Shown here piece after piece: positions 1 to 64,000 of a DNA stretch of 64,000 bases (the stretch's first letter is position 1; every line of letters begins with the position of its first letter). The translations under genes were made by a program, and so were the position numbers. Location of the stretch: the NCBI GenBank assembly GCA_951812785.1, contig OX638335.1:447630-511629 (forward strand), read 5' to 3'. A model generated the notes under the pieces. It did not search any database. It worked only from the letters and a program-made list of their open reading frames with translations, and was not told the DNA's origin. This stretch comes from an uncultured Gammaproteobacteria bacterium (GTDB taxonomy: Bacteria > Pseudomonadota > Gammaproteobacteria > UBA4575).

Positions 1-1
1 T

Positions 2-880
2 CCAGTCATCTCAATGGCAGTGGCGCCAAAAGATAAAGCTGCCTCTGAGAAAATGGGTGTCGCACTTGCTAAGATGATTGCAGAAGATCCATCATTCTTA
101 GTTCACACAGATGAAGAAAGTGGTGAGACTATTCTTAAGGGGATGGGCGAGCTTCATTTGGATATTAAGATTGATATTCTCAAACGCACACATAACGTAG
201 AAGTGGTTGTTGGTAAGCCGCAAGTGGCATATCGTGAAACAATTACTCAACGCCTAGAAGATTCCTATACGCATAAGAAACAATCAGGTGGTGCCGGCCA
301 ATTTGGTAAAATTGATTTCGTGTTGGAACCTGGCGAAGTTGGTGAAGGCTGGCAATTTGAATCAAAAGTCACCGGCGGAAACGTGCCACGTGAATTTTGG
401 CCAGCCGTGGAGAAAGGTTTTAAAATGATGTTAGATGAGGGCGTCTTAGCCGGTTATCCATGTGTCGATGTTAAAGTCACGCTGGTCGATGGAGCGTTCC
501 ATCCAGTGGACTCATCTGCAATCGCATTTGAATTGGCTGCTAAAGGCGGTTTTCGTCAAGCCATGCCAAAGGCGGGCCCGCAAATAATGGAGCCGATTAT
601 GACAGTAGATGTGTTTACGCCAGAAGATCATGTTGGTGATGTAATTGGTGATTTGAACCGTCGTCGCGGCATGATTAAGTCTCAAGAACCAGGCGTAACA
701 GGTACTCGTGTTAAAGGTGATGTGCCATTAGCAAAAATGTTTGGTTACATCGGTGATTTGAGAACGATGACATCGGGTCGAGGTCAATTCTCAATGGAAT
801 TTTCACACTATAACCCTTGTCCATCGAATGTTGCTGAGCAAGTGATTAAAGAGGCTAAAGAGCGAAAAGAAAATAAGTAA
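2..880 (+). CDS. Elongation factor G (EF-G2-like), 3' part
   Basis: C-terminal 292 residues of a translocation GTPase; the GTPase domain lies outside the window. The frame is open from base 2, so the first Met at base 14 is internal. Visible are the GMGELHLD motif at the end of domain III, the GKPQVAYRE start of domain IV, and domain V with a [13 protein letters not shown] segment near the end. The insert reading [16 protein letters not shown] and the short Lys-rich tail resemble the second EF-G (EF-G2) of marine gammaproteobacteria more than canonical fusA; no rpsL, rpsG or tuf lies downstream, which agrees. EF-G2 paralogues may serve in ribosome recycling or slow translocation, but that role is family knowledge, not visible here. 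It ends 25 bp before a hairpin-plus-T-run terminator. Confidence 0.93.
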
Positions 881-904
881 TCGTTAATTTTCTTTAGCAT
901 AAAT

Positions 905-940
905 AAAACCCTCGATCAGTTATTATGTTCGGGGTTTTTT
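905..940 (+). terminator. Rho-independent terminator after EF-G2
   Basis: AAAACCCTC pairs with GGGGTTTT across a loop of about 15 bases and runs into six T. The A-run on the left arm would let it also serve the convergent gene on the other strand. Confidence 0.7.
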
Positions 941-1012
941 GTACCTGCTAGGTTTAACTCTAAATATAGAGTTAACATTAATATTTTTTCTCCTCCTTCT
1001 TTTTCATAGGGG

Positions 1013-1438
1013 CTACTGTTGTCTCCAAAATGATTTGTTGCTGCAGGCTTTGTAATGAGGAGTCCTGGTCTTTAAGGCGAATCTATCTCTATTGTTTGGG
1101 TTACTTCCATATAAATTTTTATAGTCTGAGTATTCGCTAGTAGAGTAATTGTCTTGATTGTCATTTGTGTCGCTTAGGCGTCTGAGCTCAATAGTCGTTT
1201 TGTCGCCTGCATGACTAAGTAGTTCTAGTATAGAAGTTTTTATAAAGCTTTTTTCGGTTTCTAGCCAATAAGATTTTTCTTTTTCTGAAGTGTGTAAATG
1301 ATGAATTGAGTTGGATGGTTTGCGAGTAGGCGAACCGTCTTGCATATGCAGATCGCGCATGGTTTTTTCTAGTAGTAACTCATATGCTTCACCAATCATA
1401 TTAACTGGATCATGTGGGTTGTGGTCTTTCATGCTCAC
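1013..1438 (-). CDS. DUF1451 (YbeL-like) protein with a cysteine-less zinc ribbon
   Basis: 141 residues. The N-terminal half (YELLLEKTMRDLH, then a stretch with SYWLETE and LLSHAGDKTTIELRRL) fits the helical part of the DUF1451/YbeL family. The C-terminal part lines up by eye with the family zinc ribbon (GE-x-S, LY, TP-x-x, KAC, SF-x-R spacing), but three of the four expected cysteines are replaced by Gly, Pro/Asn and Tyr. No function is established for the family. It is flanked by decayed genes, so it may itself be a degrading copy that has kept its frame. Alternative: an unrelated small hypothetical protein. No strong ribosome-binding site was noted. Confidence 0.45.
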   Translation of the reverse strand: MSMKDHNPHDPVNMIGEAYELLLEKTMRDLHMQDGSPTRKPSNSIHHLHTSEKEKSYWLETEKSFIKTSILELLSHAGDKTTIELRRLSDTNDNQDNYSTSEYSDYKNLYGSNPNNRDRFALKTRTPHYKACSNKSFWRQQ

Positions 1439-1681
1439 CTCCTGATTGATCGAATAACTATGTTTAGTTACCTGCTATTTAGTTCATTAGCTGCTCTATT
1501 TGTTAGATATGCAAATCAATAAATATTTTTTAAAGAATAAATAGATCTTATTCTGTAATTTTTTTGGCTGGATTATTTTTAACAGTTCGATTTGTTCATG
1601 GATTTGCATTGCTCATATGTGGGCAGGTGCCTAACTATGATCAGTTTGATCTGACTTTGCTAATAAAGAATGGTTACGTAA

Positions 1682-2055
1682 TTACTTGCTGTTTGAGCAG
1701 AGTTCGCGGAGATACTTAATGATTTCATCAGATTCATATAACCATGCTACTTGTTGTTTATACTCTATGCGCAAGCAAGGCACTTGGAATTTGCCACCCT
1801 CATTGACTAAAGTTGTCATATCTTCGGCGTGTTTTTTTACGTCGATTTTAGGGATATTTATCCCGAGTTGTTTTAATTCTCTGCGTACTTTTACGCAAAA
1901 AGGGCAGGCAAGCATCTCATAAATTTTTAAGCCGCTGGCTTTTGATCAATAACAGCTTGCTGTTCTGCGCTACGAGAAGGAGCGCTAGGTGATGTGACTT
2001 TATCTATTCCAAGAATTATTGCACCAATGGTTTTTCTGGCAAGTCGAATCGGCAT
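1682..2055 (-). pseudogene. Glutaredoxin, frameshifted
   Basis: Two overlapping frames make one glutaredoxin of the membrane-tethered type. The upstream frame starts at ATG 2055 and reads MPIRLARKTIGAIILGIDKV then a Ser/Pro linker, ending at a TAA near 1929. The downstream frame reads SKASGLKIYEMLACPFCVKV and continues through the thioredoxin-like fold to the end. Adding one A to the AAAA run near 1940 joins them as DQKASGLKIYEM, so a one-base deletion is the simplest explanation. The CPFC redox motif is intact. An independent start at the internal Met just before CPFC would lack the first beta strand. The gene is divergent from the DUF3465 gene. Confidence 0.8.
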
Positions 2056-2175
2056 ATCAATCAATATTTTTATTAAGTTTAGTGACTAGAAAACTTCTTG
2101 TCATTATATGAAATAATACATTCTAGCATTTTATAAAAATACACATCTATGTGGGTGTTGTAGTGAGGCGTATAT

Positions 2176-2344
2176 ATGGGAAAAAAGAATGTTAAGGCAA
2201 TTACCATTGCTGTAATGGCACTTATACCAGTGTTTTTTGGCTCCAAATTTTTTAAATCTTTAGGAATGTCATCTGGGGATTTGGGTTCATCTTCAATTGA
2301 AGCATTGTATGAGAATCGGCAATCTGGAGTGATGGTTAAATTTG
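2176..2344 (+). pseudogene. DUF3465 protein, N-terminal part, cut by IS
   Basis: Encodes an N-terminal hydrophobic segment (residues 7-22) followed by SSIEALYENRQSGVMVKF, which is the start of the DUF3465 domain. The reading frame runs into the IS1595-family element and stops at 2355 after three foreign residues. Joining base 2344 to base 5818 restores one uninterrupted 145-codon gene (F-EGLVIKVLSDDNEGSRHQRF across the junction). DUF3465 proteins are small exported or membrane-anchored proteins with an OB-like core; their role is unknown. Confidence 0.85.
2337..2344. repeat. Left target-site duplication (TAAATTTG)
   Basis: Eight bases, TAAATTTG, identical to 5810-5817. They flank the inverted repeats exactly. 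Eight-base duplications are the rule for IS1595-family transposition. Confidence 0.9.
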
Positions 2345-2370
2345 GGGAATTATAACTTTGAAAAAGCAGG
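2345..2370 (+). repeat. Left terminal inverted repeat of the IS1595-family element
   Basis: Starts GGGAATTATAACTTTGAAAA and mirrors 5784-5809 with only a few mismatches. Confidence 0.85.
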
Positions 2371-2412
2371 TCTCTAGGCGTATTCTTTCACCATCAAAGT
2401 GAGGAATTTGCA

Positions 2413-3346
2413 ATGAACAACCTGCAAAACGAAATCTTTAAGGACGAAGCCAAAGCCAGAGAGTGGCTAGAGCAGCGCGTTTGGCCCAATGGCCCTGTAT
2501 GCCCTCACTGTAGTGATGCTGAGAACCATACAGCACTCCAAGGCGAAGCCCACCGTCTCCCAGACTCTACCAGTGTAACTCTTGCAGGGAGCAGTTCACA
2601 GTTACCGTAGGGACTGTTTTCGAGCGCTCTAAAATTCCCCTGACCAAGTGGCTCATGGTTGTTTATCTGATGTGTTCCAGCAAAAAAGGCATGAGTGCCA
2701 ATCAGATCCACAGAATGATTGGCGTTAGCTACAAGTCCACTTGGTTCATGTGCCATCGAATTCGGGAAGCCATGGATAACGGTTCTGGCGGCCTCTTAGG
2801 CGGCAATGGTGGCCCCGTTGAAGCGGATGAGACTTATGGGGTAATACTGGCAAGCAAGCCCGTGGCGCTCGTGGCTACGCCCACAAAATGAAAGTCGTAT
2901 CACTGGTTGAGCGAAATGGCGAAAAGCGTTCATATCATGTCGCCAATGTTACAGCTAAGACTGTTGGCCCCATTCTTCGCGAACAAGTGGCGAAAAACGC
3001 CCGTTTAATGACTGACGAGTCAGGAGTGTATAATCGAGTCGGAAAAGAGTTTGCCAACCACGAGAAAGTCAACCATAGCAGCGGCGAATATGCCCGAGGC
3101 GATGTAACGACTAATACCGTAGAGTCTAGTTTTGCGATTCTCAAACGTGGCTTGTATGGCACTTTTCACCATGTCAGCGAAGCCCATTTACAACGCTATG
3201 CAAATGAGTTTGATTTTCGCTGGAATACGCGATCAAAACTTGGATTCAATGACATGGATCGCGCAGATGTTGTTGTAAAGGGCATTCAAGGCAAACGACT
3301 CACCTACCGGCCGACAACTTTGTGCGCTTCTTTTTTTCTTGTTTAG
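2413..3346 (+). pseudogene. ISXO2-like (IS1595 family) transposase, two frameshifts
   Basis: Three frames together give a DDE transposase. The N-terminal zinc ribbon begins CPHC and its second half (CNSC, in another frame) lies near 2570. A frameshift near 2560 leads into TVGTVFERSKIPLTKW and the helical region, then VEADETY with the first catalytic Asp. A second shift follows: the GGGG run near 2843 lacks one G, and restoring it yields GGNTGKQARGARGYAH. The last frame holds LMTDES (second Asp) and NTVESSFAILKRGLYGT (catalytic third residue region). The family end reads LGFNDMDRAD. A good Shine-Dalgarno (GAGG) precedes ATG 2413. Both indels are single-base, so either recent decay or sequence error at short runs. 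Confidence 0.88.
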
Positions 3347-3449
3347 ATTTCTTCGGGCTAGGCGGCGTCTTTAGAAGCTGATCAACAGTTTTTTCAAACT
3401 GTTTCCATTGTCCGGTTTCTTCTTTCTTCGATTTTTTCTTGGAGCTCAT
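3300..3449 (-). CDS. Small lysine-rich passenger protein (49 aa)
   Basis: Starts at ATG 3449, overlapping the methyltransferase stop codon by the classic ATGA arrangement, so it is very likely translated by coupling. The product begins MSSKKKSKKEETGQWKQFEK, has a short amphipathic middle (TVDQLLKTP) and a second Lys-rich block. It resembles the small ORFs that accompany methyltransferase-carrying IS1595-type elements; I know of no function. Its 3' end overlaps the convergent transposase. Confidence 0.6.
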   Translation of the reverse strand: MSSKKKSKKEETGQWKQFEKTVDQLLKTPPSPKKSKQEKKKRTKLSAGR

Positions 3450-4312
3450 GCTGCCTTGGGTTTCGTTGGATTCTTAACGTCTGGAACTGTGAGCTTTCGG
3501 CTAAAAAACATTGCCTCAGCTCCCTTGTAACGATCTTGTGCGCTGTAACTTATCCGGTAGGAGGTAGACCGCGCCCAATCATACATTTCCATTATCTCCG
3601 GCGCATAGTCGTAGGATACAATCCAGGGCAGTTTAATCCTATTCTTTACGAGCCGCGATATAGCAACATGATCGTCGTGCTTGTAGTGATTCTCGTACAG
3701 CCTTTTACCCATTTCGTAATAAGGTGGGTCAAGATACACCAATGATTTGTCGCGTGGTAGCTCCGGAAGTACGTCCTTTATAAAATCTGCCGCATCCATA
3801 TTGTAAAGTCGAATGCGGGAACTAAACATCGCAATCTTTTCAATGCGTCGGATTAAATCCGGTTTAGTGAATCTCGCATCCAGCTTCCATTTCCCAGTTT
3901 GCTGCCTACCGCCGATCACGCCGCCCCAAATAATTCCTGAACGATTTGTTCTATTTAGAAAGAATGTTGAAAAACCTATTTCCAATGACGTGTGATTTTC
4001 TTGATCTTCTTGTATGGCCTTCTGCTTGTGCCATTCTTTCATCGTGACTTTCACATCACTGATGGCCTTGCAAAGTTCATCGGGTTGTTCAATGGCGCTT
4101 CGCCAGAAAGCATACACGCTGGAATTTAGATCGTTCAGGTATACTCTGGATGCGTAGCTGTGGACTAGGAGCGTGATGGCGATGGCCGCGCCCCCGGCGT
4201 AGACTTCAACATAGTTGCCGTCCAGCAGTTCGTTTTCTTCAAAAATGAGTTTAAGGAAATCGACTAATTTCCCCTTGCCACCGGGGTACCGTAATGGAGA
4301 ATTGAATTGCAT
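3446..4312 (-). CDS. D12-class adenine-N6 DNA methyltransferase (IS passenger)
   Basis: 288 residues, intact. Transfers a methyl group from S-adenosylmethionine to adenine N6 in DNA. The N terminus has RYPGGKGK (residues 8-15, the D12/Dam family hallmark), VEVYAGG at 35-41 is the AdoMet-binding motif, and DPPYY at 195-199 is the catalytic motif. It lies between the ParB-like gene and a small Lys-rich ORF, all on the minus strand inside the transposon, so the three form one passenger operon. No matching restriction enzyme is visible, so it is an orphan methyltransferase, perhaps marking the element or protecting it. It is the only large gene of the element still uninterrupted. Confidence 0.9.
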   Translation of the reverse strand: MQFNSPLRYPGGKGKLVDFLKLIFEENELLDGNYVEVYAGGAAIAITLLVHSYASRVYLNDLNSSVYAFWRSAIEQPDELCKAISDVKVTMKEWHKQKAIQEDQENHTSLEIGFSTFFLNRTNRSGIIWGGVIGGRQQTGKWKLDARFTKPDLIRRIEKIAMFSSRIRLYNMDAADFIKDVLPELPRDKSLVYLDPPYYEMGKRLYENHYKHDDHVAISRLVKNRIKLPWIVSYDYAPEIMEMYDWARSTSYRISYSAQDRYKGAEAMFFSRKLTVPDVKNPTKPKAA

Positions 4313-4373
4313 TGGCGCGTCCTTATTTCAGTATATCGCCAATTATCCCAAATGCCTTACCACTTGGCCAGCA

Positions 4374-5742
4374 CTACTTTTCCTCCCAGAGTTTCGCTAT
4401 GAAGGGCTGAGTATTTGCCCACATAGCTTTTAAATAATGCGGATCGGGATTCATCTGCTGGCTGTGGGCGAAGGAATTCATTGTGTTCGGTGAGAGCCAA
4501 GAATTGTGGCCGCCCATGGCAACACTTACGGCTTTTAGTTCATCCTTTGTCAGTAATTGATTATCTTTAACATGCTTAATAACGCGGTCGTATCTCATTT
4601 TTAGGGAGTCAACCACGTTTCCGTCTTTGTCCGTCGCTAGTTTAATGGCTTTCTTCTTAATAAACTCATCCAGGGTAAATTCAAAAAACACCCTGAATAA
4701 TACAGATACCGCATGTCGATATAGATTAACGTTCAGCCCTTTCAATTCGATAAAAACATCGTTTACTTTTCCAGCAGGCAGCGTCATATCAAACCCGTTA
4801 GGAATAAGGTTCTTCTGTTCGTGCGTAGAAGGAGTTGATTTTCTCTTTTTCCTTTTCTCATCCCCTGTTGATTCTGAAACAACCCAAGCCCGGGCTGCTT
4901 TCCTTGCTCCTGGATGGGCCGAGCTGACTTCTTTTGCGAACGCTTTGCGCTTATCTTCTGTATCAACTTCACGCTCAGTCCACTTCTTGCCATCTTTCTT
5001 TCCCGTCGCGATGATCGTTACAACATCGGACAATACCTTCTGAGTCCATGCCTTGTTCTTGCATGATTTAACTTGGCCTTGCGCAATAGACAGCCCTGCT
5101 TCTTTTTGTAGTTCCTTGGTTGTTATTAATCGACCCAGCGTAGAGATATTGAATCCTGAGCCTTCCAGGTTATGCCGTACTTCTGCATCTAGTTTTTTGT
5201 TTTTGAGGACGAAATTTACAACGTCTAGGGCAGGTGTCGACAATCCCTGTTCTTTGCCTGCTCGCGCCTTGGCCATGGCCGTCCAAGGTTCTGTACCCGC
5301 ACCACCTAAGCCGCTGGCATGTTTCCTGTTGCCCCACATGATGGCCGCTTCGCGATTGGGGGCAATCGTGCAGTCGATGACTTTGGGAATGGCGTCCGCA
5401 TGACCGTAGTGGAGTTTTTTAAATTCCTCGTGAATCGGAGTGCCTTTGGCCAACTCCGGATCGAGCAAAAGCTGAATGGCAGTTAACCTGCGGTTGCCCT
5501 CCATCATAATGTAGTTTCCGTTACCGTCTTCCGCATCGACCACCATGGGCAGGTCGAAGGGGCTTAGGCCGTTTTTAATGATGTCCCGCGCCAGAACAAA
5601 CCAGCTTTTTGCCCTGCTCAGCAATGATTGCATCTCTGGCGGCTTTCTGGCTATCTTGGGCTACTATTCGGTAGTTGCGGGTGTTGAGAATCAGTTTCCC
5701 AACGCTGATGGTGTCGCGAGTGAACACGGCAAGTTCCCCCAA
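4374..5742 (-). pseudogene. ParB-like nuclease-domain protein, frameshifted (IS passenger)
   Basis: The long frame (4374-5633) encodes a ParB N-terminal-like fold with MEGNRRLTAIQLL near its start, followed by a large C-terminal region with a Lys/Arg-rich segment. The true N terminus lies in another frame: from a TTG at 5742 it reads ELAVFTRDTISVGKLILNTR and on through QDSQKAARDAIIAEQGKKLV, then would need a one-base removal near 5600 to enter the LARDIIKNGLSPFDLPM frame. Proteins of this kind often pair with DNA-modification genes; this one sits 61 bp upstream of the D12 methyltransferase. Without the N terminus the ParB-like fold would be incomplete. Confidence 0.75.
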
Positions 5743-5783
5743 TGGGGGCTAACCACGATATGGGAGATACTACGCCATAGGTT

Positions 5784-5809
5784 TCTGCTTTGTCAAAGTA
5801 ATAATTCCG
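5784..5809 (-). repeat. Right terminal inverted repeat of the IS1595-family element
   Basis: Read inward: CGGAATTATTACTTTGACAA then AGCAG. Pairs with the left end at 2345-2370. Confidence 0.85.
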
Positions 5810-5817
5810 TAAATTTG
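5810..5817. repeat. Right target-site duplication (TAAATTTG)
   Basis: Identical to 2337-2344 and immediately outside the right inverted repeat. Confidence 0.9.
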
Positions 5818-6086
5818 AAGGCTTAGTTATTAAAGTGCTTTCTGACGATAATGAGGGTAGTCGGCACCAACGATTTATTGTCAAGGTAAGTGGTGGGCAT
5901 ACCGTATTGGTCGCACATAATATTGATGTTGCTCCTCGTGTGCCTATTAAATCAAACAGAAATATTGCTATCTATGGACAATACGAATGGAATGAGAAAG
6001 GTGGTGTAGTTCACTGGACGCATGCAGATTCAATCGGAACGCACGAAGGTGGTTGGATTGAATTCCAAGGTAAGGTTTATCAATAG
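5818..6086 (+). pseudogene. DUF3465 protein, C-terminal part
   Basis: Continues the frame broken at 2344: EGLVIKVLSDDNEGSRHQRF, then LVAHNIDVAPRVPI, IYGQYEWNEKGGVVHWTH and a GGWIEFQGKVYQ end. These are the conserved blocks of DUF3465. The only in-frame ATG-like start is internal, so no useful product is expected unless the transposon leaves. The uup pseudogene begins 25 bp downstream. Confidence 0.87.
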
Positions 6087-6111
6087 TTATATCTTTAGTT
6101 TGAGAAAATAA

Positions 6112-7137
6112 ATGTATTTATTGCGATTACAGCAAGTGTCGTTAGAGTTTGGTGATGCGCCAATACTAAAGGAAGCCAATTTTTCTGTTAACCCTAAAGA
6201 GCGTGTGTGCTTGATCGGGCGAAATGGGGCAGGTAAATCTTCGCTGCTCAAATTGATCACGGGTGAATATACATCTGATTATGGAGAAATTTAGAGGCGA
6301 CGTCACTTACGTGTGAGCCAATTAGAGCAGACATTGTTGTCCACTTCAGATGAAACCGTGTGCGATGTTGTAAGGGAGGGCATGTCAGAACAGCAAGCTT
6401 TGTTAGATGAATATCATCGATTATCTAATTCGAAGTTAGATAAAGCAGAGCTGAAACGGCTAGAAGATTTACAGCATCAAATTGATTCCAGTGGTATTTG
6501 GAATATAGATCAACAGGTCGAAAAAATTATTTCTCAGTTAAGTTTGCCTAGGTCACGAAAGCTTAATGAGCTATCTGGAGGATGGCGTCGGCGAGTGGCT
6601 TTAGGTAAAGCATTAGTTTCTGAGCCTGAACTGCTTCTGCTGGATGAGGCAACAAATGATTTAGATGTTGAAGTGTTAGAGCAACGTTTGGTTGATTACA
6701 CGGGCACCTTGTTAATTGTCAGTCACGACCGTGTTTTTCTCGATAATGTGGTAACCAGTATTCTTGTGTTTGAAGCTGATGGAGGTGTGAAAGAATATGT
6801 GGGTGGATACAATGAGTGGGCCAAGCGAGGTAACGCCTTAACTGAGGCAGACGTACCGGATGAGTTGCGCATTGATGGTCAGCAGCCTAATCACGTGCAA
6901 GCTGATAACGCTGTTATAAGCAGAAAGCTTAGCTACAAATTGCAACGCGAGTTAGATGAATTGCCATTGTTGATCAAGACATTAGAGAATGACATCGACT
7001 TCCTTCAGGAGCAAATTGCTCAGCCGTCATTCTATGATAAAGACTATGAGGAAACTTGAGATGTGCTAGATGCTTTATCTAAAAAGCAGGATCAATCGGA
7101 TGTGTCTATGAATCGTTGGGCAGAATTGGAGCGATAA
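6112..7137 (+). pseudogene. uup: ABC-F ATPase Uup, internally deleted and with two nonsense codons
   Basis: Starts like Uup (MYLLRLQQVSLEFGDAPIL, Walker A GRNGAGKSS), hits an in-frame TAG at 6292, then continues in the same frame through VSQLEQ and the first-domain signature LSGGWRRRVALGKALV. At the Walker B box it changes to the second-domain version (DEATNDLDVEVLE, SHDRVFLDNVVT, EYVGGY) and ends with the C-terminal coiled coil (KLSYKLQRELDELP), interrupted by TGA at 7057. Uup is normally about 630 residues with two ABC domains; about 290 residues between the two Walker B boxes are missing. Homologous recombination between the repeated ABC modules explains this. Uup acts on replication and translation intermediates; this copy should be inactive. 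Confidence 0.9.
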
Positions 7138-7274
7138 ACAGAATCGCCAATTTGGATACGTTGACCTCAACTGTGGGCTTCGATCCAACCTTAAGCTCAA
7201 ATATTTGAAGCTGATTCTATAGAACAAGTCGTAGATATGTTTGGTAGGGATGGTACTTTAAATATCGCATTAAC
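7138..7274. other. Unassigned remnant between uup and the IS481 element
   Basis: No complete gene. One frame at about 7200-7274 reads IFEADSIEQVVDMFGRDG then LNIALT before being cut by the IS481 inverted repeat. It looks like coding sequence but I cannot name it, and it does not continue into the gpgS fragment on the other side of the IS. Confidence 0.4.
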
Positions 7275-8453
7275 TGTAGTAGCTCAGACCTGATCGTACC
7301 GTTACCGGTTATTGATAGGAGTCTGTCAGTTTAGATGTGAGCTAAATTCTTTTCAGCCCAAATCAATTTACCATCCATTAACCTGTCCATGGGTGTGCTA
7401 CCACCGCCCATGTTGCCTTGATGAGTGCGTTCATTGTGATCAGTTTCTATCCAGTTGTCTTGATCTTGTTGTCAATCTTCCCTGGTTGAGTACCGTTTTT
7501 TCCTGAAGGTAATTTGATAAAACTCATTCAGAATGGTTTTATCAAAGCGCTCACAGATGCCATGGGTTTGCGGTGATCAATGTCGTTAATGGCCAGGTAT
7601 CACGGATCGTCATGATGCTCCACGCGCCCACAATATTCTGTGCCTCTGTCGGTTAAACTACGTAGCATCGGCAAGGCATGCTTTTCAAAAAACGGTAGCA
7701 CCTCATCAAAGAGTAGGTCTGCGGCGGTAATCGGCGTCTTAGTCGTGTAAAGTGCCGCAAAGGCGATCTTGCTGTAGGTGTCTACGAACGTTTGCGGGTA
7801 TAGCCGACCAACACCTTTGAGGTGGCCTAGGTAAAACGTATCCTGGCTGCCTAAGTCACCAGGATGTGCCGTGTCAATCTCACCACAGGCCTCGTCATCC
7901 TGTTTCTCAAGGGCGGCGATCTGTGCATCGCTTAAGATAATGCCCTCCTTGGCAATTTCTTCTTCGAGTGCTTTGAGTCGTTTCTTGAAGTGCTCTCGAT
8001 GATGGCGCAGCCAAACGCAACGCACACCGCTACCAGCGATAAACACACCAGTTCATTGCTGCTTCGATGTTGCCCAACCGCGGGCTGTTCAATCGCTGAC
8101 GTAACCACTGCATGTGCTGTGGGTTCATCCACACGGTTTTTAACATCGGCTGTTCTACGACTCTTGTCAATCCGTGAGTCAATGCCACCTTCTTCAACCC
8201 GCTGTTGATAACGATAGAATGTGTCTCGCGACACCCCCATGACTTGACAGGCGCTAGATACGTTGCCCAGTTCTTCTGCTAAGTTGGGCAAGCCCGCCTT
8301 GTGTTTAATGATTGGATTGTTAGTATGAAGCATGAGAGTTACCTGCAATTTTGGTTTGATTTAAAGATTTCAACACCTTTATCAAAACGGGTAACTCTCG
8401 CTTTTGCAACTCTTGTGGATTGCTAATTGTCAGATCGGGTCTGAACTATTACA
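7275..8453 (-). mobile_element. IS481-family insertion sequence, decayed
   Basis: About 1.18 kb. Ends read inward TGTAGTAGCTCAGACCTGAT (left) and TGTAATAGTTCAGACCCGAT (right), an inverted repeat beginning with the TGT usual for IS481. The transposase lies on the minus strand with several disruptions. No convincing target duplication is visible, and the genes on the two sides do not match, which suggests a deletion beside the element. Confidence 0.85.
7331..8333 (-). pseudogene. IS481-family transposase, multiply disrupted
   Basis: Begins MLHTNNPIIKHKAGLPNLAE (start chosen at ATG 8333), has the N-terminal helix-turn-helix (NVSSACQVMGVSRDTFYRY), then shifts frame near 8050-7990 into GVRCVWLRHHREHFKKRLKA and the catalytic core (GDLGSQDTFYLGHLKGVGR, TVDTY-like SKIAF, LTDRGTEYCGRVE). 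After a stop near 7600 the remnants YLAINDIDH, a degraded ERF-KTI block, NERTHQG and IWAEKNLAHI can be followed to 7331. Several frameshifts and stops: inactive. Confidence 0.85.
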
Positions 8454-9022
8454 ATTTTAGATATCCTTTAGCGGGTGAGTTTTCATTTAGAACCGATGTA
8501 CTCAATGATTTGCGTATTCCAAGTGATTGGGGTTTAGAGATTGGTGTGCTGTCAGAAATGCATCGTAACTATGCGCATAATCGACTTTGCCAGGTCGATA
8601 TTGCTGAAACTTACGATCATAAGCACCAGGATTTATCTGTGGAAGATAAGAAGAAAGGTTCATCTAAAATGTCTACGGATATTGCAAAAGCGTTATTTAG
8701 AAAAATGGCAACACAAGGTGTGGTATTTTTTAATGAAACTTTCCGTACATTGAAGGCGACTTATTTGCGCATTGCTCTAGATTTTGTGGAAACGTACCAT
8801 AATGATGCAAGCTTTAATGGCTTAGACCACGATATCCATTTAGAGGAGTTAGCTGTCGAAGCGTTTTCTGAAAATTTAGTCAATGCTGGGCAGAAGTTTT
8901 TAGATAATCCTATGGAGACGCCATTTATTCCTAGTTGGAATCGTATTGCCAGTGCAATGCCTGATGTGTTTTCTCGCTTGCGTGATGCAGTCGAAGAAGA
9001 TAACAAAGAATTTTCAATATAA
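8454..9022 (+). pseudogene. gpgS: Glucosyl-3-phosphoglycerate synthase (GT81), 3' fragment
   Basis: About 189 residues starting NFRYPLAGEFSFRTDVLNDL. The PLAGE motif followed by IPSDWGLEIGVLSEM and a conserved VDIAETYDHKHQDLS is characteristic of GT81 synthases that make glucosyl-3-phosphoglycerate from NDP-glucose and 3-phosphoglycerate. The N-terminal nucleotide-sugar-binding half is missing, cut by the IS481 right end; the few residues before it come from the IS. It lies 6 bp before a GH13 phosphorylase gene, the usual partner in glucosylglycerate metabolism. The frame itself is clean, but the protein cannot be active. Confidence 0.82.
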
Positions 9023-9028
9023 ATAACC

Positions 9029-10770
9029 ATGAGTGATTTGTTGCTAGCGCTATTGCAGCGTGTAACGCTGCATGTGGAAGCAATTTATGCTGATGTTGAT
9101 ACGATTGATTCTCGTCAATTAGCTGAACAGTTAATTAAAGCAGCGCAACTAGAGGTTGAACAAGCAAACCCAATTGCTAAATTAGACTATTGGGATCAGT
9201 CCGATGTGGCGATGATTACTTACGCGGATACTATACGAAAATCAGGTGTGCCACCGCTTAAAGTGCTGCATACATTTCTTGATCAGTTCTGTCGAGATAT
9301 TATCAATATAGTGCATATTTTGCCTTTCTTTCCTTTTAGCTCAGATGATGGTTTTACAGTCACTGATTACCTTAAAGTGAATGATGCCCATGGTGATTGG
9401 TCCGATATTAGTGATATTGCTAGACATTATCACTTGATGTCTGATCTGGTGATTAATCACTGTTCGAGCCAAAGTGAATGGTTTGAAAATTTTAAGAATG
9501 ATTCAGATCCAGGAAAGGATTATTTTTTCACGGCATCACCAAGTGATGATCTCTCTAAAGTGGTGCGACCACGCACTAATGAATTGTTAAATAAAGTGAA
9601 AACAACAGCGGGAGAGAAGTACGTTTGGTGCACTTTCAGTCACGATCAAGTGGATCTTGATTTTTCTAACCCAAGCGTGTTGTTAGAATTTGTAAAGATT
9701 ATTCGCTTTTATTTGGATCACGGTGTACGTGTTTTTCGTTTTGATGCCATTGCTTTTTTGTGGAAAGTGGTTGGCACGAGTTGCCTCAATTTAGATCAAA
9801 CGCATGAGATAGTCAGATTGTTGCGCACATTGATAGAGCGTATACGTGCTGATGCAATGATTATTACGGAAACCAATATTCCCAACCGAGAAAACCTATC
9901 TTATTTTGGCAATGCCAATGAGACGCACTGTGTTTACAACTTTTCCTTGCCACCTTTGCTGCTAAATACTTTGTTAACTAGTGATTGTCATTATTTGAAA
10001 CAATGGATGATGAGTATGCCACCAGCTCAACATGGGACGGCTTATTTTAATTTTATTGCATCACACGATGGCATCGGGTTGAGGCCTGCAGAAGGGTTAA
10101 TGAGTGACGGAGAAATTGATGTGATGATTAATGCGGTTGAAAAGTTTAGTGGTAAAGTGTCTTGGCGTATCGGTGCTGATGGTGAAGAACGCCCATATGA
10201 ACTCAATATTGCTTTATTTGATGCTTTACAGGGAACTGTTGAAGGTAAAGATACCTTAGGCGAAGATCGGTTTATTTGCGCACATGCGATTATGCTTGCA
10301 TTAGAAGGGATTCCTGCATTTTATATCCATAGTTTATTGGATACGAGTAATGACTATCAGCGTTTGGAAAAGACGAAGCGCCATCGTACTATTAATCGTC
10401 ACCGTTGGCAGCTTGATGAAGTTGACAGTGTGTTATCTGATCTTTCAACATAACATGCACGTGTTTATCAAAGAATGAAACGCTTGATTGGCATTGGACG
10501 CAAGCAAGCGGCCTTCCATCCTAATGCGACTCAATTCACCTTGCATTTGGGGAATGAAATGTTTGGTTTTGGCGCCAAAGCATGGATCGTTGTCAAAGTA
10601 TTTTTTGTATTAGTAATATCTCTACTGAGTCATTGTCTTTGTCATTATCTGATATCAATTTAATTAGTACTGAAAACTGGTTTGATCTTATAAGTGGTGA
10701 AGTGTTTAATGATATTGATGGTTCGTTTGAATTGCAGCCATATCAAACCTGTTGGATAACCAATAAATAA
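9029..10770 (+). pseudogene. GH13_18 sucrose/glucosylglycerate phosphorylase, broken near the 3' end
   Basis: Codons 1-474 are open: [30 protein letters not shown] with the nucleophile Asp, ITETNIPN with the acid/base Glu and [10 protein letters not shown] are GH13 subfamily 18 motifs. A CAA-to-TAA change (expected LSTQHARVY) stops it at 10451-10453; the same frame then goes on to 10575, where a T is missing from a T-run, and the last 62 residues (MDRCQSIF to CWITNK) follow in another frame. Members use phosphate to split sucrose, glucosylglycerol or glucosylglycerate. The adjacent gpgS fragment points to glucosylglycerate. The lost C-terminal domain probably makes it unstable, though the catalytic barrel is complete. 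Confidence 0.85.
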
Positions 10771-10892
10771 AATTTCTAATGCGATTACTGTAAATTTATT
10801 AAAAGTTTGGTAAATATTTAATAGCAAATCGTTTTTGCTAAGAATATAGCATTTCCGCGTAAGACTGCATGGATGCTGGAGCAATTACCGAG

Positions 10893-10976
10893 GCGGGAAT
10901 CTATCCAGTATTAATGCGTCATAATCCGTCGGAATAACGAACAGTTGCTGGATTCCCATTTGCATGGGAATGACGT
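10893..10976. repeat. Intergenic repeat with a dRS3-like palindrome
   Basis: Contains GCGGGAATCTATCCAG and, inverted downstream, CTGGATTCCC...GGGAATGACG. The core at 10952-10971 fits the 20-bp ATTCCC-N8-GGGAAT form known as dRS3 in Neisseria and seen in related dispersed repeats of other Proteobacteria. It sits between the broken phosphorylase gene and the mutS 3' end; it may also act as an mRNA 3' hairpin. Confidence 0.65.
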
Positions 10977-11014
10977 GGAGATGTGATAAGAGTGATTTGA
11001 ATAACGAGCGATAT

Positions 11015-13567
11015 TTAATTGTCTTCTAATTTTTTTAGCTGATATAACATTTCCAGTGCTTGTTTAGGGCTTAGGTTATCTGGATTAATGTCTTCTAGTT
11101 TTTCTACAATAGGGTGAATGCCTGGTGGTTCCACTATCAGCGGTAATTCTGTTTGCATAGTGTCTTTTGAATGCGATTGTTGTTCTAACATAGTCAAGCG
11201 TTGTTTGGCGTTTTTAATTACACTTCTAGGTACGCCTGCTAGTTGTGCTACTTGCAAGCCGTAACTTTGATTCGCAGGGCCTAGTTTAACGGTATGTAAG
11301 AATACAATTTCATCATCATGTTCAATGGCATCAATATGAATATTTACGGCGCCATCTAATTCATTTGCTAACGAAGTAAGCTCAAAATAATGAGTGGCAA
11401 ATGTTGTTAGTGAACGATTCTTTTGTAGTAAATGGTCTGCACAACCCCAGGCAAGAGATAATCCATCAAAGGTGCTCGTACCACGTCCTATTTCATCCAT
11501 TAGCACTAAACTATTTTCGGTGGCGTTATTTAATATGTTAGCGGCTTCGGTCATTTCAACCATGAAGGTAGAACGGCCCGTGCTTAAATCGTCGGCGGCA
11601 CCTACACGAGTAAAAATTCTGTCGATTGGGCCAAGCTTGGCTGATTCAGCAGGAACATAGCAGCCAGCAAACGCAAGAATAGTAATTAATGCAGTTTGCC
11701 GCATAAAGGTAGATTTGCCTCCCATGTTTGGGCCAGTGATTAGTAACAATCGTGAGTCTGGTGCTAGGGTGATATCGTTGGCAATAAAAGGAGCTTGCTG
11801 AATTTGCTCCACTACTGGATGGCGTCCTTGCTTGATATAAATGCCGATTTCGTCACTTAGTTCTGGTTCTACATAATTATTATCTATTGCAACTTGGGCA
11901 AAACATGCGAGTACATCAAGCTCGGCAATCGCATTGGCAATGGACTGTAGTGGCGGTAAGTAATCAAGTAACTGTTCAAGTATTTTTTCATATAGATATT
12001 TTTCTCGGCCTAATGCTCGTTCTTTTGCGCTGAGGACTTTGTCTTCAAATTCTTTTAATTCTGGCGTAATGTAGCGTTCAACATTTTTCAGCGTCTGTCT
12101 GCGCGTGAATCGGTCAGGAATTTTATCTACTTGCAGTTTGCTAACTTCAATGTAGTAACCGTGAACACGGTTGTACGCGACTTTTAATGTTGCAATACCA
12201 GTGTCTTGTTGTTCGCGTTGTTCTAATTGTAGTAAGTAATCATCAGCATTGGTGTGTAGTGTACGCAACTCGTCTAACTCGCTATCGTACCCGGTTGCAA
12301 TGACACCGCCATCTTTAATAAATGCTGAAGGTTCGTCTTTTAAACTTGCGATTAATAATTTATTGAGTTCGTCTGGAGGCTTAAGCTGTTGTTGTAGGGA
12401 GTCAATTCTACTTTCTGTAAATACACGTAATAATGACTGAATGTTAGGTAGTTGATGTAATGAATCTCTTAATGAGGTTAAGTCACGTGGGCGTGCTGTT
12501 TGTATCGCGATACGTGCGCGGATGCGTTCTACATCGGCAATCAGTTTGAGGTGATCTTGTAATTCAAGATAAATTTTTGTCTGTACGAGATTATCAATTG
12601 CTTGATAACGCAAGCGTAGTGTTGACATATTCAAGCAGGGTTGCCCGACCCAACGACGTAAACAGCGTGCACCCATGGCAGTGTTGGTGTAATCAATCAC
12701 GCCAGTCAAACAATGTTTAGTTCCGCCATCAATGGATTGATCAATCTCAAGATTTTTTCGGCTAATCGCGTCAACCACAATGTATTCGTCATGACGTTGT
12801 ACACGTAAACCAGTGATATGAGGTAATGCTTTTCGTTGTGTGTCTTTGACGTATTGTAATAAGGCTCCTGCAGCACAAATAGCCGTGGGTGAATCATCAC
12901 ATCCAAAGCCAGTTAAATCTTTAGTGCCAAATTGTTCAGTTAAAAGTCGGTGTGAACTGTCGAATTCAAAAATCCATTCGGGTTGAGTTTGTGATTTTTG
13001 GTGATTGAGTGAAATCTCAGAATATTCTTGAGTGATTATTTCAGCAGGTTGCAGTCTTTCTATTTCTGCGAGTAATTCATCTTCGGTTGTAAATGTCTGT
13101 AATAAAAAGTCTCCTGAACCAAGCTCAATGCTGGCTAAGCCTATTGATTCACCTTGAATATAAATTGCGCAGATATGATTATCACGTTTTTGATCGAGTA
13201 AATTCTCGTCAGTAATCGTACCGGGGGTAACAATACGTACGACTTCGCGCTTTACCAGGCCTTTGCTAGCGGCAGGGTCACTGACTTGTTCGCATACAGC
13301 AATGGATTGTCCGGATTTAACTAAGCGTCCTAAGTATCCCTCTGCTGCATGAACGGGCACACCCGCCATAGGAATGCGCTGACCATTAGAATTACCACGC
13401 GAAGTCAGTGTTAGATCTAATAGGCGTGCTGCTTGTTCTGCATCTTCCAGAAACAACTCATAGAAGTCGCCCATGCGATAAAAAAGCAGTTTGTCAGGGT
13501 GGTCTGCTTTGATGCTTAGGTACTGCTGCATCATCGGTGTGTGTTTTTCAGAAGATTGACTTGTCAT
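11015..13567 (-). CDS. mutS: DNA mismatch repair protein MutS
   Basis: 850 residues, full length and undisturbed. Recognises base mismatches and small loops and recruits MutL. The N terminus carries the mismatch-reading GDFYELF motif (residues about 32-38); the ATPase domain has Walker [11 protein letters not shown] near residue 615, Walker [16 protein letters not shown] and the [11 protein letters not shown] signature. The C-terminal region has the helix-turn-helix and a short tail. Divergently placed from pncC-recA, a common gammaproteobacterial order. An intact mutS matters here because it argues that the many single-base indels in neighbouring genes do not come from loss of this repair gene. 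Confidence 0.98.
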
Positions 13568-13640
13568 GTTGATAGTTTAACCCTGATACTTTATTCGGGA
13601 GCAATAATAATTGTGTTATTTTCTCAATGTAGATTGCTTA

Positions 13641-14126
13641 GTGGTGATTGATATTAAAACTTCTATTTCTCAAGTGGCCGAGTTCCTTAAGGCAAGTGGG
13701 CACAAGTTAGCTGTTGCTGAATCCTGCACTGGTGGGTGGCTGGCTAAAGTATGCACAGATTTGCCTGGCAGTTCGGAATGGTTTGATCGTGGATTTGTAA
13801 CTTATAGTAATGAAGCTAAACACGACATGCTAGGCGTATGTGAAGCAACTATTGAAGCCTATGGTACTGTCAGTACTCAAACAGTCAAGGAAATGGTGTC
13901 GGGAGCCTTAAATCATAGTTGTGCAGATTGGGCAATCGCTATTTCTGGTGTTGCGGGTCCTGGTGGCGGTAGTGAAATAAATCCGGTGGGTTCAGTATGG
14001 TTTGCTTGGATGAAAAAGAATCAAAACTCAATAGCAATTAAAAAAATATTTTCTGGTGACCGAGACAAAGTACGACAACAGTCAGTTGAATTCGCATTAA
14101 AAGAGTTGTTTAAGCTATTGAAATGA
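13641..14126 (+). CDS. pncC: Nicotinamide-nucleotide amidohydrolase PncC (CinA C-terminal)
   Basis: About 161 residues, the normal size for the stand-alone CinA C-terminal domain. Deamidates nicotinamide mononucleotide in NAD recycling. Seen: VAESCTGGWLAKVCTDLPGS, WFDRGFVTYSNEAK and AISGVAGPGGG, all family signatures. I place the start at GTG 13641; the longer reading from a TTG at 13611 adds ten residues with no family match. It overlaps thpR by 4 bp and precedes recA, as in many gammaproteobacteria. Confidence 0.93.
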   Translation: MVIDIKTSISQVAEFLKASGHKLAVAESCTGGWLAKVCTDLPGSSEWFDRGFVTYSNEAKHDMLGVCEATIEAYGTVSTQTVKEMVSGALNHSCADWAIAISGVAGPGGGSEINPVGSVWFAWMKKNQNSIAIKKIFSGDRDKVRQQSVEFALKELFKLLK

Positions 14127-14647
14127 AGGCAAGGCGATTATTCTTGGCATTCTGGCCAAACGAACAACAACTTGAGAAGTTACATGAGCTTCAGTGTGAT
14201 TACGTTGGCCGGGGAAGAGAAGTACTGCCTGAGAACTTCCATGTAACGTTATTGTTTTTAGGAAATATTTCTTATGACATGACTGATTGTTTTGTCCAGG
14301 ACTTGCAAGATATTTCCACTCAACCGTTTCACATGAAATTAGATCGATTAGGTTATTTCGATAAAACAAAAATATTCTGGGTGGGCCCTACTAGAGTTCC
14401 TCAAGAACTAGAAAGCTTATATAAAAGTGTTCGCAACTATGCGCAATACTGTGGTATTTCGAAGTTAAGTAAACGCTATGTGCCGCATGTTTCGTTGTTA
14501 AGAAATTCGGAAATTCCTATTTCAAATAGGGATTTTGCACCGATTGAATGGGAAGTTGAAGAATTCTGCTTGGTGGAATCTCGACTCGATAAGGACGGCG
14601 CACGCTACAACACACTAGACAGTTTTCCGTTAGTAAATCTTATGTAG
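14123..14647 (+). CDS. thpR: RNA 2',3'-cyclic phosphodiesterase (ThpR/LigT)
   Basis: 174 residues of the 2H phosphoesterase family, opening the 2',3'-cyclic phosphate at RNA ends (and able to join tRNA halves in vitro). The two HxT/HxS motifs are visible as NFHVTLLFLG (about residues 38-47) and VPHVSLLRN (about 120). The ATGA overlap with pncC suggests translational coupling. Intact and of normal length. Confidence 0.92.
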   Translation: MKARRLFLAFWPNEQQLEKLHELQCDYVGRGREVLPENFHVTLLFLGNISYDMTDCFVQDLQDISTQPFHMKLDRLGYFDKTKIFWVGPTRVPQELESLYKSVRNYAQYCGISKLSKRYVPHVSLLRNSEIPISNRDFAPIEWEVEEFCLVESRLDKDGARYNTLDSFPLVNLM

Positions 14648-14721
14648 ACTGTGTGTGTTGACGCTATTAATATAGCTTGATTACTCATTAATAAATTCAT
14701 ACTGAGAAGCCGAGGTAATTC

Positions 14722-15768
14722 GTGGAAGAAGACAAGAAGAAAGCGCTAACAGCAGCCTTAGGGCAAATTGAACGACAGTTTGGGAAGGGGGCAGTAATGC
14801 GCTTGGGTGATGATCCACTACCACGAAACATTGATGTTATTTCTACTGGCTCGCTAGCATTGGATGTTGCCTTGGGAATAGGCGGTCTGCCTAAAGGTCG
14901 TGTGATTGAAATTTTTGGTCCAGAGTCTTCTGGTAAAACCACATTAACCTTACAAGCCATTGCTGAATGTCAGAAGGCAGGTGACACAGCAGCGTTCGTT
15001 GATGCTGAGCATGCGTTAGACCCTGCTTACGCTGAGAAATTAGGCGTTAATGTTGATGAGTTACTTGTTTCTCAACCAGACACAGGTGAGCAAGCATTAG
15101 ACATTACCGACATGTTAGTGCGTTCAGGTGCAGTGGATGTTGTTGTTATTGACTCTGTGGCGGCGCTGACTCCAAGAGCAGAAATCGAGGGTGATATGGG
15201 CGACTCACATATGGGTCTGCAAGCACGCTTAATGTCACAGGCATTAAGAAAGCTCACCGGTAATATCAAGCGCTCAAATACTATGGTTATTTTTATTAAC
15301 CAAATTCGTATGAAGATTGGTGTCATGTTCGGTAGCCCTGAAACAACCACTGGTGGTAATGCGCTTAAGTTTTACGCATCTGTACGTTTAGATATTCGCC
15401 GCATTGGTTCTATCCAGAAGGGTGATGAGATTCTTGGTAATGAAACACGCGTGAAAGTAGTTAAGAACAAGATGGCGCCTCCATTTAAAAAAGCGGAGTT
15501 CGAAATTCTTTATGGCGAAGGAATCTCCCGACTTGGAGAATTGATTGATTTAGGTGTAGAGCATGATCTGGTTAAGAAAGCGGGGTCGTGGTACAGCTAC
15601 AGTGAAGAGCGTATTGGACAAGGAAAAGAAAATGCCAAAGCATATTTAAAAGAAAATGAGCATCTTGCTGTAGAACTCGATGCTTTATTGCGCGCAAAAT
15701 TACTTCCTGATCTAAGTGAGTTCCCTGAAGAGTCAAATGAAGGAGAGGAAGAGGCCGCTGAAGCCTAG
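14722..15768 (+). CDS. recA: Recombinase RecA
   Basis: 348 residues, GTG start after a GAGG Shine-Dalgarno. Forms ATP-dependent filaments on single-stranded DNA for recombination and SOS induction. Walker [10 protein letters not shown] at about 66-74, Walker [13 protein letters not shown], the L2 loop with [20 protein letters not shown] and an acidic C-terminal tail are all present. No CTG-N10-CAG LexA box was found in the 74 bp upstream, so control is either by a divergent LexA site or from a promoter farther upstream. Overlaps recX. Confidence 0.98.
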
Positions 15769-16201
15769 TTCTGGGCGTGATGCCTATTACGTAGCAGTCG
15801 ATTTACTATCCCAGCGCGAGCATTCTCGCGTCGAGCTAGAAGCTAAGCTTGCTAAGAAAGGATTTATCGAAGAACAAATTGTCAGTGCCTTTGATCAACT
15901 CTTAGAGCATGGGTTACAAAGCGATCAGCGTTACCTTGAAGATTTTGTGCGTTCGCGTTTACTGAAAGGCAATGGACCACTAAAGATTGCTCATGAATTA
16001 CGCAGCCGTGGAATTGATCCAGAAATGCTCCAAACCTATCTAAATAGCCAGCAGATAGACTGGTTTGAGGTGGCCACGACCATCTATGAAAAGAAATATC
16101 GTGCAAATGATGAAATTGATGTGCGTGAAAGGGCTAAACGCGTACACTTTATGCAATCAAAAGGCTTTCCTAATGATATAATTTTCCGCTTGTTTAAATG
16201 A
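15737..16201 (+). CDS. recX: Regulatory protein RecX
   Basis: 154 residues; binds and limits RecA filaments. Three-helix repeats typical of the family are visible: [20 protein letters not shown], then [20 protein letters not shown], and a final [21 protein letters not shown] choose ATG 15737, which lies inside the end of recA (32-bp overlap); a GTG at 15716 would add seven residues. Overlap with recA implies co-transcription and coupling. Confidence 0.93.
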
Positions 16202-16238
16202 TCGCATCGGTAAGCGAACACAAAAGGATATCCAGACA

Positions 16239-18836
16239 ATGGAAGGTAGTGCGGAAATACGCAGCACATTTTTAGATTATTTTGAAAATAAGGGGCACGC
16301 AAAGGTCCCTACCAGTTCGCTGGTACCTGCTTCGGATCCCACTTTATTGTTTACCAATGCGGGAATGGTTCAGTTCAAAGATGCTTTTCTCGGCAAGGAA
16401 AAGCTTGCTTATACTCGAGCAACCTCAAGTCAGCGTTGCGCGCGCACCGGCGGCAAGCATAACGATTTAGAGAATGTTGGCTACACTGCAAGGCATCACA
16501 CCTTCTTTGAAATGCTCGGTAACTTTAGTTTCGGAGATTACTTTAAACCAGAAGCTATTAATTATGCATGGGATTTACTGACCAATGTGATTGATTTACC
16601 CAAAGAAAAACTTTGGGTGACAGTTTTTGAAGAAGATGATCAAGCTGCAGAGATTTGGTTAAAAGATATTGGCGTTAATAAAGATCGGCTAAAAAGAATC
16701 GGTGCCAAGGATAACTTTTGGGCCATGGGTGATACTGGTCCATGTGGCCCGTGTACCGAAATCTTTTATGATCATGGTGAGCACATCGCAGGTGGTCCAC
16801 CTGGTAGCCCGGACGAAGACGGTGACCGTTATGTAGAAATTTGGAATCTCGTATTTATGCAATACGAGCGTGATCAAACTGGGAAGTTAAATCCGTTACC
16901 AAAACCATCTGTGGATACAGGTATGGGGCTGGAAAGGCTATGTGCTGTGTTGCAAGATGTGAATAGCAATTACGACACGGATCTTTTTCAGGGACTTATT
17001 AAACAAGTTGCATCATTAGCGAAAATGAAAGACTTAACGAATCCTTCTCTAAAAGTGATTGCTGATCATATACGTTCTTGCAGCTTCTTGATTGCTGATG
17101 GTGTGCTGCCTTCAAACGAAGGGCGCGGTTATGTTTTGCGTAGAATTATTCGTCGCGCTGCAAGACATGGGCATCGTCTCGGTTTGCAAGAACCGTTCTT
17201 CCATAAATTAGTGGAACCATTAATTGGTACTTTTCATGGCGCATTTCCTGAGTTGGTGGAAGCACAGCAGAAAGTTGAACGCGGTTTATTAAATGAAGAA
17301 GAACGTTTTAGTGAAACACTGGAACAAGGTATGCGAATTCTTCAAGATGATATTGATCGCATGAAAGGGAAAACAATTTCTGGCGACACAGTGTTTAAGC
17401 TTTACGATACTTACGGATTTCCAGTTGATTTAACTGCGGATATTGCGCGTGAAAAAGATCTTCAACTAGATCTTGAAGGTTTTGAAGAAAATATGAATCA
17501 ACAACGTGAACGTGCACGTGATGCCAGTCGCTTTGGTGAAGGTTACGATGTTGCTTTAGATGTGAAATCTGCCAGTGAATTTATCGGCTACGAAGGATTA
17601 CATGGCAACACTAAAGTTGAAGAGATTTTCGTAGCGAATCAAGCTGCGCAATCACTAGCAGAAGGTAGTGAAGGCATATTAATGCTAACAGAAACACCAT
17701 TCTATGCAGAGTCAGGTGGCCAAGTTGGTGACACTGGTATAATTGAAGCTGATAACTTTTGCTTCGAAGTCAGCGACACTCAAAAGAAAGGTGCTGCGTT
17801 TGCACACATAGGCAAAGTCACTAAAGGTAAAGTGTCTGTTGGTGATAGCGCTGTGGCTAAGGTAAATGAAAAAAGAAGAGCAGATATAGTATTGAATCAT
17901 TCTGCGACTCACCTTATGCATGCTGCCTTGCGCCAAGTATTCGGGACACATGTACAACAGAAAGGGTCACTAGTTGATCCTGAAAGATTACGTTTTGATT
18001 TTTCACATGACGCGCCAGTCACTGAGGAAGAAATTCTTCAAATAGAGCAGATTGTTAATGCTGAAATCAGGAAAAACACCTCTGCAAAAGCAGAGTTAAT
18101 GGATAAAGATAAAGCATTAGCTGCGGGTGCGTTGGCATTGTTTGGTGAAAAATATGGCGATGAAGTTCGTGTGTTATCTATTGGTGAATTTTCAGTAGAA
18201 TTATGTGGTGGTACTCATGTGAGTCGTGCTGGAGATATTGGGTTATTTAAAATTATCGCAGAAACAGGCGTGGCATCAGGAGTAAGACGAATAGAGGCTG
18301 TCACTGGTGAGAATGCATTTAATTGGATGCAATCAACCTTAAGTGACTTTAATAAAACTGCGCAAATATTGAGTGCACGTATAGATGAAGCACCACAAAA
18401 AGCGACTAGTGCAACTAATCGAATTAAACAGCTTGAAAAAGAGTTAGAAAAAATAAAATCTAAACTTGCGGGTCAAGCCAGTGCTGACATTGAAAGTAAC
18501 GCAGTAGAAATTGATGGCATTAAAGTATTAGCACACCATATAGAAGGCACAGATGTTAAAACACTGCGTGAAACATTAGATCGTCTAAAGGATAAATTAG
18601 GCAGTGCGGCAATTGTGCTGGGTACTTCAAAAGATTCTAAAGTCAGTCTGGTTGCGGGTGTGACTAAAGATCAAACTCATCGTATTAAGGCTGGAGATCT
18701 AGTTAATGTGGTTGCTACTCAAGTCGGCGGTAAAGGAGGTGGCAGACCAAACATGGCGCAGGCCGGTGGAGATAATCCAGCAGCATTAGATAAGGCATTA
18801 CAAAGCGTTCCCGATTGGGTACGAGCGCAGGTTTAG
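16239..18836 (+). CDS. alaS: Alanyl-tRNA synthetase
   Basis: 865 residues, full length. Joins alanine to tRNA-Ala and edits mischarged Ser and Gly. The class II catalytic domain starts [14 protein letters not shown] and has [14 protein letters not shown]; the editing domain has the zinc-binding [12 protein letters not shown] and [14 protein letters not shown] motifs; the C-terminal DHH-type domain ends [12 protein letters not shown]. Lies 37 bp after recX and is followed by lysC then csrA, the usual gammaproteobacterial order. Confidence 0.98.
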
Positions 18837-18863
18837 GAAGGTATTAAGAGATTCAACATAGCA

Positions 18864-20102
18864 GTGATTGTACAAAAATATGGTGGGACTTCAGTCGGTA
18901 GCGTTGAACGAATAGAAAACGTTGCAGACAAAGTTATTAAGTATCGCAACAATGGTGATAGTATCGTCGTGGTTGTCTCCGCTATGAGTGGCGAAACTAA
19001 TCGACTAGTCTCATTGGCAAGCGAAATATTAGGTGAGGCTCCGCACGGCCCTGAACTAGACGTGCTGTTATCGACCGGCGAACAAGTCACCATCGCACTG
19101 CTTACCATGGCCTTGAAGAAAAGAGGGTGTCCGGCAATATCAAGAACTGGATGGCAGCTTGAAATCAAAACTGATGACTCCAGTAACAAAGCACGTATTA
19201 CTGGAATTGATACCGATAAAATTCAATGCCACTTAGATGATGGTTTAGTTGTTGTCGTAGCAGGTTTTCAAGGTATCGACGAAGATGGCAATATAACTAC
19301 CTTAGGACGAGGTGGTTCAGACACCACAGCGGTAGCATTAGCGACGGCGATTAATGCAGATGAATGTCAGATCTTCACTGATGTGGATGGTGTTTATACA
19401 ACTGATCCGCGTGTGGAGCCGAATGCTCGTCGTTTAGACCAAATTACTTTTGAGGAAATGCTAGAGATGGCAAGTCTGGGCTCTAAAGTGCTTCAGATTC
19501 GAGCAGTTGAGTTTGCGGGTAAATATAAAGTACCGTTGCGGGTTTTATCTAGCTTTGAAGATGGGCCAGGGACACTGATTACAACTGAGGAAAACCAAAT
19601 GGAACAGGCCAAAATTGCGGGTATTGCATTTAACCGAGATGAGGCACAGCTGACGGTTAAAGGCGTGCCGGATCAACCAGGTATTGCTGCGAAGATATTG
19701 GGTCCGATTTCAGATGCCAACATTGAAGTCGATATGATTGTTCAAAATGTGGCCTGGGATAATACCGCTAACTTTACTTTTACCGTATATCGTAATGACT
19801 TTAAGCGTGCGTTAGAGGTCCTTGAAGATACTGCTAATAAGCTGGGGACGACGACAGTTAGTGGTGATGATAATATCGTCAAGCTTTCATTGGTAGGTGT
19901 GGGTATGCGTTCGCATGCAGGAATAGCCAGCAAAATGTTTGAAACTTTGGCAGATGCGGGCATTAATATTGGAATGATTTCTACTTCAGAAATAAAAATA
20001 TCTGTCGTCGTGGACGAGAAGTATCTAGAATTAGGGGTTCGCTGTCTGCACGAGAAATTTGGACTTGCTGAAGGCGCGAAAGATGAGTCATCAACAGCTT
20101 GA
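18864..20102 (+). CDS. lysC: Aspartate kinase (monofunctional, lysine-sensitive type)
   Basis: 412 residues from a GTG start. First step of the lysine, threonine and methionine pathway. KYGGTSVGS at 4-12 is the kinase signature; GRGGSDTTAVALA and TDVDGVYTTDPR mark the substrate and ATP sites; two ACT domains follow from about residue 265 (VDMIVQNVAW, VGVGMRSHAGIASK) and bind the feedback inhibitor. Length and arrangement match the beta/gammaproteobacterial class that sits next to csrA. Ends in TGA, which shows TGA is a normal stop in this genome. Confidence 0.96.
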   Translation: MIVQKYGGTSVGSVERIENVADKVIKYRNNGDSIVVVVSAMSGETNRLVSLASEILGEAPHGPELDVLLSTGEQVTIALLTMALKKRGCPAISRTGWQLEIKTDDSSNKARITGIDTDKIQCHLDDGLVVVVAGFQGIDEDGNITTLGRGGSDTTAVALATAINADECQIFTDVDGVYTTDPRVEPNARRLDQITFEEMLEMASLGSKVLQIRAVEFAGKYKVPLRVLSSFEDGPGTLITTEENQMEQAKIAGIAFNRDEAQLTVKGVPDQPGIAAKILGPISDANIEVDMIVQNVAWDNTANFTFTVYRNDFKRALEVLEDTANKLGTTTVSGDDNIVKLSLVGVGMRSHAGIASKMFETLADAGINIGMISTSEIKISVVVDEKYLELGVRCLHEKFGLAEGAKDESSTA

Positions 20103-20230
20103 ATACGGAGAGAAAATAGACAAAGCGTAGGATTTCTAGTAACAGGCCTATAAAAACAGTAACTTATCTGTTATCTAGGGGTAGACTAAATAATAATTAT
20201 AAAAATTCACAGGAATAGGAGGAGCGGGGC

Positions 20231-20410
20231 ATGTTGATTTTAACCCGTAGGGTCGGAGAGACCTTAATGATAGGAGATGATGTTACCGTCACTGTGTTGG
20301 GTGTAAAGGGTAATCAGGTACGCATAGGAGTAAATGCCCCAAAAGAAGTGGCCGTGCATCGTGAAGAAATCTACGAAAGAATCCGCAAAGAAAAAGAAGT
20401 CGATGTATAA
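20231..20410 (+). CDS. csrA: Carbon storage regulator CsrA
   Basis: 59 residues; binds GGA motifs in mRNA leaders and controls translation. [37 protein letters not shown] and [12 protein letters not shown] give the full RNA-binding dimer, including the conserved Arg of the VAVHREEI strand. Preceded by GGAGGAGCGGGGC, a strong ribosome-binding site that itself contains GGA motifs and so could allow autoregulation. Followed by a hairpin and tRNA-Ser(GCU), as in Escherichia coli and Pseudomonas. Confidence 0.97.
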
Positions 20411-20422
20411 AAAGGTAAATTC

Positions 20423-20443
20423 TGGCGTGTTTGCACGCCAATT
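20423..20443 (+). terminator. Hairpin after csrA
   Basis: Perfect 7-bp stem TGGCGTG / CACGCCA with a TTTG loop followed by ATTT. The T-run is short, so termination may be partial or the hairpin may protect the 3' end. Confidence 0.6.
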
Positions 20444-20472
20444 TGCATGAATCAACTGATGTTAAGTAATAC

Positions 20473-20565
20473 GGAGAAGTGGCTGAGCGGCTGAAAGCGC
20501 TCCCCTGCTAAGGGAGTATACGGTTTATAGCCGTATCGAGGGTTCGAATCCCTCCTTCTCCGCCA
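20473..20565 (+). tRNA. tRNA-Ser (anticodon GCU)
   Basis: 93 bases with encoded CCA. Acceptor stem GGAGAAG / CTTCTCC, long variable arm (class II tRNA), T-loop GGTTCGAATCC. The anticodon loop CTGCTAA gives GCU, reading AGC/AGU. Its place just after csrA matches the serV position in Escherichia coli. Confidence 0.97.
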
Positions 20566-20955
20566 ATTTTTATTGCTTAATAATAAAAATAGCAGTTTAA
20601 ATTCTTAAAACTGTTTGAAATCCAAGGTGTGATACAAAGGTGTATTATATCATGGTTCGAATTCCAACTTGTTTAATCAAGAATCGTCTTGCTGTAAAAA
20701 TATGCACAAAATTATCAATATTTTGGGGTGGGCATCATCGGTAATGATTTTTTAGATCCAGGATTAAGGGCAGTATATAAAAAATATAGTTGAAACAAAA
20801 AAGCAGACGCATGATATGCGTCTGCTTTTTCATTGGAACAACCAATTTAAACCAATCTGAATTTATTGTTTATTCACTGATATTGGTATTGAATTCAAGA
20901 AGAATGGCCCAATATAGAAAATAACGATAATTATAAATAGTTATCTGGGGGGTAT
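20566..20955. other. Intergenic stretch with one strong terminator
   Basis: 390 bases, AT-rich, no gene recognised. A short GGTTCGAATTCC near 20654 recalls a tRNA T-arm, but no cloverleaf can be built around it. The hairpin at 20796-20831 is the only clear structure. Confidence 0.5.
20796..20831 (+). terminator. Strong rho-independent terminator
   Basis: AAAAAGCAGACGCAT, a GAT loop, then ATGCGTCTGCTTTTT: a perfect 15-bp arm ending in a T-run, bounded by A on the other side so it may work in both directions. Probably ends the csrA/tRNA-Ser transcript. Confidence 0.85.
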
Positions 20956-21279
20956 ATGAGTAAGGATCAAACAGCTTCAAATAATGAGCATCCTAATACA
21001 AAAAATTCTTCATTCGAGATTAACAATTTGAAGTCTAGATCAATTTGGATGAGATTATTTTTTATGTTCGTCATTACATTGCTTTATTCGGTTTCCAGAA
21101 TGGTAGTTGGTACGGCGGTTATTTTGCAGTTTTTTTGGGTATTAATAACAGGTGAAAAAAATAAAAAGTTACAGATATTTGGTAGAACACTATCTACTTA
21201 TACCTACCAAATCATTCTTTATTTAACTTTTAATACCGAAGAGCGTCCATTCCCTTTTGATGCTGATTGGCCAAAATAA
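20956..21279 (+). CDS. DUF4389 membrane protein
   Basis: 107 residues. A charged N-terminal tail of about 35 residues is followed by a transmembrane segment (LFFMFVITLLYSVSRMVVGT and onward), then FWVLITGEKN, the pattern of DUF4389, and a conserved C-terminal FPFDADWP. A GGGGGT ribosome-binding site precedes ATG 20956. Function unknown; small integral inner-membrane protein. No clear operon partner. Confidence 0.8.
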   Translation: MSKDQTASNNEHPNTKNSSFEINNLKSRSIWMRLFFMFVITLLYSVSRMVVGTAVILQFFWVLITGEKNKKLQIFGRTLSTYTYQIILYLTFNTEERPFPFDADWPK

Positions 21280-21981
21280 ATCTTAGCTATTTATTTAATT
21301 TCCAATTATTTATCAAGGTCATGACGGCTTATGCTAAATAGCAATTACGTTAACTATTAACCAATATCTTATCAGTGATTAAAGGATGGGGGTGATACTG
21401 CGTACTTATAAATTACTTTGGATATATGAAGGCTGGGAAATACTTTCAATAAGGTTTTTGATGCATTTAGTAGATTCTTTCGGCAGTTTTTGTAGTAACA
21501 GGTGTGGCATCAAAAGTGATAGTAGTTATATCCTCTACATGCTGCGCTATTTAGTCCCTTGAGTGGTTTTTAACGAGCTAATTTTTTGAAGTTCTTAGGT
21601 AAAAGATTAGGTGATTTATAAACTTTCTAGTAGCCACTTAATTTTCTATGATTTCCAATATATGGCTCAATTGTTTTGGTTGCTGATATAAAGCTTTCCT
21701 TAAGATAATTTGTTATTAAATTATAGAATAGCAACACTCTTTATTTATGGATCAGCATATACTCCCATATAATAAGATGCTAATTACTTTTGATTTGATT
21801 AGAAATAATTGACTTAAAGCACTCACCTATGAAAGACATGTATCGGGTGCATAGCTATAATATTATTACGAATATTGTTCGGACTACTTAGTTACATCAT
21901 GAATATCCTTGATGATATAAATTTTGTAACACTGAAGTATCGTGGGTAGTTCAATTAATGCTAACTAGATATTGATCAATC
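21280..21981. other. Non-coding stretch, nothing recognised
   Basis: 702 bases, very AT-rich with stops in all frames. I see no conserved motif, RNA gene or IS end. It is probably decayed sequence, given the remnants that follow downstream. Confidence 0.5.
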
Positions 21982-22866
21982 ATGTCCATTGCGCATCAAC
22001 AACGAAAACCTATAGATGAAAAAAATCGAAAGGTTCGCTCGATCCTTATTTGTGAAGGGTTAGCCAACGTTATTGTTTTAGTCGCGAAGACTTGGGTTGG
22101 GATCTACACCGGCTCAAGCGCCATTCTGAGCGATGCTCTACATTCTTTGTCAGATGTATTTAACAACATTCTCGCGTTTACGTTAATTAAAGTATCTTCC
22201 CATGGGCCTGATCAGAATCATCTGTATGGGCATCGAAAATTTGAAACCTTGGCTGTATTTATATTAGCTACGTTGTTAAGTGTTGTTGCTATCGAGATTC
22301 TTCTGAGGGCCGTTGAGCGGATAGGAAACCCAGTATTGCTTAGTCAGTGGAGTCTTATTGTGATGTGCGGTGTATTAGTAATTAATATCGGTATATCTAG
22401 TTGGGAACATTATTGGGCTGTGCGTCTTGATTCAAAAATATTGAAAGCCGATGCAAAGCATACGTTTAGTGATATTCTGACCACAATAGCAGTGATTGCC
22501 GGATGGCAATTAGCTGCTCGTGGTTATCCGATACTTGATTTTATACTTTCATTAATGATATCTACATGGGTGCTCTATCTCGCTTATAAATTATTCAATT
22601 CATGTGTTCCAATACTGGTAGATGGCACATCATTAGATCAAGCACCAATCATTAGCTACATTGAAAAATTAAAAGGCGTGGTCAATGTAAAACGTATGCG
22701 ATCAAGGGTGATTGAAGATGAGACGTTTGCTGACATTATTGTAATTGTAGATCGTCATTTATCGACAGAAGAATCACATGCGATTGCTGATAACATTGAA
22801 CAAGGATTATCAGAGTCATTTGGAATAGAGGATGTGATGATTCACATTGAACCTGTAAGGCTATGA
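21982..22866 (+). CDS. Cation diffusion facilitator (CDF) transporter
   Basis: 294 residues, intact. Exports divalent metal ions (Zn, Mn, Fe or Co) in exchange for protons. The two metal-site helices are visible: SDALHSLSDVFNNILAF (about 53-69) and DAKHTFSDILTTIAVIAGW (about 155-173), both with the His/Asp pairs. SSHGPDQNHLYGHRKFETLA is the family loop. A C-terminal cytoplasmic domain ends with DVMIHIEP. Ion specificity cannot be assigned. It is the only clearly functional large gene between tRNA-Ser and tRNA-Arg. Confidence 0.93.
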   Translation: MSIAHQQRKPIDEKNRKVRSILICEGLANVIVLVAKTWVGIYTGSSAILSDALHSLSDVFNNILAFTLIKVSSHGPDQNHLYGHRKFETLAVFILATLLSVVAIEILLRAVERIGNPVLLSQWSLIVMCGVLVINIGISSWEHYWAVRLDSKILKADAKHTFSDILTTIAVIAGWQLAARGYPILDFILSLMISTWVLYLAYKLFNSCVPILVDGTSLDQAPIISYIEKLKGVVNVKRMRSRVIEDETFADIIVIVDRHLSTEESHAIADNIEQGLSESFGIEDVMIHIEPVRL

Positions 22867-23132
22867 TTATGTTTCCTCAGTAGCAATGCGAGGAGCACGT
22901 TATTAAATAATTTTTTCTGATGATACTGAGCTGGGTCATTGTTAAGCCTCCATGAGGCAGACACTATGAAATCCCCCATAGAATGTTTTGATACTAAATC
23001 TGCACTTTCTGGAAAAATCAAATCATTAATTTCCTTAAGAGTTATGCAACTAACGTTAAAGCATTCAGCCACGGCAGTAAATTTTTGAATGAACCTTTAG
23101 CGCAGGCGCCTTCTTGTTTAATTACTTCTCTT

Positions 23133-23327
23133 GATTTGTCGTGAAGAGATGGAATGAATTTGATAAAACGTGTTCGATCTAACGGCTTGTCTATTCCAGT
23201 GACTGTTGTAGCGACTGAAGGCGATGCTTTTTATTCGGCTGTTACAGCGTTATAAGCAGGCACTGTAGACTTTATACAACAACCTATTATAGAAAGAGTT
23301 GATAAAATTATGAATAATAAAAAATAG
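23133..23327 (+). pseudogene. FixJ/NarL-type receiver domain remnant
   Basis: Reads DLS-stop-RDGMNLIKRVRSNGLSIP, then VTVVATEGDAFYSAVTAL, a TAA where Lys is expected, and AGTVDFIQQPIIERVDKIM. That is the second half of a response-regulator receiver domain (GMN-LI-RVR, IPV, AGAVDFI-KP). The phospho-acceptor half and any output domain are gone. No intact start codon. Confidence 0.7.
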
Positions 23328-23386
23328 TTTGTACGAAGCAATGAATATGTCAGTATATTAAATATATATTCCAATCTATAAGCTTC

Positions 23387-23823
23387 TTACTCCTGAATTG
23401 ATTCTAGATATAAGAGAAGTTCAAAAATTGTACCTCTGACTAAAGTTTCGGCGTGATCTTTATCAACGGAAAACCAAGTTGTGGATTTATAGCGGTCGCC
23501 TCATATTGGCATATATCTAGGACCATGTTGTTTTATATCATCCCTGCCGTCAACGATTAAATAAACTCTTTTATAAGGGAAATATCCGTTATTTCCCTTG
23601 CTAAGTTGTGTTAAATCAGCGCTAGGGATGAGTAACATTTCTGAAAATACCCCATCACCTGTTGCGTCTGTTCCATGACAAAGCGAGCAGCTGTCTAAGA
23701 ATTCTTGTTTCCTTTTTTGATAGCATTGCTTTCTTCATCAGCCATGCATGAATAAAACACCATATATCCTATAAACAATATAGTTAATGTCTTGGCTAAA
23801 ACTATCTTAAAAATATTTATCAT
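23387..23823 (-). pseudogene. Small c-type cytochrome, frameshifted and with a nonsense codon
   Basis: From ATG 23823 a signal-like hydrophobic stretch (IVLAKTLTILFIGYMVFYSC) is followed by a frameshift in an A-run near 23720. The new frame reads QEFLDSCSLCHGTDATGDGV with the heme motif CSLCH, then PYKRVYLIVDGRDDIKQHG, RYMPI and a TGA where the neighbouring paralogue has Trp (MPIWG). The rest follows to the TAA at 23387. The MP pair is the likely Met ligand. A paralogue lies directly upstream on the same strand, so these were a tandem pair. Confidence 0.78.
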
Positions 23824-23946
23824 CTTGCTCTCTACGATTATTTTTTGAGTAAGTTAAGGTTAAAGTATGCCAGTTTGTTTAGGATTGATCTAAATCATCT
23901 TTCGCTTACTAGCTAAATATCCTTTTTCAAGGTGGTGGGTCTTGAA

Positions 23947-24321
23947 TTATTTTTGAATAAAGTCCAGGTAAGCTAACAGCTCAAAAATTCTACCTCTAAC
24001 TATTACCTCAGCTGCTTAAATTAAATAACTCTCCCCATATTGGCATCTCGCTAGTGCCATGGACAATGAAAATATCCTTTCCATCAATGATTTGATACAT
24101 CGTTGTCCATGGAAATACACCATTATTATTCTTAGATAGGCTGGTGAGATCAGGTGGTGTTACTTTTAAATTTTCGGTATATAGTCCGTCACCTTTTCCC
24201 TCTTTGCCATGACATGTAGAACAAAAGCGATAATATGTTTTATTGCCTGAGCTAATTGTTTCTTCGTATGTGTTGGATTCTGATATTGCATTGATTGGGA
24301 AAATTAAAGTTAGTACAGAGT
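23947..24321 (-). pseudogene. Second small c-type cytochrome, truncated by the IS3 element
   Basis: Contains a signal-peptide tail (VLTLIFPINAIS), RFCSTCHGKEGKGDGLYTEN with heme motif CSTCH, and FPWTTMYQIIDGKDIF, EMPIWGELF. A frameshift near 24015 separates the last block, VRGRIFELLAYLDFIQK. The 5' end and start codon are lost at the IS3 inverted repeat. It is a clear paralogue of the cytochrome remnant 120 bp downstream. Confidence 0.77.
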
Positions 24322-24351
24322 GAAGTATACTGAGAAAAAAGGATGATTAAA

Positions 24352-25177
24352 TTAAGCAGCATGATGTATCAATTCATGTTGTTCAGGTGTTTGGTAGTTG
24401 AGAGTTTGATGTAACCGCTGTCGGTTATAAAAGATCTCCATATATTCAAAGATCGCGGATTGCGCCTCCTCTCGTGTGTTGTATGTTTGGTAGTATGTTA
24501 GTTCATTTTTTAAATTAGCGAAGAAGCTTTCTGCCACCGCATTATCCCAGCAGTCTTTTTTGCGACTCATACTGGAGATCATGCCCTGCTGCTCTACTAG
24601 GTTCCGATACGACTGCATAGCATAGGTGGCACCACGATCTGTATGATGAATCAATCCAGATTTTGGCTTTCGATGCGTGATTGCCATCTTTAGCGCATCT
24701 TCCACCAACGGGCCATTATTGTTCTTCGACAGGGACCAACCCACCACTTTGCGGCGGTACAGATCAACCAGCACCGCTACATACAACCAACCTTGACGGG
24801 TTGCAACAAACGTTACATCGCCTACCCATACTTGATTCGGCTGAGTGACCGTAAAGTTGCGTTTCAGTCGGTTCGGCGCAATCCAGTCGCGATGTTTAGA
24901 TCGTGTCGTCACCACAAAGCGTTTTCTTCGTTTTGCATCAATAGCCTGTTGTCGTCGAAGACGAGCGACGCGATCACGCCCACCACTAATCCCTTCCTGC
25001 ATTAACTGTTTCCAACACTTAAGAATGCCATAACACTGTTTCGATTGACGTTTGTTGACGAGGGCTAGGTGCGCTATTTAACCAAGCATAATAACCACTT
25101 TCAGACACGCACAAAGCGCGACACAGAGCTGCTACAGAATGAAGGGGACGACATTCTTTGATATACGCATACTTCAC
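24352..25177 (-). pseudogene. IS3-family transposase OrfB, internally deleted
   Basis: The start (VKYAYIKECRPLHSVAALCR) overlaps the end of orfA. After CVSESGYYAWL the frame breaks near 25040 and about 30 residues of the HTH_21 region appear lost. The remaining frame from 25002 reads through the rve integrase core: NQVWVGDVTFVATRQGWLYV (first Asp), HHTDRGATYA (second Asp) and DNAVAESFFANLKNEL (catalytic Glu), ending NYQTPEQHELIHHAA. The catalytic core is complete but the protein as a whole is not. Confidence 0.85.
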
Positions 25178-25473
25178 TTGAGGTCTTTGGCAAAGTATGC
25201 GGCGGCCTTTTTTAGAATCTCATTCGCCTCGCGCAGCTGCTTAACCTCTTGCCTGAGGCGAGCCGCCTCACTCATTGCTTCTTTCTTAGGGCGACCCAGT
25301 TCCCCTGTAAAAGCCGATTCGCCCTGTGTTTGAAATGGTTGCTGCCATCAATAGAGCAGACTCCGTTTCACCCCAAGCGCCAAGGCTAACTCCGTGGTCG
25401 GACAGTCACTTTGCGTTAATAAACGAACCGCTTCTAGCTTAAATTCTTTTGTGTAGATCTTGCGTTGAGTCAT
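25174..25473 (-). pseudogene. IS3-family OrfA (helix-turn-helix) with nonsense codon
   Basis: Starts MTQRKIYTKEFKLEAVRLL with the IS3 helix-turn-helix, reaches SLLY then a TGA before WQQPF, and continues to a leucine-zipper-like end (EAARLRQEVKQLREANEIL). One point mutation accounts for the stop. Confidence 0.82.
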
Positions 25474-25652
25474 CGAATACCTCCTAAGATATTGTCTCTT
25501 ACTTTCGGTATCCTTTAAACTCAGTACACTTCAGGGTGTCTTTAAGTTATAAGGTATGTCTATATAAACATGTATCTCGTCAAGAAATAAATCTTTAATT
25601 TCAATTGATCAAACAAGCGAAATTACGCATAATTGCCGGCTTCTCAAATAAC

Positions 25653-25729
25653 GCGCCCGTAGCTCAGCTGGATAGAGTACTTGGCTACGAACTAAGGGGT
25701 CGGGAGTTCGAATCTCTCCGGGCGCGCCA
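25653..25729 (+). tRNA. tRNA-Arg (anticodon ACG)
   Basis: 77 bases with encoded CCA; acceptor GCGCCCG / CGGGCGC, anticodon loop CTACGAA giving ACG, T-arm GGAGTTCGAATCTCTCC. The anticodon stem CTTGG/CTAAG contains a G-U pair. In Escherichia coli the same tRNA follows serV next to csrA, so the 5 kb separating it here from tRNA-Ser looks inserted. Confidence 0.96.
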
Positions 25730-25812
25730 TTATTTTCAACAGGTATAAATATCTAGTTAATGCCTAGCTTTCTAATTATTGATATTTTTGAATTTTTTGT
25801 AGACATCTAGCA

Positions 25813-26997
25813 TTAGAAATATTTAGAAATACTGAATTGTATAAAATCATCTTTTTTGAAAGCAGACGCAAGTGAATCTTCTCTGGCATTTGTAAATAAC
25901 TGACCTTCGACTTTGAATGAATCTCCAATGCGTCGTTCTGCTTCTAGTCGCATGCTGTAGGATTCATCTTCAAGATCAAAAATAGCGCCTGCTAATAAAG
26001 AAGTGTCTTGAATATCATTGAATGTATAACGTGTGCCTAAAAATATGTCATTCTCAAGTGCGGTAACAGGTGCATCTGTTTTGTCTCGATTATCATATAA
26101 ATGTTCTATTAGTACACCAAAGTCGGCGTCAGAGTTGCGGAACTGAAAGAAGGTATATTCAAAGCCAAAGATGGTTGCTGCAAATGTATCGCCTTGTCCT
26201 TCGCGTACGATGCTTTCAAATTTCCACAGCCATTCCTTATAGGTATATTGGAGATCTAAGCCGAATTGATTGATGATGTCATAATGTGGAATTAGCTTTG
26301 AGCCGTCACTATTTGCACGTAATATCGGTTCCCTTCCGGTGCCGTAGAAATAACTAGCACCAAAGTCCCAATCGCCAAAGTAATGCGAGTATCTGAATGC
26401 TAGATCTGTATGCCATTCTTCTGCGCTAGAGTCGTATTCGGCTTCATCTTCATCCACGATCAATGCTGATCTCAGGCGTCCATCATGACCGGCATAAGTT
26501 CTTTCTCTAAATAAGGGTAAAACATAAAATGAAAATCGGCCAAAATCTTTTTGTAGAGAAAGATTGATCATGGTTTGTCCTAAATAATCTTCTTCATCTA
26601 TGTTTTCAACTTGGTCAATTTGATTTAATACATTCACTAGATGACGTGATTCTGTGACTCCCCAAAATTCTCGATTGAATCCAATCAACAGTTCCCATGT
26701 GTCTTGAATATAAAGCCAGTATGCTTCTCGAATATCTGCGTGTGTGCGGTCATCGGCACGTGAGTCTATACGTGCAAAAGGAATGAATGAGAATTGATGG
26801 TCATCGTCTTCGATAACCCATTCTGGTTCTATTGTTAGTGAATTCTGTACGCCGTGGAATTGGTCATCGAATTGTGCGCTGTTTGGAAACCACCGTGCCT
26901 CATAACGCGTAAATCCTGAAAAATCTATTTCACCTAATGCTGTTTGAATGGCAAGAGATAAAATTAATAGGAGGAGTATAAGATATTTATCTGACAC
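25813..26997 (-). CDS. Putative outer-membrane beta-barrel protein of an RND/LolA-type operon
   Basis: 394 residues. A signal peptide (YLILLLLILSLAIQTALG, cleaved near residue 23) is followed by amphipathic beta strands rich in Tyr, Trp and Phe, and the chain ends in an aromatic residue (SKYF), the outer-membrane insertion signal. No enzyme motif is visible. It overlaps the LolA-like gene by 11 bp and is the last gene of the TetR-AhpD-RND-LolA operon, so it is probably the outer-membrane component of that export or lipid-handling system. The family is not certain. Confidence 0.75.
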   Translation of the reverse strand: MSDKYLILLLLILSLAIQTALGEIDFSGFTRYEARWFPNSAQFDDQFHGVQNSLTIEPEWVIEDDDHQFSFIPFARIDSRADDRTHADIREAYWLYIQDTWELLIGFNREFWGVTESRHLVNVLNQIDQVENIDEEDYLGQTMINLSLQKDFGRFSFYVLPLFRERTYAGHDGRLRSALIVDEDEAEYDSSAEEWHTDLAFRYSHYFGDWDFGASYFYGTGREPILRANSDGSKLIPHYDIINQFGLDLQYTYKEWLWKFESIVREGQGDTFAATIFGFEYTFFQFRNSDADFGVLIEHLYDNRDKTDAPVTALENDIFLGTRYTFNDIQDTSLLAGAIFDLEDESYSMRLEAERRIGDSFKVEGQLFTNAREDSLASAFKKDDFIQFSISKYF

Positions 26998-27799
26998 GTT
27001 TTAGAATGCCTTTCACGAAGTCATTCTCTGTTAAACCGTTCTTAAATTTATAGTCTGAATAAGATAATTTAGTACTTTTTCCGGTTTGATGATTTTGCAT
27101 AGAAAAATGATGTGAACGCCATATACCGTCATATTCGCGATAATCTTTGAAGGTTAATGTTTTAAGTAGCGTATCTTTTCGATCATAAAAATCTAATTTT
27201 CGAATTTGAAGATCGGTTTGATCTATCCAAGAAATTTGCTTGGTGTAACCTGAGTTTTCATAGCGTGGATAACGCTCAATAACATCACAAGTAAGATCAC
27301 CACAATCTTCATTGCGTAACCATCTATAGGAGTATTTGTTTAATTCGTTAGCTGTGAAATCTTCAAATGCAAATTCAGAACCTACAAATGGACCAGATTT
27401 GTTAGTTGAGGAGATTCTCTTAACACGCTTTAGTGCTGGCAAGAATAACCACTGATCATCTGGATCAAGTATCTGTGCGTGGGATAACAGTGCTGTGCCT
27501 TTAATGTCGCGAGGACTGTCAAAGACTACAAGACTTTTATCGCCAACATTTTCATCTTGAACTTCATATGTTTTCATTTCCAATGAACGGGAAGATTCTT
27601 TTCCTGCTGCATTGCGCAATACCATGCTCAGTTTTACAGTACTGTCTGAAAAACCTCGGTCTGTACGGTCGCTTCTGGCAGCAATCTCATAACCTTTCTG
27701 TTCTAAATCTTCATCAGCATGAGCTGAGGTTGAATACAACACTGTTGTGACAAGAAGACATGCTAACTTAATGTGAGTGCTTGTATTGTTAATAGGCAT
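26987..27799 (-). CDS. Outer-membrane lipoprotein-sorting (LolA-like) protein
   Basis: About 270 residues from ATG 27799, chosen because AAGGAGAG stands 5 bases before it; a longer reading from 27844 would sit inside the RND gene. A signal peptide (LACLLVTTVLYSTSAHA) leads to a LolA/LppX-like beta-sheet fold: YEVQDENVGDKSLVVFDSP, KGTALLSH, WLFLPALKRVKRIS and FVGSEFAFEDFT are typical of the periplasmic partner of MMPL/RND exporters. Overlaps the RND gene by 11 bp. Likely carries a hydrophobic substrate across the periplasm. Confidence 0.85.
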   Translation of the reverse strand: MPINNTSTHIKLACLLVTTVLYSTSAHADEDLEQKGYEIAARSDRTDRGFSDSTVKLSMVLRNAAGKESSRSLEMKTYEVQDENVGDKSLVVFDSPRDIKGTALLSHAQILDPDDQWLFLPALKRVKRISSTNKSGPFVGSEFAFEDFTANELNKYSYRWLRNEDCGDLTCDVIERYPRYENSGYTKQISWIDQTDLQIRKLDFYDRKDTLLKTLTFKDYREYDGIWRSHHFSMQNHQTGKSTKLSYSDYKFKNGLTENDFVKGILKRVR

Positions 27800-30146
27800 T
27801 TTTCTCTCCTTGAATAAAGGGTTGCTTTGATGGCTTTTTATCAAATACCAGTAGCAGGGCGGGCAATAATAAAAAGTCTAATATTAATGCTGCAATGACA
27901 GCACTAGCGGTCAAAATTCCTGACTCTTGATTAACTTTGAATGATGATAGTGCAAGAATGGAAAATCCTGCTGTTAGAATAATGGTGTTAATGGTGATTG
28001 CCTTGCCGACGGTATTTAAAGAGTAGCGAATTGAATCTTCTGTGTTTAAATCTTTTTCTCTGCGTCCACGTAAATATTTAGTGAGCAGATGGACAGTATC
28101 ATCAACCACAATACCAAGAGTGGTTGCTGTGACCATCGCGGCTGCCATACCAATAGTGCCTACAGTGAGTGCCCAAACACCAAAGGTGACTAATACCGGG
28201 ATTGCATTTGGAATAATGCTCAATAGTCCAAGTCTTATACTTCGCAATGAAAGAATTAGAATAATTGCTATTAAAGAGATTGCAACAGCATTACCTCGCA
28301 ACATACTTTCTATATTGCGTTTAGCAATGTAAGAAAACATCTGAGTAGCACCAGTAGGACTTGTCCACATATACTCAGGTGAGTTGTCTATTAGCCATTG
28401 TGTTGAATCTGCAATAAATTGTCGTGTGTCAATGGTGTCTACATCGCCTAAGCTAGCGGTGACTCTTGAGGCAGATTTATCAATATTGATTCGATCGTTT
28501 AAATCCAGGCCATAGGGCAGTGATAGCTCGTAGAGTAATAAATACTGTGCGGATAATTCGATGTCTTCAGGAAGGCGAAAATAACTCTCGTCATCGCCAT
28601 GCATGTTTTTGTTAAGACGTTTATAGATATCAGTAATAGAGTAAACATGCCTAACACTAGGATGTTGTCTCATCCAGATAGCAAACTCATCTAATTTTGC
28701 TAGATACTCTGGATCACTAATCCCACCAGGTTTGCCTGAGGGGATTGAGAATTCAACTGGATAAAAAGCGCCAAGATTCTTGATAGCAAAATCTGTGTCT
28801 GTACGGAATTTGATAGATTCATCAAAGTATTTTGTCCAAACATCATTGAGTTGATTGGTAAATGCAAGTGCTGATAAAACCAGTGCAAGTGAGCCAGTAA
28901 TAACAAGTATTTTTTTAGGACTGGCAATGACAATATTAGCAAGCTTTGAGTAAATGCTGTTATTGCTTGCATGTTCTGACGTGAGTTTTACTTTGATTGG
29001 CAACACGCTAACAAGAGCTGGAAGTAAAAATAAAGAAAGTGCCCAAGCACCTGCAATACCTGCTGCGGCCATGTTGCCTAAATGATGGTAAGGCGGGGAA
29101 TCAGAAAAATTGAGTGCCAAAAATCCAACAATGGTGGTAATACTGGTAATAGTGACTGCCAGGAAGTTGATGCGAATAGCTTCAATCAGTGCTTTGTTTT
29201 TCTCTATGCCGTTGCTCATTAACTCACGCATAGAAATAAGAATATGTATGCTATCTGCAATGGCTAAGGTCAATACAATTGTTGGTGCTGTTAATGACAC
29301 GGGCGTCAATAGCACACCCATTAATCCACCAGCACCAATGGCAATCATAGTGGATAAAATGATTACAGTCAGTGTTGCGATGGTTGCACTAATAGAGCGT
29401 AATGATATAAATGTAATGATTATTAACACGCCATACATGATGGGTGTTAGTGTTTTCATATCCCTAATGCCAGATTCAGCGAAGGAATTATTCAGCATTG
29501 AAACACCGCTGAGTGCGACAATGACATCTGGATAATCTTTTTCAATGCCAGCGACAATTTGACGAGCGTGATTTGCCGCGGTTGGGACTTCGACTAAATC
29601 TTTTTCAGGATATTGAAGAACAACATTTATGGCCGTTGTATCAGCGTCATCAGAGATTAAGAAATTGCTTAACAATGGTTCTGCTAAAGCAATATCCACT
29701 TTTTTGTCTAAAACTTCCTGAGTTAACTGGTTACCATTTTTTATTAAATCTTCTACGGTGAGATCATCTCCATTGGCCCAAGTGTGTTGGAAATTGGTGA
29801 TAGAGTCGACGCGTGTAGCGTAAGGTATTTGCCATGCCTCTTGAGTAATGCGTTCTGCAACTTCTGATAACTTCCCGTCAAAACGTTTTTCATTTTTAGA
29901 TTGAATAACAAATAAGAAGTTATCACTTTTGGTGTAGGTTTTTTGGAACTCTTCAAATGCGACTAAATCTGGGTTGTCACCAGAAAAAAACACCCGATAG
30001 TTGGTTGCAAAGTCTAAATTTTTTGCATGGCTGAAAATAAAACCAACAATAATTAAACTTGCAACAATGGTTAGCCAGCGATGGCGAATCACCCATTCGC
30101 TCCAGCAAGTGGCGAGGCTGTCAATAGCACATGTAAATTTATCCAC
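27789..30146 (-). CDS. RND/MMPL-family exporter
   Basis: 785 residues with two repeats of one transmembrane helix, a large periplasmic loop and five helices (helix 1 near 23-40, helices 2-6 about 230-400, helix 7 near 415, helices 8-12 about 625-775). LTLAIADSIHILISM in the first half and TLGIVVDDTVHLLTKYLRG in the second are the proton-relay helices with conserved Asp, as in HpnN-like lipid exporters. Two-repeat architecture without a periplasmic adaptor gene, but with a LolA-like partner, points to lipid or hydrophobic-molecule transport. Intact. Confidence 0.92.
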   Translation of the reverse strand: MDKFTCAIDSLATCWSEWVIRHRWLTIVASLIIVGFIFSHAKNLDFATNYRVFFSGDNPDLVAFEEFQKTYTKSDNFLFVIQSKNEKRFDGKLSEVAERITQEAWQIPYATRVDSITNFQHTWANGDDLTVEDLIKNGNQLTQEVLDKKVDIALAEPLLSNFLISDDADTTAINVVLQYPEKDLVEVPTAANHARQIVAGIEKDYPDVIVALSGVSMLNNSFAESGIRDMKTLTPIMYGVLIIITFISLRSISATIATLTVIILSTMIAIGAGGLMGVLLTPVSLTAPTIVLTLAIADSIHILISMRELMSNGIEKNKALIEAIRINFLAVTITSITTIVGFLALNFSDSPPYHHLGNMAAAGIAGAWALSLFLLPALVSVLPIKVKLTSEHASNNSIYSKLANIVIASPKKILVITGSLALVLSALAFTNQLNDVWTKYFDESIKFRTDTDFAIKNLGAFYPVEFSIPSGKPGGISDPEYLAKLDEFAIWMRQHPSVRHVYSITDIYKRLNKNMHGDDESYFRLPEDIELSAQYLLLYELSLPYGLDLNDRINIDKSASRVTASLGDVDTIDTRQFIADSTQWLIDNSPEYMWTSPTGATQMFSYIAKRNIESMLRGNAVAISLIAIILILSLRSIRLGLLSIIPNAIPVLVTFGVWALTVGTIGMAAAMVTATTLGIVVDDTVHLLTKYLRGRREKDLNTEDSIRYSLNTVGKAITINTIILTAGFSILALSSFKVNQESGILTASAVIAALILDFLLLPALLLVFDKKPSKQPFIQGEKNAY

Positions 30147-30173
30147 GTTAATTCCAAGAATATTTAAGTAAAA

Positions 30174-30716
30174 TTAGATAAACTCTCCAAAAGCAGCATC
30201 AACAGGGACATGAGTGATGTGATTGCTGTAATTGCTCAATACTTTTTGTGATAAACACAGTAAGACTTCTAATACATTTTGTTTGGAATAACCAGCACTG
30301 TAGAATTTTTGTAAAGTTGAATCTTCTACATGCCCCCGGCTTTGCACGATTTCAATCGTGAATTTTCTGAGTGTTTCTAGTTTAGTATCATCTATTTCTG
30401 TTTTATTGCGTACTGCAGAAATAATTTGCTCGTCTACATTACTCATTTTTGCAAGCATTACATGGGCGGGGATGCAGTAATGACATTCATGCTCTGTATT
30501 AATTGTCATCCAAACAACATGTTGTTCGATGGTAGTGAAGCTGGTCTGTGAAAATAGCTCATGTAATTTCATGTAAGCTTCTAATGCAGTAGGAGCTTCA
30601 GCTATTACGGCATGAAAGTTTGGAATCATTCCAAAATTAGTTTGTGCTTTTTCTAACAAAGCCTTCGATGCTTGTGGGGCAGATTCAATAGTATGTACTG
30701 AAAATGAATTTGTCAT
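30174..30716 (-). CDS. AhpD/carboxymuconolactone-decarboxylase-family protein
   Basis: 180 residues. The active motif HECHYCIPAH (E-x-x-C-x-x-H type, about residues 75-84) marks the alkylhydroperoxidase AhpD-like core with a redox-active cysteine pair. Located between the TetR regulator and the RND exporter on the same strand, so probably co-induced. Likely detoxifies a peroxide or reactive compound; the substrate is unknown. Confidence 0.88.
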   Translation of the reverse strand: MTNSFSVHTIESAPQASKALLEKAQTNFGMIPNFHAVIAEAPTALEAYMKLHELFSQTSFTTIEQHVVWMTINTEHECHYCIPAHVMLAKMSNVDEQIISAVRNKTEIDDTKLETLRKFTIEIVQSRGHVEDSTLQKFYSAGYSKQNVLEVLLCLSQKVLSNYSNHITHVPVDAAFGEFI

Positions 30717-30751
30717 GACGATACTCCTTAAGGTTAATGATTATTTGCTTA

Positions 30752-31363
30752 CTAGTTATGTATTTGTAGTTTTTGTAAATAGTTAACGAGTCCCTGTGTG
30801 TATTCTGTAAAACTTGTAGGCTGTTGCGCGTTTTTAGCAATTCCTACAGCTCCTTGTATTACAGCAATGACTAATGTTGCAATTTCATCAGCATTAGCTT
30901 CTTTAATCATTTCACCGCTGTTTTGACAGCGTTGAAGCGACTCTGATAGCTGAATTTTCCACTCTGTATATATCGCTTCAATTCTGCTTCTGAAGCCCTC
31001 ATCAAGAGGTGACATCTCTTGGGCTAAGTTATTGATAGGGCAGCCATGTTTAACTGTTTCGCAATCTAGATACTGGTCTGGATTGTTGAGCATATTAATA
31101 ACAGACTGTAATGGATTTTCGCTAGTTAATATTGGCTTCCACATTTGAGTTTTTGTTTGTGTTAAAGATTCATCAAGGACTGCATAGCCCAATGCTTGTT
31201 TTGTATTGAAATGGTGATAAAAACACCCTTTGGATACGCATGCTTTTTTTAGAATTTCCCCGATAGATGATGATTGAAAACCATTTCGTAATATCTCTTC
31301 TGCCGCAATAGCAAGAATTTTGCTACGTGTGGATCCTGCTTGTAATTCTCTCTCTGTTATCAT
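30752..31363 (-). CDS. TetR-family transcriptional regulator
   Basis: 203 residues from ATG 31363; the 12 residues of the longer TTG reading would lie over the putative operator. N-terminal helix-turn-helix: TRSKILAIAAEEILRNGFQS, SIGEILKKACVSKGCFYHHF. The C-terminal domain resembles the TetR_C subgroup with a CPINNLAQEM segment (Cys in a ligand pocket), found in NemR-like electrophile sensors. A palindrome lies 16 bp upstream of the start, so self-repression of the whole five-gene operon is likely. Confidence 0.9.
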   Translation of the reverse strand: MITERELQAGSTRSKILAIAAEEILRNGFQSSSIGEILKKACVSKGCFYHHFNTKQALGYAVLDESLTQTKTQMWKPILTSENPLQSVINMLNNPDQYLDCETVKHGCPINNLAQEMSPLDEGFRSRIEAIYTEWKIQLSESLQRCQNSGEMIKEANADEIATLVIAVIQGAVGIAKNAQQPTSFTEYTQGLVNYLQKLQIHN

Positions 31364-31378
31364 TTTTGCAATATACAG

Positions 31379-31392
31379 ACCAACTAGTCGGT
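31379..31392. promoter_or_regulatory. Putative TetR operator
   Basis: ACCAACTAGTCGGT is a near-perfect palindrome (12 of 14 positions) inside AGACC...GGTATGT, like the AGACC-N-GGTCT operators of NemR-type repressors. It lies just upstream of the TetR start codon. Confidence 0.6.
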
Positions 31393-31399
31393 ATGTCAA

Positions 31400-31811
31400 T
31401 TATTGGGGGCTTTATAGGGTTCCTGATCAACGGCATATATCTAAAAAGAAGCATATATGCAGACGGCTGACCTATGGAGCCAAAAGAAGAAATAAAAATG
31501 ATTTTGAATTCTTATAGTTACGTCTACCGTGTTTACGACTATTTATGCGTTGCTTGTGAATATAAAAACAATAACTAATACAATTTGTAAGCGAGGGCGA
31601 GCACAGGAATAACTATAGGTTATGAGCCTGCATTCATGCCTATAGCGTATTCAATTTTTGATGCTTCCTGGGAAGTTTAGACCAATCAGTCGAGTATTGA
31701 TTGGCGTTTATCGGATCACTTAATCAATTTTTGTCTCATTAGTATTAATGTACCCTTCATATTAGGTGGTATTTAATTGCCATTAACTTAATTTTAAGGA
31801 CAGAGATTGGT
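31400..31811. other. Intergenic region between divergent TetR operon and pilG
   Basis: 412 bases. No gene. Contains a 7-bp inverted repeat at 31682-31704 (CCAATCA...TGATTGG). The promoters of both directions must lie here, but I see no consensus -35/-10 pair I would defend. Confidence 0.5.
31682..31704. repeat. Inverted repeat upstream of pilG-like gene
   Basis: CCAATCA and TGATTGG separated by nine bases, no T-run after it; could be an operator or an RNA hairpin in the pilG leader. Confidence 0.4.
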
Positions 31812-32663
31812 ATGCAGAATAAGACATTTGTAATTGGTGCTTGTGGTATTGGTACCAAAGATATGCTTGTTCTTGAAAAGATATTTAATATCACCGAAGG
31901 GCGTACGAGATCTTATAGGGCTCAAGATAATGAGTCTGGAGAAAGGATAGACATCGCGATGGTGGGTGTCTCGAATAGAGATGCTATCAAGCAATGGGGA
32001 ATAGAAAATTTAGATTCAAATGGACAATCATTATGTCCAACATTATTAGTCGGAAAAGTTCGACCTAAAAGCAATCGCTTTAGATTTACACCACTACCAT
32101 TTTTTGCAACACGTGTATTGAGATCATTAGATGAGATTACTGTAGAGGATTTGAAGTATACGCCTAAAATCACAATTGATGATGCGAATAATGAAGATGT
32201 ATCTAAAAATGATAGTAGGGCTACTACAGTTGCAGCAGGAACAGGTCAGCAGCAAGCCTTGTCTATGGTTGAAAAAGATTCAACCAGGGAAGGGTTAAAT
32301 AAAAGAGCAGTATTGGTGGTTGATGATAGCCTGCCAGTTAGGCAAGCATTAGAGATGAAGCTTACTTTAATGGATTACCAAGTTGAGCTTGCTGTAAATG
32401 GTCAGCAAGCAATGGAGATGATTGATGAGAATTATTATGACTCGATATTTCTAGATGTTGTGATGCCTGGAATTGATAGTTACACAGTGTGTAAAAAAGT
32501 TAAGCGTAATAAAAAAACAAAGCATATTCCGGTAATCATGTTGACAAGTAAATCGTCTCCATTTGACAAGGTGAAAGGAAAGCTAGCTGGATGTGATTCG
32601 TATCTTACTAAGCCAGTTAAACATGAGGAGTTCCAAAAAATAGTAACTGGATATCTTGGGTAA
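31812..32663 (+). CDS. pilG: PilG-like response regulator with N-terminal extra domain
   Basis: 283 residues. The C-terminal receiver (about 165-283) has VLVVDDSLPVRQALEMKL, the phospho-acceptor in SIFLDVVMPGIDSY, and conserved Thr (IMLTS) and Lys (YLTKPV). The N-terminal 130 residues (FVIGACGIGTKDMLVLEKIF...) form a separate domain not present in the 135-residue Pseudomonas PilG; I do not recognise its family. First gene of the Pil-Chp array that would control type IV pilus twitching. Intact, unlike three of its partners. Confidence 0.85.
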   Translation: MQNKTFVIGACGIGTKDMLVLEKIFNITEGRTRSYRAQDNESGERIDIAMVGVSNRDAIKQWGIENLDSNGQSLCPTLLVGKVRPKSNRFRFTPLPFFATRVLRSLDEITVEDLKYTPKITIDDANNEDVSKNDSRATTVAAGTGQQQALSMVEKDSTREGLNKRAVLVVDDSLPVRQALEMKLTLMDYQVELAVNGQQAMEMIDENYYDSIFLDVVMPGIDSYTVCKKVKRNKKTKHIPVIMLTSKSSPFDKVKGKLAGCDSYLTKPVKHEEFQKIVTGYLG

Positions 32664-32687
32664 TTTATATATTTAGGAGAATAATTT

Positions 32688-33050
32688 GTGTCTAGTAAAA
32701 TTTTAGTAGTAGGTGATTCACCTGCTGATTTGCAGAATATTAAATCTATTGTTGCTAATGCGGGACATACAGTGAGCACTGCATCTTCTGGTAAAGAAGC
32801 AGTGCTAAAAGCCAAAGAGATGCATCCTGATATGATTTTCATGGATGTGGTTATGGAAAACACTGATGGATTTGAAGCATGTCGCGAAATTATTTCAGAC
32901 CGCGATACTAAAAATATCCCAGTAGTGTTCGTAAGTTCCAAATGCCAAAAAGCTGATTGAGTGTGGGCTGAATTACAGGGTGGGAAAGCACTAGTAGAGA
33001 AGCCATATACAGAAGATGAAATAGTTACCCAGATCAACACATTCAGTTAA
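32688..33050 (+). pseudogene. pilH: PilH response regulator, nonsense mutation
   Basis: The receiver domain reads ILVVGDSPADLQNIKSIV, with Gly in place of the first of the usual two acidic residues, the phospho-acceptor MIFMDVVMENTDGFEAC, and VVFVSSK. A TGA at 32958-32960 (expected Arg, CGA) cuts it before VWAELQGGKALVEKPYTEDE, where the conserved Lys sits. Full length would be 120 residues, normal for PilH. Confidence 0.85.
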
Positions 33051-33062
33051 GAATGAACAGAT

Positions 33063-33608
33063 ATGGATAACGTAAGTTTTATAAAAAATGCATCCCTGTC
33101 TATGGAGGGGGAACCATTAGATGAAACATCGGTAATTCCATTGGATGGTTATTCTGATCAGAATGAAGAAGCATATCGTGTTAAGAAAAGGGTTTATGGG
33201 TTTAAGTTGGAAAATATTCAACTGCTTTTAGATGTGAATATGCGTAGTGAATTGATTAATGACGCAATCGTAACTCCATTACCATTAATGCCATCTTTTG
33301 TAACAGGATTATGTAATGTGCGTGGCAGCCTGGTACCTGTTGACGATATATGTCAAAAATTGAATTTGGGAAAATCATTATCTAAATCAGACAAGAAAAA
33401 AGTGTTAGTGCTAGATGAAAATGAATTTATGGCAGGGATTGAAATACAAGACATGATGGTTTCGATGGAGTTTGACGAGCAAGATATACAAAAGGATATT
33501 CTTTCCGAAAATGAAAAACTCAATCAATACATATCATATAGCTACCAAGAAAATGGAAGTAATTGGTTCGGATTGGATTATAGAAAACTATTTCAAATAG
33601 TTGGTTAA
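33063..33608 (+). CDS. pilI: CheW-like adaptor PilI
   Basis: 181 residues with a CheW domain from about residue 40 (YGFKLENIQLLLDV, TPLPLMPSFVTGLCNVRGSLVPVDD, WFGLDYRKLFQ). Links the receptor PilJ to the kinase ChpA. Order and strand fit the pilGHIJ-chpA cluster. Intact although its receptor and kinase are broken. Confidence 0.88.
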   Translation: MDNVSFIKNASLSMEGEPLDETSVIPLDGYSDQNEEAYRVKKRVYGFKLENIQLLLDVNMRSELINDAIVTPLPLMPSFVTGLCNVRGSLVPVDDICQKLNLGKSLSKSDKKKVLVLDENEFMAGIEIQDMMVSMEFDEQDIQKDILSENEKLNQYISYSYQENGSNWFGLDYRKLFQIVG

Positions 33609-33649
33609 GTAATCGAAAATTTATCAGAGAAATAATGAGGTAGTGAATA

Positions 33650-35103
33650 ATGATTAATTTCGCAATATTAGATAACCTGAAGATCAAAAATAAATTAGTT
33701 ATATTATTTTCCTCAATACTTGTTGGGTTTCTAATTCTGGGGGTGACTTACTGGTTAGAGGTTGAGGCTACAAATATAGCGGCAAAAAGATCTACTGCAT
33801 TTATTCAATATGATTCTTTAGCAAGTCAGGCGCAAAAAAATTACCTTAAGATAAGGAAGTATGAAACAGATTTTGCATTCAATATTTCTGGAGACTCTGG
33901 CAGAACTTATAATGAGGCTCCTCTCGAGAATCATAAAAAATATACATTAGAGCTTGAGCATAATATGGCTAAGCTTTCTGCAGCAGCAGAGCAGGTAGAT
34001 TTGTTGACGCAAGAAGTGACTTTTAATGTGGACAATGCTGATGCAGATGATTATGTGCGTAACCTGGTAACACAAGTTGCTGATATTACTGAGAACTATA
34101 AGATTTCATTTGCAGATATTGTTAAATTCCAGAAGCTAGTAGGATTTACTGAGCATGACGGCTTAAGAAAAATTGCCAATGATAAATTCGATCAGTTAGA
34201 AAAAAGCGTTTCTAGAACGGCAGATTCATCATTGGCAGCATATCTGACATTCATTCGTGAAAGCCAAGGAAAAATCATACGGTCAACCGATTTAACTGCT
34301 GCATATGAAGATATTAAATCAACAAGTAGAAAGTTTAAAGATTATCTAACAGTATCAAATGTCATTGTTGATGAACGGATTAGTATGAATACATATATCG
34401 ACGAGTATGTGTCAAATATGAATTCAATTGTGTCTAATAAACGTCGAGCAAATCAATATACAGAGTTATACGATTTCATGCTTGGTCCAATTTTTGATGA
34501 CATGGAGCAATCAGCGCAGAATCGAATTGATCAAAATATTTTCGCATTGAAAGATGAGACTGATCGTTTGAGAACTGTGTTTTTTCGACTGCTGTACTTG
34601 TTGGTGTTCTGCTTTCTCTAATCTTATTTATATTTGGTAGGAGTATTGCAAGACCTATTGAATCTTTACAATCAACTATTCATCAAGTTAACCAGGGTAG
34701 ATTAGAGGCTCGAAGTGAAATGAATAGAGAGGATGAATTGGGTGAGCTATCTGATGCATTCGATACTCTGCTAGATGAAAAAGTGACTCAATCATCAACT
34801 AAAGAGCTCGTCGATGCGGTTGATTTGATTGCTACTAGCTCTAAATCACAAGCAAAATCAACTAATAGTCTACTAGAGCAGGCAAATGAGATTGTAGGAA
34901 GTACTCGACAGACCGATAAACATATGAAGCAGCAATCAGTTAATACAGAATTACTAGGCCGATATTCTAAAAATTTAGTAGATACTGTGAGCGAATTTAA
35001 ACTTGTATCTGATGGACAGTCGGCACCACCACCTATTAGTGCTGCCTCTGTAAAAGAGTTAGAGAGTGAGTTAGATGTAGAATTGATGGTAAGTAATCAG
35101 TAA
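33650..35103 (+). pseudogene. pilJ: Twitching chemoreceptor PilJ, frameshifted and internally deleted
   Basis: N-terminal helix (LVILFSSILVGFLILGVTYW) and a periplasmic ligand domain lead to about residue 315, where a frameshift in the T-run near 34583 breaks the second membrane helix (LVGVLLSLILFIFGRSIARP in the new frame). A HAMP segment follows (LQSTIHQVNQGRLEARSEMN). After LLDEKVTQ the chain jumps to a receptor C-terminal helix (ELVDAVDLIATSSKSQAKST); roughly 200 residues, including the hairpin tip that binds CheW and kinase, are gone. PilJ is normally near 680 residues; 484 codons remain. Confidence 0.82.
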
Positions 35104-35143
35104 TTATTAATACATTTAAATTGGCCCAAGGATGATTGTTTAA

Positions 35144-38100
35144 ATGCAAAAGATAGATCAGCAGAAGCTATCAGCATTTCAAGTGGAAGCATCTGAAACA
35201 CCTACATCTGATATATACGCTCGTTCTACTATAAGTAAATTAGAAGATCATATCGTCGACTTGTGTCAATTATCTGTTGATGCGTCACATGCAGGCCTAC
35301 AATATTTATGCGAACGTCTACGCAAAAATATTCATGATCATTTTATTACTGTTACGAATATATCTAATGATGAATTGGCATTAATGTCTGAATGGAAAAG
35401 TTTGGTTAAAGCTTATTTGATAAATAACGATAATCAGGAAGTGGTCACAGCTTTGGCGACCAATCTATCTAAATCAGCTTGGATGTATCCATTAAAGCCT
35501 GATGATACTAATGAGATTACCTCGATATTGCTTGGTAAGCGATGTAATTTAGAGGCTACTGTTAATGATAATCTAGAATTCGAAAACTCTTCATTAGAAG
35601 AAAATATTCAAGAGCAATCAACTGATTCGGATCAAATTTTTGTAGCAGGTACCAATTCTTATCTTGATAAGATTGAAATATCAGAGGAAGAATTATTAGG
35701 CGTTGACCAAGCTGTATCTAATTCGATCGTTGATGAATTATTTGTTGCTGATGATAGTATTGATGAATCTGAATATAAGGAAGAATTCAATCAAGATGAG
35801 CTTGAAGTGGTGTCTAGGTTAGAAACTACTGTTAGTGATAATACAGAATTCGAAAACTCTTCATTAGAAGAAAATATTCAAGAGAATTCGATTGATTCTG
35901 ATCAGTTTTTTGTGGCTGACGCCAATTCCGATATTGATAAAGTTGAAGTACCAAGGGAAGAATTATTAGGCGTTGACCAAGCAGTATCTGATTCGATCAT
36001 TGATGAATTATTTGTTGCTGATGAAAGTGTTGATGTTGATGAATCATCATATAATGAAGAGCTCAATCGAGATCAGCCTGAAGTTGCATCTAATGTTGAA
36101 AGCATTGTTGAAACGCATGCAGGAGTCATGGCTGATGAAACTTGTAGTGATAATGTAAAAGCACTTGATAAAGAACCGATACAAGAACCAAAAAAACCTG
36201 TTTTTATTCATAAGCTAGAGCCTGTTGATAGTATTTTACTTAAGTATTCAGATTGAAATGAAGAGCAAAAAGAGTTGCTTAGCTTAATTCTTTCCGAGGT
36301 GCATGATGATGTTGATCAACAAGACGAAACATTGGCTGTTTTGCATCAAGATAAAGTTGTTGAACAAGACATATTGGATATGGTTTCTTTGTATTCAGAG
36401 CAAATAGAGCGTATGGGTTCAGCTGCTGAAATGGTTGGATTAGATGCGTTGCAGAAATTATGTGAATTAATTGGTTTCCATTTCAGTGCTCTTGAAAAAT
36501 CTAATGCTGAAATGATCATAAGCTCAGAAGAGCGTATTAGAAAATGGCCGTTTATTATTTATGAATACTTGAAAAATATTCATAATGAAAAATCTCATAA
36601 GGAAGCTGTTAGCTATATCTCGGATGATGCTTGGGAAGAGGCGATACGTGAAGAAATCAAGTTGGAGTTGAAAGAAGCATTTTCTCATTCAACTATACAC
36701 ATTGAGGAGACAGAAGAAGATCAGCGTATTACTAAAGCTTTGCCGCAAGATGTTGATATTACTGCCCCCGAAGATGTACAAGCAGAATTGCTTGATGGAT
36801 TGCTGTAAGAACTTCCTCATCAAACCGAGGAATTTTCCAAAACGATTCAGCAATTAATTAAAGATGATTATCTGACTCAATTGGAAGTCACTCAGCGTAT
36901 TGCGCATACCATTAAAGGTGCGGCAAATACAGTGGGTATTGTTGGTGTTGCGACACTCACTCATCATCTTGAAGATATTCTTCAAGCTTTATTGAAAGCA
37001 AAAGCTAAACCTAGTAATAATCTACATGCTGCTTTAATTGAAGCATCTGACTGTCTAGAACATAATGACAGAATGTTTGTTGAGGCAAGGAAGCCAGCCT
37101 GATGATGCTGTGCAAACAATGCAAGTTATTCTAGATTGGGCAAACTTTATTGATGAGTTTGGAGTGCCAAAAGATAGTGATACACAGTCATTGTCGTCGC
37201 CAAATATTAAACAAGTAAAGGTCGACGAAAAAACTGATATCAAAGAAAAAGACAGCATAGTTAAGGCTTCTCAAGAAACTTCTTTACGTATTCCATCAAA
37301 TTCGATTGACGAACTGATTAACCAGTCAGGTGAAAGTATTATTGCTACCTCACAAATGCATGGAAACGTAAATAATATTTTAATGGGCTTGCGAGAAATT
37401 AAAAAGAATAAAGATAGCGTTTACTCTTTATCTCAACAGCTAGAACACCTAATTGATATTCAAGGTATAAATGAGAAATTCTCGAATGAAAATGCAAATG
37501 AGAAATTTGATTCATTAGAGCTAGATCAATATAACGAATTACACACTTACTCACGAAGATTGATCGAGGCAACAGCAGATTCAGTTGAACTGATTAAAGA
37601 CTTGGAAGAAAGACTATTTTTGTTGGAATCAGTTATTGCAGATCAAGCCCGCGTACAAAAAGATAATCAACACGCTATTTTGAAAACTCGAATGATGCCT
37701 GTTGAATCAATTGTTGCAAGGCTGAAACGTGGTGTTCGCCAGTCTGCAAAAATAAGCGGGAAATCTGTTGAATTAGATGTATCAGGTGTTGATATATTGC
37801 TGGATAGCAAGATCCTAGAATAATCTAGTAGATCCTCTGATGCACTTATTGCGCAATGCTGTAGACCATGGGATAGAGTCTAATGAGGAGCGTGAAGCTA
37901 ATGGAAAATCATTGCCTGGTATTATTCAGCTTTCATTTTCCCAAGTAGGTGAAAGGTTGGAAATTAATTGTCATGATGATGGTACAGGTCTTAAATATAG
38001 ATGAAATTAAAGCGTGTGCCATAGATAAAGATATTATCTCTAGTGATCAAGAGTTGACAGATGAAGAAGTGCATCAAATTATTATGCAGCATGGTTTTTC

Positions 38101-39088
38101 TACGCGACACGAAGTAACTCAGCTCTCTGGCCGTGGTGTGGGAATGGATGTTGTTTATTCGGGCATCAAAGATCTTAATGGGTCGGTTGTTATTCGTTCG
38201 GAATTAAATCAAGGTATGAATGTTGAACTGTCGCTGCCTATATCCTCATTGATGGCGCATGCACTGTTAATTCCTACATTGTTAGGGACAATAGCTGTAT
38301 CTGCGACTGGTATAGAAGAAGTATTACAAGTCAATTCGGATCTATTGAAAGAAACTGAGCATGGATTAACTATGCAAGTAGGGGATAAAGAAATTCCAGC
38401 AATACATCTCGAGCAATTATTGAAAATGCATTTAACAAGACCTTTCAATAAACAACAAAATTTTACTGCGTTGTTGATAGAAGGGTTTGGTGGCCAGGGA
38501 AAAATCATATTGGTAAATGAAATACAAAGTGTACGAGATGTTATAATTAAGCCACTTAGCCTTTATTTGCCTAAAATGGTTGGTTTGGTAGGGGCAGCCG
38601 TACTAGGTAATGGTGATATCGCTCCTGTAGTGGATGTTGGAGGCCTGTTGTCTGAACAAGAAAATGATGTGGTTGGAAAGCTTAATATTGAGCACTTTAC
38701 AGAAGTAGAAAAAATTTATCAGGCTAGTGTGTTAGTTGTAGAAGATTCAATTAGTACACGTCGATCACTTGCTGAATTTATGCAAGATTTAAATTATAAA
38801 GTGTATACCGCAAAAGATGGTGTCGAAGCGATTGAAATAATGCGCGATCATTCGCCAACACTCTTGCTAACAGACTTAGAAATGCCGCGTATGAATGGTC
38901 TAGAATTAACTTCTTATGTTAGATTTCATGATGAAACTAAAAATATACCTATTATCATGCTTACTTCTCGTACAACAGAAAAACATCGCAAAGAGGCGAA
39001 GTCTATAGGTGTTAACGAGTATCTATCAAAACCATTTGTCGAAGATGTGCTATTGGAAAAAGTGCATAGCCTTGTCAATAAAAGGTAA
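35144..39088 (+). pseudogene. chpA: ChpA hybrid chemotaxis kinase, multiple nonsense codons and frameshifts
   Basis: Domains in order: an acidic N-terminal region with two 90-residue repeats, one recognisable HPt domain (RIAHTIKGAANTVGIVGVAT, with the phospho-acceptor His), a dimerisation region (IDELINQSGESIIATSQMHG), CheA-type ATPase (VDPLMHLLRNAVDHGIES, GRGVGMDVV), a CheW-like domain and a C-terminal receiver (LLLTDLEMPRMNG). In-frame TGA at 36254 and TAA at 36806, then frame changes near 37085, 37822 and 37997, the last beside an AAA run. Only the 3' frame from 37949 is long and clean. The kinase cannot be made in one piece. Confidence 0.87.
35558..36103 (+). repeat. 270-bp tandem repeat, two copies, in chpA
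   Basis: The unit starting ACTGTTAATGATAATCTAGA at 35558 recurs at 35828, 270 bases (90 codons) later, with EFENSSLEENIQE, LLGVDQAVS and IDELFVAD in both. Copies have diverged by several substitutions and a 6-base insertion, so the duplication is not new. Confidence 0.85.
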
Positions 39089-39199
39089 TTCGTAGCATAG
39101 ACAAATGTTAAGATGATAGCCTTCAATATTAATTGGAGACTTAGCTTATGTTATGCGCATAGGCTGAATAACATAAATTCACACACAAACATCAAATTT

Positions 39200-39276
39200 G
39201 CGCCCGTAGCTCAGCTGGATAGAGTACCTGGCTTCGAACCAGGTGGTCGGGAGTTCGAATCTCTCCGGGCGCACCA
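39200..39276 (+). tRNA. tRNA-Arg (anticodon UCG)
   Basis: 77 bases with encoded CCA; anticodon loop CTTCGAA giving UCG, stem CCTGG/CCAGG, acceptor GCGCCCG / CGGGCGC. Very similar to the tRNA-Arg(ACG) at 25653, differing mostly in the anticodon arm, so the two are duplicates with a changed anticodon. Confidence 0.95.
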
Positions 39277-39617
39277 TAAAACGCTCCATATATAGCATAT
39301 TATTAAATCTTCTATTTTTTAGCCTTGCGCAAAGGTGTGGCGGATTTTGGTACGCGACTTTCAGAAACTTTGTTTGCAAACTCTTTTCAATGCTTTGACC
39401 ATTGTAGAATTTGTACTTTATTTATAAAAATGTTGATTATTCAAAGGAAGAGCTCTTTATGAAAAACTTAAGCAACATATGTTCGGTTAATCTCTCAACG
39501 TCTTGCCAAGTTAGATAAAACACAAGTCTGTACATAAGGAATAATGCATATATTTTCAAGGATTAGTTTGGGAGCTGTCGTAGGTAACGTTAAACTTATA
39601 ACAATGACAATTGTTTT
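39277..39617. other. Non-coding stretch after tRNA-Arg(UCG)
   Basis: About 340 bases without a recognisable gene. A short frame near 39445 (RALYEKLKQHMFG) may belong to the same decayed gene as the fragment at 39620-39813. Confidence 0.4.
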
Positions 39618-39619
39618 TA

Positions 39620-39813
39620 GTGGCAGTACAAGGGGGTGAAGACGATTTAAGGCGCGATACTCTTTATTTTTAAGTCATATTCGAGAAACTTCAGCTAATT
39701 TCGTTGAAGTTGTTGTCAATTATGTGTATGAGAATGACATAGCTTATCTGCAACCTAAGCCTGAAAAGGTTAAAGATTATATGTGCGACCCTATATATCG
39801 ACCTTCGGTATAA
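39620..39813 (+). pseudogene. 3' remnant of an unidentified gene
   Basis: Reads VAVQGGEDDLRRDTLYF, a stop in a T-run, then with a one-base shift LSHIRETSANFVEVVVNYVY, ENDIAYLQPKPEKVKDYM and a TAA at 39811. The composition is clearly protein-like and the C terminus is well formed, but I do not recognise the family. It stands directly in front of the DUF389 gene. Confidence 0.45.
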
Positions 39814-39817
39814 TGTA

Positions 39818-40810
39818 ATGAAGATAGTAGAAGTTATAACAGATGAAGGCCATGTTGATACAATACTAGGTATAGCAGAGCAATTCGATGTTACTGATTA
39901 TTGGCATTATCAATTAGACCGAGACGACAGACATGTTGTTCGTATGCTGGTTTCTAATGAATTGATTCAAGCTGTGTTGGATACTACTCAAAAAACAATA
40001 ACTGCTAGTGAGAGGTCTAGGGGTGTAGTAATGCCAGTCGAAGCAACGATGCCTTGAGTGAATAATCTAGATAAAGCTAAATCGTCATCTAAAAATACCG
40101 CTTCTAGAGAAGAACTTTATCAGTCCATTGAGCGCAATGCTCGTATTGACCAAAATTATCTTTTGCTCGTTGTGCTTTCCACAATTGTGGCTGCAGTTGG
40201 TATGTTAGAAGATAGCGTTGCCGTTGTCATAGGAGCAATGGTTATCGCGCCATTGCTTGGCCCCAATATTGCACTTGCATTTGGTACTGTGCTTGGTGAT
40301 GGCAAGCTTATGTTGCGTGCACTTACTGCTTTGTTAGTTGGAATTACGGTTGCGTTGCTGACTTCATTTATACTATCGCTAATCTATCCACTAGAAGAAT
40401 TTAGTAAAGAGCTTTCTGCTAGCACTGTGGTTGGAATTAGTTCTGCAGTGATGGCTTTGGCTTCAGGCGCGGCTGCGGCTTTATCCATGACAACAGGTTT
40501 ATCGACTGTATTGGTTGGAGTTATGGTGGCGGTGGCAATTTTACCACCCACAGCAGCACTTGGTCTAATGCTAGGGTATCATCAATATCCTTTAGCGTTG
40601 GGTGCATTTATATTGCTTGCCATGAATATAGTGTGCATAAACTTATCGGCTAATATTGTGTTCATTTTCAAAGGAATTAATCCACGAACAAGCGGAGAAA
40701 AACGCAAGGCAAAGAAATCTGCACTAGTATATCTATTAATTTGGTTGATGTTACTAGCTTCATTGCTGGTCGTATTGCTTAAATTTAAATTATATTTAAT
40801 TGGTGTTTAA
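39818..40810 (+). pseudogene. DUF389 (TIGR00341) membrane protein split by an in-frame TGA
   Basis: The first 79 codons (MKIVEVITDEGHVDTILGIA ... VVMPVEATMP) match the cytoplasmic N-terminal domain of TIGR00341 proteins; a TGA at 40055 is followed at once and in the same frame by a linker and the DUF389 membrane domain (ASREELYQSIERNAR, VIGAMVIAPLLGPNIALAFG, about six helices). A full family member has both parts in one chain. A GTG right after the stop could restart the membrane half, so two separate polypeptides are possible. Function of the family unknown. Confidence 0.75.
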
Positions 40811-40812
40811 AT

Positions 40813-41184
40813 ATGGATATGCAAAAAAATGTTTATGGAGATGATTTAAAGGAATGTGGTTATGACCCAATGACTGGGTATTTCCGCGATGGCCTTTGTA
40901 ATACCGATGATGGAGATTATGGATCACATGTCGTATGTGTTCAGGTGACTGATAGTTTTCTTCAGTATTGCAGGGATAAAGGTAATGATTTGAGTACGCC
41001 TGTGCCGGAGTTTGGCTTTCCTGGATTGGTGGCTGGCGATCGCTGGTGTCTATGTGCGCAGAGATGGAACGAGGCCTACGATGATGGCGCAGCACCTAAA
41101 GTAATATTATTAGCGACTAATGAAAAAGTATTAGACATTATTTCACTGGAAACTCTAAAGAAATATGCAATTGATTTGTCTTAA
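40813..41184 (+). CDS. DUF2237 family protein
   Basis: 123 residues. YGDDLKECGYDPMTGYFRDG, SRGNDLSTP-like DKGNDLSTPVPEFGFPGL and DRWCLCAQRWNEA are the strong motifs of DUF2237, with several conserved Cys. Function unknown. Starts 2 bp after the DUF389 gene and overlaps the next gene by one base, so it is part of a short operon. Intact. Confidence 0.9.
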   Translation: MDMQKNVYGDDLKECGYDPMTGYFRDGLCNTDDGDYGSHVVCVQVTDSFLQYCRDKGNDLSTPVPEFGFPGLVAGDRWCLCAQRWNEAYDDGAAPKVILLATNEKVLDIISLETLKKYAIDLS

Positions 41185-41944
41185 TGACTGTTATTTGGAA
41201 GAAAACTAAAGGAGAGACTAAATACAAAGTGACTCAAGCAGGTGGCGCCATCCGCTTGTATCGCAACAAGGTGTTACATAGCCAGTGGAATTCATCTAAA
41301 CCAGTGTCAGGAAAACTTTGGGATTTATTTTTATTGTCTAGCTTTACTGGTAAGCCAATAACTAGAGTATTAGTTCTGGGTGCAGGTGGTGGAGCTGCTA
41401 TCAATTTAGTGCATCATTTTTTTCCTAAATGTTATGTTGATGTAATTGACATGGATAAGACGCACTTATCTATTGCTAGGAAGTTTTTTAAAGTTTCAGA
41501 AAAGTACTGTAAATTAATACATGACGATGTCGAAAACTGGCTTAAAGAAAATCGAAATAATAAATACGACCTGATAATCAATGATGTGTTTTTTGAGTCT
41601 GATAGTATCCCATATAGGTCTATTCAAGCAAAAGAGTTATGGGTTGAGGACTTGTTAGGAAGGTTAAATAAAAGGGTGTGCTAGTGATTAATTTTGCAGA
41701 TAGAAAAGAGTGGGCTAAATGCAGAAAACAATTAACACAAAAGCGTTTAATGAAGAATTATGAATTTGGTATCGCGACCCATTATGCATGTGATAATCGA
41801 ATAGTGCATATATCTAAAAAACGATTACTGAATGAGAATATTAAACTAAATTTAGTAAAAGATACTGGTTGCATGTATTTGCGTTATCTCAATGATGGCA
41901 CTATTACGTATGAAAAATTCAGGGAAAAGGAAAAGGCAAGCTAA
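41184..41944 (+). pseudogene. Spermidine-synthase-like methyltransferase-fold protein, frameshifted
   Basis: The first frame (166 codons) has a Rossmann fold with VLVLGAGGGAAINLVHHFF, the acidic VDVIDMDKTHL and DLIINDVF, as in SpeE-like aminopropyl- or methyltransferases. It ends at 41684 after NKRVC; the next frame continues LVINFADRKEWAKCRKQL to 41944. Adding one G to the GGG run near 41672 joins them as KRGVLVINF. The substrate is unknown; the conserved polyamine-site residues cannot be confirmed by eye. Confidence 0.78.
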
Positions 41945-42189
41945 TGCATGGGTTTGTGCCCCCAGACCCGATTGATGGGGTTTCAAAAGTGCAATTTGCA
42001 GTGATATACGCACCTCGTGCCAAAAGGCACCGATTTTCAGCAAATTGTGTACAACTATATAACAGTGCATCAGAGGCAATTAGCCATGCTTGTATTAAAG
42101 AGAATCGATACCCTGCTAAAGTATTAGGGCCTTCTAAGTCATCTGAAGGGCAGTTCATCTTCTATCTGGTTGAATGGGTAAGTAGTTGA
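41944..42189 (+). CDS. Conserved small hypothetical protein
   Basis: 81 residues, start overlapping the previous stop (TAATG). The C-terminal part (NRYPAKVLGPSKSSEGQFIF, then YLVEW) resembles small gammaproteobacterial proteins of unknown function. No signal or membrane segment. Likely translated by coupling with the broken upstream gene. Confidence 0.6.
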   Translation: MHGFVPPDPIDGVSKVQFAVIYAPRAKRHRFSANCVQLYNSASEAISHACIKENRYPAKVLGPSKSSEGQFIFYLVEWVSS

Positions 42190-42330
42190 TTACTAAGGTT
42201 TTATAGAATCTCATCAAGTATATGTTTAACGATATATGATACGTTTGATGTGATGTACACAAATAACAAGTTTCTTGAAATATTTTCCATTACAGAGGAA
42301 ACATAAGCCCAAGTTTAAACAGCCGTCACT

Positions 42331-42660
42331 TTAGTCTCTCAGATAGTTTGGTATTAACGTATTAATGTCATTTTGATCCAGAGCTTGCTGAATTCCTTGT
42401 TTGGCTTGAAATTCAGCCTCAATTAGCATTTCGTTGGCTAAAGCGAAATTTTCAGCATCAGCGTATTTTCTAGCTGAACCAGATAATTTTTTAGTTTCTC
42501 GCCATAAGCCATTAATGTTGCTTGCTTGATTTATTAACTGATTGATAGTGTGGATGCGTCTAATCAATTCTTGGTATTCAGTTTGGTCACTCTGCACTGA
42601 TAAAGTACTGCTTAGTAATATAACCACTGCCAGTGAAGCGATATAAATATTTTTGATCAT
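42331..42660 (-). CDS. soxK: SoxAX-binding protein (SoxK-like)
   Basis: 109 residues. Signal peptide (IYIASLAVVILLSSTLSVQS) and a helical mature part of about 85 residues with no cysteines (YQELIRRIHTINQLINQASN, LWRETKKLSGSARKYADAEN). Position directly after soxA and this composition fit the SoxXA-binding protein that stabilises the SoxXA cytochrome. It begins 12 bp after the soxA stop. No soxB follows. Confidence 0.75.
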   Translation of the reverse strand: MIKNIYIASLAVVILLSSTLSVQSDQTEYQELIRRIHTINQLINQASNINGLWRETKKLSGSARKYADAENFALANEMLIEAEFQAKQGIQQALDQNDINTLIPNYLRD

Positions 42661-42672
42661 TGTTATCTTCGC

Positions 42673-43512
42673 TTATCTTCTCACGGCAGGCCCGTTGATG
42701 GGTAAGCCATTATTCATATGAGTATGAAAGTATTCTAAATTTCTGTATGTTTCGCTTTGTGTTTCAAATGGTGCAGCACGTACTTGTTTATTGCAGCCAA
42801 TATATCTTCTATGTAATGGCCCCAGAGCACCCCACTTGTTTCGATACGTTGGCCAGCCAGTTGTTTGTCCGAGTGCGGGGCCTAGAGATTCGGTGCGTAA
42901 CTTCTTTCCGGCATTATCGAAATGACAATGAAAACAGGCGAAGTTTAGTTGTCCACGTCGTGTAAAATAAAATTTCTTACCTTGTTGATATGCAGCTAAT
43001 GCTTTTTCGTTGGGGACGGTTATATTAATGAGTTTGTCTCTACTTTGATAGGCAATATATGCAACTAAACTATTCATCTCCATACTCATGTAATTTAAAT
43101 CAGGTAATGCGTGAGATTGTCTGCATAAATTAATTGCATACGGCACAGTAACAACTGTATTTAGTTGATCATCCCATTTTGGGTACTGGTGTTTTATCAC
43201 GGGTCCATCTGGGAAGCATTTGTCATAGGAAGAACTGTTGGCTTGCCAATATTCTTTGCCAGTATCAATGTGTATCTCATAAGGTGGAAATTCTTCCAAG
43301 GCTTCCCAGTTTTCTCTAGCAGTGCTGTCTAAGGCATAAACACCGTTAGCAAAATCTTCGAATGGCACTTCAGGAAAACGTTTCTTAAAATAATTCTGTA
43401 TTAAGTTGAGGTCTTTTATATGCTTAGAGTTCTTTAACTCAGCATAGCCAAATGAGGTTGTATATAGATAAGTTATTAATATAAAGCTGAGTGTTTTGAA
43501 AAAATTAAACAT
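42673..43512 (-). CDS. soxA: Thiosulfate-oxidising cytochrome SoxA
   Basis: 279 residues with a signal peptide. With SoxX it attaches thiosulfate to the SoxYZ carrier. One heme motif, CFHCH, in LNFACFHCHFDNAGKKLR; the N-terminal site (INLCRQSHA) lacks the second Cys, so this is a mono-heme SoxA. The active-site and heme-ligand cysteine is in RRYIGCNKQVRAAP. WPTYRNKWGALGPLHRRY is the family signature. Starts 15 bp after soxY. Confidence 0.92.
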   Translation of the reverse strand: MFNFFKTLSFILITYLYTTSFGYAELKNSKHIKDLNLIQNYFKKRFPEVPFEDFANGVYALDSTARENWEALEEFPPYEIHIDTGKEYWQANSSSYDKCFPDGPVIKHQYPKWDDQLNTVVTVPYAINLCRQSHALPDLNYMSMEMNSLVAYIAYQSRDKLINITVPNEKALAAYQQGKKFYFTRRGQLNFACFHCHFDNAGKKLRTESLGPALGQTTGWPTYRNKWGALGPLHRRYIGCNKQVRAAPFETQSETYRNLEYFHTHMNNGLPINGPAVRR

Positions 43513-43527
43513 ATTGTCAATTCGATT

Positions 43528-43989
43528 TTACCCACCACAGCCACCGATGGTGACCTTAATGCCTTTTGAGGCAGTGAAATATTGATTATCTGTGGTGGAA
43601 ACAACAACAATAATATTAGATGACTTAGCCATTTTAACTCGTGTAGATACATAGGCTTCTAATTGCGGATTGATGTCATAAGAGGAAGTTAATGGGCTTG
43701 GGTTATTATCGACGAGAATCGATATTTTGTTTACGTTTGCTATTGAGGTGTCCACAGTGACAGGGACAACGGCTCCATTTTCTGCAATTTCTGGTGCTTT
43801 GATGTGAATAGCCTCGCTAACCATCAATTCTGCATTATTGGTAAGTGAATTAATCAATTCATCAGCACTAGCCTGATTAAATAATGCTTTTTGCCAGCTA
43901 GCGGTGACACTATTGAATCCACTGAAAAGTGATAATGTTAATAGACCGATAGTTTGCTGTAGAAATGTTCTTTTAGTGATTTTAAGCAT
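43528..43989 (-). CDS. soxY: Sulfur carrier protein SoxY
   Basis: 153 residues. A twin-arginine-like signal with Lys-Arg (TKRTFLQQTIG), then an Ig-like domain, and the C-terminal GGCGG swinging arm whose Cys carries the sulfur substrate. Its obligate partner SoxZ is not next to it: soxA follows after 15 bp. The KR variant of the Tat motif is less common but functional in some proteins. Confidence 0.92.
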   Translation of the reverse strand: MLKITKRTFLQQTIGLLTLSLFSGFNSVTASWQKALFNQASADELINSLTNNAELMVSEAIHIKAPEIAENGAVVPVTVDTSIANVNKISILVDNNPSPLTSSYDINPQLEAYVSTRVKMAKSSNIIVVVSTTDNQYFTASKGIKVTIGGCGG

Positions 43990-43997
43990 GATAATAC

Positions 43998-44336
43998 CTA
44001 TAGAGAGTGTATGAAATCGACAACTTGATCAATTTCATTTTCAGTGAGTATGCGATGTTTGCCAAAAGGTGGCATAACTGTGATGGGGTTAAACTGAGTT
44101 TCGTCCCAGATTCTTTTTCGTAATAGACCCTTATCAGGGTAGCGCTGCTTCATGTTAGATAGTGCCGGTCCAATATTTCCAGGACTTTCTCCACCTTTAA
44201 TCGCATGGCAAGCGAGACAATTGCCCTTGGTTCTATCGAATGTTAACTGCTTACCATCAGCATAAGAAATAGCGGTCATACTTGCTAATAGGCAGATAAT
44301 GAAAATACTAATCTGGGTTATATGTAGATTGAGCAT
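43998..44336 (-). CDS. soxX: Cytochrome c SoxX
   Basis: 112 residues. Signal peptide (IFIICLLASMTAISYA), heme motif CLACH in NCLACHAIKGGESPGNIGPA, and the Met ligand in VMPPFG. First gene of soxXYA-K; electron acceptor half of SoxXA. Ends 8 bp before soxY. Confidence 0.92.
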   Translation of the reverse strand: MLNLHITQISIFIICLLASMTAISYADGKQLTFDRTKGNCLACHAIKGGESPGNIGPALSNMKQRYPDKGLLRKRIWDETQFNPITVMPPFGKHRILTENEIDQVVDFIHSL

Positions 44337-44577
44337 GATTCCAAACTCATTGGGCCTGATCGTAAAAGGTACTAAAAGGGTGTTTTTTATTTGCTGATAG
44401 TATAATAACGTGACTCTAAATGGCTATCTACTAGTTTGGGGGTGTCTGTGATCACGAGTTACTTATTTAGAGATTTCTGAATTTCGTTAAAATCTCATTG
44501 GTCTGTGTACGAATTTTCTTTTGCATAATGTCCTTTGAACTGTAACGGCAGCCAGAGGAACATGTTGATGGGTATAG

Positions 44578-47169
44578 CTATCTAGCCTGGTATTGCTCAG
44601 CTATTCTATAATTAAGCTCTCTTAACTTATTGTTATTTATATTAATATCAAGGGTTTCTGCTTGTCTTAAATTATTAGCATGGGCAACTATTTCAGGTGC
44701 ATTCAGGTCTTTGGCATTAAACGCTACAAATATCACTGGATGTCCGTGCCATTTGCTTGGGATTGTCCATTGTTCGTACATACTAGCAGTCCGTTTCACT
44801 GCGTTCCTGGAGATAATATTATTCACCTGTTTGTCTACATCATAGAATCGTAGTGCGCTAGCAATGGACCATTTGCTCATTCCTATGATGAGTGGTTTCT
44901 GACCAGTCTCTTGGGTGATTTGTTTCTCGATCGAATTTAGTTCTTGAGCCGCTTGCTTCCAAAAGTAATGGTTAGTAATTTGCGTATTTATTTTTACAGG
45001 CAATCCTAGTGCTGCGTAGTGGAATAGTCCGCCATAGATTAAGCACAGTATGGCTGCTGAATATAATGTTAATTTAGTAAACAATTTTTTATTAGCAAAA
45101 CTAGAAGTAGGACTTAATGCATAAGACATTAATGGAATTGCAATCAGCCAAATAGGAACTGTCCAGTGAAATCTAGGGTAGTGGCTGAAGCTAAAATAGA
45201 TGTACACACCTAATGGAATGAGCGTGAAGGTTAAAAAATATTGCTTATATAGTTTGATGTCTGATGGATTTTTTATTTTTTCAGTGACTAGTGATGATAA
45301 GTTTTTATAAACATTAGCGATGAATAGCAGGACAAATGGAGATAGCAATATTACTAGATGTAGCAATAAATAGTGTGTCGAAAATTCTGTGGATCGGTCT
45401 AGCCGGCGTGTCGTTTGGAATAAAAACGAGCTCCATTCATTTTGCCAATTCCAATAAACAGTGGGTGCAAATAGGATCAGGGAAGTTATTCCTGCTATAT
45501 AAAGAATCGGCTGCTTCCACCATTGTCGTGAAGGTTTATTGATGCATATAAAAATAACTATACCTAGGGCAATGAGCGCCATTGAGTATCTTGAAAGCAT
45601 GCCTAGCCCTATACAAATACCTAGACTTACCCATGAAAAGGATGAATTTTTTAATACTATTTTGGCTATCAAATACAAACATGCTGCCCATAGAGCTACT
45701 TGAAGAGCATCGGTTGTAGCCAGAAATCCTGTCGCAACAGAAAATGGAATAGTAGAAGTGAGTAATAGAGAGATGTAGGCTGAAGTTTTATCAAATAATA
45801 ATGAGCTAAGGCGGTAGATGAAATAGAGTGTTGCTATTCCACAGCAGTAGGAAAAAAATCGTACGCCAAATTCGTTGTCACCAAACACGCTAGTGCCAAG
45901 CCAGATTAACCACGCAATCATAGGAGGGTGGTCTAAATAACCTATGCTTAAGTGCTCTTTGTAATTCCAGTAGTAAGCTTCATCGGGAATCAGTTCGGTT
46001 GTGCCTAAGTATAGGAAACGTAAAGCCAACATGAATCCAGTGGCAGCGATGGCTAATACACGCCAATTTATTGAGCTATGCTTAAAGTTATTACTAGTAT
46101 GCGCAGAGAAAACAATAAAAGATGCGCCAAAATAATTGACTAAAGCGGCTGCTATGATTGCTGGGTATATGGCCAAACTAGGACTAACATTAAATAAGTT
46201 GATCAAGATTGCCAGTACGCCGCCGCGTATAGTTAATGCAATTAAACCGAAATAAGTATATTTAACGGCGTTGCTGAGCCAGCTGCCAAATGAGTTATGT
46301 GTATATTTGAACGACCATATTGAGTTGAACAGATAGTTAAAAGTAGCCGCAATAAAAAAACTACTAATATGAGAATTGCTGACACTCCATTGTTTGCTTA
46401 AGAATAGCTGGAAAAACAACGCATCAATTACCACGCCAAGTATGCCTACTGCCATAAAGCGACTAGCGGTGGAGCTGTTAATTCGTCCGCCGCTTAATTC
46501 AAGTAAGCGTTGAAAATATTGAATGAGTTGCTTGCTAGATAGCTTGGATTCACCAAGTACGCGATCTGTGAATACTATAGGTGTTTCAGTAACCCTGAAC
46601 TTGTCTAAGCCAGAAGCAAGTAATTCTAATAGTACTTTATATCCTCTTGCATCTTGATCAATATTGGAAAAGCATTCTTTTCTGCAAGCAAAAAATCCTG
46701 AAGTGGTGTCTTTAACATCAGTTAGTACTCTGGCGGGTAATCCGCTAAACCAAGATAGAGATCGTCTATGAATAGGCCAATCTGCAATGCCGCCGTCTTT
46801 AGTGTAACGACTACCAACAACGACATCATGAGTGCCATCAATTATTGGTTTAAGTAAGTGTGGAACCCGGTCAATCGGATGACTTAAATCAGCATCCATG
46901 ACTAATACATAGACTGAGTTGCTTGCAGCAACGCCATCTAATATGGCTTGTGTTAAATCAGGATTGCTAGTTCGTTGTAATACAGATATCCAATTGAAGC
47001 TGTTACTCCAAGCATTGATCTTTTTGATAGTGTTGTCTTTGGACTGGTCGTCTACAAATAAGATCTTGATGTCACAATTATCAACAGTGACTTGAGTTAA
47101 GCCTTCTAAAAGAAGGTCAATATTGTCTTGTTCATTCAGCGTGGGAATGATTATTGTGGCGCTGCTCAT
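44578..47169 (-). CDS. Three-domain GT2 / GtrA / GT39-83-type glycosyltransferase fusion
   Basis: 863 residues. Domain 1 (about 1-230) is a polyprenol-phosphate glycosyltransferase of the DPM1 type (IIIPTLNEQDNIDLLLEG, VMDADLSHP, TSGFFACRKE). Domain 2 (about 235-350) has four helices of the GtrA flippase family (RFMAVGILGVVIDALFFQLF). Domain 3 (about 370-863) is a PMT/ArnT-like multi-spanning transferase with the catalytic ELIPDEAYYWNY loop. One protein could load a sugar on a lipid, flip it and transfer it outside. Last gene of the 13-gene operon. Confidence 0.88.
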   Translation of the reverse strand: MSSATIIIPTLNEQDNIDLLLEGLTQVTVDNCDIKILFVDDQSKDNTIKKINAWSNSFNWISVLQRTSNPDLTQAILDGVAASNSVYVLVMDADLSHPIDRVPHLLKPIIDGTHDVVVGSRYTKDGGIADWPIHRRSLSWFSGLPARVLTDVKDTTSGFFACRKECFSNIDQDARGYKVLLELLASGLDKFRVTETPIVFTDRVLGESKLSSKQLIQYFQRLLELSGGRINSSTASRFMAVGILGVVIDALFFQLFLSKQWSVSNSHISSFFIAATFNYLFNSIWSFKYTHNSFGSWLSNAVKYTYFGLIALTIRGGVLAILINLFNVSPSLAIYPAIIAAALVNYFGASFIVFSAHTSNNFKHSSINWRVLAIAATGFMLALRFLYLGTTELIPDEAYYWNYKEHLSIGYLDHPPMIAWLIWLGTSVFGDNEFGVRFFSYCCGIATLYFIYRLSSLLFDKTSAYISLLLTSTIPFSVATGFLATTDALQVALWAACLYLIAKIVLKNSSFSWVSLGICIGLGMLSRYSMALIALGIVIFICINKPSRQWWKQPILYIAGITSLILFAPTVYWNWQNEWSSFLFQTTRRLDRSTEFSTHYLLLHLVILLSPFVLLFIANVYKNLSSLVTEKIKNPSDIKLYKQYFLTFTLIPLGVYIYFSFSHYPRFHWTVPIWLIAIPLMSYALSPTSSFANKKLFTKLTLYSAAILCLIYGGLFHYAALGLPVKINTQITNHYFWKQAAQELNSIEKQITQETGQKPLIIGMSKWSIASALRFYDVDKQVNNIISRNAVKRTASMYEQWTIPSKWHGHPVIFVAFNAKDLNAPEIVAHANNLRQAETLDININNNKLRELNYRIAEQYQAR

Positions 47170-47197
47170 TGATTATTGAGTGAGGGCGGTTTGATGG

Positions 47198-48871
47198 CTA
47201 TTTGATATAAATATTAGAGAAATGATACCAGAAATCAGAGTTGTATACGTCAGGTTTACGCTGGATTCTACAGTGAAAACCTATACTTAGTTCTTCCCAT
47301 GATTTTTGATGCTGAATTATTTGCCAAAGTGAAGTGGCTCTTACTTTAATCAATAACTGGCGTCGATTATTTAGTTCTTTGTCGTATTCGCAGTGTATCC
47401 TTTGATAATGTTTGATCTGAATATTTATTTGATTGCTGAAATCGATAATTAAGCCTTTTTCTAAATGTGTGAAATCTGGTGTGCACGGGAGTAGATAAAG
47501 GATTAAATCATCTTGAAATTGACTAGCCGAAAAATACTTTTGAGTTGTACTGAAAAATTCTTTTTCATCTGGTTGGTATTCATTCGCTAAATATTGATCA
47601 ATATCATTTATTGAAATAATTGGGCGGCTAATATTGCTTGGGCTGGTTTCTATGGTTTGACTAATAGTGATTTTGTCTGTTGCTATGGGATCAATAGTGA
47701 CTATGCCTGGATAGGATTTATGTATTTGCTCTGCAATACTTTGTTGTGAATTTTTAATGTTATTTATCTTGATGTACTCATCTCTTGGCGCAGTTTCTAA
47801 GAAGTATCCTGCATAGGGCATATATGATTTAGGCTTGCATGTTGCAATATATTTAGAGATCGATTTTTTTACTGATAGGTGTCTATTGTGTGTTATCTGT
47901 AATTTTTCATCTTCGCTATAATGATCGAAACACCAGGGATGCCCAGAAGCACCTGCTGCGAATGAAGTCGCGAGAAAATCAATCTCTGTTGGAAGTACGT
48001 AGTGATTAAGAGCAGATGAGTCAACAGTAATAAGCGCTTGTTTCTTTCCGTAGCTTATGTATAAGCCACTATCATCCCTGAAATCTCCAGATTTCAAGAT
48101 TGATATATAAATGCCGTGCGTGCCTAATTTGTGAATCTGGTTAAATGCAAGAGGGATAATATTAGAGAATCCCATGTTGCGTAGTGGCCTTTCAGCTGAT
48201 TTCGTTTTGAAATCGGGAATAACTATCGGGATATCTGGTCGGCTCTGATAAAGTTTTACCAGGGTTTCTTCGTGCATATGATCTGGGTGATTATGAGAGA
48301 TATAAACCAGATCGGCATTTAATAGTTGATCTAAAGCATCACTGCTTGGTGCAGGGTTGTGCCACCAACCATTCATGAAGCAAGGTCCTATAAGCCATGG
48401 ATCAGTAATAATATTAATAGAGCCGCAAGTAAATAGCAGACTAGCATGGGCTATGAAGCGTATTTCCAAGGCATGTGTTTTTTGTTTTGAATATATATTT
48501 TCAGGAAGTTTTAAATGACTCCTGGGCTGGTGCACTATGACTTCTTTGTTGATGATTTGAAAATCAAGTTTTTCTTTAGCAACGTTTACATTGCTATAGT
48601 GAAGTATATCTAAGTCTAATTTCCAGCCATGCAAAGGGCATTCTGCAAAGCGATTGTCTTTGCATGGTTGTAAAGTTCCGCTTACATGATCACAACTGCG
48701 TGAAACAATCCATTCTACTTGCTTGTCTTTAGATAGCCTGAGAATGTGTTTGTCTTGATAATTTATACCTGAGTCTAACTTATCGATATTATATTTATAA
48801 TGGCTATTACTTTTATCACTGACGTTTGCAAATGAACCTGCTAGTCGAAGTTGAATATTTTTCCCTTCCAT
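47198..48871 (-). CDS. CMP-N-acetylneuraminate hydroxylase (CMAH) homologue
   Basis: 557 residues (mouse CMAH 577). CMAH hydroxylates CMP-Neu5Ac to CMP-Neu5Gc using a Rieske centre. Rieske ligands: CDH at 60-62 and CPLH at 78-81, followed by GWKLDLD as in the animal HNWKLDV. Metallo-beta-lactamase-like part: HNHPDH at 193-198 in YISHNHPDHMHEETL, preceded by DPWLIGPCFMNGWW. Further matches recalled from animal CMAH: AAGASGHPWCF (animal FAGGASGFP), YAGYFLETAPRDEYIK and the C-terminal SIGFHCRIQRKPDVY. Lies in an operon with neuB, neuC and neuA. No cytochrome b5 or reductase is nearby. Identification as a CMAH homologue is secure; substrate is inferred from context. Confidence 0.88.
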   Translation of the reverse strand: MEGKNIQLRLAGSFANVSDKSNSHYKYNIDKLDSGINYQDKHILRLSKDKQVEWIVSRSCDHVSGTLQPCKDNRFAECPLHGWKLDLDILHYSNVNVAKEKLDFQIINKEVIVHQPRSHLKLPENIYSKQKTHALEIRFIAHASLLFTCGSINIITDPWLIGPCFMNGWWHNPAPSSDALDQLLNADLVYISHNHPDHMHEETLVKLYQSRPDIPIVIPDFKTKSAERPLRNMGFSNIIPLAFNQIHKLGTHGIYISILKSGDFRDDSGLYISYGKKQALITVDSSALNHYVLPTEIDFLATSFAAGASGHPWCFDHYSEDEKLQITHNRHLSVKKSISKYIATCKPKSYMPYAGYFLETAPRDEYIKINNIKNSQQSIAEQIHKSYPGIVTIDPIATDKITISQTIETSPSNISRPIISINDIDQYLANEYQPDEKEFFSTTQKYFSASQFQDDLILYLLPCTPDFTHLEKGLIIDFSNQINIQIKHYQRIHCEYDKELNNRRQLLIKVRATSLWQIIQHQKSWEELSIGFHCRIQRKPDVYNSDFWYHFSNIYIK

Positions 48872-48901
48872 GGATGGATTAATTTTTGATAATACTAATC
48901 G

Positions 48902-50260
48902 TTAACAATTGAATTGGAATATATCATTAGAAAGTCGAGAGATATTAATTTTATTAAATCGACCAGTAAGATGCTGAAAGCGCTCAACTCGTGTATGCAA
49001 ATAATCAACATCAATCAATGGGAATCGGTGTTTATGATATGCAGCGCTATTGCGATGTGAGGATTGCTTCCTCTTTATGTGTTTTACAAGTGTTCTGGCA
49101 TTATTGTGTAATAGTCCGGGTAGGCGGGAAAGTGTATTTTTCTGGTGATAAGGGCTATTGGTGTATTCATGAGATAACGTAGCAATTATTTTATCTGTTG
49201 CAAAATCGCCGCTTAAGCTATTAATATGTTCTGATAGTAAGTCGTAATTGTTACTGCTACTGATAGTATTAATAGATAGGACGGATTCAATTTTTTCTAT
49301 TAACTGCTGATTGGTGTTAGCAATGTCGCAAAGAGATTTTGGTAGAGCATCATCTATTTGATCGTTAGTTACTGGGTAATATCCAAGTGTGGGTTTGTCT
49401 AATACCGTGGCTTCAATTGAAGTAGTGCAGCCGTTAGAGATTAGTGCTTTTGACCCCATAATCCAGGCAACGACATTGCCGTTATTAGCTACATGGATAT
49501 TTCCATTGCTGGCAAAAAGTTGTTGCCAAGTTTTTACATTTTCAGAAGGATGAGGCCGTACAACAAAATTTAGTGATGGGAATGTTTCTGCCAGTAATGG
49601 CATTAGTTTCTTGAATTCGTTAAATAGCATTTGCTTGTGTTTGAAACGATCGCTAATAAAATTATCATTAGAACTCGCGCTAAAATTCTTATCTCTATTG
49701 GCTTCGTTACTGCCTACGCTGGGAATAAAGTGGTTTACCTGGCCAAAATTAGTATTAATGAGAATGTAATCGCCATACTGTTCAATTATATTATTGGTCT
49801 CAGGCAGAAAATAATTGCGTAACTCTGGTCTTAATATGTCGATTCTTGGGTTGCCAACAGTGTGCACAGGTTGATTGTTATATGCTGGATAGTGTCTGAA
49901 AACTTGCGTGCCACTGTTGCCCCATGCAAACAAGTGATCAATATAGTTGAAGGCGATTGGAGATAAGCGATGCATATAGTATTGCTCATCAGGAAGCCTT
50001 ACTAAACTCTCTTCGTCCCAGGCAACAATTCTGTGTCCTAGACCATTTAGAATTTTAAACATTTTATCGCTGAATCGACGCATGCTCTTGGCTAGATAAA
50101 CTGCATTGCATACTTTTGATGAGTAATAGTGTATGTAGGCGCGTGAGCCAATAACAGTATTGAAGCCTTTTTCTGCTGCTGCACAAGCGAGTAGTATCTT
50201 TCCGTCTAATTCGCGCACCTGGCTTTCAACGGGTATGAGTAAGGTATTAAATGAACTCAT
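48902..50260 (-). CDS. Surface-carbohydrate biosynthesis protein (GT-B-like), paralogue 2
   Basis: 452 residues. Starts LLIPVESQVRELDGKILLAC and has VVRPHPSENVKTW and ISNGCTTSIEATVLDKPTLG, marks of the surface carbohydrate biosynthesis family that resembles CDP-glycerol transferases and other GT-B folds. Paralogous to the 51783-53159 gene over the full length. No classical bacterial sialyltransferase (GT38, 42, 52, 80) is in this operon, so the two paralogues are the best candidates to use the CMP-sialic acid. Shares one base with the neuA stop. Confidence 0.8.
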   Translation of the reverse strand: MSSFNTLLIPVESQVRELDGKILLACAAAEKGFNTVIGSRAYIHYYSSKVCNAVYLAKSMRRFSDKMFKILNGLGHRIVAWDEESLVRLPDEQYYMHRLSPIAFNYIDHLFAWGNSGTQVFRHYPAYNNQPVHTVGNPRIDILRPELRNYFLPETNNIIEQYGDYILINTNFGQVNHFIPSVGSNEANRDKNFSASSNDNFISDRFKHKQMLFNEFKKLMPLLAETFPSLNFVVRPHPSENVKTWQQLFASNGNIHVANNGNVVAWIMGSKALISNGCTTSIEATVLDKPTLGYYPVTNDQIDDALPKSLCDIANTNQQLIEKIESVLSINTISSSNNYDLLSEHINSLSGDFATDKIIATLSHEYTNSPYHQKNTLSRLPGLLHNNARTLVKHIKRKQSSHRNSAAYHKHRFPLIDVDYLHTRVERFQHLTGRFNKINISRLSNDIFQFNC

Positions 50261-50976
50261 TAGTTGATATGTATTTCACTTAATAGCACTTCGGCTAGTT
50301 TTAAATCAATTTCTTCATCTATATTGACTACTGGTCGCTCAATAATGATAGGAATGCATTGTTGTTCCATTAAGTTATTTTTTTCTACTAAACTCTCGCG
50401 AGTTGTGGCATAGCAAATACCGTTGCGATGATAATAATTTGGGATGTGCTGGCGTATGGAATATTTAATTCCATTTTCTAAATATGGAGCAATAAAACCT
50501 GCTTCAGATAACTGTAATGTTTTATGAGGAGTATAGTGCCCTGGTGTTTTACTTACAGTGGCGACACTCAATGCTTGTTTCTCAATTAATAAATTAACAG
50601 CATTGGTGATATCTTCCGCTGTTCTCATTGGACTGGTTGGTTCTAATAATACCGAGATATCGAATTTCTTATTGTAATGATTCTCGCAATATAACCAAGC
50701 ATGCTTCCATACATCAATCGATTTTGCATCATCAGTAGATAATTCTTCAGGGCGTGTGAATGGCACATCTATATCTGAATCACGTGCATGTGCGCGTATT
50801 TCATCGTCATCAGAACTAACTACTATGGCATCAATCCAGTCTAGTTGCTTTACACAGTCAGCGGCGTGCGCGATTAATGATTTGCCATTGATATGACGTA
50901 GATTTTTACGCAATACACCTTTACTCCCACCCCGTGCTGGAATAACAGCAAGAATATTATTGTTCTTGAGAGTCAT
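50260..50976 (-). CDS. neuA: CMP-sialic acid synthetase (NeuA type)
   Basis: 238 residues. Activates N-acetylneuraminate (or a related nonulosonate) with CTP. The N-terminal nucleotide loop VIPARGGSKGVLRKNLRHIN, VSSDDDEI, and LEPTSPMRTAEDI are family motifs. Together with neuB and neuC it gives the whole UDP-GlcNAc to CMP-sialate route. Genes for legionaminate or pseudaminate (aminotransferase, dehydratase) are absent, so Neu5Ac is the likely sugar. Confidence 0.9.
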   Translation of the reverse strand: MTLKNNNILAVIPARGGSKGVLRKNLRHINGKSLIAHAADCVKQLDWIDAIVVSSDDDEIRAHARDSDIDVPFTRPEELSTDDAKSIDVWKHAWLYCENHYNKKFDISVLLEPTSPMRTAEDITNAVNLLIEKQALSVATVSKTPGHYTPHKTLQLSEAGFIAPYLENGIKYSIRQHIPNYYHRNGICYATTRESLVEKNNLMEQQCIPIIIERPVVNIDEEIDLKLAEVLLSEIHIN

Positions 50977-50995
50977 GATAGTGTGTATTTATTAA

Positions 50996-51778
50996 CTAAC
51001 GTTTTTCAGCAAGGATAGAAAATCCAACAGGGAATTTAGTGTGTTCACGCACTAAATTGATTGTAAATTTTTCATCCCATTTTTTTAGTCGTGGCCAATG
51101 TTCGGTGTAAAACCATTGTTCAGTTTTCTTTCGTTCTTCAGGCGGCATGTATTCCAAGGCCTGTAGCCAACAATAACCAATTGCACTGAATGGTCCGCCA
51201 TCAAGCTGTGTATCTATTGGTTGTAAGCCCACTGAACGCATAATTTCATGCATGCCATAGGGTGTATAACGCAAGTAATCATCTGGGATTTGATGCAACT
51301 CTCTTAATGTTGGTTCAAATATAAATACTTTGCCATTAGGTTTAGTGATTCTAGCCATTTCGCTAAATAAGGCATTCTGGTTCGCTATGTGATGGACTAA
51401 GTTAGGAACTAACACTAAGTCAGCGCTATTGTCTTCAATACCTGTGTTTTCGATCGGTGCACGTTTTGTAATGGGTACGCGTAAGAAATTTTTATCGATC
51501 ACTTTATTTTTATTGTAAGCGCCACGATCATCAGCACTTTCTGGGCTGCCATCTATGGAGGTAAATTCTTGCTGGTGAAAATACGGGCCAACCAAGCTAA
51601 GCCCGCCATATAAAAGCCCACGTTCTAAGGATACTACAGTAGATGCTGGTGCAGCTTGTTGTGAGAGCTTTCTAACTTCTCGTAGCAATAAATCAAAGTG
51701 AGGTAAGCGATCTGTCATGAAGACCTTTTCAGCAAGGACTTGTGTGTGCTTGTTTAGCTGGTCGATTGAATAACTCAT
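50996..51778 (-). CDS. Class I SAM-dependent methyltransferase
   Basis: 260 residues with a Methyltransf_11 core: VVSLERGLLYGGLSL as motif I region, FTSIDGSPES, DNSADLVLVPNLVHHI and ITKPNGKVFIFEP. Target unknown. It lies between a surface transferase and neuA, with gaps of 4 and 19 bp, so a role in decorating the sugar or its carrier is plausible, for example O-methylation of the sialic acid. Other members of this fold act on proteins or small molecules. Confidence 0.82.
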   Translation of the reverse strand: MSYSIDQLNKHTQVLAEKVFMTDRLPHFDLLLREVRKLSQQAAPASTVVSLERGLLYGGLSLVGPYFHQQEFTSIDGSPESADDRGAYNKNKVIDKNFLRVPITKRAPIENTGIEDNSADLVLVPNLVHHIANQNALFSEMARITKPNGKVFIFEPTLRELHQIPDDYLRYTPYGMHEIMRSVGLQPIDTQLDGGPFSAIGYCWLQALEYMPPEERKKTEQWFYTEHWPRLKKWDEKFTINLVREHTKFPVGFSILAEKR

Positions 51779-51782
51779 GTGC

Positions 51783-53159
51783 TTATTGTACTAGAAAAAT
51801 ATGTGGGGATACCTGTTTAATAACCACGGAAGAATCTGTGTTTATAATTTGAGCAAATCGGTCAACTTTGGCTTGTAGCTGTTGCTCATTCAGGGTTGGG
51901 AAACGAACTTGCTGATAGGAGTGATGATATTTGGAATTAGCTGACATAGCTTTTACACGTTTAATAAGTCTGCGCTTGGTGGCTAATAAATTGCCATGTA
52001 TTTTGTTTATCAAAGTGTTTTCTTTAATTGAGCCATTGAGTATCTGTTCAATCACGCCAATGATATTGGTGCAGCTAAGCTTGTCTGTATCGAACTCTAT
52101 ATATTTTTTCAGCACATTAGAATCTAATGCGGGCACAGTGTCATTAAGGTAATTATGCAGCATTTCTGTTATTTCAGAATGATTGCTGCATTGATGACTT
52201 AACTGGTCAGGGATGATGGCACCATATCCATAACGTGGATCCGTTAGTGGCACGAAGGCTATTGCAGGCTTGTTAGAGAGATACGCCTCAATCCCAGTAG
52301 TGCACCCGCTATGAATGAGCGCAGTGGCTGCTTTAACCCATGGAATCACATTGCCTTCTTGCACTACCTCTACATTGTTATATTTAGCAGCTATGTCATA
52401 GTAGACATCTTTATTTTCAACAGGATGAGGGCGGATGATTATTTTGCTGTCCTTAAAAGTGCTTGAAAGATAAGTGATTAAAGATAAGAAGTGTTCAAAT
52501 AAGGCTTGTTTAAACTTTGCCCGGCCTTGTGAAAACTCTCGTCCCATGCCGGTGGCGCCTCTGCCCATATCTTTATAGTTGCCATGTTCATCTTTAGAAG
52601 TAAATAAATTATGTATAGGTAAGTGCGCATTAACATTACCAAAATTGGTATTGAGCAAAATAAACTTGCCGTACTTTTGTTTGATGGTGGCAATCTCGTC
52701 AGCATAATAATATTCAAAATCTTTGCGTAGCATATCTAAGCGAGGATTGCCTACTTTATGGATGGGCAACGCTGTGGGTAGCAAAGGATATTGTCTGAAT
52801 AAATCTTCATTCTCTTGCCCCCAAGCAAATAGATGGGATACATAAGAGAGTGCGATAGGAGATAGTCTGCGTTTGAAGTAAATATCAGGTGGATAATGCA
52901 CTAACGCTTCTTCGTCCCATGCGCATATAGTATGTCCGAGCTTAGATAATATACGGAACATTTTATCGCTACGATGAGTACAACTTTTGGCAAGATAAAT
53001 ACTGCGCGGGAACTTGGAAATAATAATATCCATCTCAGTTCTGTAGCCAATGTAACTTTTTATTCCTGCATTGGCTGCACATACAGCCAGAAGCAATTTA
53101 GGATCTAATTCCCTAACTTGATTTTCAATCGGTATTAATAATGGTTGAGTATCGGCCAC
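51783..53159 (-). CDS. Surface-carbohydrate biosynthesis protein (GT-B-like), paralogue 1
   Basis: 458 residues: LLIPIENQVRELDPKLLLAV, IIRPHPVENKDVY and IHSGCTTGIEAYLSNKPAIA. Same family as the 48902-50260 product, with which it shares the N-terminal block, the CAWDEEALVHYP-like motif and the C-terminal HxxxxFP and F-Q-I blocks. Gaps to neighbours are 11 and 4 bp. Probably a glycosyl- or glycerophosphotransferase for surface glycans. Confidence 0.8.
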   Translation of the reverse strand: MADTQPLLIPIENQVRELDPKLLLAVCAANAGIKSYIGYRTEMDIIISKFPRSIYLAKSCTHRSDKMFRILSKLGHTICAWDEEALVHYPPDIYFKRRLSPIALSYVSHLFAWGQENEDLFRQYPLLPTALPIHKVGNPRLDMLRKDFEYYYADEIATIKQKYGKFILLNTNFGNVNAHLPIHNLFTSKDEHGNYKDMGRGATGMGREFSQGRAKFKQALFEHFLSLITYLSSTFKDSKIIIRPHPVENKDVYYDIAAKYNNVEVVQEGNVIPWVKAATALIHSGCTTGIEAYLSNKPAIAFVPLTDPRYGYGAIIPDQLSHQCSNHSEITEMLHNYLNDTVPALDSNVLKKYIEFDTDKLSCTNIIGVIEQILNGSIKENTLINKIHGNLLATKRRLIKRVKAMSANSKYHHSYQQVRFPTLNEQQLQAKVDRFAQIINTDSSVVIKQVSPHIFLVQ

Positions 53160-53170
53160 GTGGTTTTATC

Positions 53171-54220
53171 TTAATGTTGTGTGATCATCTGATTCCACCT
53201 CTGCTCAAAAGTAGATATGATTTCCTTATCATAACAGCGAGCTATAACTTCATGGTTCAATATGCGAGATCGAGTAGACCAGTTAAAACTTCCAAACATA
53301 ACGCAGTGCTCCTGATCAGATTGATACAAGATAAACTTATTATGCATTAAGCAATGCTCTTCTAGTTTGGGCTGATAATATTTTATTTGGTATTTATCTA
53401 AGAATGTTAAATGTTTGCTAGGAACGCGGCGCTGGCTAGAGTTTAAAAGTAATTCTATTTTTTTTCCCGACTTTATGGCAATTTTTAATGGTTTCAGAAT
53501 GCTCGGGCCTTTAAGGTGTGAGATAGCACACTTTATTTTGGCATTGCTGTCTTTTTTTGATAGCAAAGTATTAATTGGGTGGGTGCCGCAGCGCGGCAGA
53601 AAATCAATTGACCATTGTGCTGACTGGTGAGTTGAATTATGTGACGATAAAATTCTGGCAAACGTTCTCCGCCAATAATTCTGCATGTCTAACATGTAGC
53701 CTTTCAGGCAGTTTACTGTGTCCTGATCATCTATTTTTATTAATACGTTATGGCTGATCGAATGGTCGCCAATTTTTTTAATCGAAGCTTCATCTATATG
53801 CTCTTTGCCTGAGGTGGGGTTGTAAGAACCGACTAATACTTGAGGTGTAGGATGAGAAAAATAATATAGTTTGCTATGTAAGTGTGGATGCCAATGGATT
53901 CCAAGATATTCCCATAGGGGTTTTTCCTTTACGATAATGAGATTAATTAAACTATGGTTGGGTTGTGAAAATCGATCAATGCATGCCTGATTAATACTAG
54001 GTGAGCGTGGTCTTCCATCAAAGATAAGGTCTATCTTTACACCTCTTTCTGAAGCATTAATTAATGTTTGGAAAATAACTGGATCATGTAAGTAGTAACA
54101 TAACCAACTGATGTGACCGTTAGCGGGCACTGCTTTAATATACTCAACTAAAGTATCGCGCAGCAGATTTTTGGTTTTATCTGGGCCGCCAAAGTAAGTC
54201 GTAGGTAGTGAACTAGCCAC
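53171..54220 (-). CDS. Phospholipase D-like protein with altered HKD motifs
   Basis: 349 residues, two PLD repeats. The first has HLHSKLYYF...LVGSYNPTSG (about 115-140), the second LMHNKFILYQ...MFGSFNWSTRS (about 300-325). In both repeats the HxK pair is present but the Asp four residues later is replaced (Ser, Gln). Hydrolysis or phosphatidyl transfer may still be possible, since His and Lys do the chemistry. It has no signal peptide. Sits between neuC and a glycosyltransferase with 18- and 11-bp gaps, so it belongs to the operon; a lipid-headgroup or CMP-sugar-linked role is conceivable. Confidence 0.78.
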   Translation of the reverse strand: MASSLPTTYFGGPDKTKNLLRDTLVEYIKAVPANGHISWLCYYLHDPVIFQTLINASERGVKIDLIFDGRPRSPSINQACIDRFSQPNHSLINLIIVKEKPLWEYLGIHWHPHLHSKLYYFSHPTPQVLVGSYNPTSGKEHIDEASIKKIGDHSISHNVLIKIDDQDTVNCLKGYMLDMQNYWRRTFARILSSHNSTHQSAQWSIDFLPRCGTHPINTLLSKKDSNAKIKCAISHLKGPSILKPLKIAIKSGKKIELLLNSSQRRVPSKHLTFLDKYQIKYYQPKLEEHCLMHNKFILYQSDQEHCVMFGSFNWSTRSRILNHEVIARCYDKEIISTFEQRWNQMITQH

Positions 54221-54238
54221 TGTGTCTGCTTGCGAGCA

Positions 54239-55393
54239 TTAATAGCGCAAAGTTTTTTCAGTATTATCACTGGCGTTTGCAATTACTTCGGCAATACGTG
54301 TGCCAGCTTGGCCATTCCCATATAGAGGATTAGATGGATATTTGCCATGTTTTATTTGTGCAACAAGAGCATTTTTAATCTCTTCACTATTGTATGCAAC
54401 GTCTATAACATTTTCGCCGCGATCTCTGCCGTTCTGGCGGCTGCCTATATTGACAGAAGGTGTTCCAATAAAAGTGCTTTCGCGAATGCCAACACTCGAA
54501 TTACCTACAATACATTGGCTACGGTTGAGTAATTGTATAAAGTTTTCCGGAGGCAGATTCTTCACGAAATGAATATTATTGGCTTCATTGTTTTCTCTAA
54601 ACGCGCGAATTCCTTTTGAGGTGCCATCTGAACCTGCGTCAACATTAGGCCAAAACCAGAGTGTTGGGATGTGGCATTGTTGAATCGCCTGTAAGGTTTG
54701 TTCTATATGTAAACGAGCCTGTTTATATTCAGTTGTGACTGGATGCTGCATGACAATAATATAAGGTTTAGATAAATCTACGCTAGCACCAACACCACCA
54801 AGTTGTTCAGTAATATGCTCGAGACTTTCATCTTGGCTCTCACAAGCTTGCATGGCTAGGTCAATTGAAGGGCATCCGGTGATGTAAACCTGCTTGGGGT
54901 CTTCACCCATTTTGATTATACGCTGGGCAGCTTGTTCGCCAGAGACGCAATGAATATCGGCTAGCTTGGTAATTGCATGCCTAACCTTTTCATCAATTGA
55001 GCCGGTGACTTCTCCACCTTGTACGTGAACTAAAGGGATATGCATGTAACTAGCAGCTATTGCGGTCGCCATGGTTTCAAAACGATCAGCAATAGTGACA
55101 ACGAAATCAGGTTGAAGGTTGTCAAATACAGTAGTAAGTTCGGTGACACCTAGACCAGTAGATTTTGCTGAAGTTACTGGATTTTCTCCTTCAACGATCA
55201 TGTATACACGGCGATCTATATAAAAGCCTTCGCTTTCTATTACTTTGTCAGCACTGCCGTAACGATCAAGCAAGGCAGAAGCAGCAACCACAAGTTGTAG
55301 CTCTAAATCTTTATGTTCGCGTACCGCATGTAGCAGAGAGCGAATTCTTGCGTAGCTGGGTCTCGCGGTAATGACAATACAAACTTTGCGCAC
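54239..55393 (-). CDS. neuC: UDP-N-acetylglucosamine 2-epimerase (hydrolysing), NeuC type
   Basis: 384 residues. Converts UDP-GlcNAc to ManNAc and UDP, the first step of sialic acid synthesis. GT-B-like epimerase fold: VITARPSYARIRSLLHAV, DFVVTIADRFETMATAIAAS, HVQGGEVTGSIDEKVRHAIT (catalytic region), and GNSSVGIRESTFIGTPSVNIG near the C terminus. Six bases after neuB. Could use UDP-diNAc-bacillosamine instead (LegG), but bacillosamine genes are not seen here. Confidence 0.92.
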   Translation of the reverse strand: MRKVCIVITARPSYARIRSLLHAVREHKDLELQLVVAASALLDRYGSADKVIESEGFYIDRRVYMIVEGENPVTSAKSTGLGVTELTTVFDNLQPDFVVTIADRFETMATAIAASYMHIPLVHVQGGEVTGSIDEKVRHAITKLADIHCVSGEQAAQRIIKMGEDPKQVYITGCPSIDLAMQACESQDESLEHITEQLGGVGASVDLSKPYIIVMQHPVTTEYKQARLHIEQTLQAIQQCHIPTLWFWPNVDAGSDGTSKGIRAFRENNEANNIHFVKNLPPENFIQLLNRSQCIVGNSSVGIRESTFIGTPSVNIGSRQNGRDRGENVIDVAYNSEEIKNALVAQIKHGKYPSNPLYGNGQAGTRIAEVIANASDNTEKTLRY

Positions 55394-55399
55394 TTAATA

Positions 55400-56446
55400 T
55401 TACTCCAAATCTTCTAAGTGAATCATCGAGTTTATTTCGATGTTTGTTTTTGATTTCCTTCTTAGAACTTCGTTAATTCTGTTGGCTGGGATGCCGGTAC
55501 CAGGTTTTTTGGTTGTGACTTTATCAGCAGTGATAATTTCGCCTGCTTTAATTTTCACGGTTGTATATAAGCTCTTCATAAATATCTGGCGTAAAGGCGT
55601 CGCTTCTGAATCTGGGGAGGATTTATCAACCGGGTGATTTGCCACTGTTTCTATATAACGAATGCCTTCGACTAATGATTTAAGCTCTTGTGTAGTAATT
55701 GATGCGACAACATCGGGGCCGAACATTTCTCGACTCAAAGTCATGTGGACTTCTAAGACTTGTATGTTCTGTGCTGCTGCTGCGAGCCCAGAATAAATTG
55801 TTCCAGAATGATCAGACAAACCTACTGCGCAATGATAATCACTTCTAAACTGATTGATAACATTGACACCGAGTCTTTCCGGGCTACATGGATACTGAGA
55901 AGTGCATTGAAGCAATGCTAATGGAGTGTTAGTTTTTTGCACGTATTTAACAGCTTCAGTAATTTCATCAGTAACACTTAGGCCTGTGGATAATATAATT
56001 GGTTTGTTAGTAGCAAGTGCACAATCTAAAAGAGGCGTGTTAGTGATTTCACCAGAAGCAATTTTCCAGGCGCCTACGCCCAAATTCTCTAATAGTTCTA
56101 CTGCTTTATTTGAAAATGGAGAGCTTAAAAAATGTAGCCCAACTTCATCTGCGTGGTGTTTAAGTTCTTGCCACTGAGGGGGCGTGAATTCCATGCGCCG
56201 CCAATAGTCCATACGGGTTTCGTCTTGATAACTAAACTTGGTGCGCCAGGGTTCGGCAGTAGTGCTTTCTTCTTCTGCGATATGGGTCTGAAATTTAATG
56301 GCATCAGCACCGGCATTTGCAGCAGCATCAATATGGGCATGTGCCATGCCTAGGCTGCCATCATGGTTTTGTGCGACCTCGGCAATAATTGCGCATGAAG
56401 CATTGTTAGAAGGTATGTCTAACCAGGTTTGAATTTTTTCAGCCAT
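55400..56446 (-). CDS. neuB: N-acetylneuraminate synthase
   Basis: 348 residues. Condenses ManNAc with phosphoenolpyruvate to Neu5Ac. NeuB barrel: AIIAEVAQNHDGSLGMAHAH, ADAIKFQTHIAEEES, GLHFLSSPFSNKAVELLENL, and VGLSDHSGTIYSGLAAAAQN; a C-terminal SAF domain (GEIITADKVTTKKPGTGIPA) caps the partner active site. Starts 40 bp after the serine palmitoyltransferase stop, the widest gap in the sialic acid half of the operon. Intact. Confidence 0.94.
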   Translation of the reverse strand: MAEKIQTWLDIPSNNASCAIIAEVAQNHDGSLGMAHAHIDAAANAGADAIKFQTHIAEEESTTAEPWRTKFSYQDETRMDYWRRMEFTPPQWQELKHHADEVGLHFLSSPFSNKAVELLENLGVGAWKIASGEITNTPLLDCALATNKPIILSTGLSVTDEITEAVKYVQKTNTPLALLQCTSQYPCSPERLGVNVINQFRSDYHCAVGLSDHSGTIYSGLAAAAQNIQVLEVHMTLSREMFGPDVVASITTQELKSLVEGIRYIETVANHPVDKSSPDSEATPLRQIFMKSLYTTVKIKAGEIITADKVTTKKPGTGIPANRINEVLRRKSKTNIEINSMIHLEDLE

Positions 56447-56486
56447 CGGCGATTTGCCTAATTTAACAAAGAGTAAGCTTAAAACT

Positions 56487-57686
56487 CTAAGCTAGTTGTT
56501 TCTTTAGTGTGGGTGTTTGAAAACTGGCAAAGGCATCAAGCACAACGTTCAGTTGTGCGTGTGTATGTGCTGCGCTGACACTGCAACGCAGTAAACATTT
56601 ACTGTTTGGTGTAGCGGGTGGCATTACCAGATTCACATATACGCCGCGATCAAACAATTTTTTCCACATAGTTAGTGCATTCACACGTTCCCCGACATTT
56701 ACTGCGATGACAGGGCTTACTTCTGGGCTAAGGTCATAGCCTAGAGACTTAAGACCATTATATAGCCAGCTGGCGTTTTCCCATAATTGTTCACGCAGAC
56801 ATGGATTGTTGCGGATTATCTCTAAAGCCGCTCTAATTGATGCTATAGTGCCTGGTGAGGGGGATGCTGTGAAAATATAAGGGCGACTTGTGTAACGAAT
56901 TACTTCTAATTCGGGATGCTGACTGACACAGAATCCACCAATGCCCGCTAAGCTTTTGCTGAATGTGCCGGTAATGAAATCGACATGCTCTTCTACACCA
57001 GATTCTTGGGATAGTCCGCGCCCACTTTCACCGAGTACACCTAACGAATGTGCTTCATCAACGAGTAGTAATGCATCATATTTTTGTTTAACGGCGACGA
57101 TTTCTCTCAAGTTTCCACGGTCACCTAGCATGCTATAGATGCCCTCAATAATAACCAGGGTTGTGGAAGTTTTGTCGCCAAGTCGACGTAAACGTTTGTC
57201 TAAGTCTTCAGCGTTGTTATGTCTAAAGTGAATAATATCAGCACCACTTAACTTGCAACCATCGTAGATTGAAGCGTGGCAGTGCTCATCAAGTATGATG
57301 GTGTCGCCTTTGCTGACCAGGGCTGAAATCATGCCTAGGTTCGCGGTGTATCCTGTTGAAAATACGATAGAGTGATCAACACCATAAAATACCGCTAGTT
57401 CCTGCTCCAATTCTTGATGACCCGCATAGGAGCCATTGGCTAGTCGTGAACCTGTAGTGCCAGTACCATAGGTTCTAGTAGCTTGGTGATTGGCGTTGAT
57501 GCATTGATTATCAAATGTCAGGCCAAGATAGTTATTGGTTCCCACCAGAATCGTTCTTCTGCCTTTAATACTGCCTTCAGTCGCTGAGTATAAATGCTCG
57601 ATGACTGCATCAAGAGGAGCCATTGAGTCAGTATCTGTAGTCACATGTTGTTGAGTGAATTGTTGAAGGCGTTCTAGTAGGCTCAT
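56487..57686 (-). CDS. spt: Serine palmitoyltransferase (bacterial, ACP-dependent type)
   Basis: 399 residues, a PLP-dependent alpha-oxoamine synthase. Joins L-serine and an acyl thioester to 3-ketosphinganine. GTGTTGSRLANGSYAGHQEL and STGYTANLGMISALVSKGDT match the Caulobacter-type SPT as I recall it; the PLP lysine is in FITGTFSKSLAGIGGFCVSQ, and the DEAHSLGVLGESGRG block is conserved. Five bases after a dedicated ACP, as in Caulobacter crescentus. A KAS-like 8-amino-7-oxononanoate synthase (BioF) is less likely because no biotin genes are near. Confidence 0.88.
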   Translation of the reverse strand: MSLLERLQQFTQQHVTTDTDSMAPLDAVIEHLYSATEGSIKGRRTILVGTNNYLGLTFDNQCINANHQATRTYGTGTTGSRLANGSYAGHQELEQELAVFYGVDHSIVFSTGYTANLGMISALVSKGDTIILDEHCHASIYDGCKLSGADIIHFRHNNAEDLDKRLRRLGDKTSTTLVIIEGIYSMLGDRGNLREIVAVKQKYDALLLVDEAHSLGVLGESGRGLSQESGVEEHVDFITGTFSKSLAGIGGFCVSQHPELEVIRYTSRPYIFTASPSPGTIASIRAALEIIRNNPCLREQLWENASWLYNGLKSLGYDLSPEVSPVIAVNVGERVNALTMWKKLFDRGVYVNLVMPPATPNSKCLLRCSVSAAHTHAQLNVVLDAFASFQTPTLKKQLA

Positions 57687-57691
57687 AAGTG

Positions 57692-57940
57692 TTATTGATT
57701 CTTTAGTTTTGATATTTCTGTGGCTAAATCTGACACGGTGTTGACATCAGGTAGTGAATTAAGAGGGATAGAGATATCAAAATGATCCTCTAGCTCCATC
57801 ATTAATTCCATTACCATCACCGAATCTAATTCTAATTCTCCCATTAAATGCTGAGATTCGGTAATCTCTATGTCTTGTTTAATAAACTGACTTAGTAGTT
57901 TGATAACGTCACTTAATATCGCATCTGCGTCATTAGTCAT
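57692..57940 (-). CDS. acpR: Acyl carrier protein of the ceramide pathway (AcpR-like)
   Basis: 82 residues. Carrier site Ser in ELELDSVMVMELMMELEDHF; acidic overall like all ACPs. Placed between the SPT and the reductase, so it most likely delivers the acyl chain from the AMP ligase to SPT, as AcpR does in Caulobacter. Confidence 0.88.
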   Translation of the reverse strand: MTNDADAILSDVIKLLSQFIKQDIEITESQHLMGELELDSVMVMELMMELEDHFDISIPLNSLPDVNTVSDLATEISKLKNQ

Positions 57941-57954
57941 AAATATATATTTGT

Positions 57955-58875
57955 CTAATTAACATTATCGCTGGAGTATAAAGTGCTAAGTCCCACTTTT
58001 AAATCCACTTTAGGCTTCCAATTGGTAATATCAGGCGTACCTTCGGCAATCCAGTTTTGATGTAGTAACTCTCTTGCTTTGCCCGGAGTCAACATCGGTG
58101 AGTAATTCAACAGTTTAGAGAATAGTACATTAGAACGCGCTGCAAGTGATAGTATAGTGCTAGGCACACGAATAATTCTAATGTTTCTATGGAAAAATAT
58201 TTCGCTTATTTTTTGAACTTTCTGCCAGCTATATTGATTCCCATCATCTGGTTCAATAGTATTCCCATATTCAGCTGTCAGGTTTAATTGACTGATTATA
58301 AGCTGGCTTAAATCAGTGACGTGTAATAGTGAAAATAATTGTTTTGTGGAATCTGGCACCCAAAGGATCCCCCGTTTCATCCAATCGAAAACTGGTTTTA
58401 ATTCTGTGTCACCTGGACCGTATACGGCAGGAGGGCGAATAATTGTCCACTGAGTTAAGTTGCTTTGCTTTAATACAGTTTCACAACAGTATTTACTGTT
58501 TGCATAATCTGAAATCGATGGCTCTCGAGCAGATAATGAGGAGATAAGTATAAATCTAACCTTGCGAGTCTGAATGGATGTCGACAATATATTTTTTGTT
58601 CCGTGGACATTGTCGTGGATAAATGACGTGGCATTAGCCCCTTTAACTCTGCCTGCACAGTGGATAACACAGTCTACTCCGGCTGTAAGCTTGTCGAGTG
58701 AGGGTTGATTATGTAAATCGCCAGAGATTATTTCTATGTTTGGGTGACTAATGGTTTTATTACTATTTCGAACCAGTATTCGTACGTGGAAATCATTGGA
58801 TAATAATGATTTTAAAATATGTGAACCAATAAATCCTGTGCTGCCGGTGAGGGCAATCACTTTAGCATCGGGCAT
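57955..58875 (-). CDS. cerR: NAD(P)-dependent 3-ketosphinganine reductase (CerR-like epimerase/dehydrogenase)
   Basis: 306 residues, extended short-chain dehydrogenase. TGSTGFIGSHILKSL binds the cofactor, YANSKYCCE is the catalytic YxxxK, and RPPAVYGPGDTELKPVFDW is the family block. In Caulobacter CerR reduces 3-ketosphinganine to sphinganine; its gene accompanies spt and acpR. The gene order ligase-cerR-acpR-spt is shared in content with that operon. Confidence 0.82.
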   Translation of the reverse strand: MPDAKVIALTGSTGFIGSHILKSLLSNDFHVRILVRNSNKTISHPNIEIISGDLHNQPSLDKLTAGVDCVIHCAGRVKGANATSFIHDNVHGTKNILSTSIQTRKVRFILISSLSAREPSISDYANSKYCCETVLKQSNLTQWTIIRPPAVYGPGDTELKPVFDWMKRGILWVPDSTKQLFSLLHVTDLSQLIISQLNLTAEYGNTIEPDDGNQYSWQKVQKISEIFFHRNIRIIRVPSTILSLAARSNVLFSKLLNYSPMLTPGKARELLHQNWIAEGTPDITNWKPKVDLKVGLSTLYSSDNVN

Positions 58876-58932
58876 AGAAGGAGCTGAGAGTGTTAGTTGC
58901 TGTGGTTAAGGGCATGGTGGCATGCCTTACTC

Positions 58933-60705
58933 TTAGCTTGCAGTCTTTATTTGGGTGCTATTTGCATCAGAGATAAATGCTTCTGTCAGGCTATTCTGTT
59001 CCATGTAATCGCGCCTAGCTGCTGATCTCGATAACTTGCCTGAGGAGGTTCTAGGCAACGTATGAGGAGGGACTAGCTTGATGAAGCAGCGTACCCCAAT
59101 TTCATTGAGTATTGTCATCTCGACGCGCTTAATAATGTCAGTACGACGGCCTTCGTCTCGCTCGCGACACTGCATGACCAGCACCACGGTAGATTCACTA
59201 TTAAAGCCGGGTGCTGAAAAAGCCAGCGCGTCACCAGTCCGTATTTCGGGTTGCTGTTCAGCTAAGTGTTCGATGTCCTGTGGCCAAATATTACGTCCAT
59301 TAATAATAATTAAGTCTTTTTCGCGACCGGTAATAAAAATTCTCCCACCGACTAAAAAGCCGATATCGCCTGTATTTAACCAGCCATCACGCAGTGAATT
59401 TTCGGTTTCTTCACTGTTGTCAAAATAGTGCGACATAACGCTTGGACCTTGAACATATATGACACCGACTTGGCGTTCAGCAAGGCTGTTTCCATCTTTA
59501 TCACGAATTTCAATAGTATGATCCGGCAAAGAGGGGCCGCAGTCGACAAATCTAGCTTTTCGATGGTCAAGTTTATCTGTGCTAATAGAGGCTGCGATGT
59601 TGTGTTCTGCCAGTTGCTCACCATCAACCGTTTCAATGGTAATTGGTTGGTCGAGTGATGCAAAACTTATTGCCAGAGAACATTCAGCCATGCCATAGCA
59701 AGGCAGGAAAGAAGTATCTTTAAAGCCACATTTGCCGAGCAATTTTGAGAATCTTTCTAGCGGCTCTAGGCGTATTGTTTCAGCGCCAATGCCAGCAATT
59801 CTCCAGTGGCTTAGGTCGTAGTCTAGATTTTTGCTTTCACGCAAGCGTCTTTCAACAAGCTCATAGCCGAATGGTGGGCTAAATGTAATGGTTGCTTTGT
59901 TCATGGACATGATTTCCAACCATCGTCTTGGGCGCATAGCGAAATCACGTGTATCCATGTAGTCTACCGAGGTTTGCGAGGCAATAGGCGACAGCACAAG
60001 ACCTACTAGTCCCATGTCATGATAAAACGGCAGCCATGAAATAGCGCGGTCATCAGTGTTGATTTTGATGCCGTCAGATATGATTCTTGCTAGGTTACTA
60101 AGTACAGCTTTTTGTTCGATAACAACACCTCTTGGGAATTTAGTACTTCCCGAGGTGAATTGAATGTAAGCAGTGTCTTCAGCTTTGGCTTGATATAGCT
60201 CAATGTTAGGGTCAACGGTATGATCGGTAAAACTCTCAGTATCGCCGACAAATTTCATATCAATATCTTTGCAGGCCTCATTTACCAGGGGTAATACTGA
60301 TTCAGGTGCAAAAACGGCGGTTGCATGTGCGCTGATTAGCAGATCACGTGTCTTTCTAACGTATCCAGCTCTACTTCCTAATTGAACTGGAACGGGTACT
60401 GGAGCCGGGATAAGGCCTGCATACTGGCAAGCAAAGAAGCCGCGTAAAAAATTCGGATGTGTTTCGGCCACAATCACTACACGATCACCGTGTTTGAAAT
60501 CCATAGCAATTAGTTTTCTTGCAAGATCTTTAGCTTCTCGTGCTAATTGTGCGTAAGGAACAGATTTTAGTAATTGTGCTCGGCTACCATAAAAATTAGA
60601 GCCGGTAATGCCTTGTGCTGCGTAATCTAATGTCTCGGCTAGATTGTTGAAATCTGCAGGTCTTAGCGGAATATTATTCTGGGTTGGCGTGGCACTTACG
60701 GTCAT
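58933..60705 (-). CDS. Fatty acyl-AMP ligase / acyl-ACP synthetase
   Basis: 590 residues of the ANL superfamily. Activates a fatty acid as acyl-AMP and loads the ACP. FTSGSTKFPRGVVIEQKA is the ATP loop; SWLPFYHDMGLVG and the GAETIR and YGMAE blocks are typical of fatty acyl-AMP ligases; TGDIGFL and the C-terminal SGKLSRSAARR with its catalytic Lys are complete. First gene of the 13-gene run; the corresponding Caulobacter gene is a putative acyl-CoA/ACP synthetase. Intact. Confidence 0.85.
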   Translation of the reverse strand: MTVSATPTQNNIPLRPADFNNLAETLDYAAQGITGSNFYGSRAQLLKSVPYAQLAREAKDLARKLIAMDFKHGDRVVIVAETHPNFLRGFFACQYAGLIPAPVPVPVQLGSRAGYVRKTRDLLISAHATAVFAPESVLPLVNEACKDIDMKFVGDTESFTDHTVDPNIELYQAKAEDTAYIQFTSGSTKFPRGVVIEQKAVLSNLARIISDGIKINTDDRAISWLPFYHDMGLVGLVLSPIASQTSVDYMDTRDFAMRPRRWLEIMSMNKATITFSPPFGYELVERRLRESKNLDYDLSHWRIAGIGAETIRLEPLERFSKLLGKCGFKDTSFLPCYGMAECSLAISFASLDQPITIETVDGEQLAEHNIAASISTDKLDHRKARFVDCGPSLPDHTIEIRDKDGNSLAERQVGVIYVQGPSVMSHYFDNSEETENSLRDGWLNTGDIGFLVGGRIFITGREKDLIIINGRNIWPQDIEHLAEQQPEIRTGDALAFSAPGFNSESTVVLVMQCRERDEGRRTDIIKRVEMTILNEIGVRCFIKLVPPHTLPRTSSGKLSRSAARRDYMEQNSLTEAFISDANSTQIKTAS

Positions 60706-61006
60706 GTTGTAGTTTAATTCCTAAAATTACAATATTATTAGTTAGTTATGTTTCTAATATGTGCCAACGATATTACTATTCTTATAAGCTTCTGCGAGCA
60801 AATTTGCCTGTTTATCAAAATATTCAAGACTGAATAATATGAACTCATCGTAAGACCATAACTTTTAAAGTATTTTGTGCTCAGCTTCAAGCTTTTATCT
60901 TACTAACTAGTGTTTTTTAGCAGTTAGTACAGCGTGATTATTCCCTAAAAATTTAGTGATTACGTACTAACAGTAGTCCTAAGAGGTACTAATGGTTAAG
61001 CTTATT
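60706..61006. promoter_or_regulatory. Leader region of the ceramide-sialate operon
   Basis: About 300 AT-rich bases between the operon and the HIT gene, both on the minus strand. The promoter of the long operon must lie here. I see no confident -35/-10 pair, operator or riboswitch. Confidence 0.45.
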
Positions 61007-61441
61007 TTAGTGGTTTATCCATCGGGTTTTGAGCTGATCTAGCAATGTCTTCTTCTGCTCCATGGTGAAGGGAATTTTATAGCTCAAGTCAGGTGGAGTT
61101 GGCCAATTTTCATCTGTAGCGATGAGAGTCTGATATTCTCTAGCTGCACTATACCGTGGAATCACATGAAAATGAACATGTGGATCGACCATCATTAGCA
61201 TTAAGTAATTAATTTTATCATAGTTAAAACAATCGATTAAACTTGTTTCAATGTCTTTTGTAATAATTGATAATTCCTTGGTTTCGATGTCGGATAGATC
61301 CCCAAAGGCATGAGCCTGGCTATGGCTAGCGAGTATCAGTGAGCCTAAAGTTACTTGATCCGGGCGTAATAATACGCTCCAGTGCTGATAGGATTTTATC
61401 ACTGAGTCAGGAAAGCCAAACTTTATTAGGGTGTCATTCAT
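61007..61441 (-). CDS. HIT-family nucleotide-binding hydrolase
   Basis: 144 residues. The HIT motif HVHFHVIPR is near residue 98. HIT proteins cleave nucleotide-phosphate or adenylated compounds. Lies between the ligase of the ceramide operon and the divergent hydroxylase, so it may remove dead-end acyl-AMP or adenylates, but this is only positional inference. Confidence 0.85.
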   Translation of the reverse strand: MNDTLIKFGFPDSVIKSYQHWSVLLRPDQVTLGSLILASHSQAHAFGDLSDIETKELSIITKDIETSLIDCFNYDKINYLMLMMVDPHVHFHVIPRYSAAREYQTLIATDENWPTPPDLSYKIPFTMEQKKTLLDQLKTRWINH

Positions 61442-61541
61442 TTATTATAACGCTTTGCGTGTTGCTCGGTAGTTTAAGTCAAGCAAGTGGCTTTGATGGT
61501 TTACTAGTAAAATACTGATTATAATTGCTGTCAGTAGCATT

Positions 61542-62294
61542 ATGAACCCAATTTTAGGTAACAGAATGAATTCAACAAATATGTTTTGGGCGAGCAAGAA
61601 ATATCATCTTGAAGATATGACGTTCCCCGAACTAGTGAAAGCTTATATACAATATCCAGCGATTCAAGTTTATTTCATGATTGCGCTGGTTGCTGTGGTA
61701 ACGATTTCTATACAGGGATTGTGGTCACTAGTTCACGTTATTATAACGCTAATTGTCGCGTTTATTTATCCGCTTATTTGGTACTTGCTACACCGTTTTG
61801 TTTTGCACAGCCATTACCTTTACCGTTCTGTAAATTTTGCCAAGGTGTGGAAACGTATCCATTTCGATCATCATAACGATCCAAATGATTTGCGAGTATT
61901 ATTTGGTGCACTGCATACAACATTGCCGACAGTGGCAATTTTCACTATGCCGATAGGATGGTTATTAGATGGCTGGGTTGGAGCAGTGGTTGCCATTTCT
62001 GCAGGAGTGGTTGTGACCATGTTCTATGAGTTCTGCCATTGCATACAGCATTTGCATTACACTCCTAGTATTCAGTTTTTTAGGACTATAAAACGATTTC
62101 ATTTATTGCATCATTTCCGAAATGAGCATGGTAACTATGGTATTACTAATTATTTCTGGGATAAGTTATTTGGGACGTTTTACGATAAAGATGATAAATG
62201 GGAAAAAAGTCCAACAGTATTTAACTTGGGTTACGATGAACAGCAAGCAGAAAAATACCCTTGGGTTGCTGAATTAACAAAGTCCACCAAATAA
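61542..62294 (+). CDS. Fatty acid hydroxylase-superfamily protein
   Basis: 250 residues, integral membrane, di-iron. Four helices and the His clusters HRFVLH (about 86-91), HFDHH (about 105-110), FYEFCHCIQHLHY and RFHLLHHFRNEHGNYG are those of sterol desaturase / sphingolipid C4 or alpha hydroxylases. Next to the ceramide synthase-like gene with 41 bp between them. Likely hydroxylates the long-chain base or the acyl chain of the lipid. Confidence 0.85.
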   Translation: MNPILGNRMNSTNMFWASKKYHLEDMTFPELVKAYIQYPAIQVYFMIALVAVVTISIQGLWSLVHVIITLIVAFIYPLIWYLLHRFVLHSHYLYRSVNFAKVWKRIHFDHHNDPNDLRVLFGALHTTLPTVAIFTMPIGWLLDGWVGAVVAISAGVVVTMFYEFCHCIQHLHYTPSIQFFRTIKRFHLLHHFRNEHGNYGITNYFWDKLFGTFYDKDDKWEKSPTVFNLGYDEQQAEKYPWVAELTKSTK

Positions 62295-62335
62295 CAGCAT
62301 CAGACGTTATTTATAGTTACCACTAGGCGAAAATA

Positions 62336-63487
62336 ATGTCTTTAATGCTGCGTTCATTCGATGTCACTGATCGCACATCGATCAAAAAATTCATTAAAAT
62401 GCCTTGGGGCATCTATCAAGATGATCTTTGTTGGGTGCCACCATTAATTAAAGAGCGTTTAGATTTGCTTTCGCCGAAGCATCCTTATTTTGAGCATGCA
62501 CAAGCGCGATTCTGGATTGCCTATAAAGACAATAAACCGGTCGGGCGCATTAGCGCTCAGTTTGATCAACTGAAATCTATTAGTGATCATGAGTCGGTAG
62601 GTTATTTCGGCATGTTTGAGTGCGTTGATGATGTATATGTCGCGGCTGAACTTTTCGCCCAAGCAGAACAGTGGATTGCATCACGCCGGTGTGCATTGAT
62701 TCGAGGCCCCTTTAGTTTGTCCATTAACCAAGAAAGTGGGCTGCTAATAGAAGGCTTTGATACGCAGCCGTATATTATGATGGGGCATGCTAAACGCTAT
62801 TATCAAAATCTTTTTGAGAGGAATGATTACGCGAAGGCTAAAGACCTTTATGCGTGGTTGAATAAATCAGATTTTGAAAACCCTCCCGCTATGCAGCGTA
62901 TTCTTAAACGCTATGAAGAAAGAATTGTGTTGCGTGATATCGATAAAAATAACCTTAAAACTGATATGAAAATCATGTTAGATATTTTTAATGATGCATG
63001 GGCTAACAATTGGAGTTTCATTCCTTTTACTGAAAATGAATTTATGCATTTAGGTGAAGAGATGTTGCAACTTATCTCTCCTAATCATTTTAAAATTGCA
63101 GAGTTCGAAGGTGAGCCTGCAGGCATGGTGGCGGGTCTTCCGAATTTCAATGAGATTACTAAAGATTTAAATGGTAGATTATTGCCAACGGGTATTTTTA
63201 AATTTTTATGGCGCTTGAAATTTTCTCGTCCTGCTTCAGGGCGAGGTGCTTTGTTAGGGATTAAGCAAAAATATCAAAATAATATGAAGGGATCAGCATT
63301 AGCGTTAACTTTGATTGGCAAATTTAAAGAATTCGCTATAAAAACAGGCTTTCAGCAACATGAATTATCTTGGGTGTTAGAAGATAATATGCGGCTTAAT
63401 AAGATTCTCGGAAGTTTGGGTGCGACTCAATACAAAACTTATCGGGTGTTTGAGAAAAGATTGTCACCTGTGACACAGCAAGCTTGA
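62336..63487 (+). CDS. GNAT-fold N-acyltransferase, bacterial ceramide synthase-like
   Basis: 383 residues. IKMPWGIYQDDLCWVPPLIK, RFWIAYKDNKPVGRISAQFD, GYFGMFECVDDVYVAAELFA, and LIRGPFSLSINQESGLLIEG are the pattern of a family often mislabelled dATP pyrophosphohydrolase; as I recall, the Caulobacter ceramide synthase bCerS belongs to it. It would add an acyl group to sphinganine. Its closeness to spt, cerR, acpR and a hydroxylase supports that role. The ORF is intact. The assignment to bCerS rests on memory of the family, so moderate confidence. Confidence 0.72.
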   Translation: MSLMLRSFDVTDRTSIKKFIKMPWGIYQDDLCWVPPLIKERLDLLSPKHPYFEHAQARFWIAYKDNKPVGRISAQFDQLKSISDHESVGYFGMFECVDDVYVAAELFAQAEQWIASRRCALIRGPFSLSINQESGLLIEGFDTQPYIMMGHAKRYYQNLFERNDYAKAKDLYAWLNKSDFENPPAMQRILKRYEERIVLRDIDKNNLKTDMKIMLDIFNDAWANNWSFIPFTENEFMHLGEEMLQLISPNHFKIAEFEGEPAGMVAGLPNFNEITKDLNGRLLPTGIFKFLWRLKFSRPASGRGALLGIKQKYQNNMKGSALALTLIGKFKEFAIKTGFQQHELSWVLEDNMRLNKILGSLGATQYKTYRVFEKRLSPVTQQA

Positions 63488-63491
63488 TGCT

Positions 63492-64000
63492 ATGACGTCT
63501 TGGAGCGCCGTAGTGTTGGCGGGTGATCGTGGTGTAAGTGATCCGGTAGCAAATGCCGCCAAGGTCTATGGTAAAGCAGCTGCTAAATTACACAACATAA
63601 CGCTGATTGAGCGAGTGATTGCGGCATTAAATCAATCTGACAGTATTAATAAAATATTCACGGTTGGTCCGAGCCAGCGATGTTTAGATGGGAATCCAGA
63701 TATACGCACTGTATTAGATAAATATAGCGTAGAAATCATCGAGCCCGCCAAAGGCCCTAGTGCAAGCGCAATGCGAGGCGTGTTAGCCAGTGCACGTTAT
63801 CCAACCTTAGTGGTGACTTGCGATCTACCTTTGTTGAATTCTTCGATGATTGATGATTACTGTCAACAAGTTGTTAATGTTGATGCTGATTTTGTTGTGG
63901 GTGCGGTTGACTATGCATTAATAGGTGAAAAAGCATCTACACTTAAGAAAACTAAATATCAGTTCAAGGGTCAAGCAGTTTGTTTTGCAAATTTATTCGC
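63492..64000 (+). CDS. MobA-like nucleotidyltransferase, partial at the window end
   Basis: The first 169 residues of an NTP-transferase: AVVLAGDRG, a broad KAAAKLHNITLIERVIAAL block, and VVTCDLPLLNSSMIDDY with the metal-binding Asp. Starts 4 bp after the ceramide synthase-like gene, so probably co-transcribed. Such a gene could activate a head group (for example glycerate or phosphoglycerol) for a sphingolipid; the true substrate is unknown. Confidence 0.75.
   Translation, partial: MTSWSAVVLAGDRGVSDPVANAAKVYGKAAAKLHNITLIERVIAALNQSDSINKIFTVGPSQRCLDGNPDIRTVLDKYSVEIIEPAKGPSASAMRGVLASARYPTLVVTCDLPLLNSSMIDDYCQQVVNVDADFVVGAVDYALIGEKASTLKKTKYQFKGQAVCFANLF

Follow-up and report, generated by a model that had tools for sequence, protein, structure and literature searches.

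A predicted CMAH-family hydroxylase in a Neu5Ac-type operon beside the ceramide genes of a gammaproteobacterium

Could a bacterium make the hydroxylated sialic acid Neu5Gc, for which no bacterial producer has yet been demonstrated (PMC6724515, PMC7845648), by a route of its own? The question is raised by a gene in a 64,000-nucleotide stretch of DNA from an uncultured gammaproteobacterium (hereafter the window, meaning the whole stretch analysed), for which a preliminary description had proposed homology with animal CMP-Neu5Ac hydroxylase (CMAH). That proposal was presented as new, a claim that has to be reduced because CMAH-like genes of bacteria are already known from surveys that, as PMC6724515 and PMC6288428 describe them, carried no activity data. 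Peri et al. 2018, as cited in PMC6288428, PMC6724515 and PMC8227644, reported CMAH-like sequences of unproven function in bacteria and algae, Helicobacter being among the bacteria according to PMC6288428, with no activity shown. The gene described here, likewise a CMAH-like gene in a microbial genome and of unproven function, is an addition to this known, uncharacterized group. What is new, set against those sequences as the citing papers present them, is the gene cassette with its complete Neu5Ac-type operon, a lineage-specific loss, a swap for a dioxygenase-like gene and the ceramide surroundings.

The open reading frame occupies positions 47198-48871 as had been described, runs along the minus strand from its ATG at 48871 to its stop at 47198 and encodes a protein of 557 amino acids. 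The sequence blocks read from it earlier are all present, i.e., a Rieske motif (C60-x-H62 ... C78-x2-H81), a metallo-β-lactamase (MBL) metal site of the HxHxDH type (HNHPDH, residues 193-198), GWW (168-170), AGASG (306-310), GYFLE (355-359) and a C-terminal GFH-R-QR-PD block near residues 531-541. In BLASTP against a mouse CMAH reference sequence that was entered by hand rather than taken from a database entry, the protein gave 189 bits (E=2e-57, 44% positives) over 569 columns, covering almost its entire length. The Rieske ligands C60, H62, C78 and H81, and residues H193, H195, D197, H198, D267 and D284, were invariant in a seven-row alignment of six bacterial proteins with the mouse sequence. 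The order of domains, Rieske and then MBL, is also that of CMAH, and GWW, GASG, AGYF-E and C-terminal GF--R--R-PD blocks are common to the bacterial and vertebrate proteins. They differ in that identity is 27%, and in that the bacterial gene sits in a neuBCA operon, in a genome with no cytochrome b5 match.

A generic Rieske-MBL oxidoreductase, or an MBL hydrolase, with no role in sialic acid metabolism would be consistent with the Pfam result for this protein, in which Lactamase_B_3 alone was above the cut-off and the Rieske domain fell below the reporting limit; a Pfam Rieske match was present in two relatives (L035 and L004). However, in a tree of full proteins the CMAH-like rows, which included a single animal sequence and none from algae, formed one side of a branch with support of 98/97, and a tree of the MBL domain only again kept them with CMAH and separated them from generic MBL and Rieske-MBL proteins (99/96). 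The protein therefore joins CMAH rather than the generic Rieske-MBL oxygenases, a placement among which had been named as one outcome that would speak against the proposal. Rv3818-type proteins, found in Nocardia and on Rhodococcus plasmids, likewise combine MBL and Rieske domains in one protein, but they are ordered MBL-SCP2-Rieske, unlike the CMAH-like protein, and were separate from it in the trees. With the four Rieske ligands invariant and hydroxylases first among the fold matches described below, we consider the generic reading highly improbable. By homology, the 557-residue protein is judged a true bacterial member of the CMAH family. The trees did not resolve the branching inside the CMAH-like group and hence give no direction for a transfer between bacteria and animals; a search for viral relatives yielded MBL proteins only.

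In a sequence search of the PDB no CMAH structure was found, and the sole match was FrsH (8a90). An AlphaFold2 model built from four sequences had a pTM of 0.70 and a mean pLDDT of 70.6, the least confident parts (pLDDT <50) being the loops of the metal site and possible CMP pocket. When this model was compared with known folds, CmlA and FrsH ranked at the top, before every MBL hydrolase, which favours an O2-activating diiron site in the predicted structure rather than a hydrolytic one. CmlA and FrsH are diiron hydroxylases whose substrates are amino acids bound to nonribosomal peptide synthetases. In both of them the MBL fold serves O2-dependent hydroxylation, as proposed for the CMAH-like protein, although no N-terminal Rieske domain is apparent in them in alignments, unlike the protein studied here.

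The gene is the twelfth in a run of 13 co-directional genes on the minus strand that extends from position 60705 to 44578 and whose intergenic distances are -1 to 57 bp. In order of transcription, the first are a fatty acyl-AMP ligase (aasR-like, 58933-60705; 762 bits, cut-off 600), an NAD-dependent SDR/epimerase (cerR-like, 57955-58875), an 82-residue acyl carrier protein (acpR-like, 57692-57940) and serine palmitoyltransferase (spt, 56487-57686; 402 bits to 2x8u, KBL 220). There follow NeuB (55400-56446), the hydrolysing UDP-GlcNAc 2-epimerase NeuC (54239-55393), a PLD-like protein (53171-54220; PLDc_2 in Pfam), a surface carbohydrate biosynthesis protein of family TIGR04396 (51783-53159; 344 bits), a SAM methyltransferase (50996-51778; Methyltransf_11 in Pfam), the CMP-nonulosonate synthetase NeuA (50260-50976), another TIGR04396 protein (48902-50260; 366 bits, cut-off 125), which is a candidate nonulosonate transferase, the CMAH-like protein, and a glycosyltransferase in which Pfam recognized a GT2-GtrA-PMT_2 fusion (44578-47169). 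The sialate cassette, from neuB to the CMAH-like gene, thus spans 47198-56446. We infer operon status from the spacing and the conserved gene order, a terminator scan within the run having given little excess over the shuffled expectation. The placing of neuB, neuC and neuA in the same operon as the CMAH-like gene therefore agrees with the preliminary description.

Elsewhere in the window, SoxA, SoxY and SoxX-like genes were seen at 42673-44336, followed in L018 by urease and urea transporter-like genes; the Sox genes suggest thiosulfate oxidation in a sulfur-oxidizing bacterium. A habitat as a sponge symbiont, which the Sox genes had prompted us to consider, was not supported, the genome having no ankyrin proteins. 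At 35144-39088, four successive plus-strand open reading frames resemble pieces of a single chemotaxis kinase of the CheA/PilL type, possibly frameshifted.

Which sugar would the operon make? NeuC scored 252 bits against human GNE and 190 bits against the legionaminic enzyme LegG. NeuB, the single NeuB of the genome, was closest to the meningococcal Neu5Ac synthase (SiaC/NeuB; 162 bits, with PseI at 144 bits), although its score of 313 with the NCBIfam Neu5Ac-synthase model TIGR03569 was below the cut-off of 400. The best solved relative of NeuA was a CMP-Neu5Ac synthetase (6ifd). No LegC/PseC aminotransferase was above cut-off, the best DegT proteins of the genome being far below it. Taken together, these results favour Neu5Ac as operon product and point to a sugar of the Neu5Ac type, in line with the complete sialic acid operon proposed at the outset; a legionaminic or pseudaminic product is unlikely on the same grounds. 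A DegT-family aminotransferase divided between two frames was seen at G000:C1:1004245-1005086.

The typing also bears on another substrate or another position of attack for the hydroxylase itself, which might take a CMP-nonulosonate other than CMP-Neu5Ac, an N-acyl group of another kind, or a sugar methylated by the methyltransferase of the operon, which has no assigned target. In favour of this is a homologue with 34% identity in another genome, G090 (L035/L037, G090:C23), which lies in a surface polysaccharide locus of legionaminic type (LegC 528 bits, cut-off 420; NeuC nearer to LegG, 232 versus 217 bits; NeuB and NeuA present). Members of the CMAH family are therefore accompanied by nonulosonate genes in two settings unrelated to each other, so that the family may accept substrates beyond Neu5Ac, and the G090 homologue suggests, from its gene context, N-acyl hydroxylation of other nonulosonates. 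However, the three typing comparisons (NeuC, NeuB and NeuA) all point to Neu5Ac in the present genome, where LegC and PseC were not found above cut-off, and we regard a substrate other than CMP-Neu5Ac, or another hydroxylated position, as possible but unlikely here.

Full-length CMAH relatives were rare, being present in 3 of 369 gammaproteobacterial genomes, including that of the window, and no further one was found among 398 genomes of the phylum. In G139, NeuB was about 58 kb from the CMAH gene. A homologue with 38% identity was found in one alphaproteobacterial metagenome-assembled genome (L004, JABDBP010000003.1), in which NeuB was not found in the 1.3 Mb of sequence examined, a result that counts against hydroxylation of CMP-Neu5Ac by the protein of the window. 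That homologue adjoins TPR, methyltransferase and acyltransferase genes.

The cassette with its CMAH-like gene was common to three genomes of the same genus, i.e., those of the window, G003 and G004. In a sister species of that genus (G002) all of the other cassette genes were kept, and CMAH was reduced to about 30 codons matching residues 521-550 with 70% identity, flanked by the same two neighbours. The CMAH-like gene has been lost independently while the remaining operon persists, and hydroxylation would therefore be a late and dispensable step. The remnant itself (L019:15039-15202) contains stops; there is a parallel in the repeated losses of CMAH in animals. In a different genus of the same family (G008), the cassette was kept with a protein of 275 amino acids in the CMAH slot (L066:11121-11945), for which no match was found in Pfam, NCBIfam, PHROGs or the PDB. 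When an alignment was read by eye, a pattern HxD...H...R was common to five distant homologues of this protein; Fe(II)/2-oxoglutarate dioxygenases carry this pattern, making the protein dioxygenase-like by motif. The CMAH slot may thus hold alternative oxygenases. The PLD-like protein (53171-54220) was also kept in the cassette and was its fastest-evolving member, with 51-74% identity within the genus.

The loss in G002 raises the question of whether the gene of the window is itself a remnant whose activity has been lost or is being lost, all the more as it belongs, with 76% identity, to the less well conserved part of the cassette (NeuC, 94%). However, its frame of 557 codons is intact and every predicted ligand is kept. 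Comparison with G003 gave pN of 0.13 and pS of 0.68, i.e., an omega of about 0.08, a value made approximate by nearly saturated synonymous sites. Purifying selection on the gene is strong, and decay of its function is very unlikely.

What would the sialate decorate? The ligase, SDR, acyl carrier protein and serine palmitoyltransferase genes are in the same order as aasR, cerR, acpR and spt of Caulobacter (CC_1165-CC_1162), part of the ceramide/phosphosphingolipid cluster CC_1152-CC_1168 (PMC11324152). That cluster also contains N-acyltransferase-like, lipid kinase, CDP-alcohol transferase, nucleotidyltransferase and LptF/LptG genes. In the present genome, plus-strand genes from 61542 onwards encode a fatty acid hydroxylase superfamily protein (61542-62294), likely a sphingolipid tailoring enzyme, a GNAT-like protein (cerS-like, 62336-63487), by its position in the locus and fold family only a likely ceramide synthase, and then two nucleotidyltransferases, LptF/LptG, a CDP-alcohol transferase and a lipid kinase. 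The ceramide locus (56487-63487) runs beyond the window into L017 (G000:C1:500000-519999), and by gene content and order we take it to be a complete Caulobacter-type ceramide/phosphosphingolipid locus in a gammaproteobacterium. It differs from the Caulobacter cluster in that the sialate cassette with CMAH comes after spt, between it and the GT2-GtrA-PMT glycosyltransferase gene, which keeps its place beside the ceramide genes where relatives lack the neu cassette.

The sharing of one co-directional run with serine palmitoyltransferase, acyl carrier protein, SDR and acyl-AMP ligase genes would also fit a hydroxylase acting on ceramide or its fatty acyl chains. However, the locus already has its own fatty acid hydroxylase. 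Three genomes (G001, G005 and G010) have ceramide genes but no neu genes and no CMAH-like gene; serine palmitoyltransferase was found in G001 and G005, where neither NeuB nor CMAH was found in the genome. Conversely, G090 has a CMAH homologue together with its nonulosonate genes, and serine palmitoyltransferase was unmatched there. CMAH therefore follows the sialate genes and not the ceramide genes. A role as sphingolipid hydroxylase was rejected for this reason, and we give it scarcely any credence.

The place at which the cassette is inserted nevertheless suggests that the sialate sugar may end on a sphingolipid. In G001, of the same genus, spt directly adjoins the GT2-PMT gene with no cassette, and in G005 and G010 other, unrelated genes occupy the interval. 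On these grounds, the cassette might decorate the sphingolipid made by the surrounding genes, yielding a ganglioside-like ceramide that carries hydroxylated sialic acid (Neu5Gc); this we offer as a tentative and rather doubtful extension.

The preliminary description had placed the electron donor outside the window, and no cytochrome b5 gene was recognized in the window's open reading frames that were examined. The complete 2.16-Mb genome likewise gave zero matches to PF00173 (cytochrome b5), but encodes several Fer2 ferredoxins and reductases, so that a donor other than cytochrome b5 is expected. Cytochrome b5 is a partner of CMAH and not a property of the CMAH protein itself.

We consider it probable, if well short of certain, that the enzyme hydroxylates the CMP-Neu5Ac of its own operon to CMP-Neu5Gc, with electrons supplied by a ferredoxin/reductase chain; the substrate, the hydroxylated position, the donor and the final acceptor are those that we infer. 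NeuC would convert UDP-GlcNAc to ManNAc, NeuB would condense ManNAc with PEP to give Neu5Ac, and NeuA would activate this to CMP-Neu5Ac, whose N-acetyl methyl group would then be hydroxylated by the CMAH-like enzyme before transferases placed Neu5Gc on the cell surface. Electrons would pass from the ferredoxin/reductase chain to the Rieske cluster and then to the diiron centre of the MBL domain, which would activate O2 by analogy with CmlA.

The bacterium is thus a strong candidate for a Neu5Gc producer, with Neu5Gc the best inference as to its sugar. With all of the genes for Neu5Ac beside a relative of CMAH, the locus makes bacterial synthesis of Neu5Gc directly testable, and it offers a potential soluble bacterial enzyme for production of CMP-Neu5Gc. 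It also provides a conserved cassette from which CMAH was recently lost in one species and in which a different, oxygenase-like gene holds the slot elsewhere, and it bears on the origin of animal CMAH.
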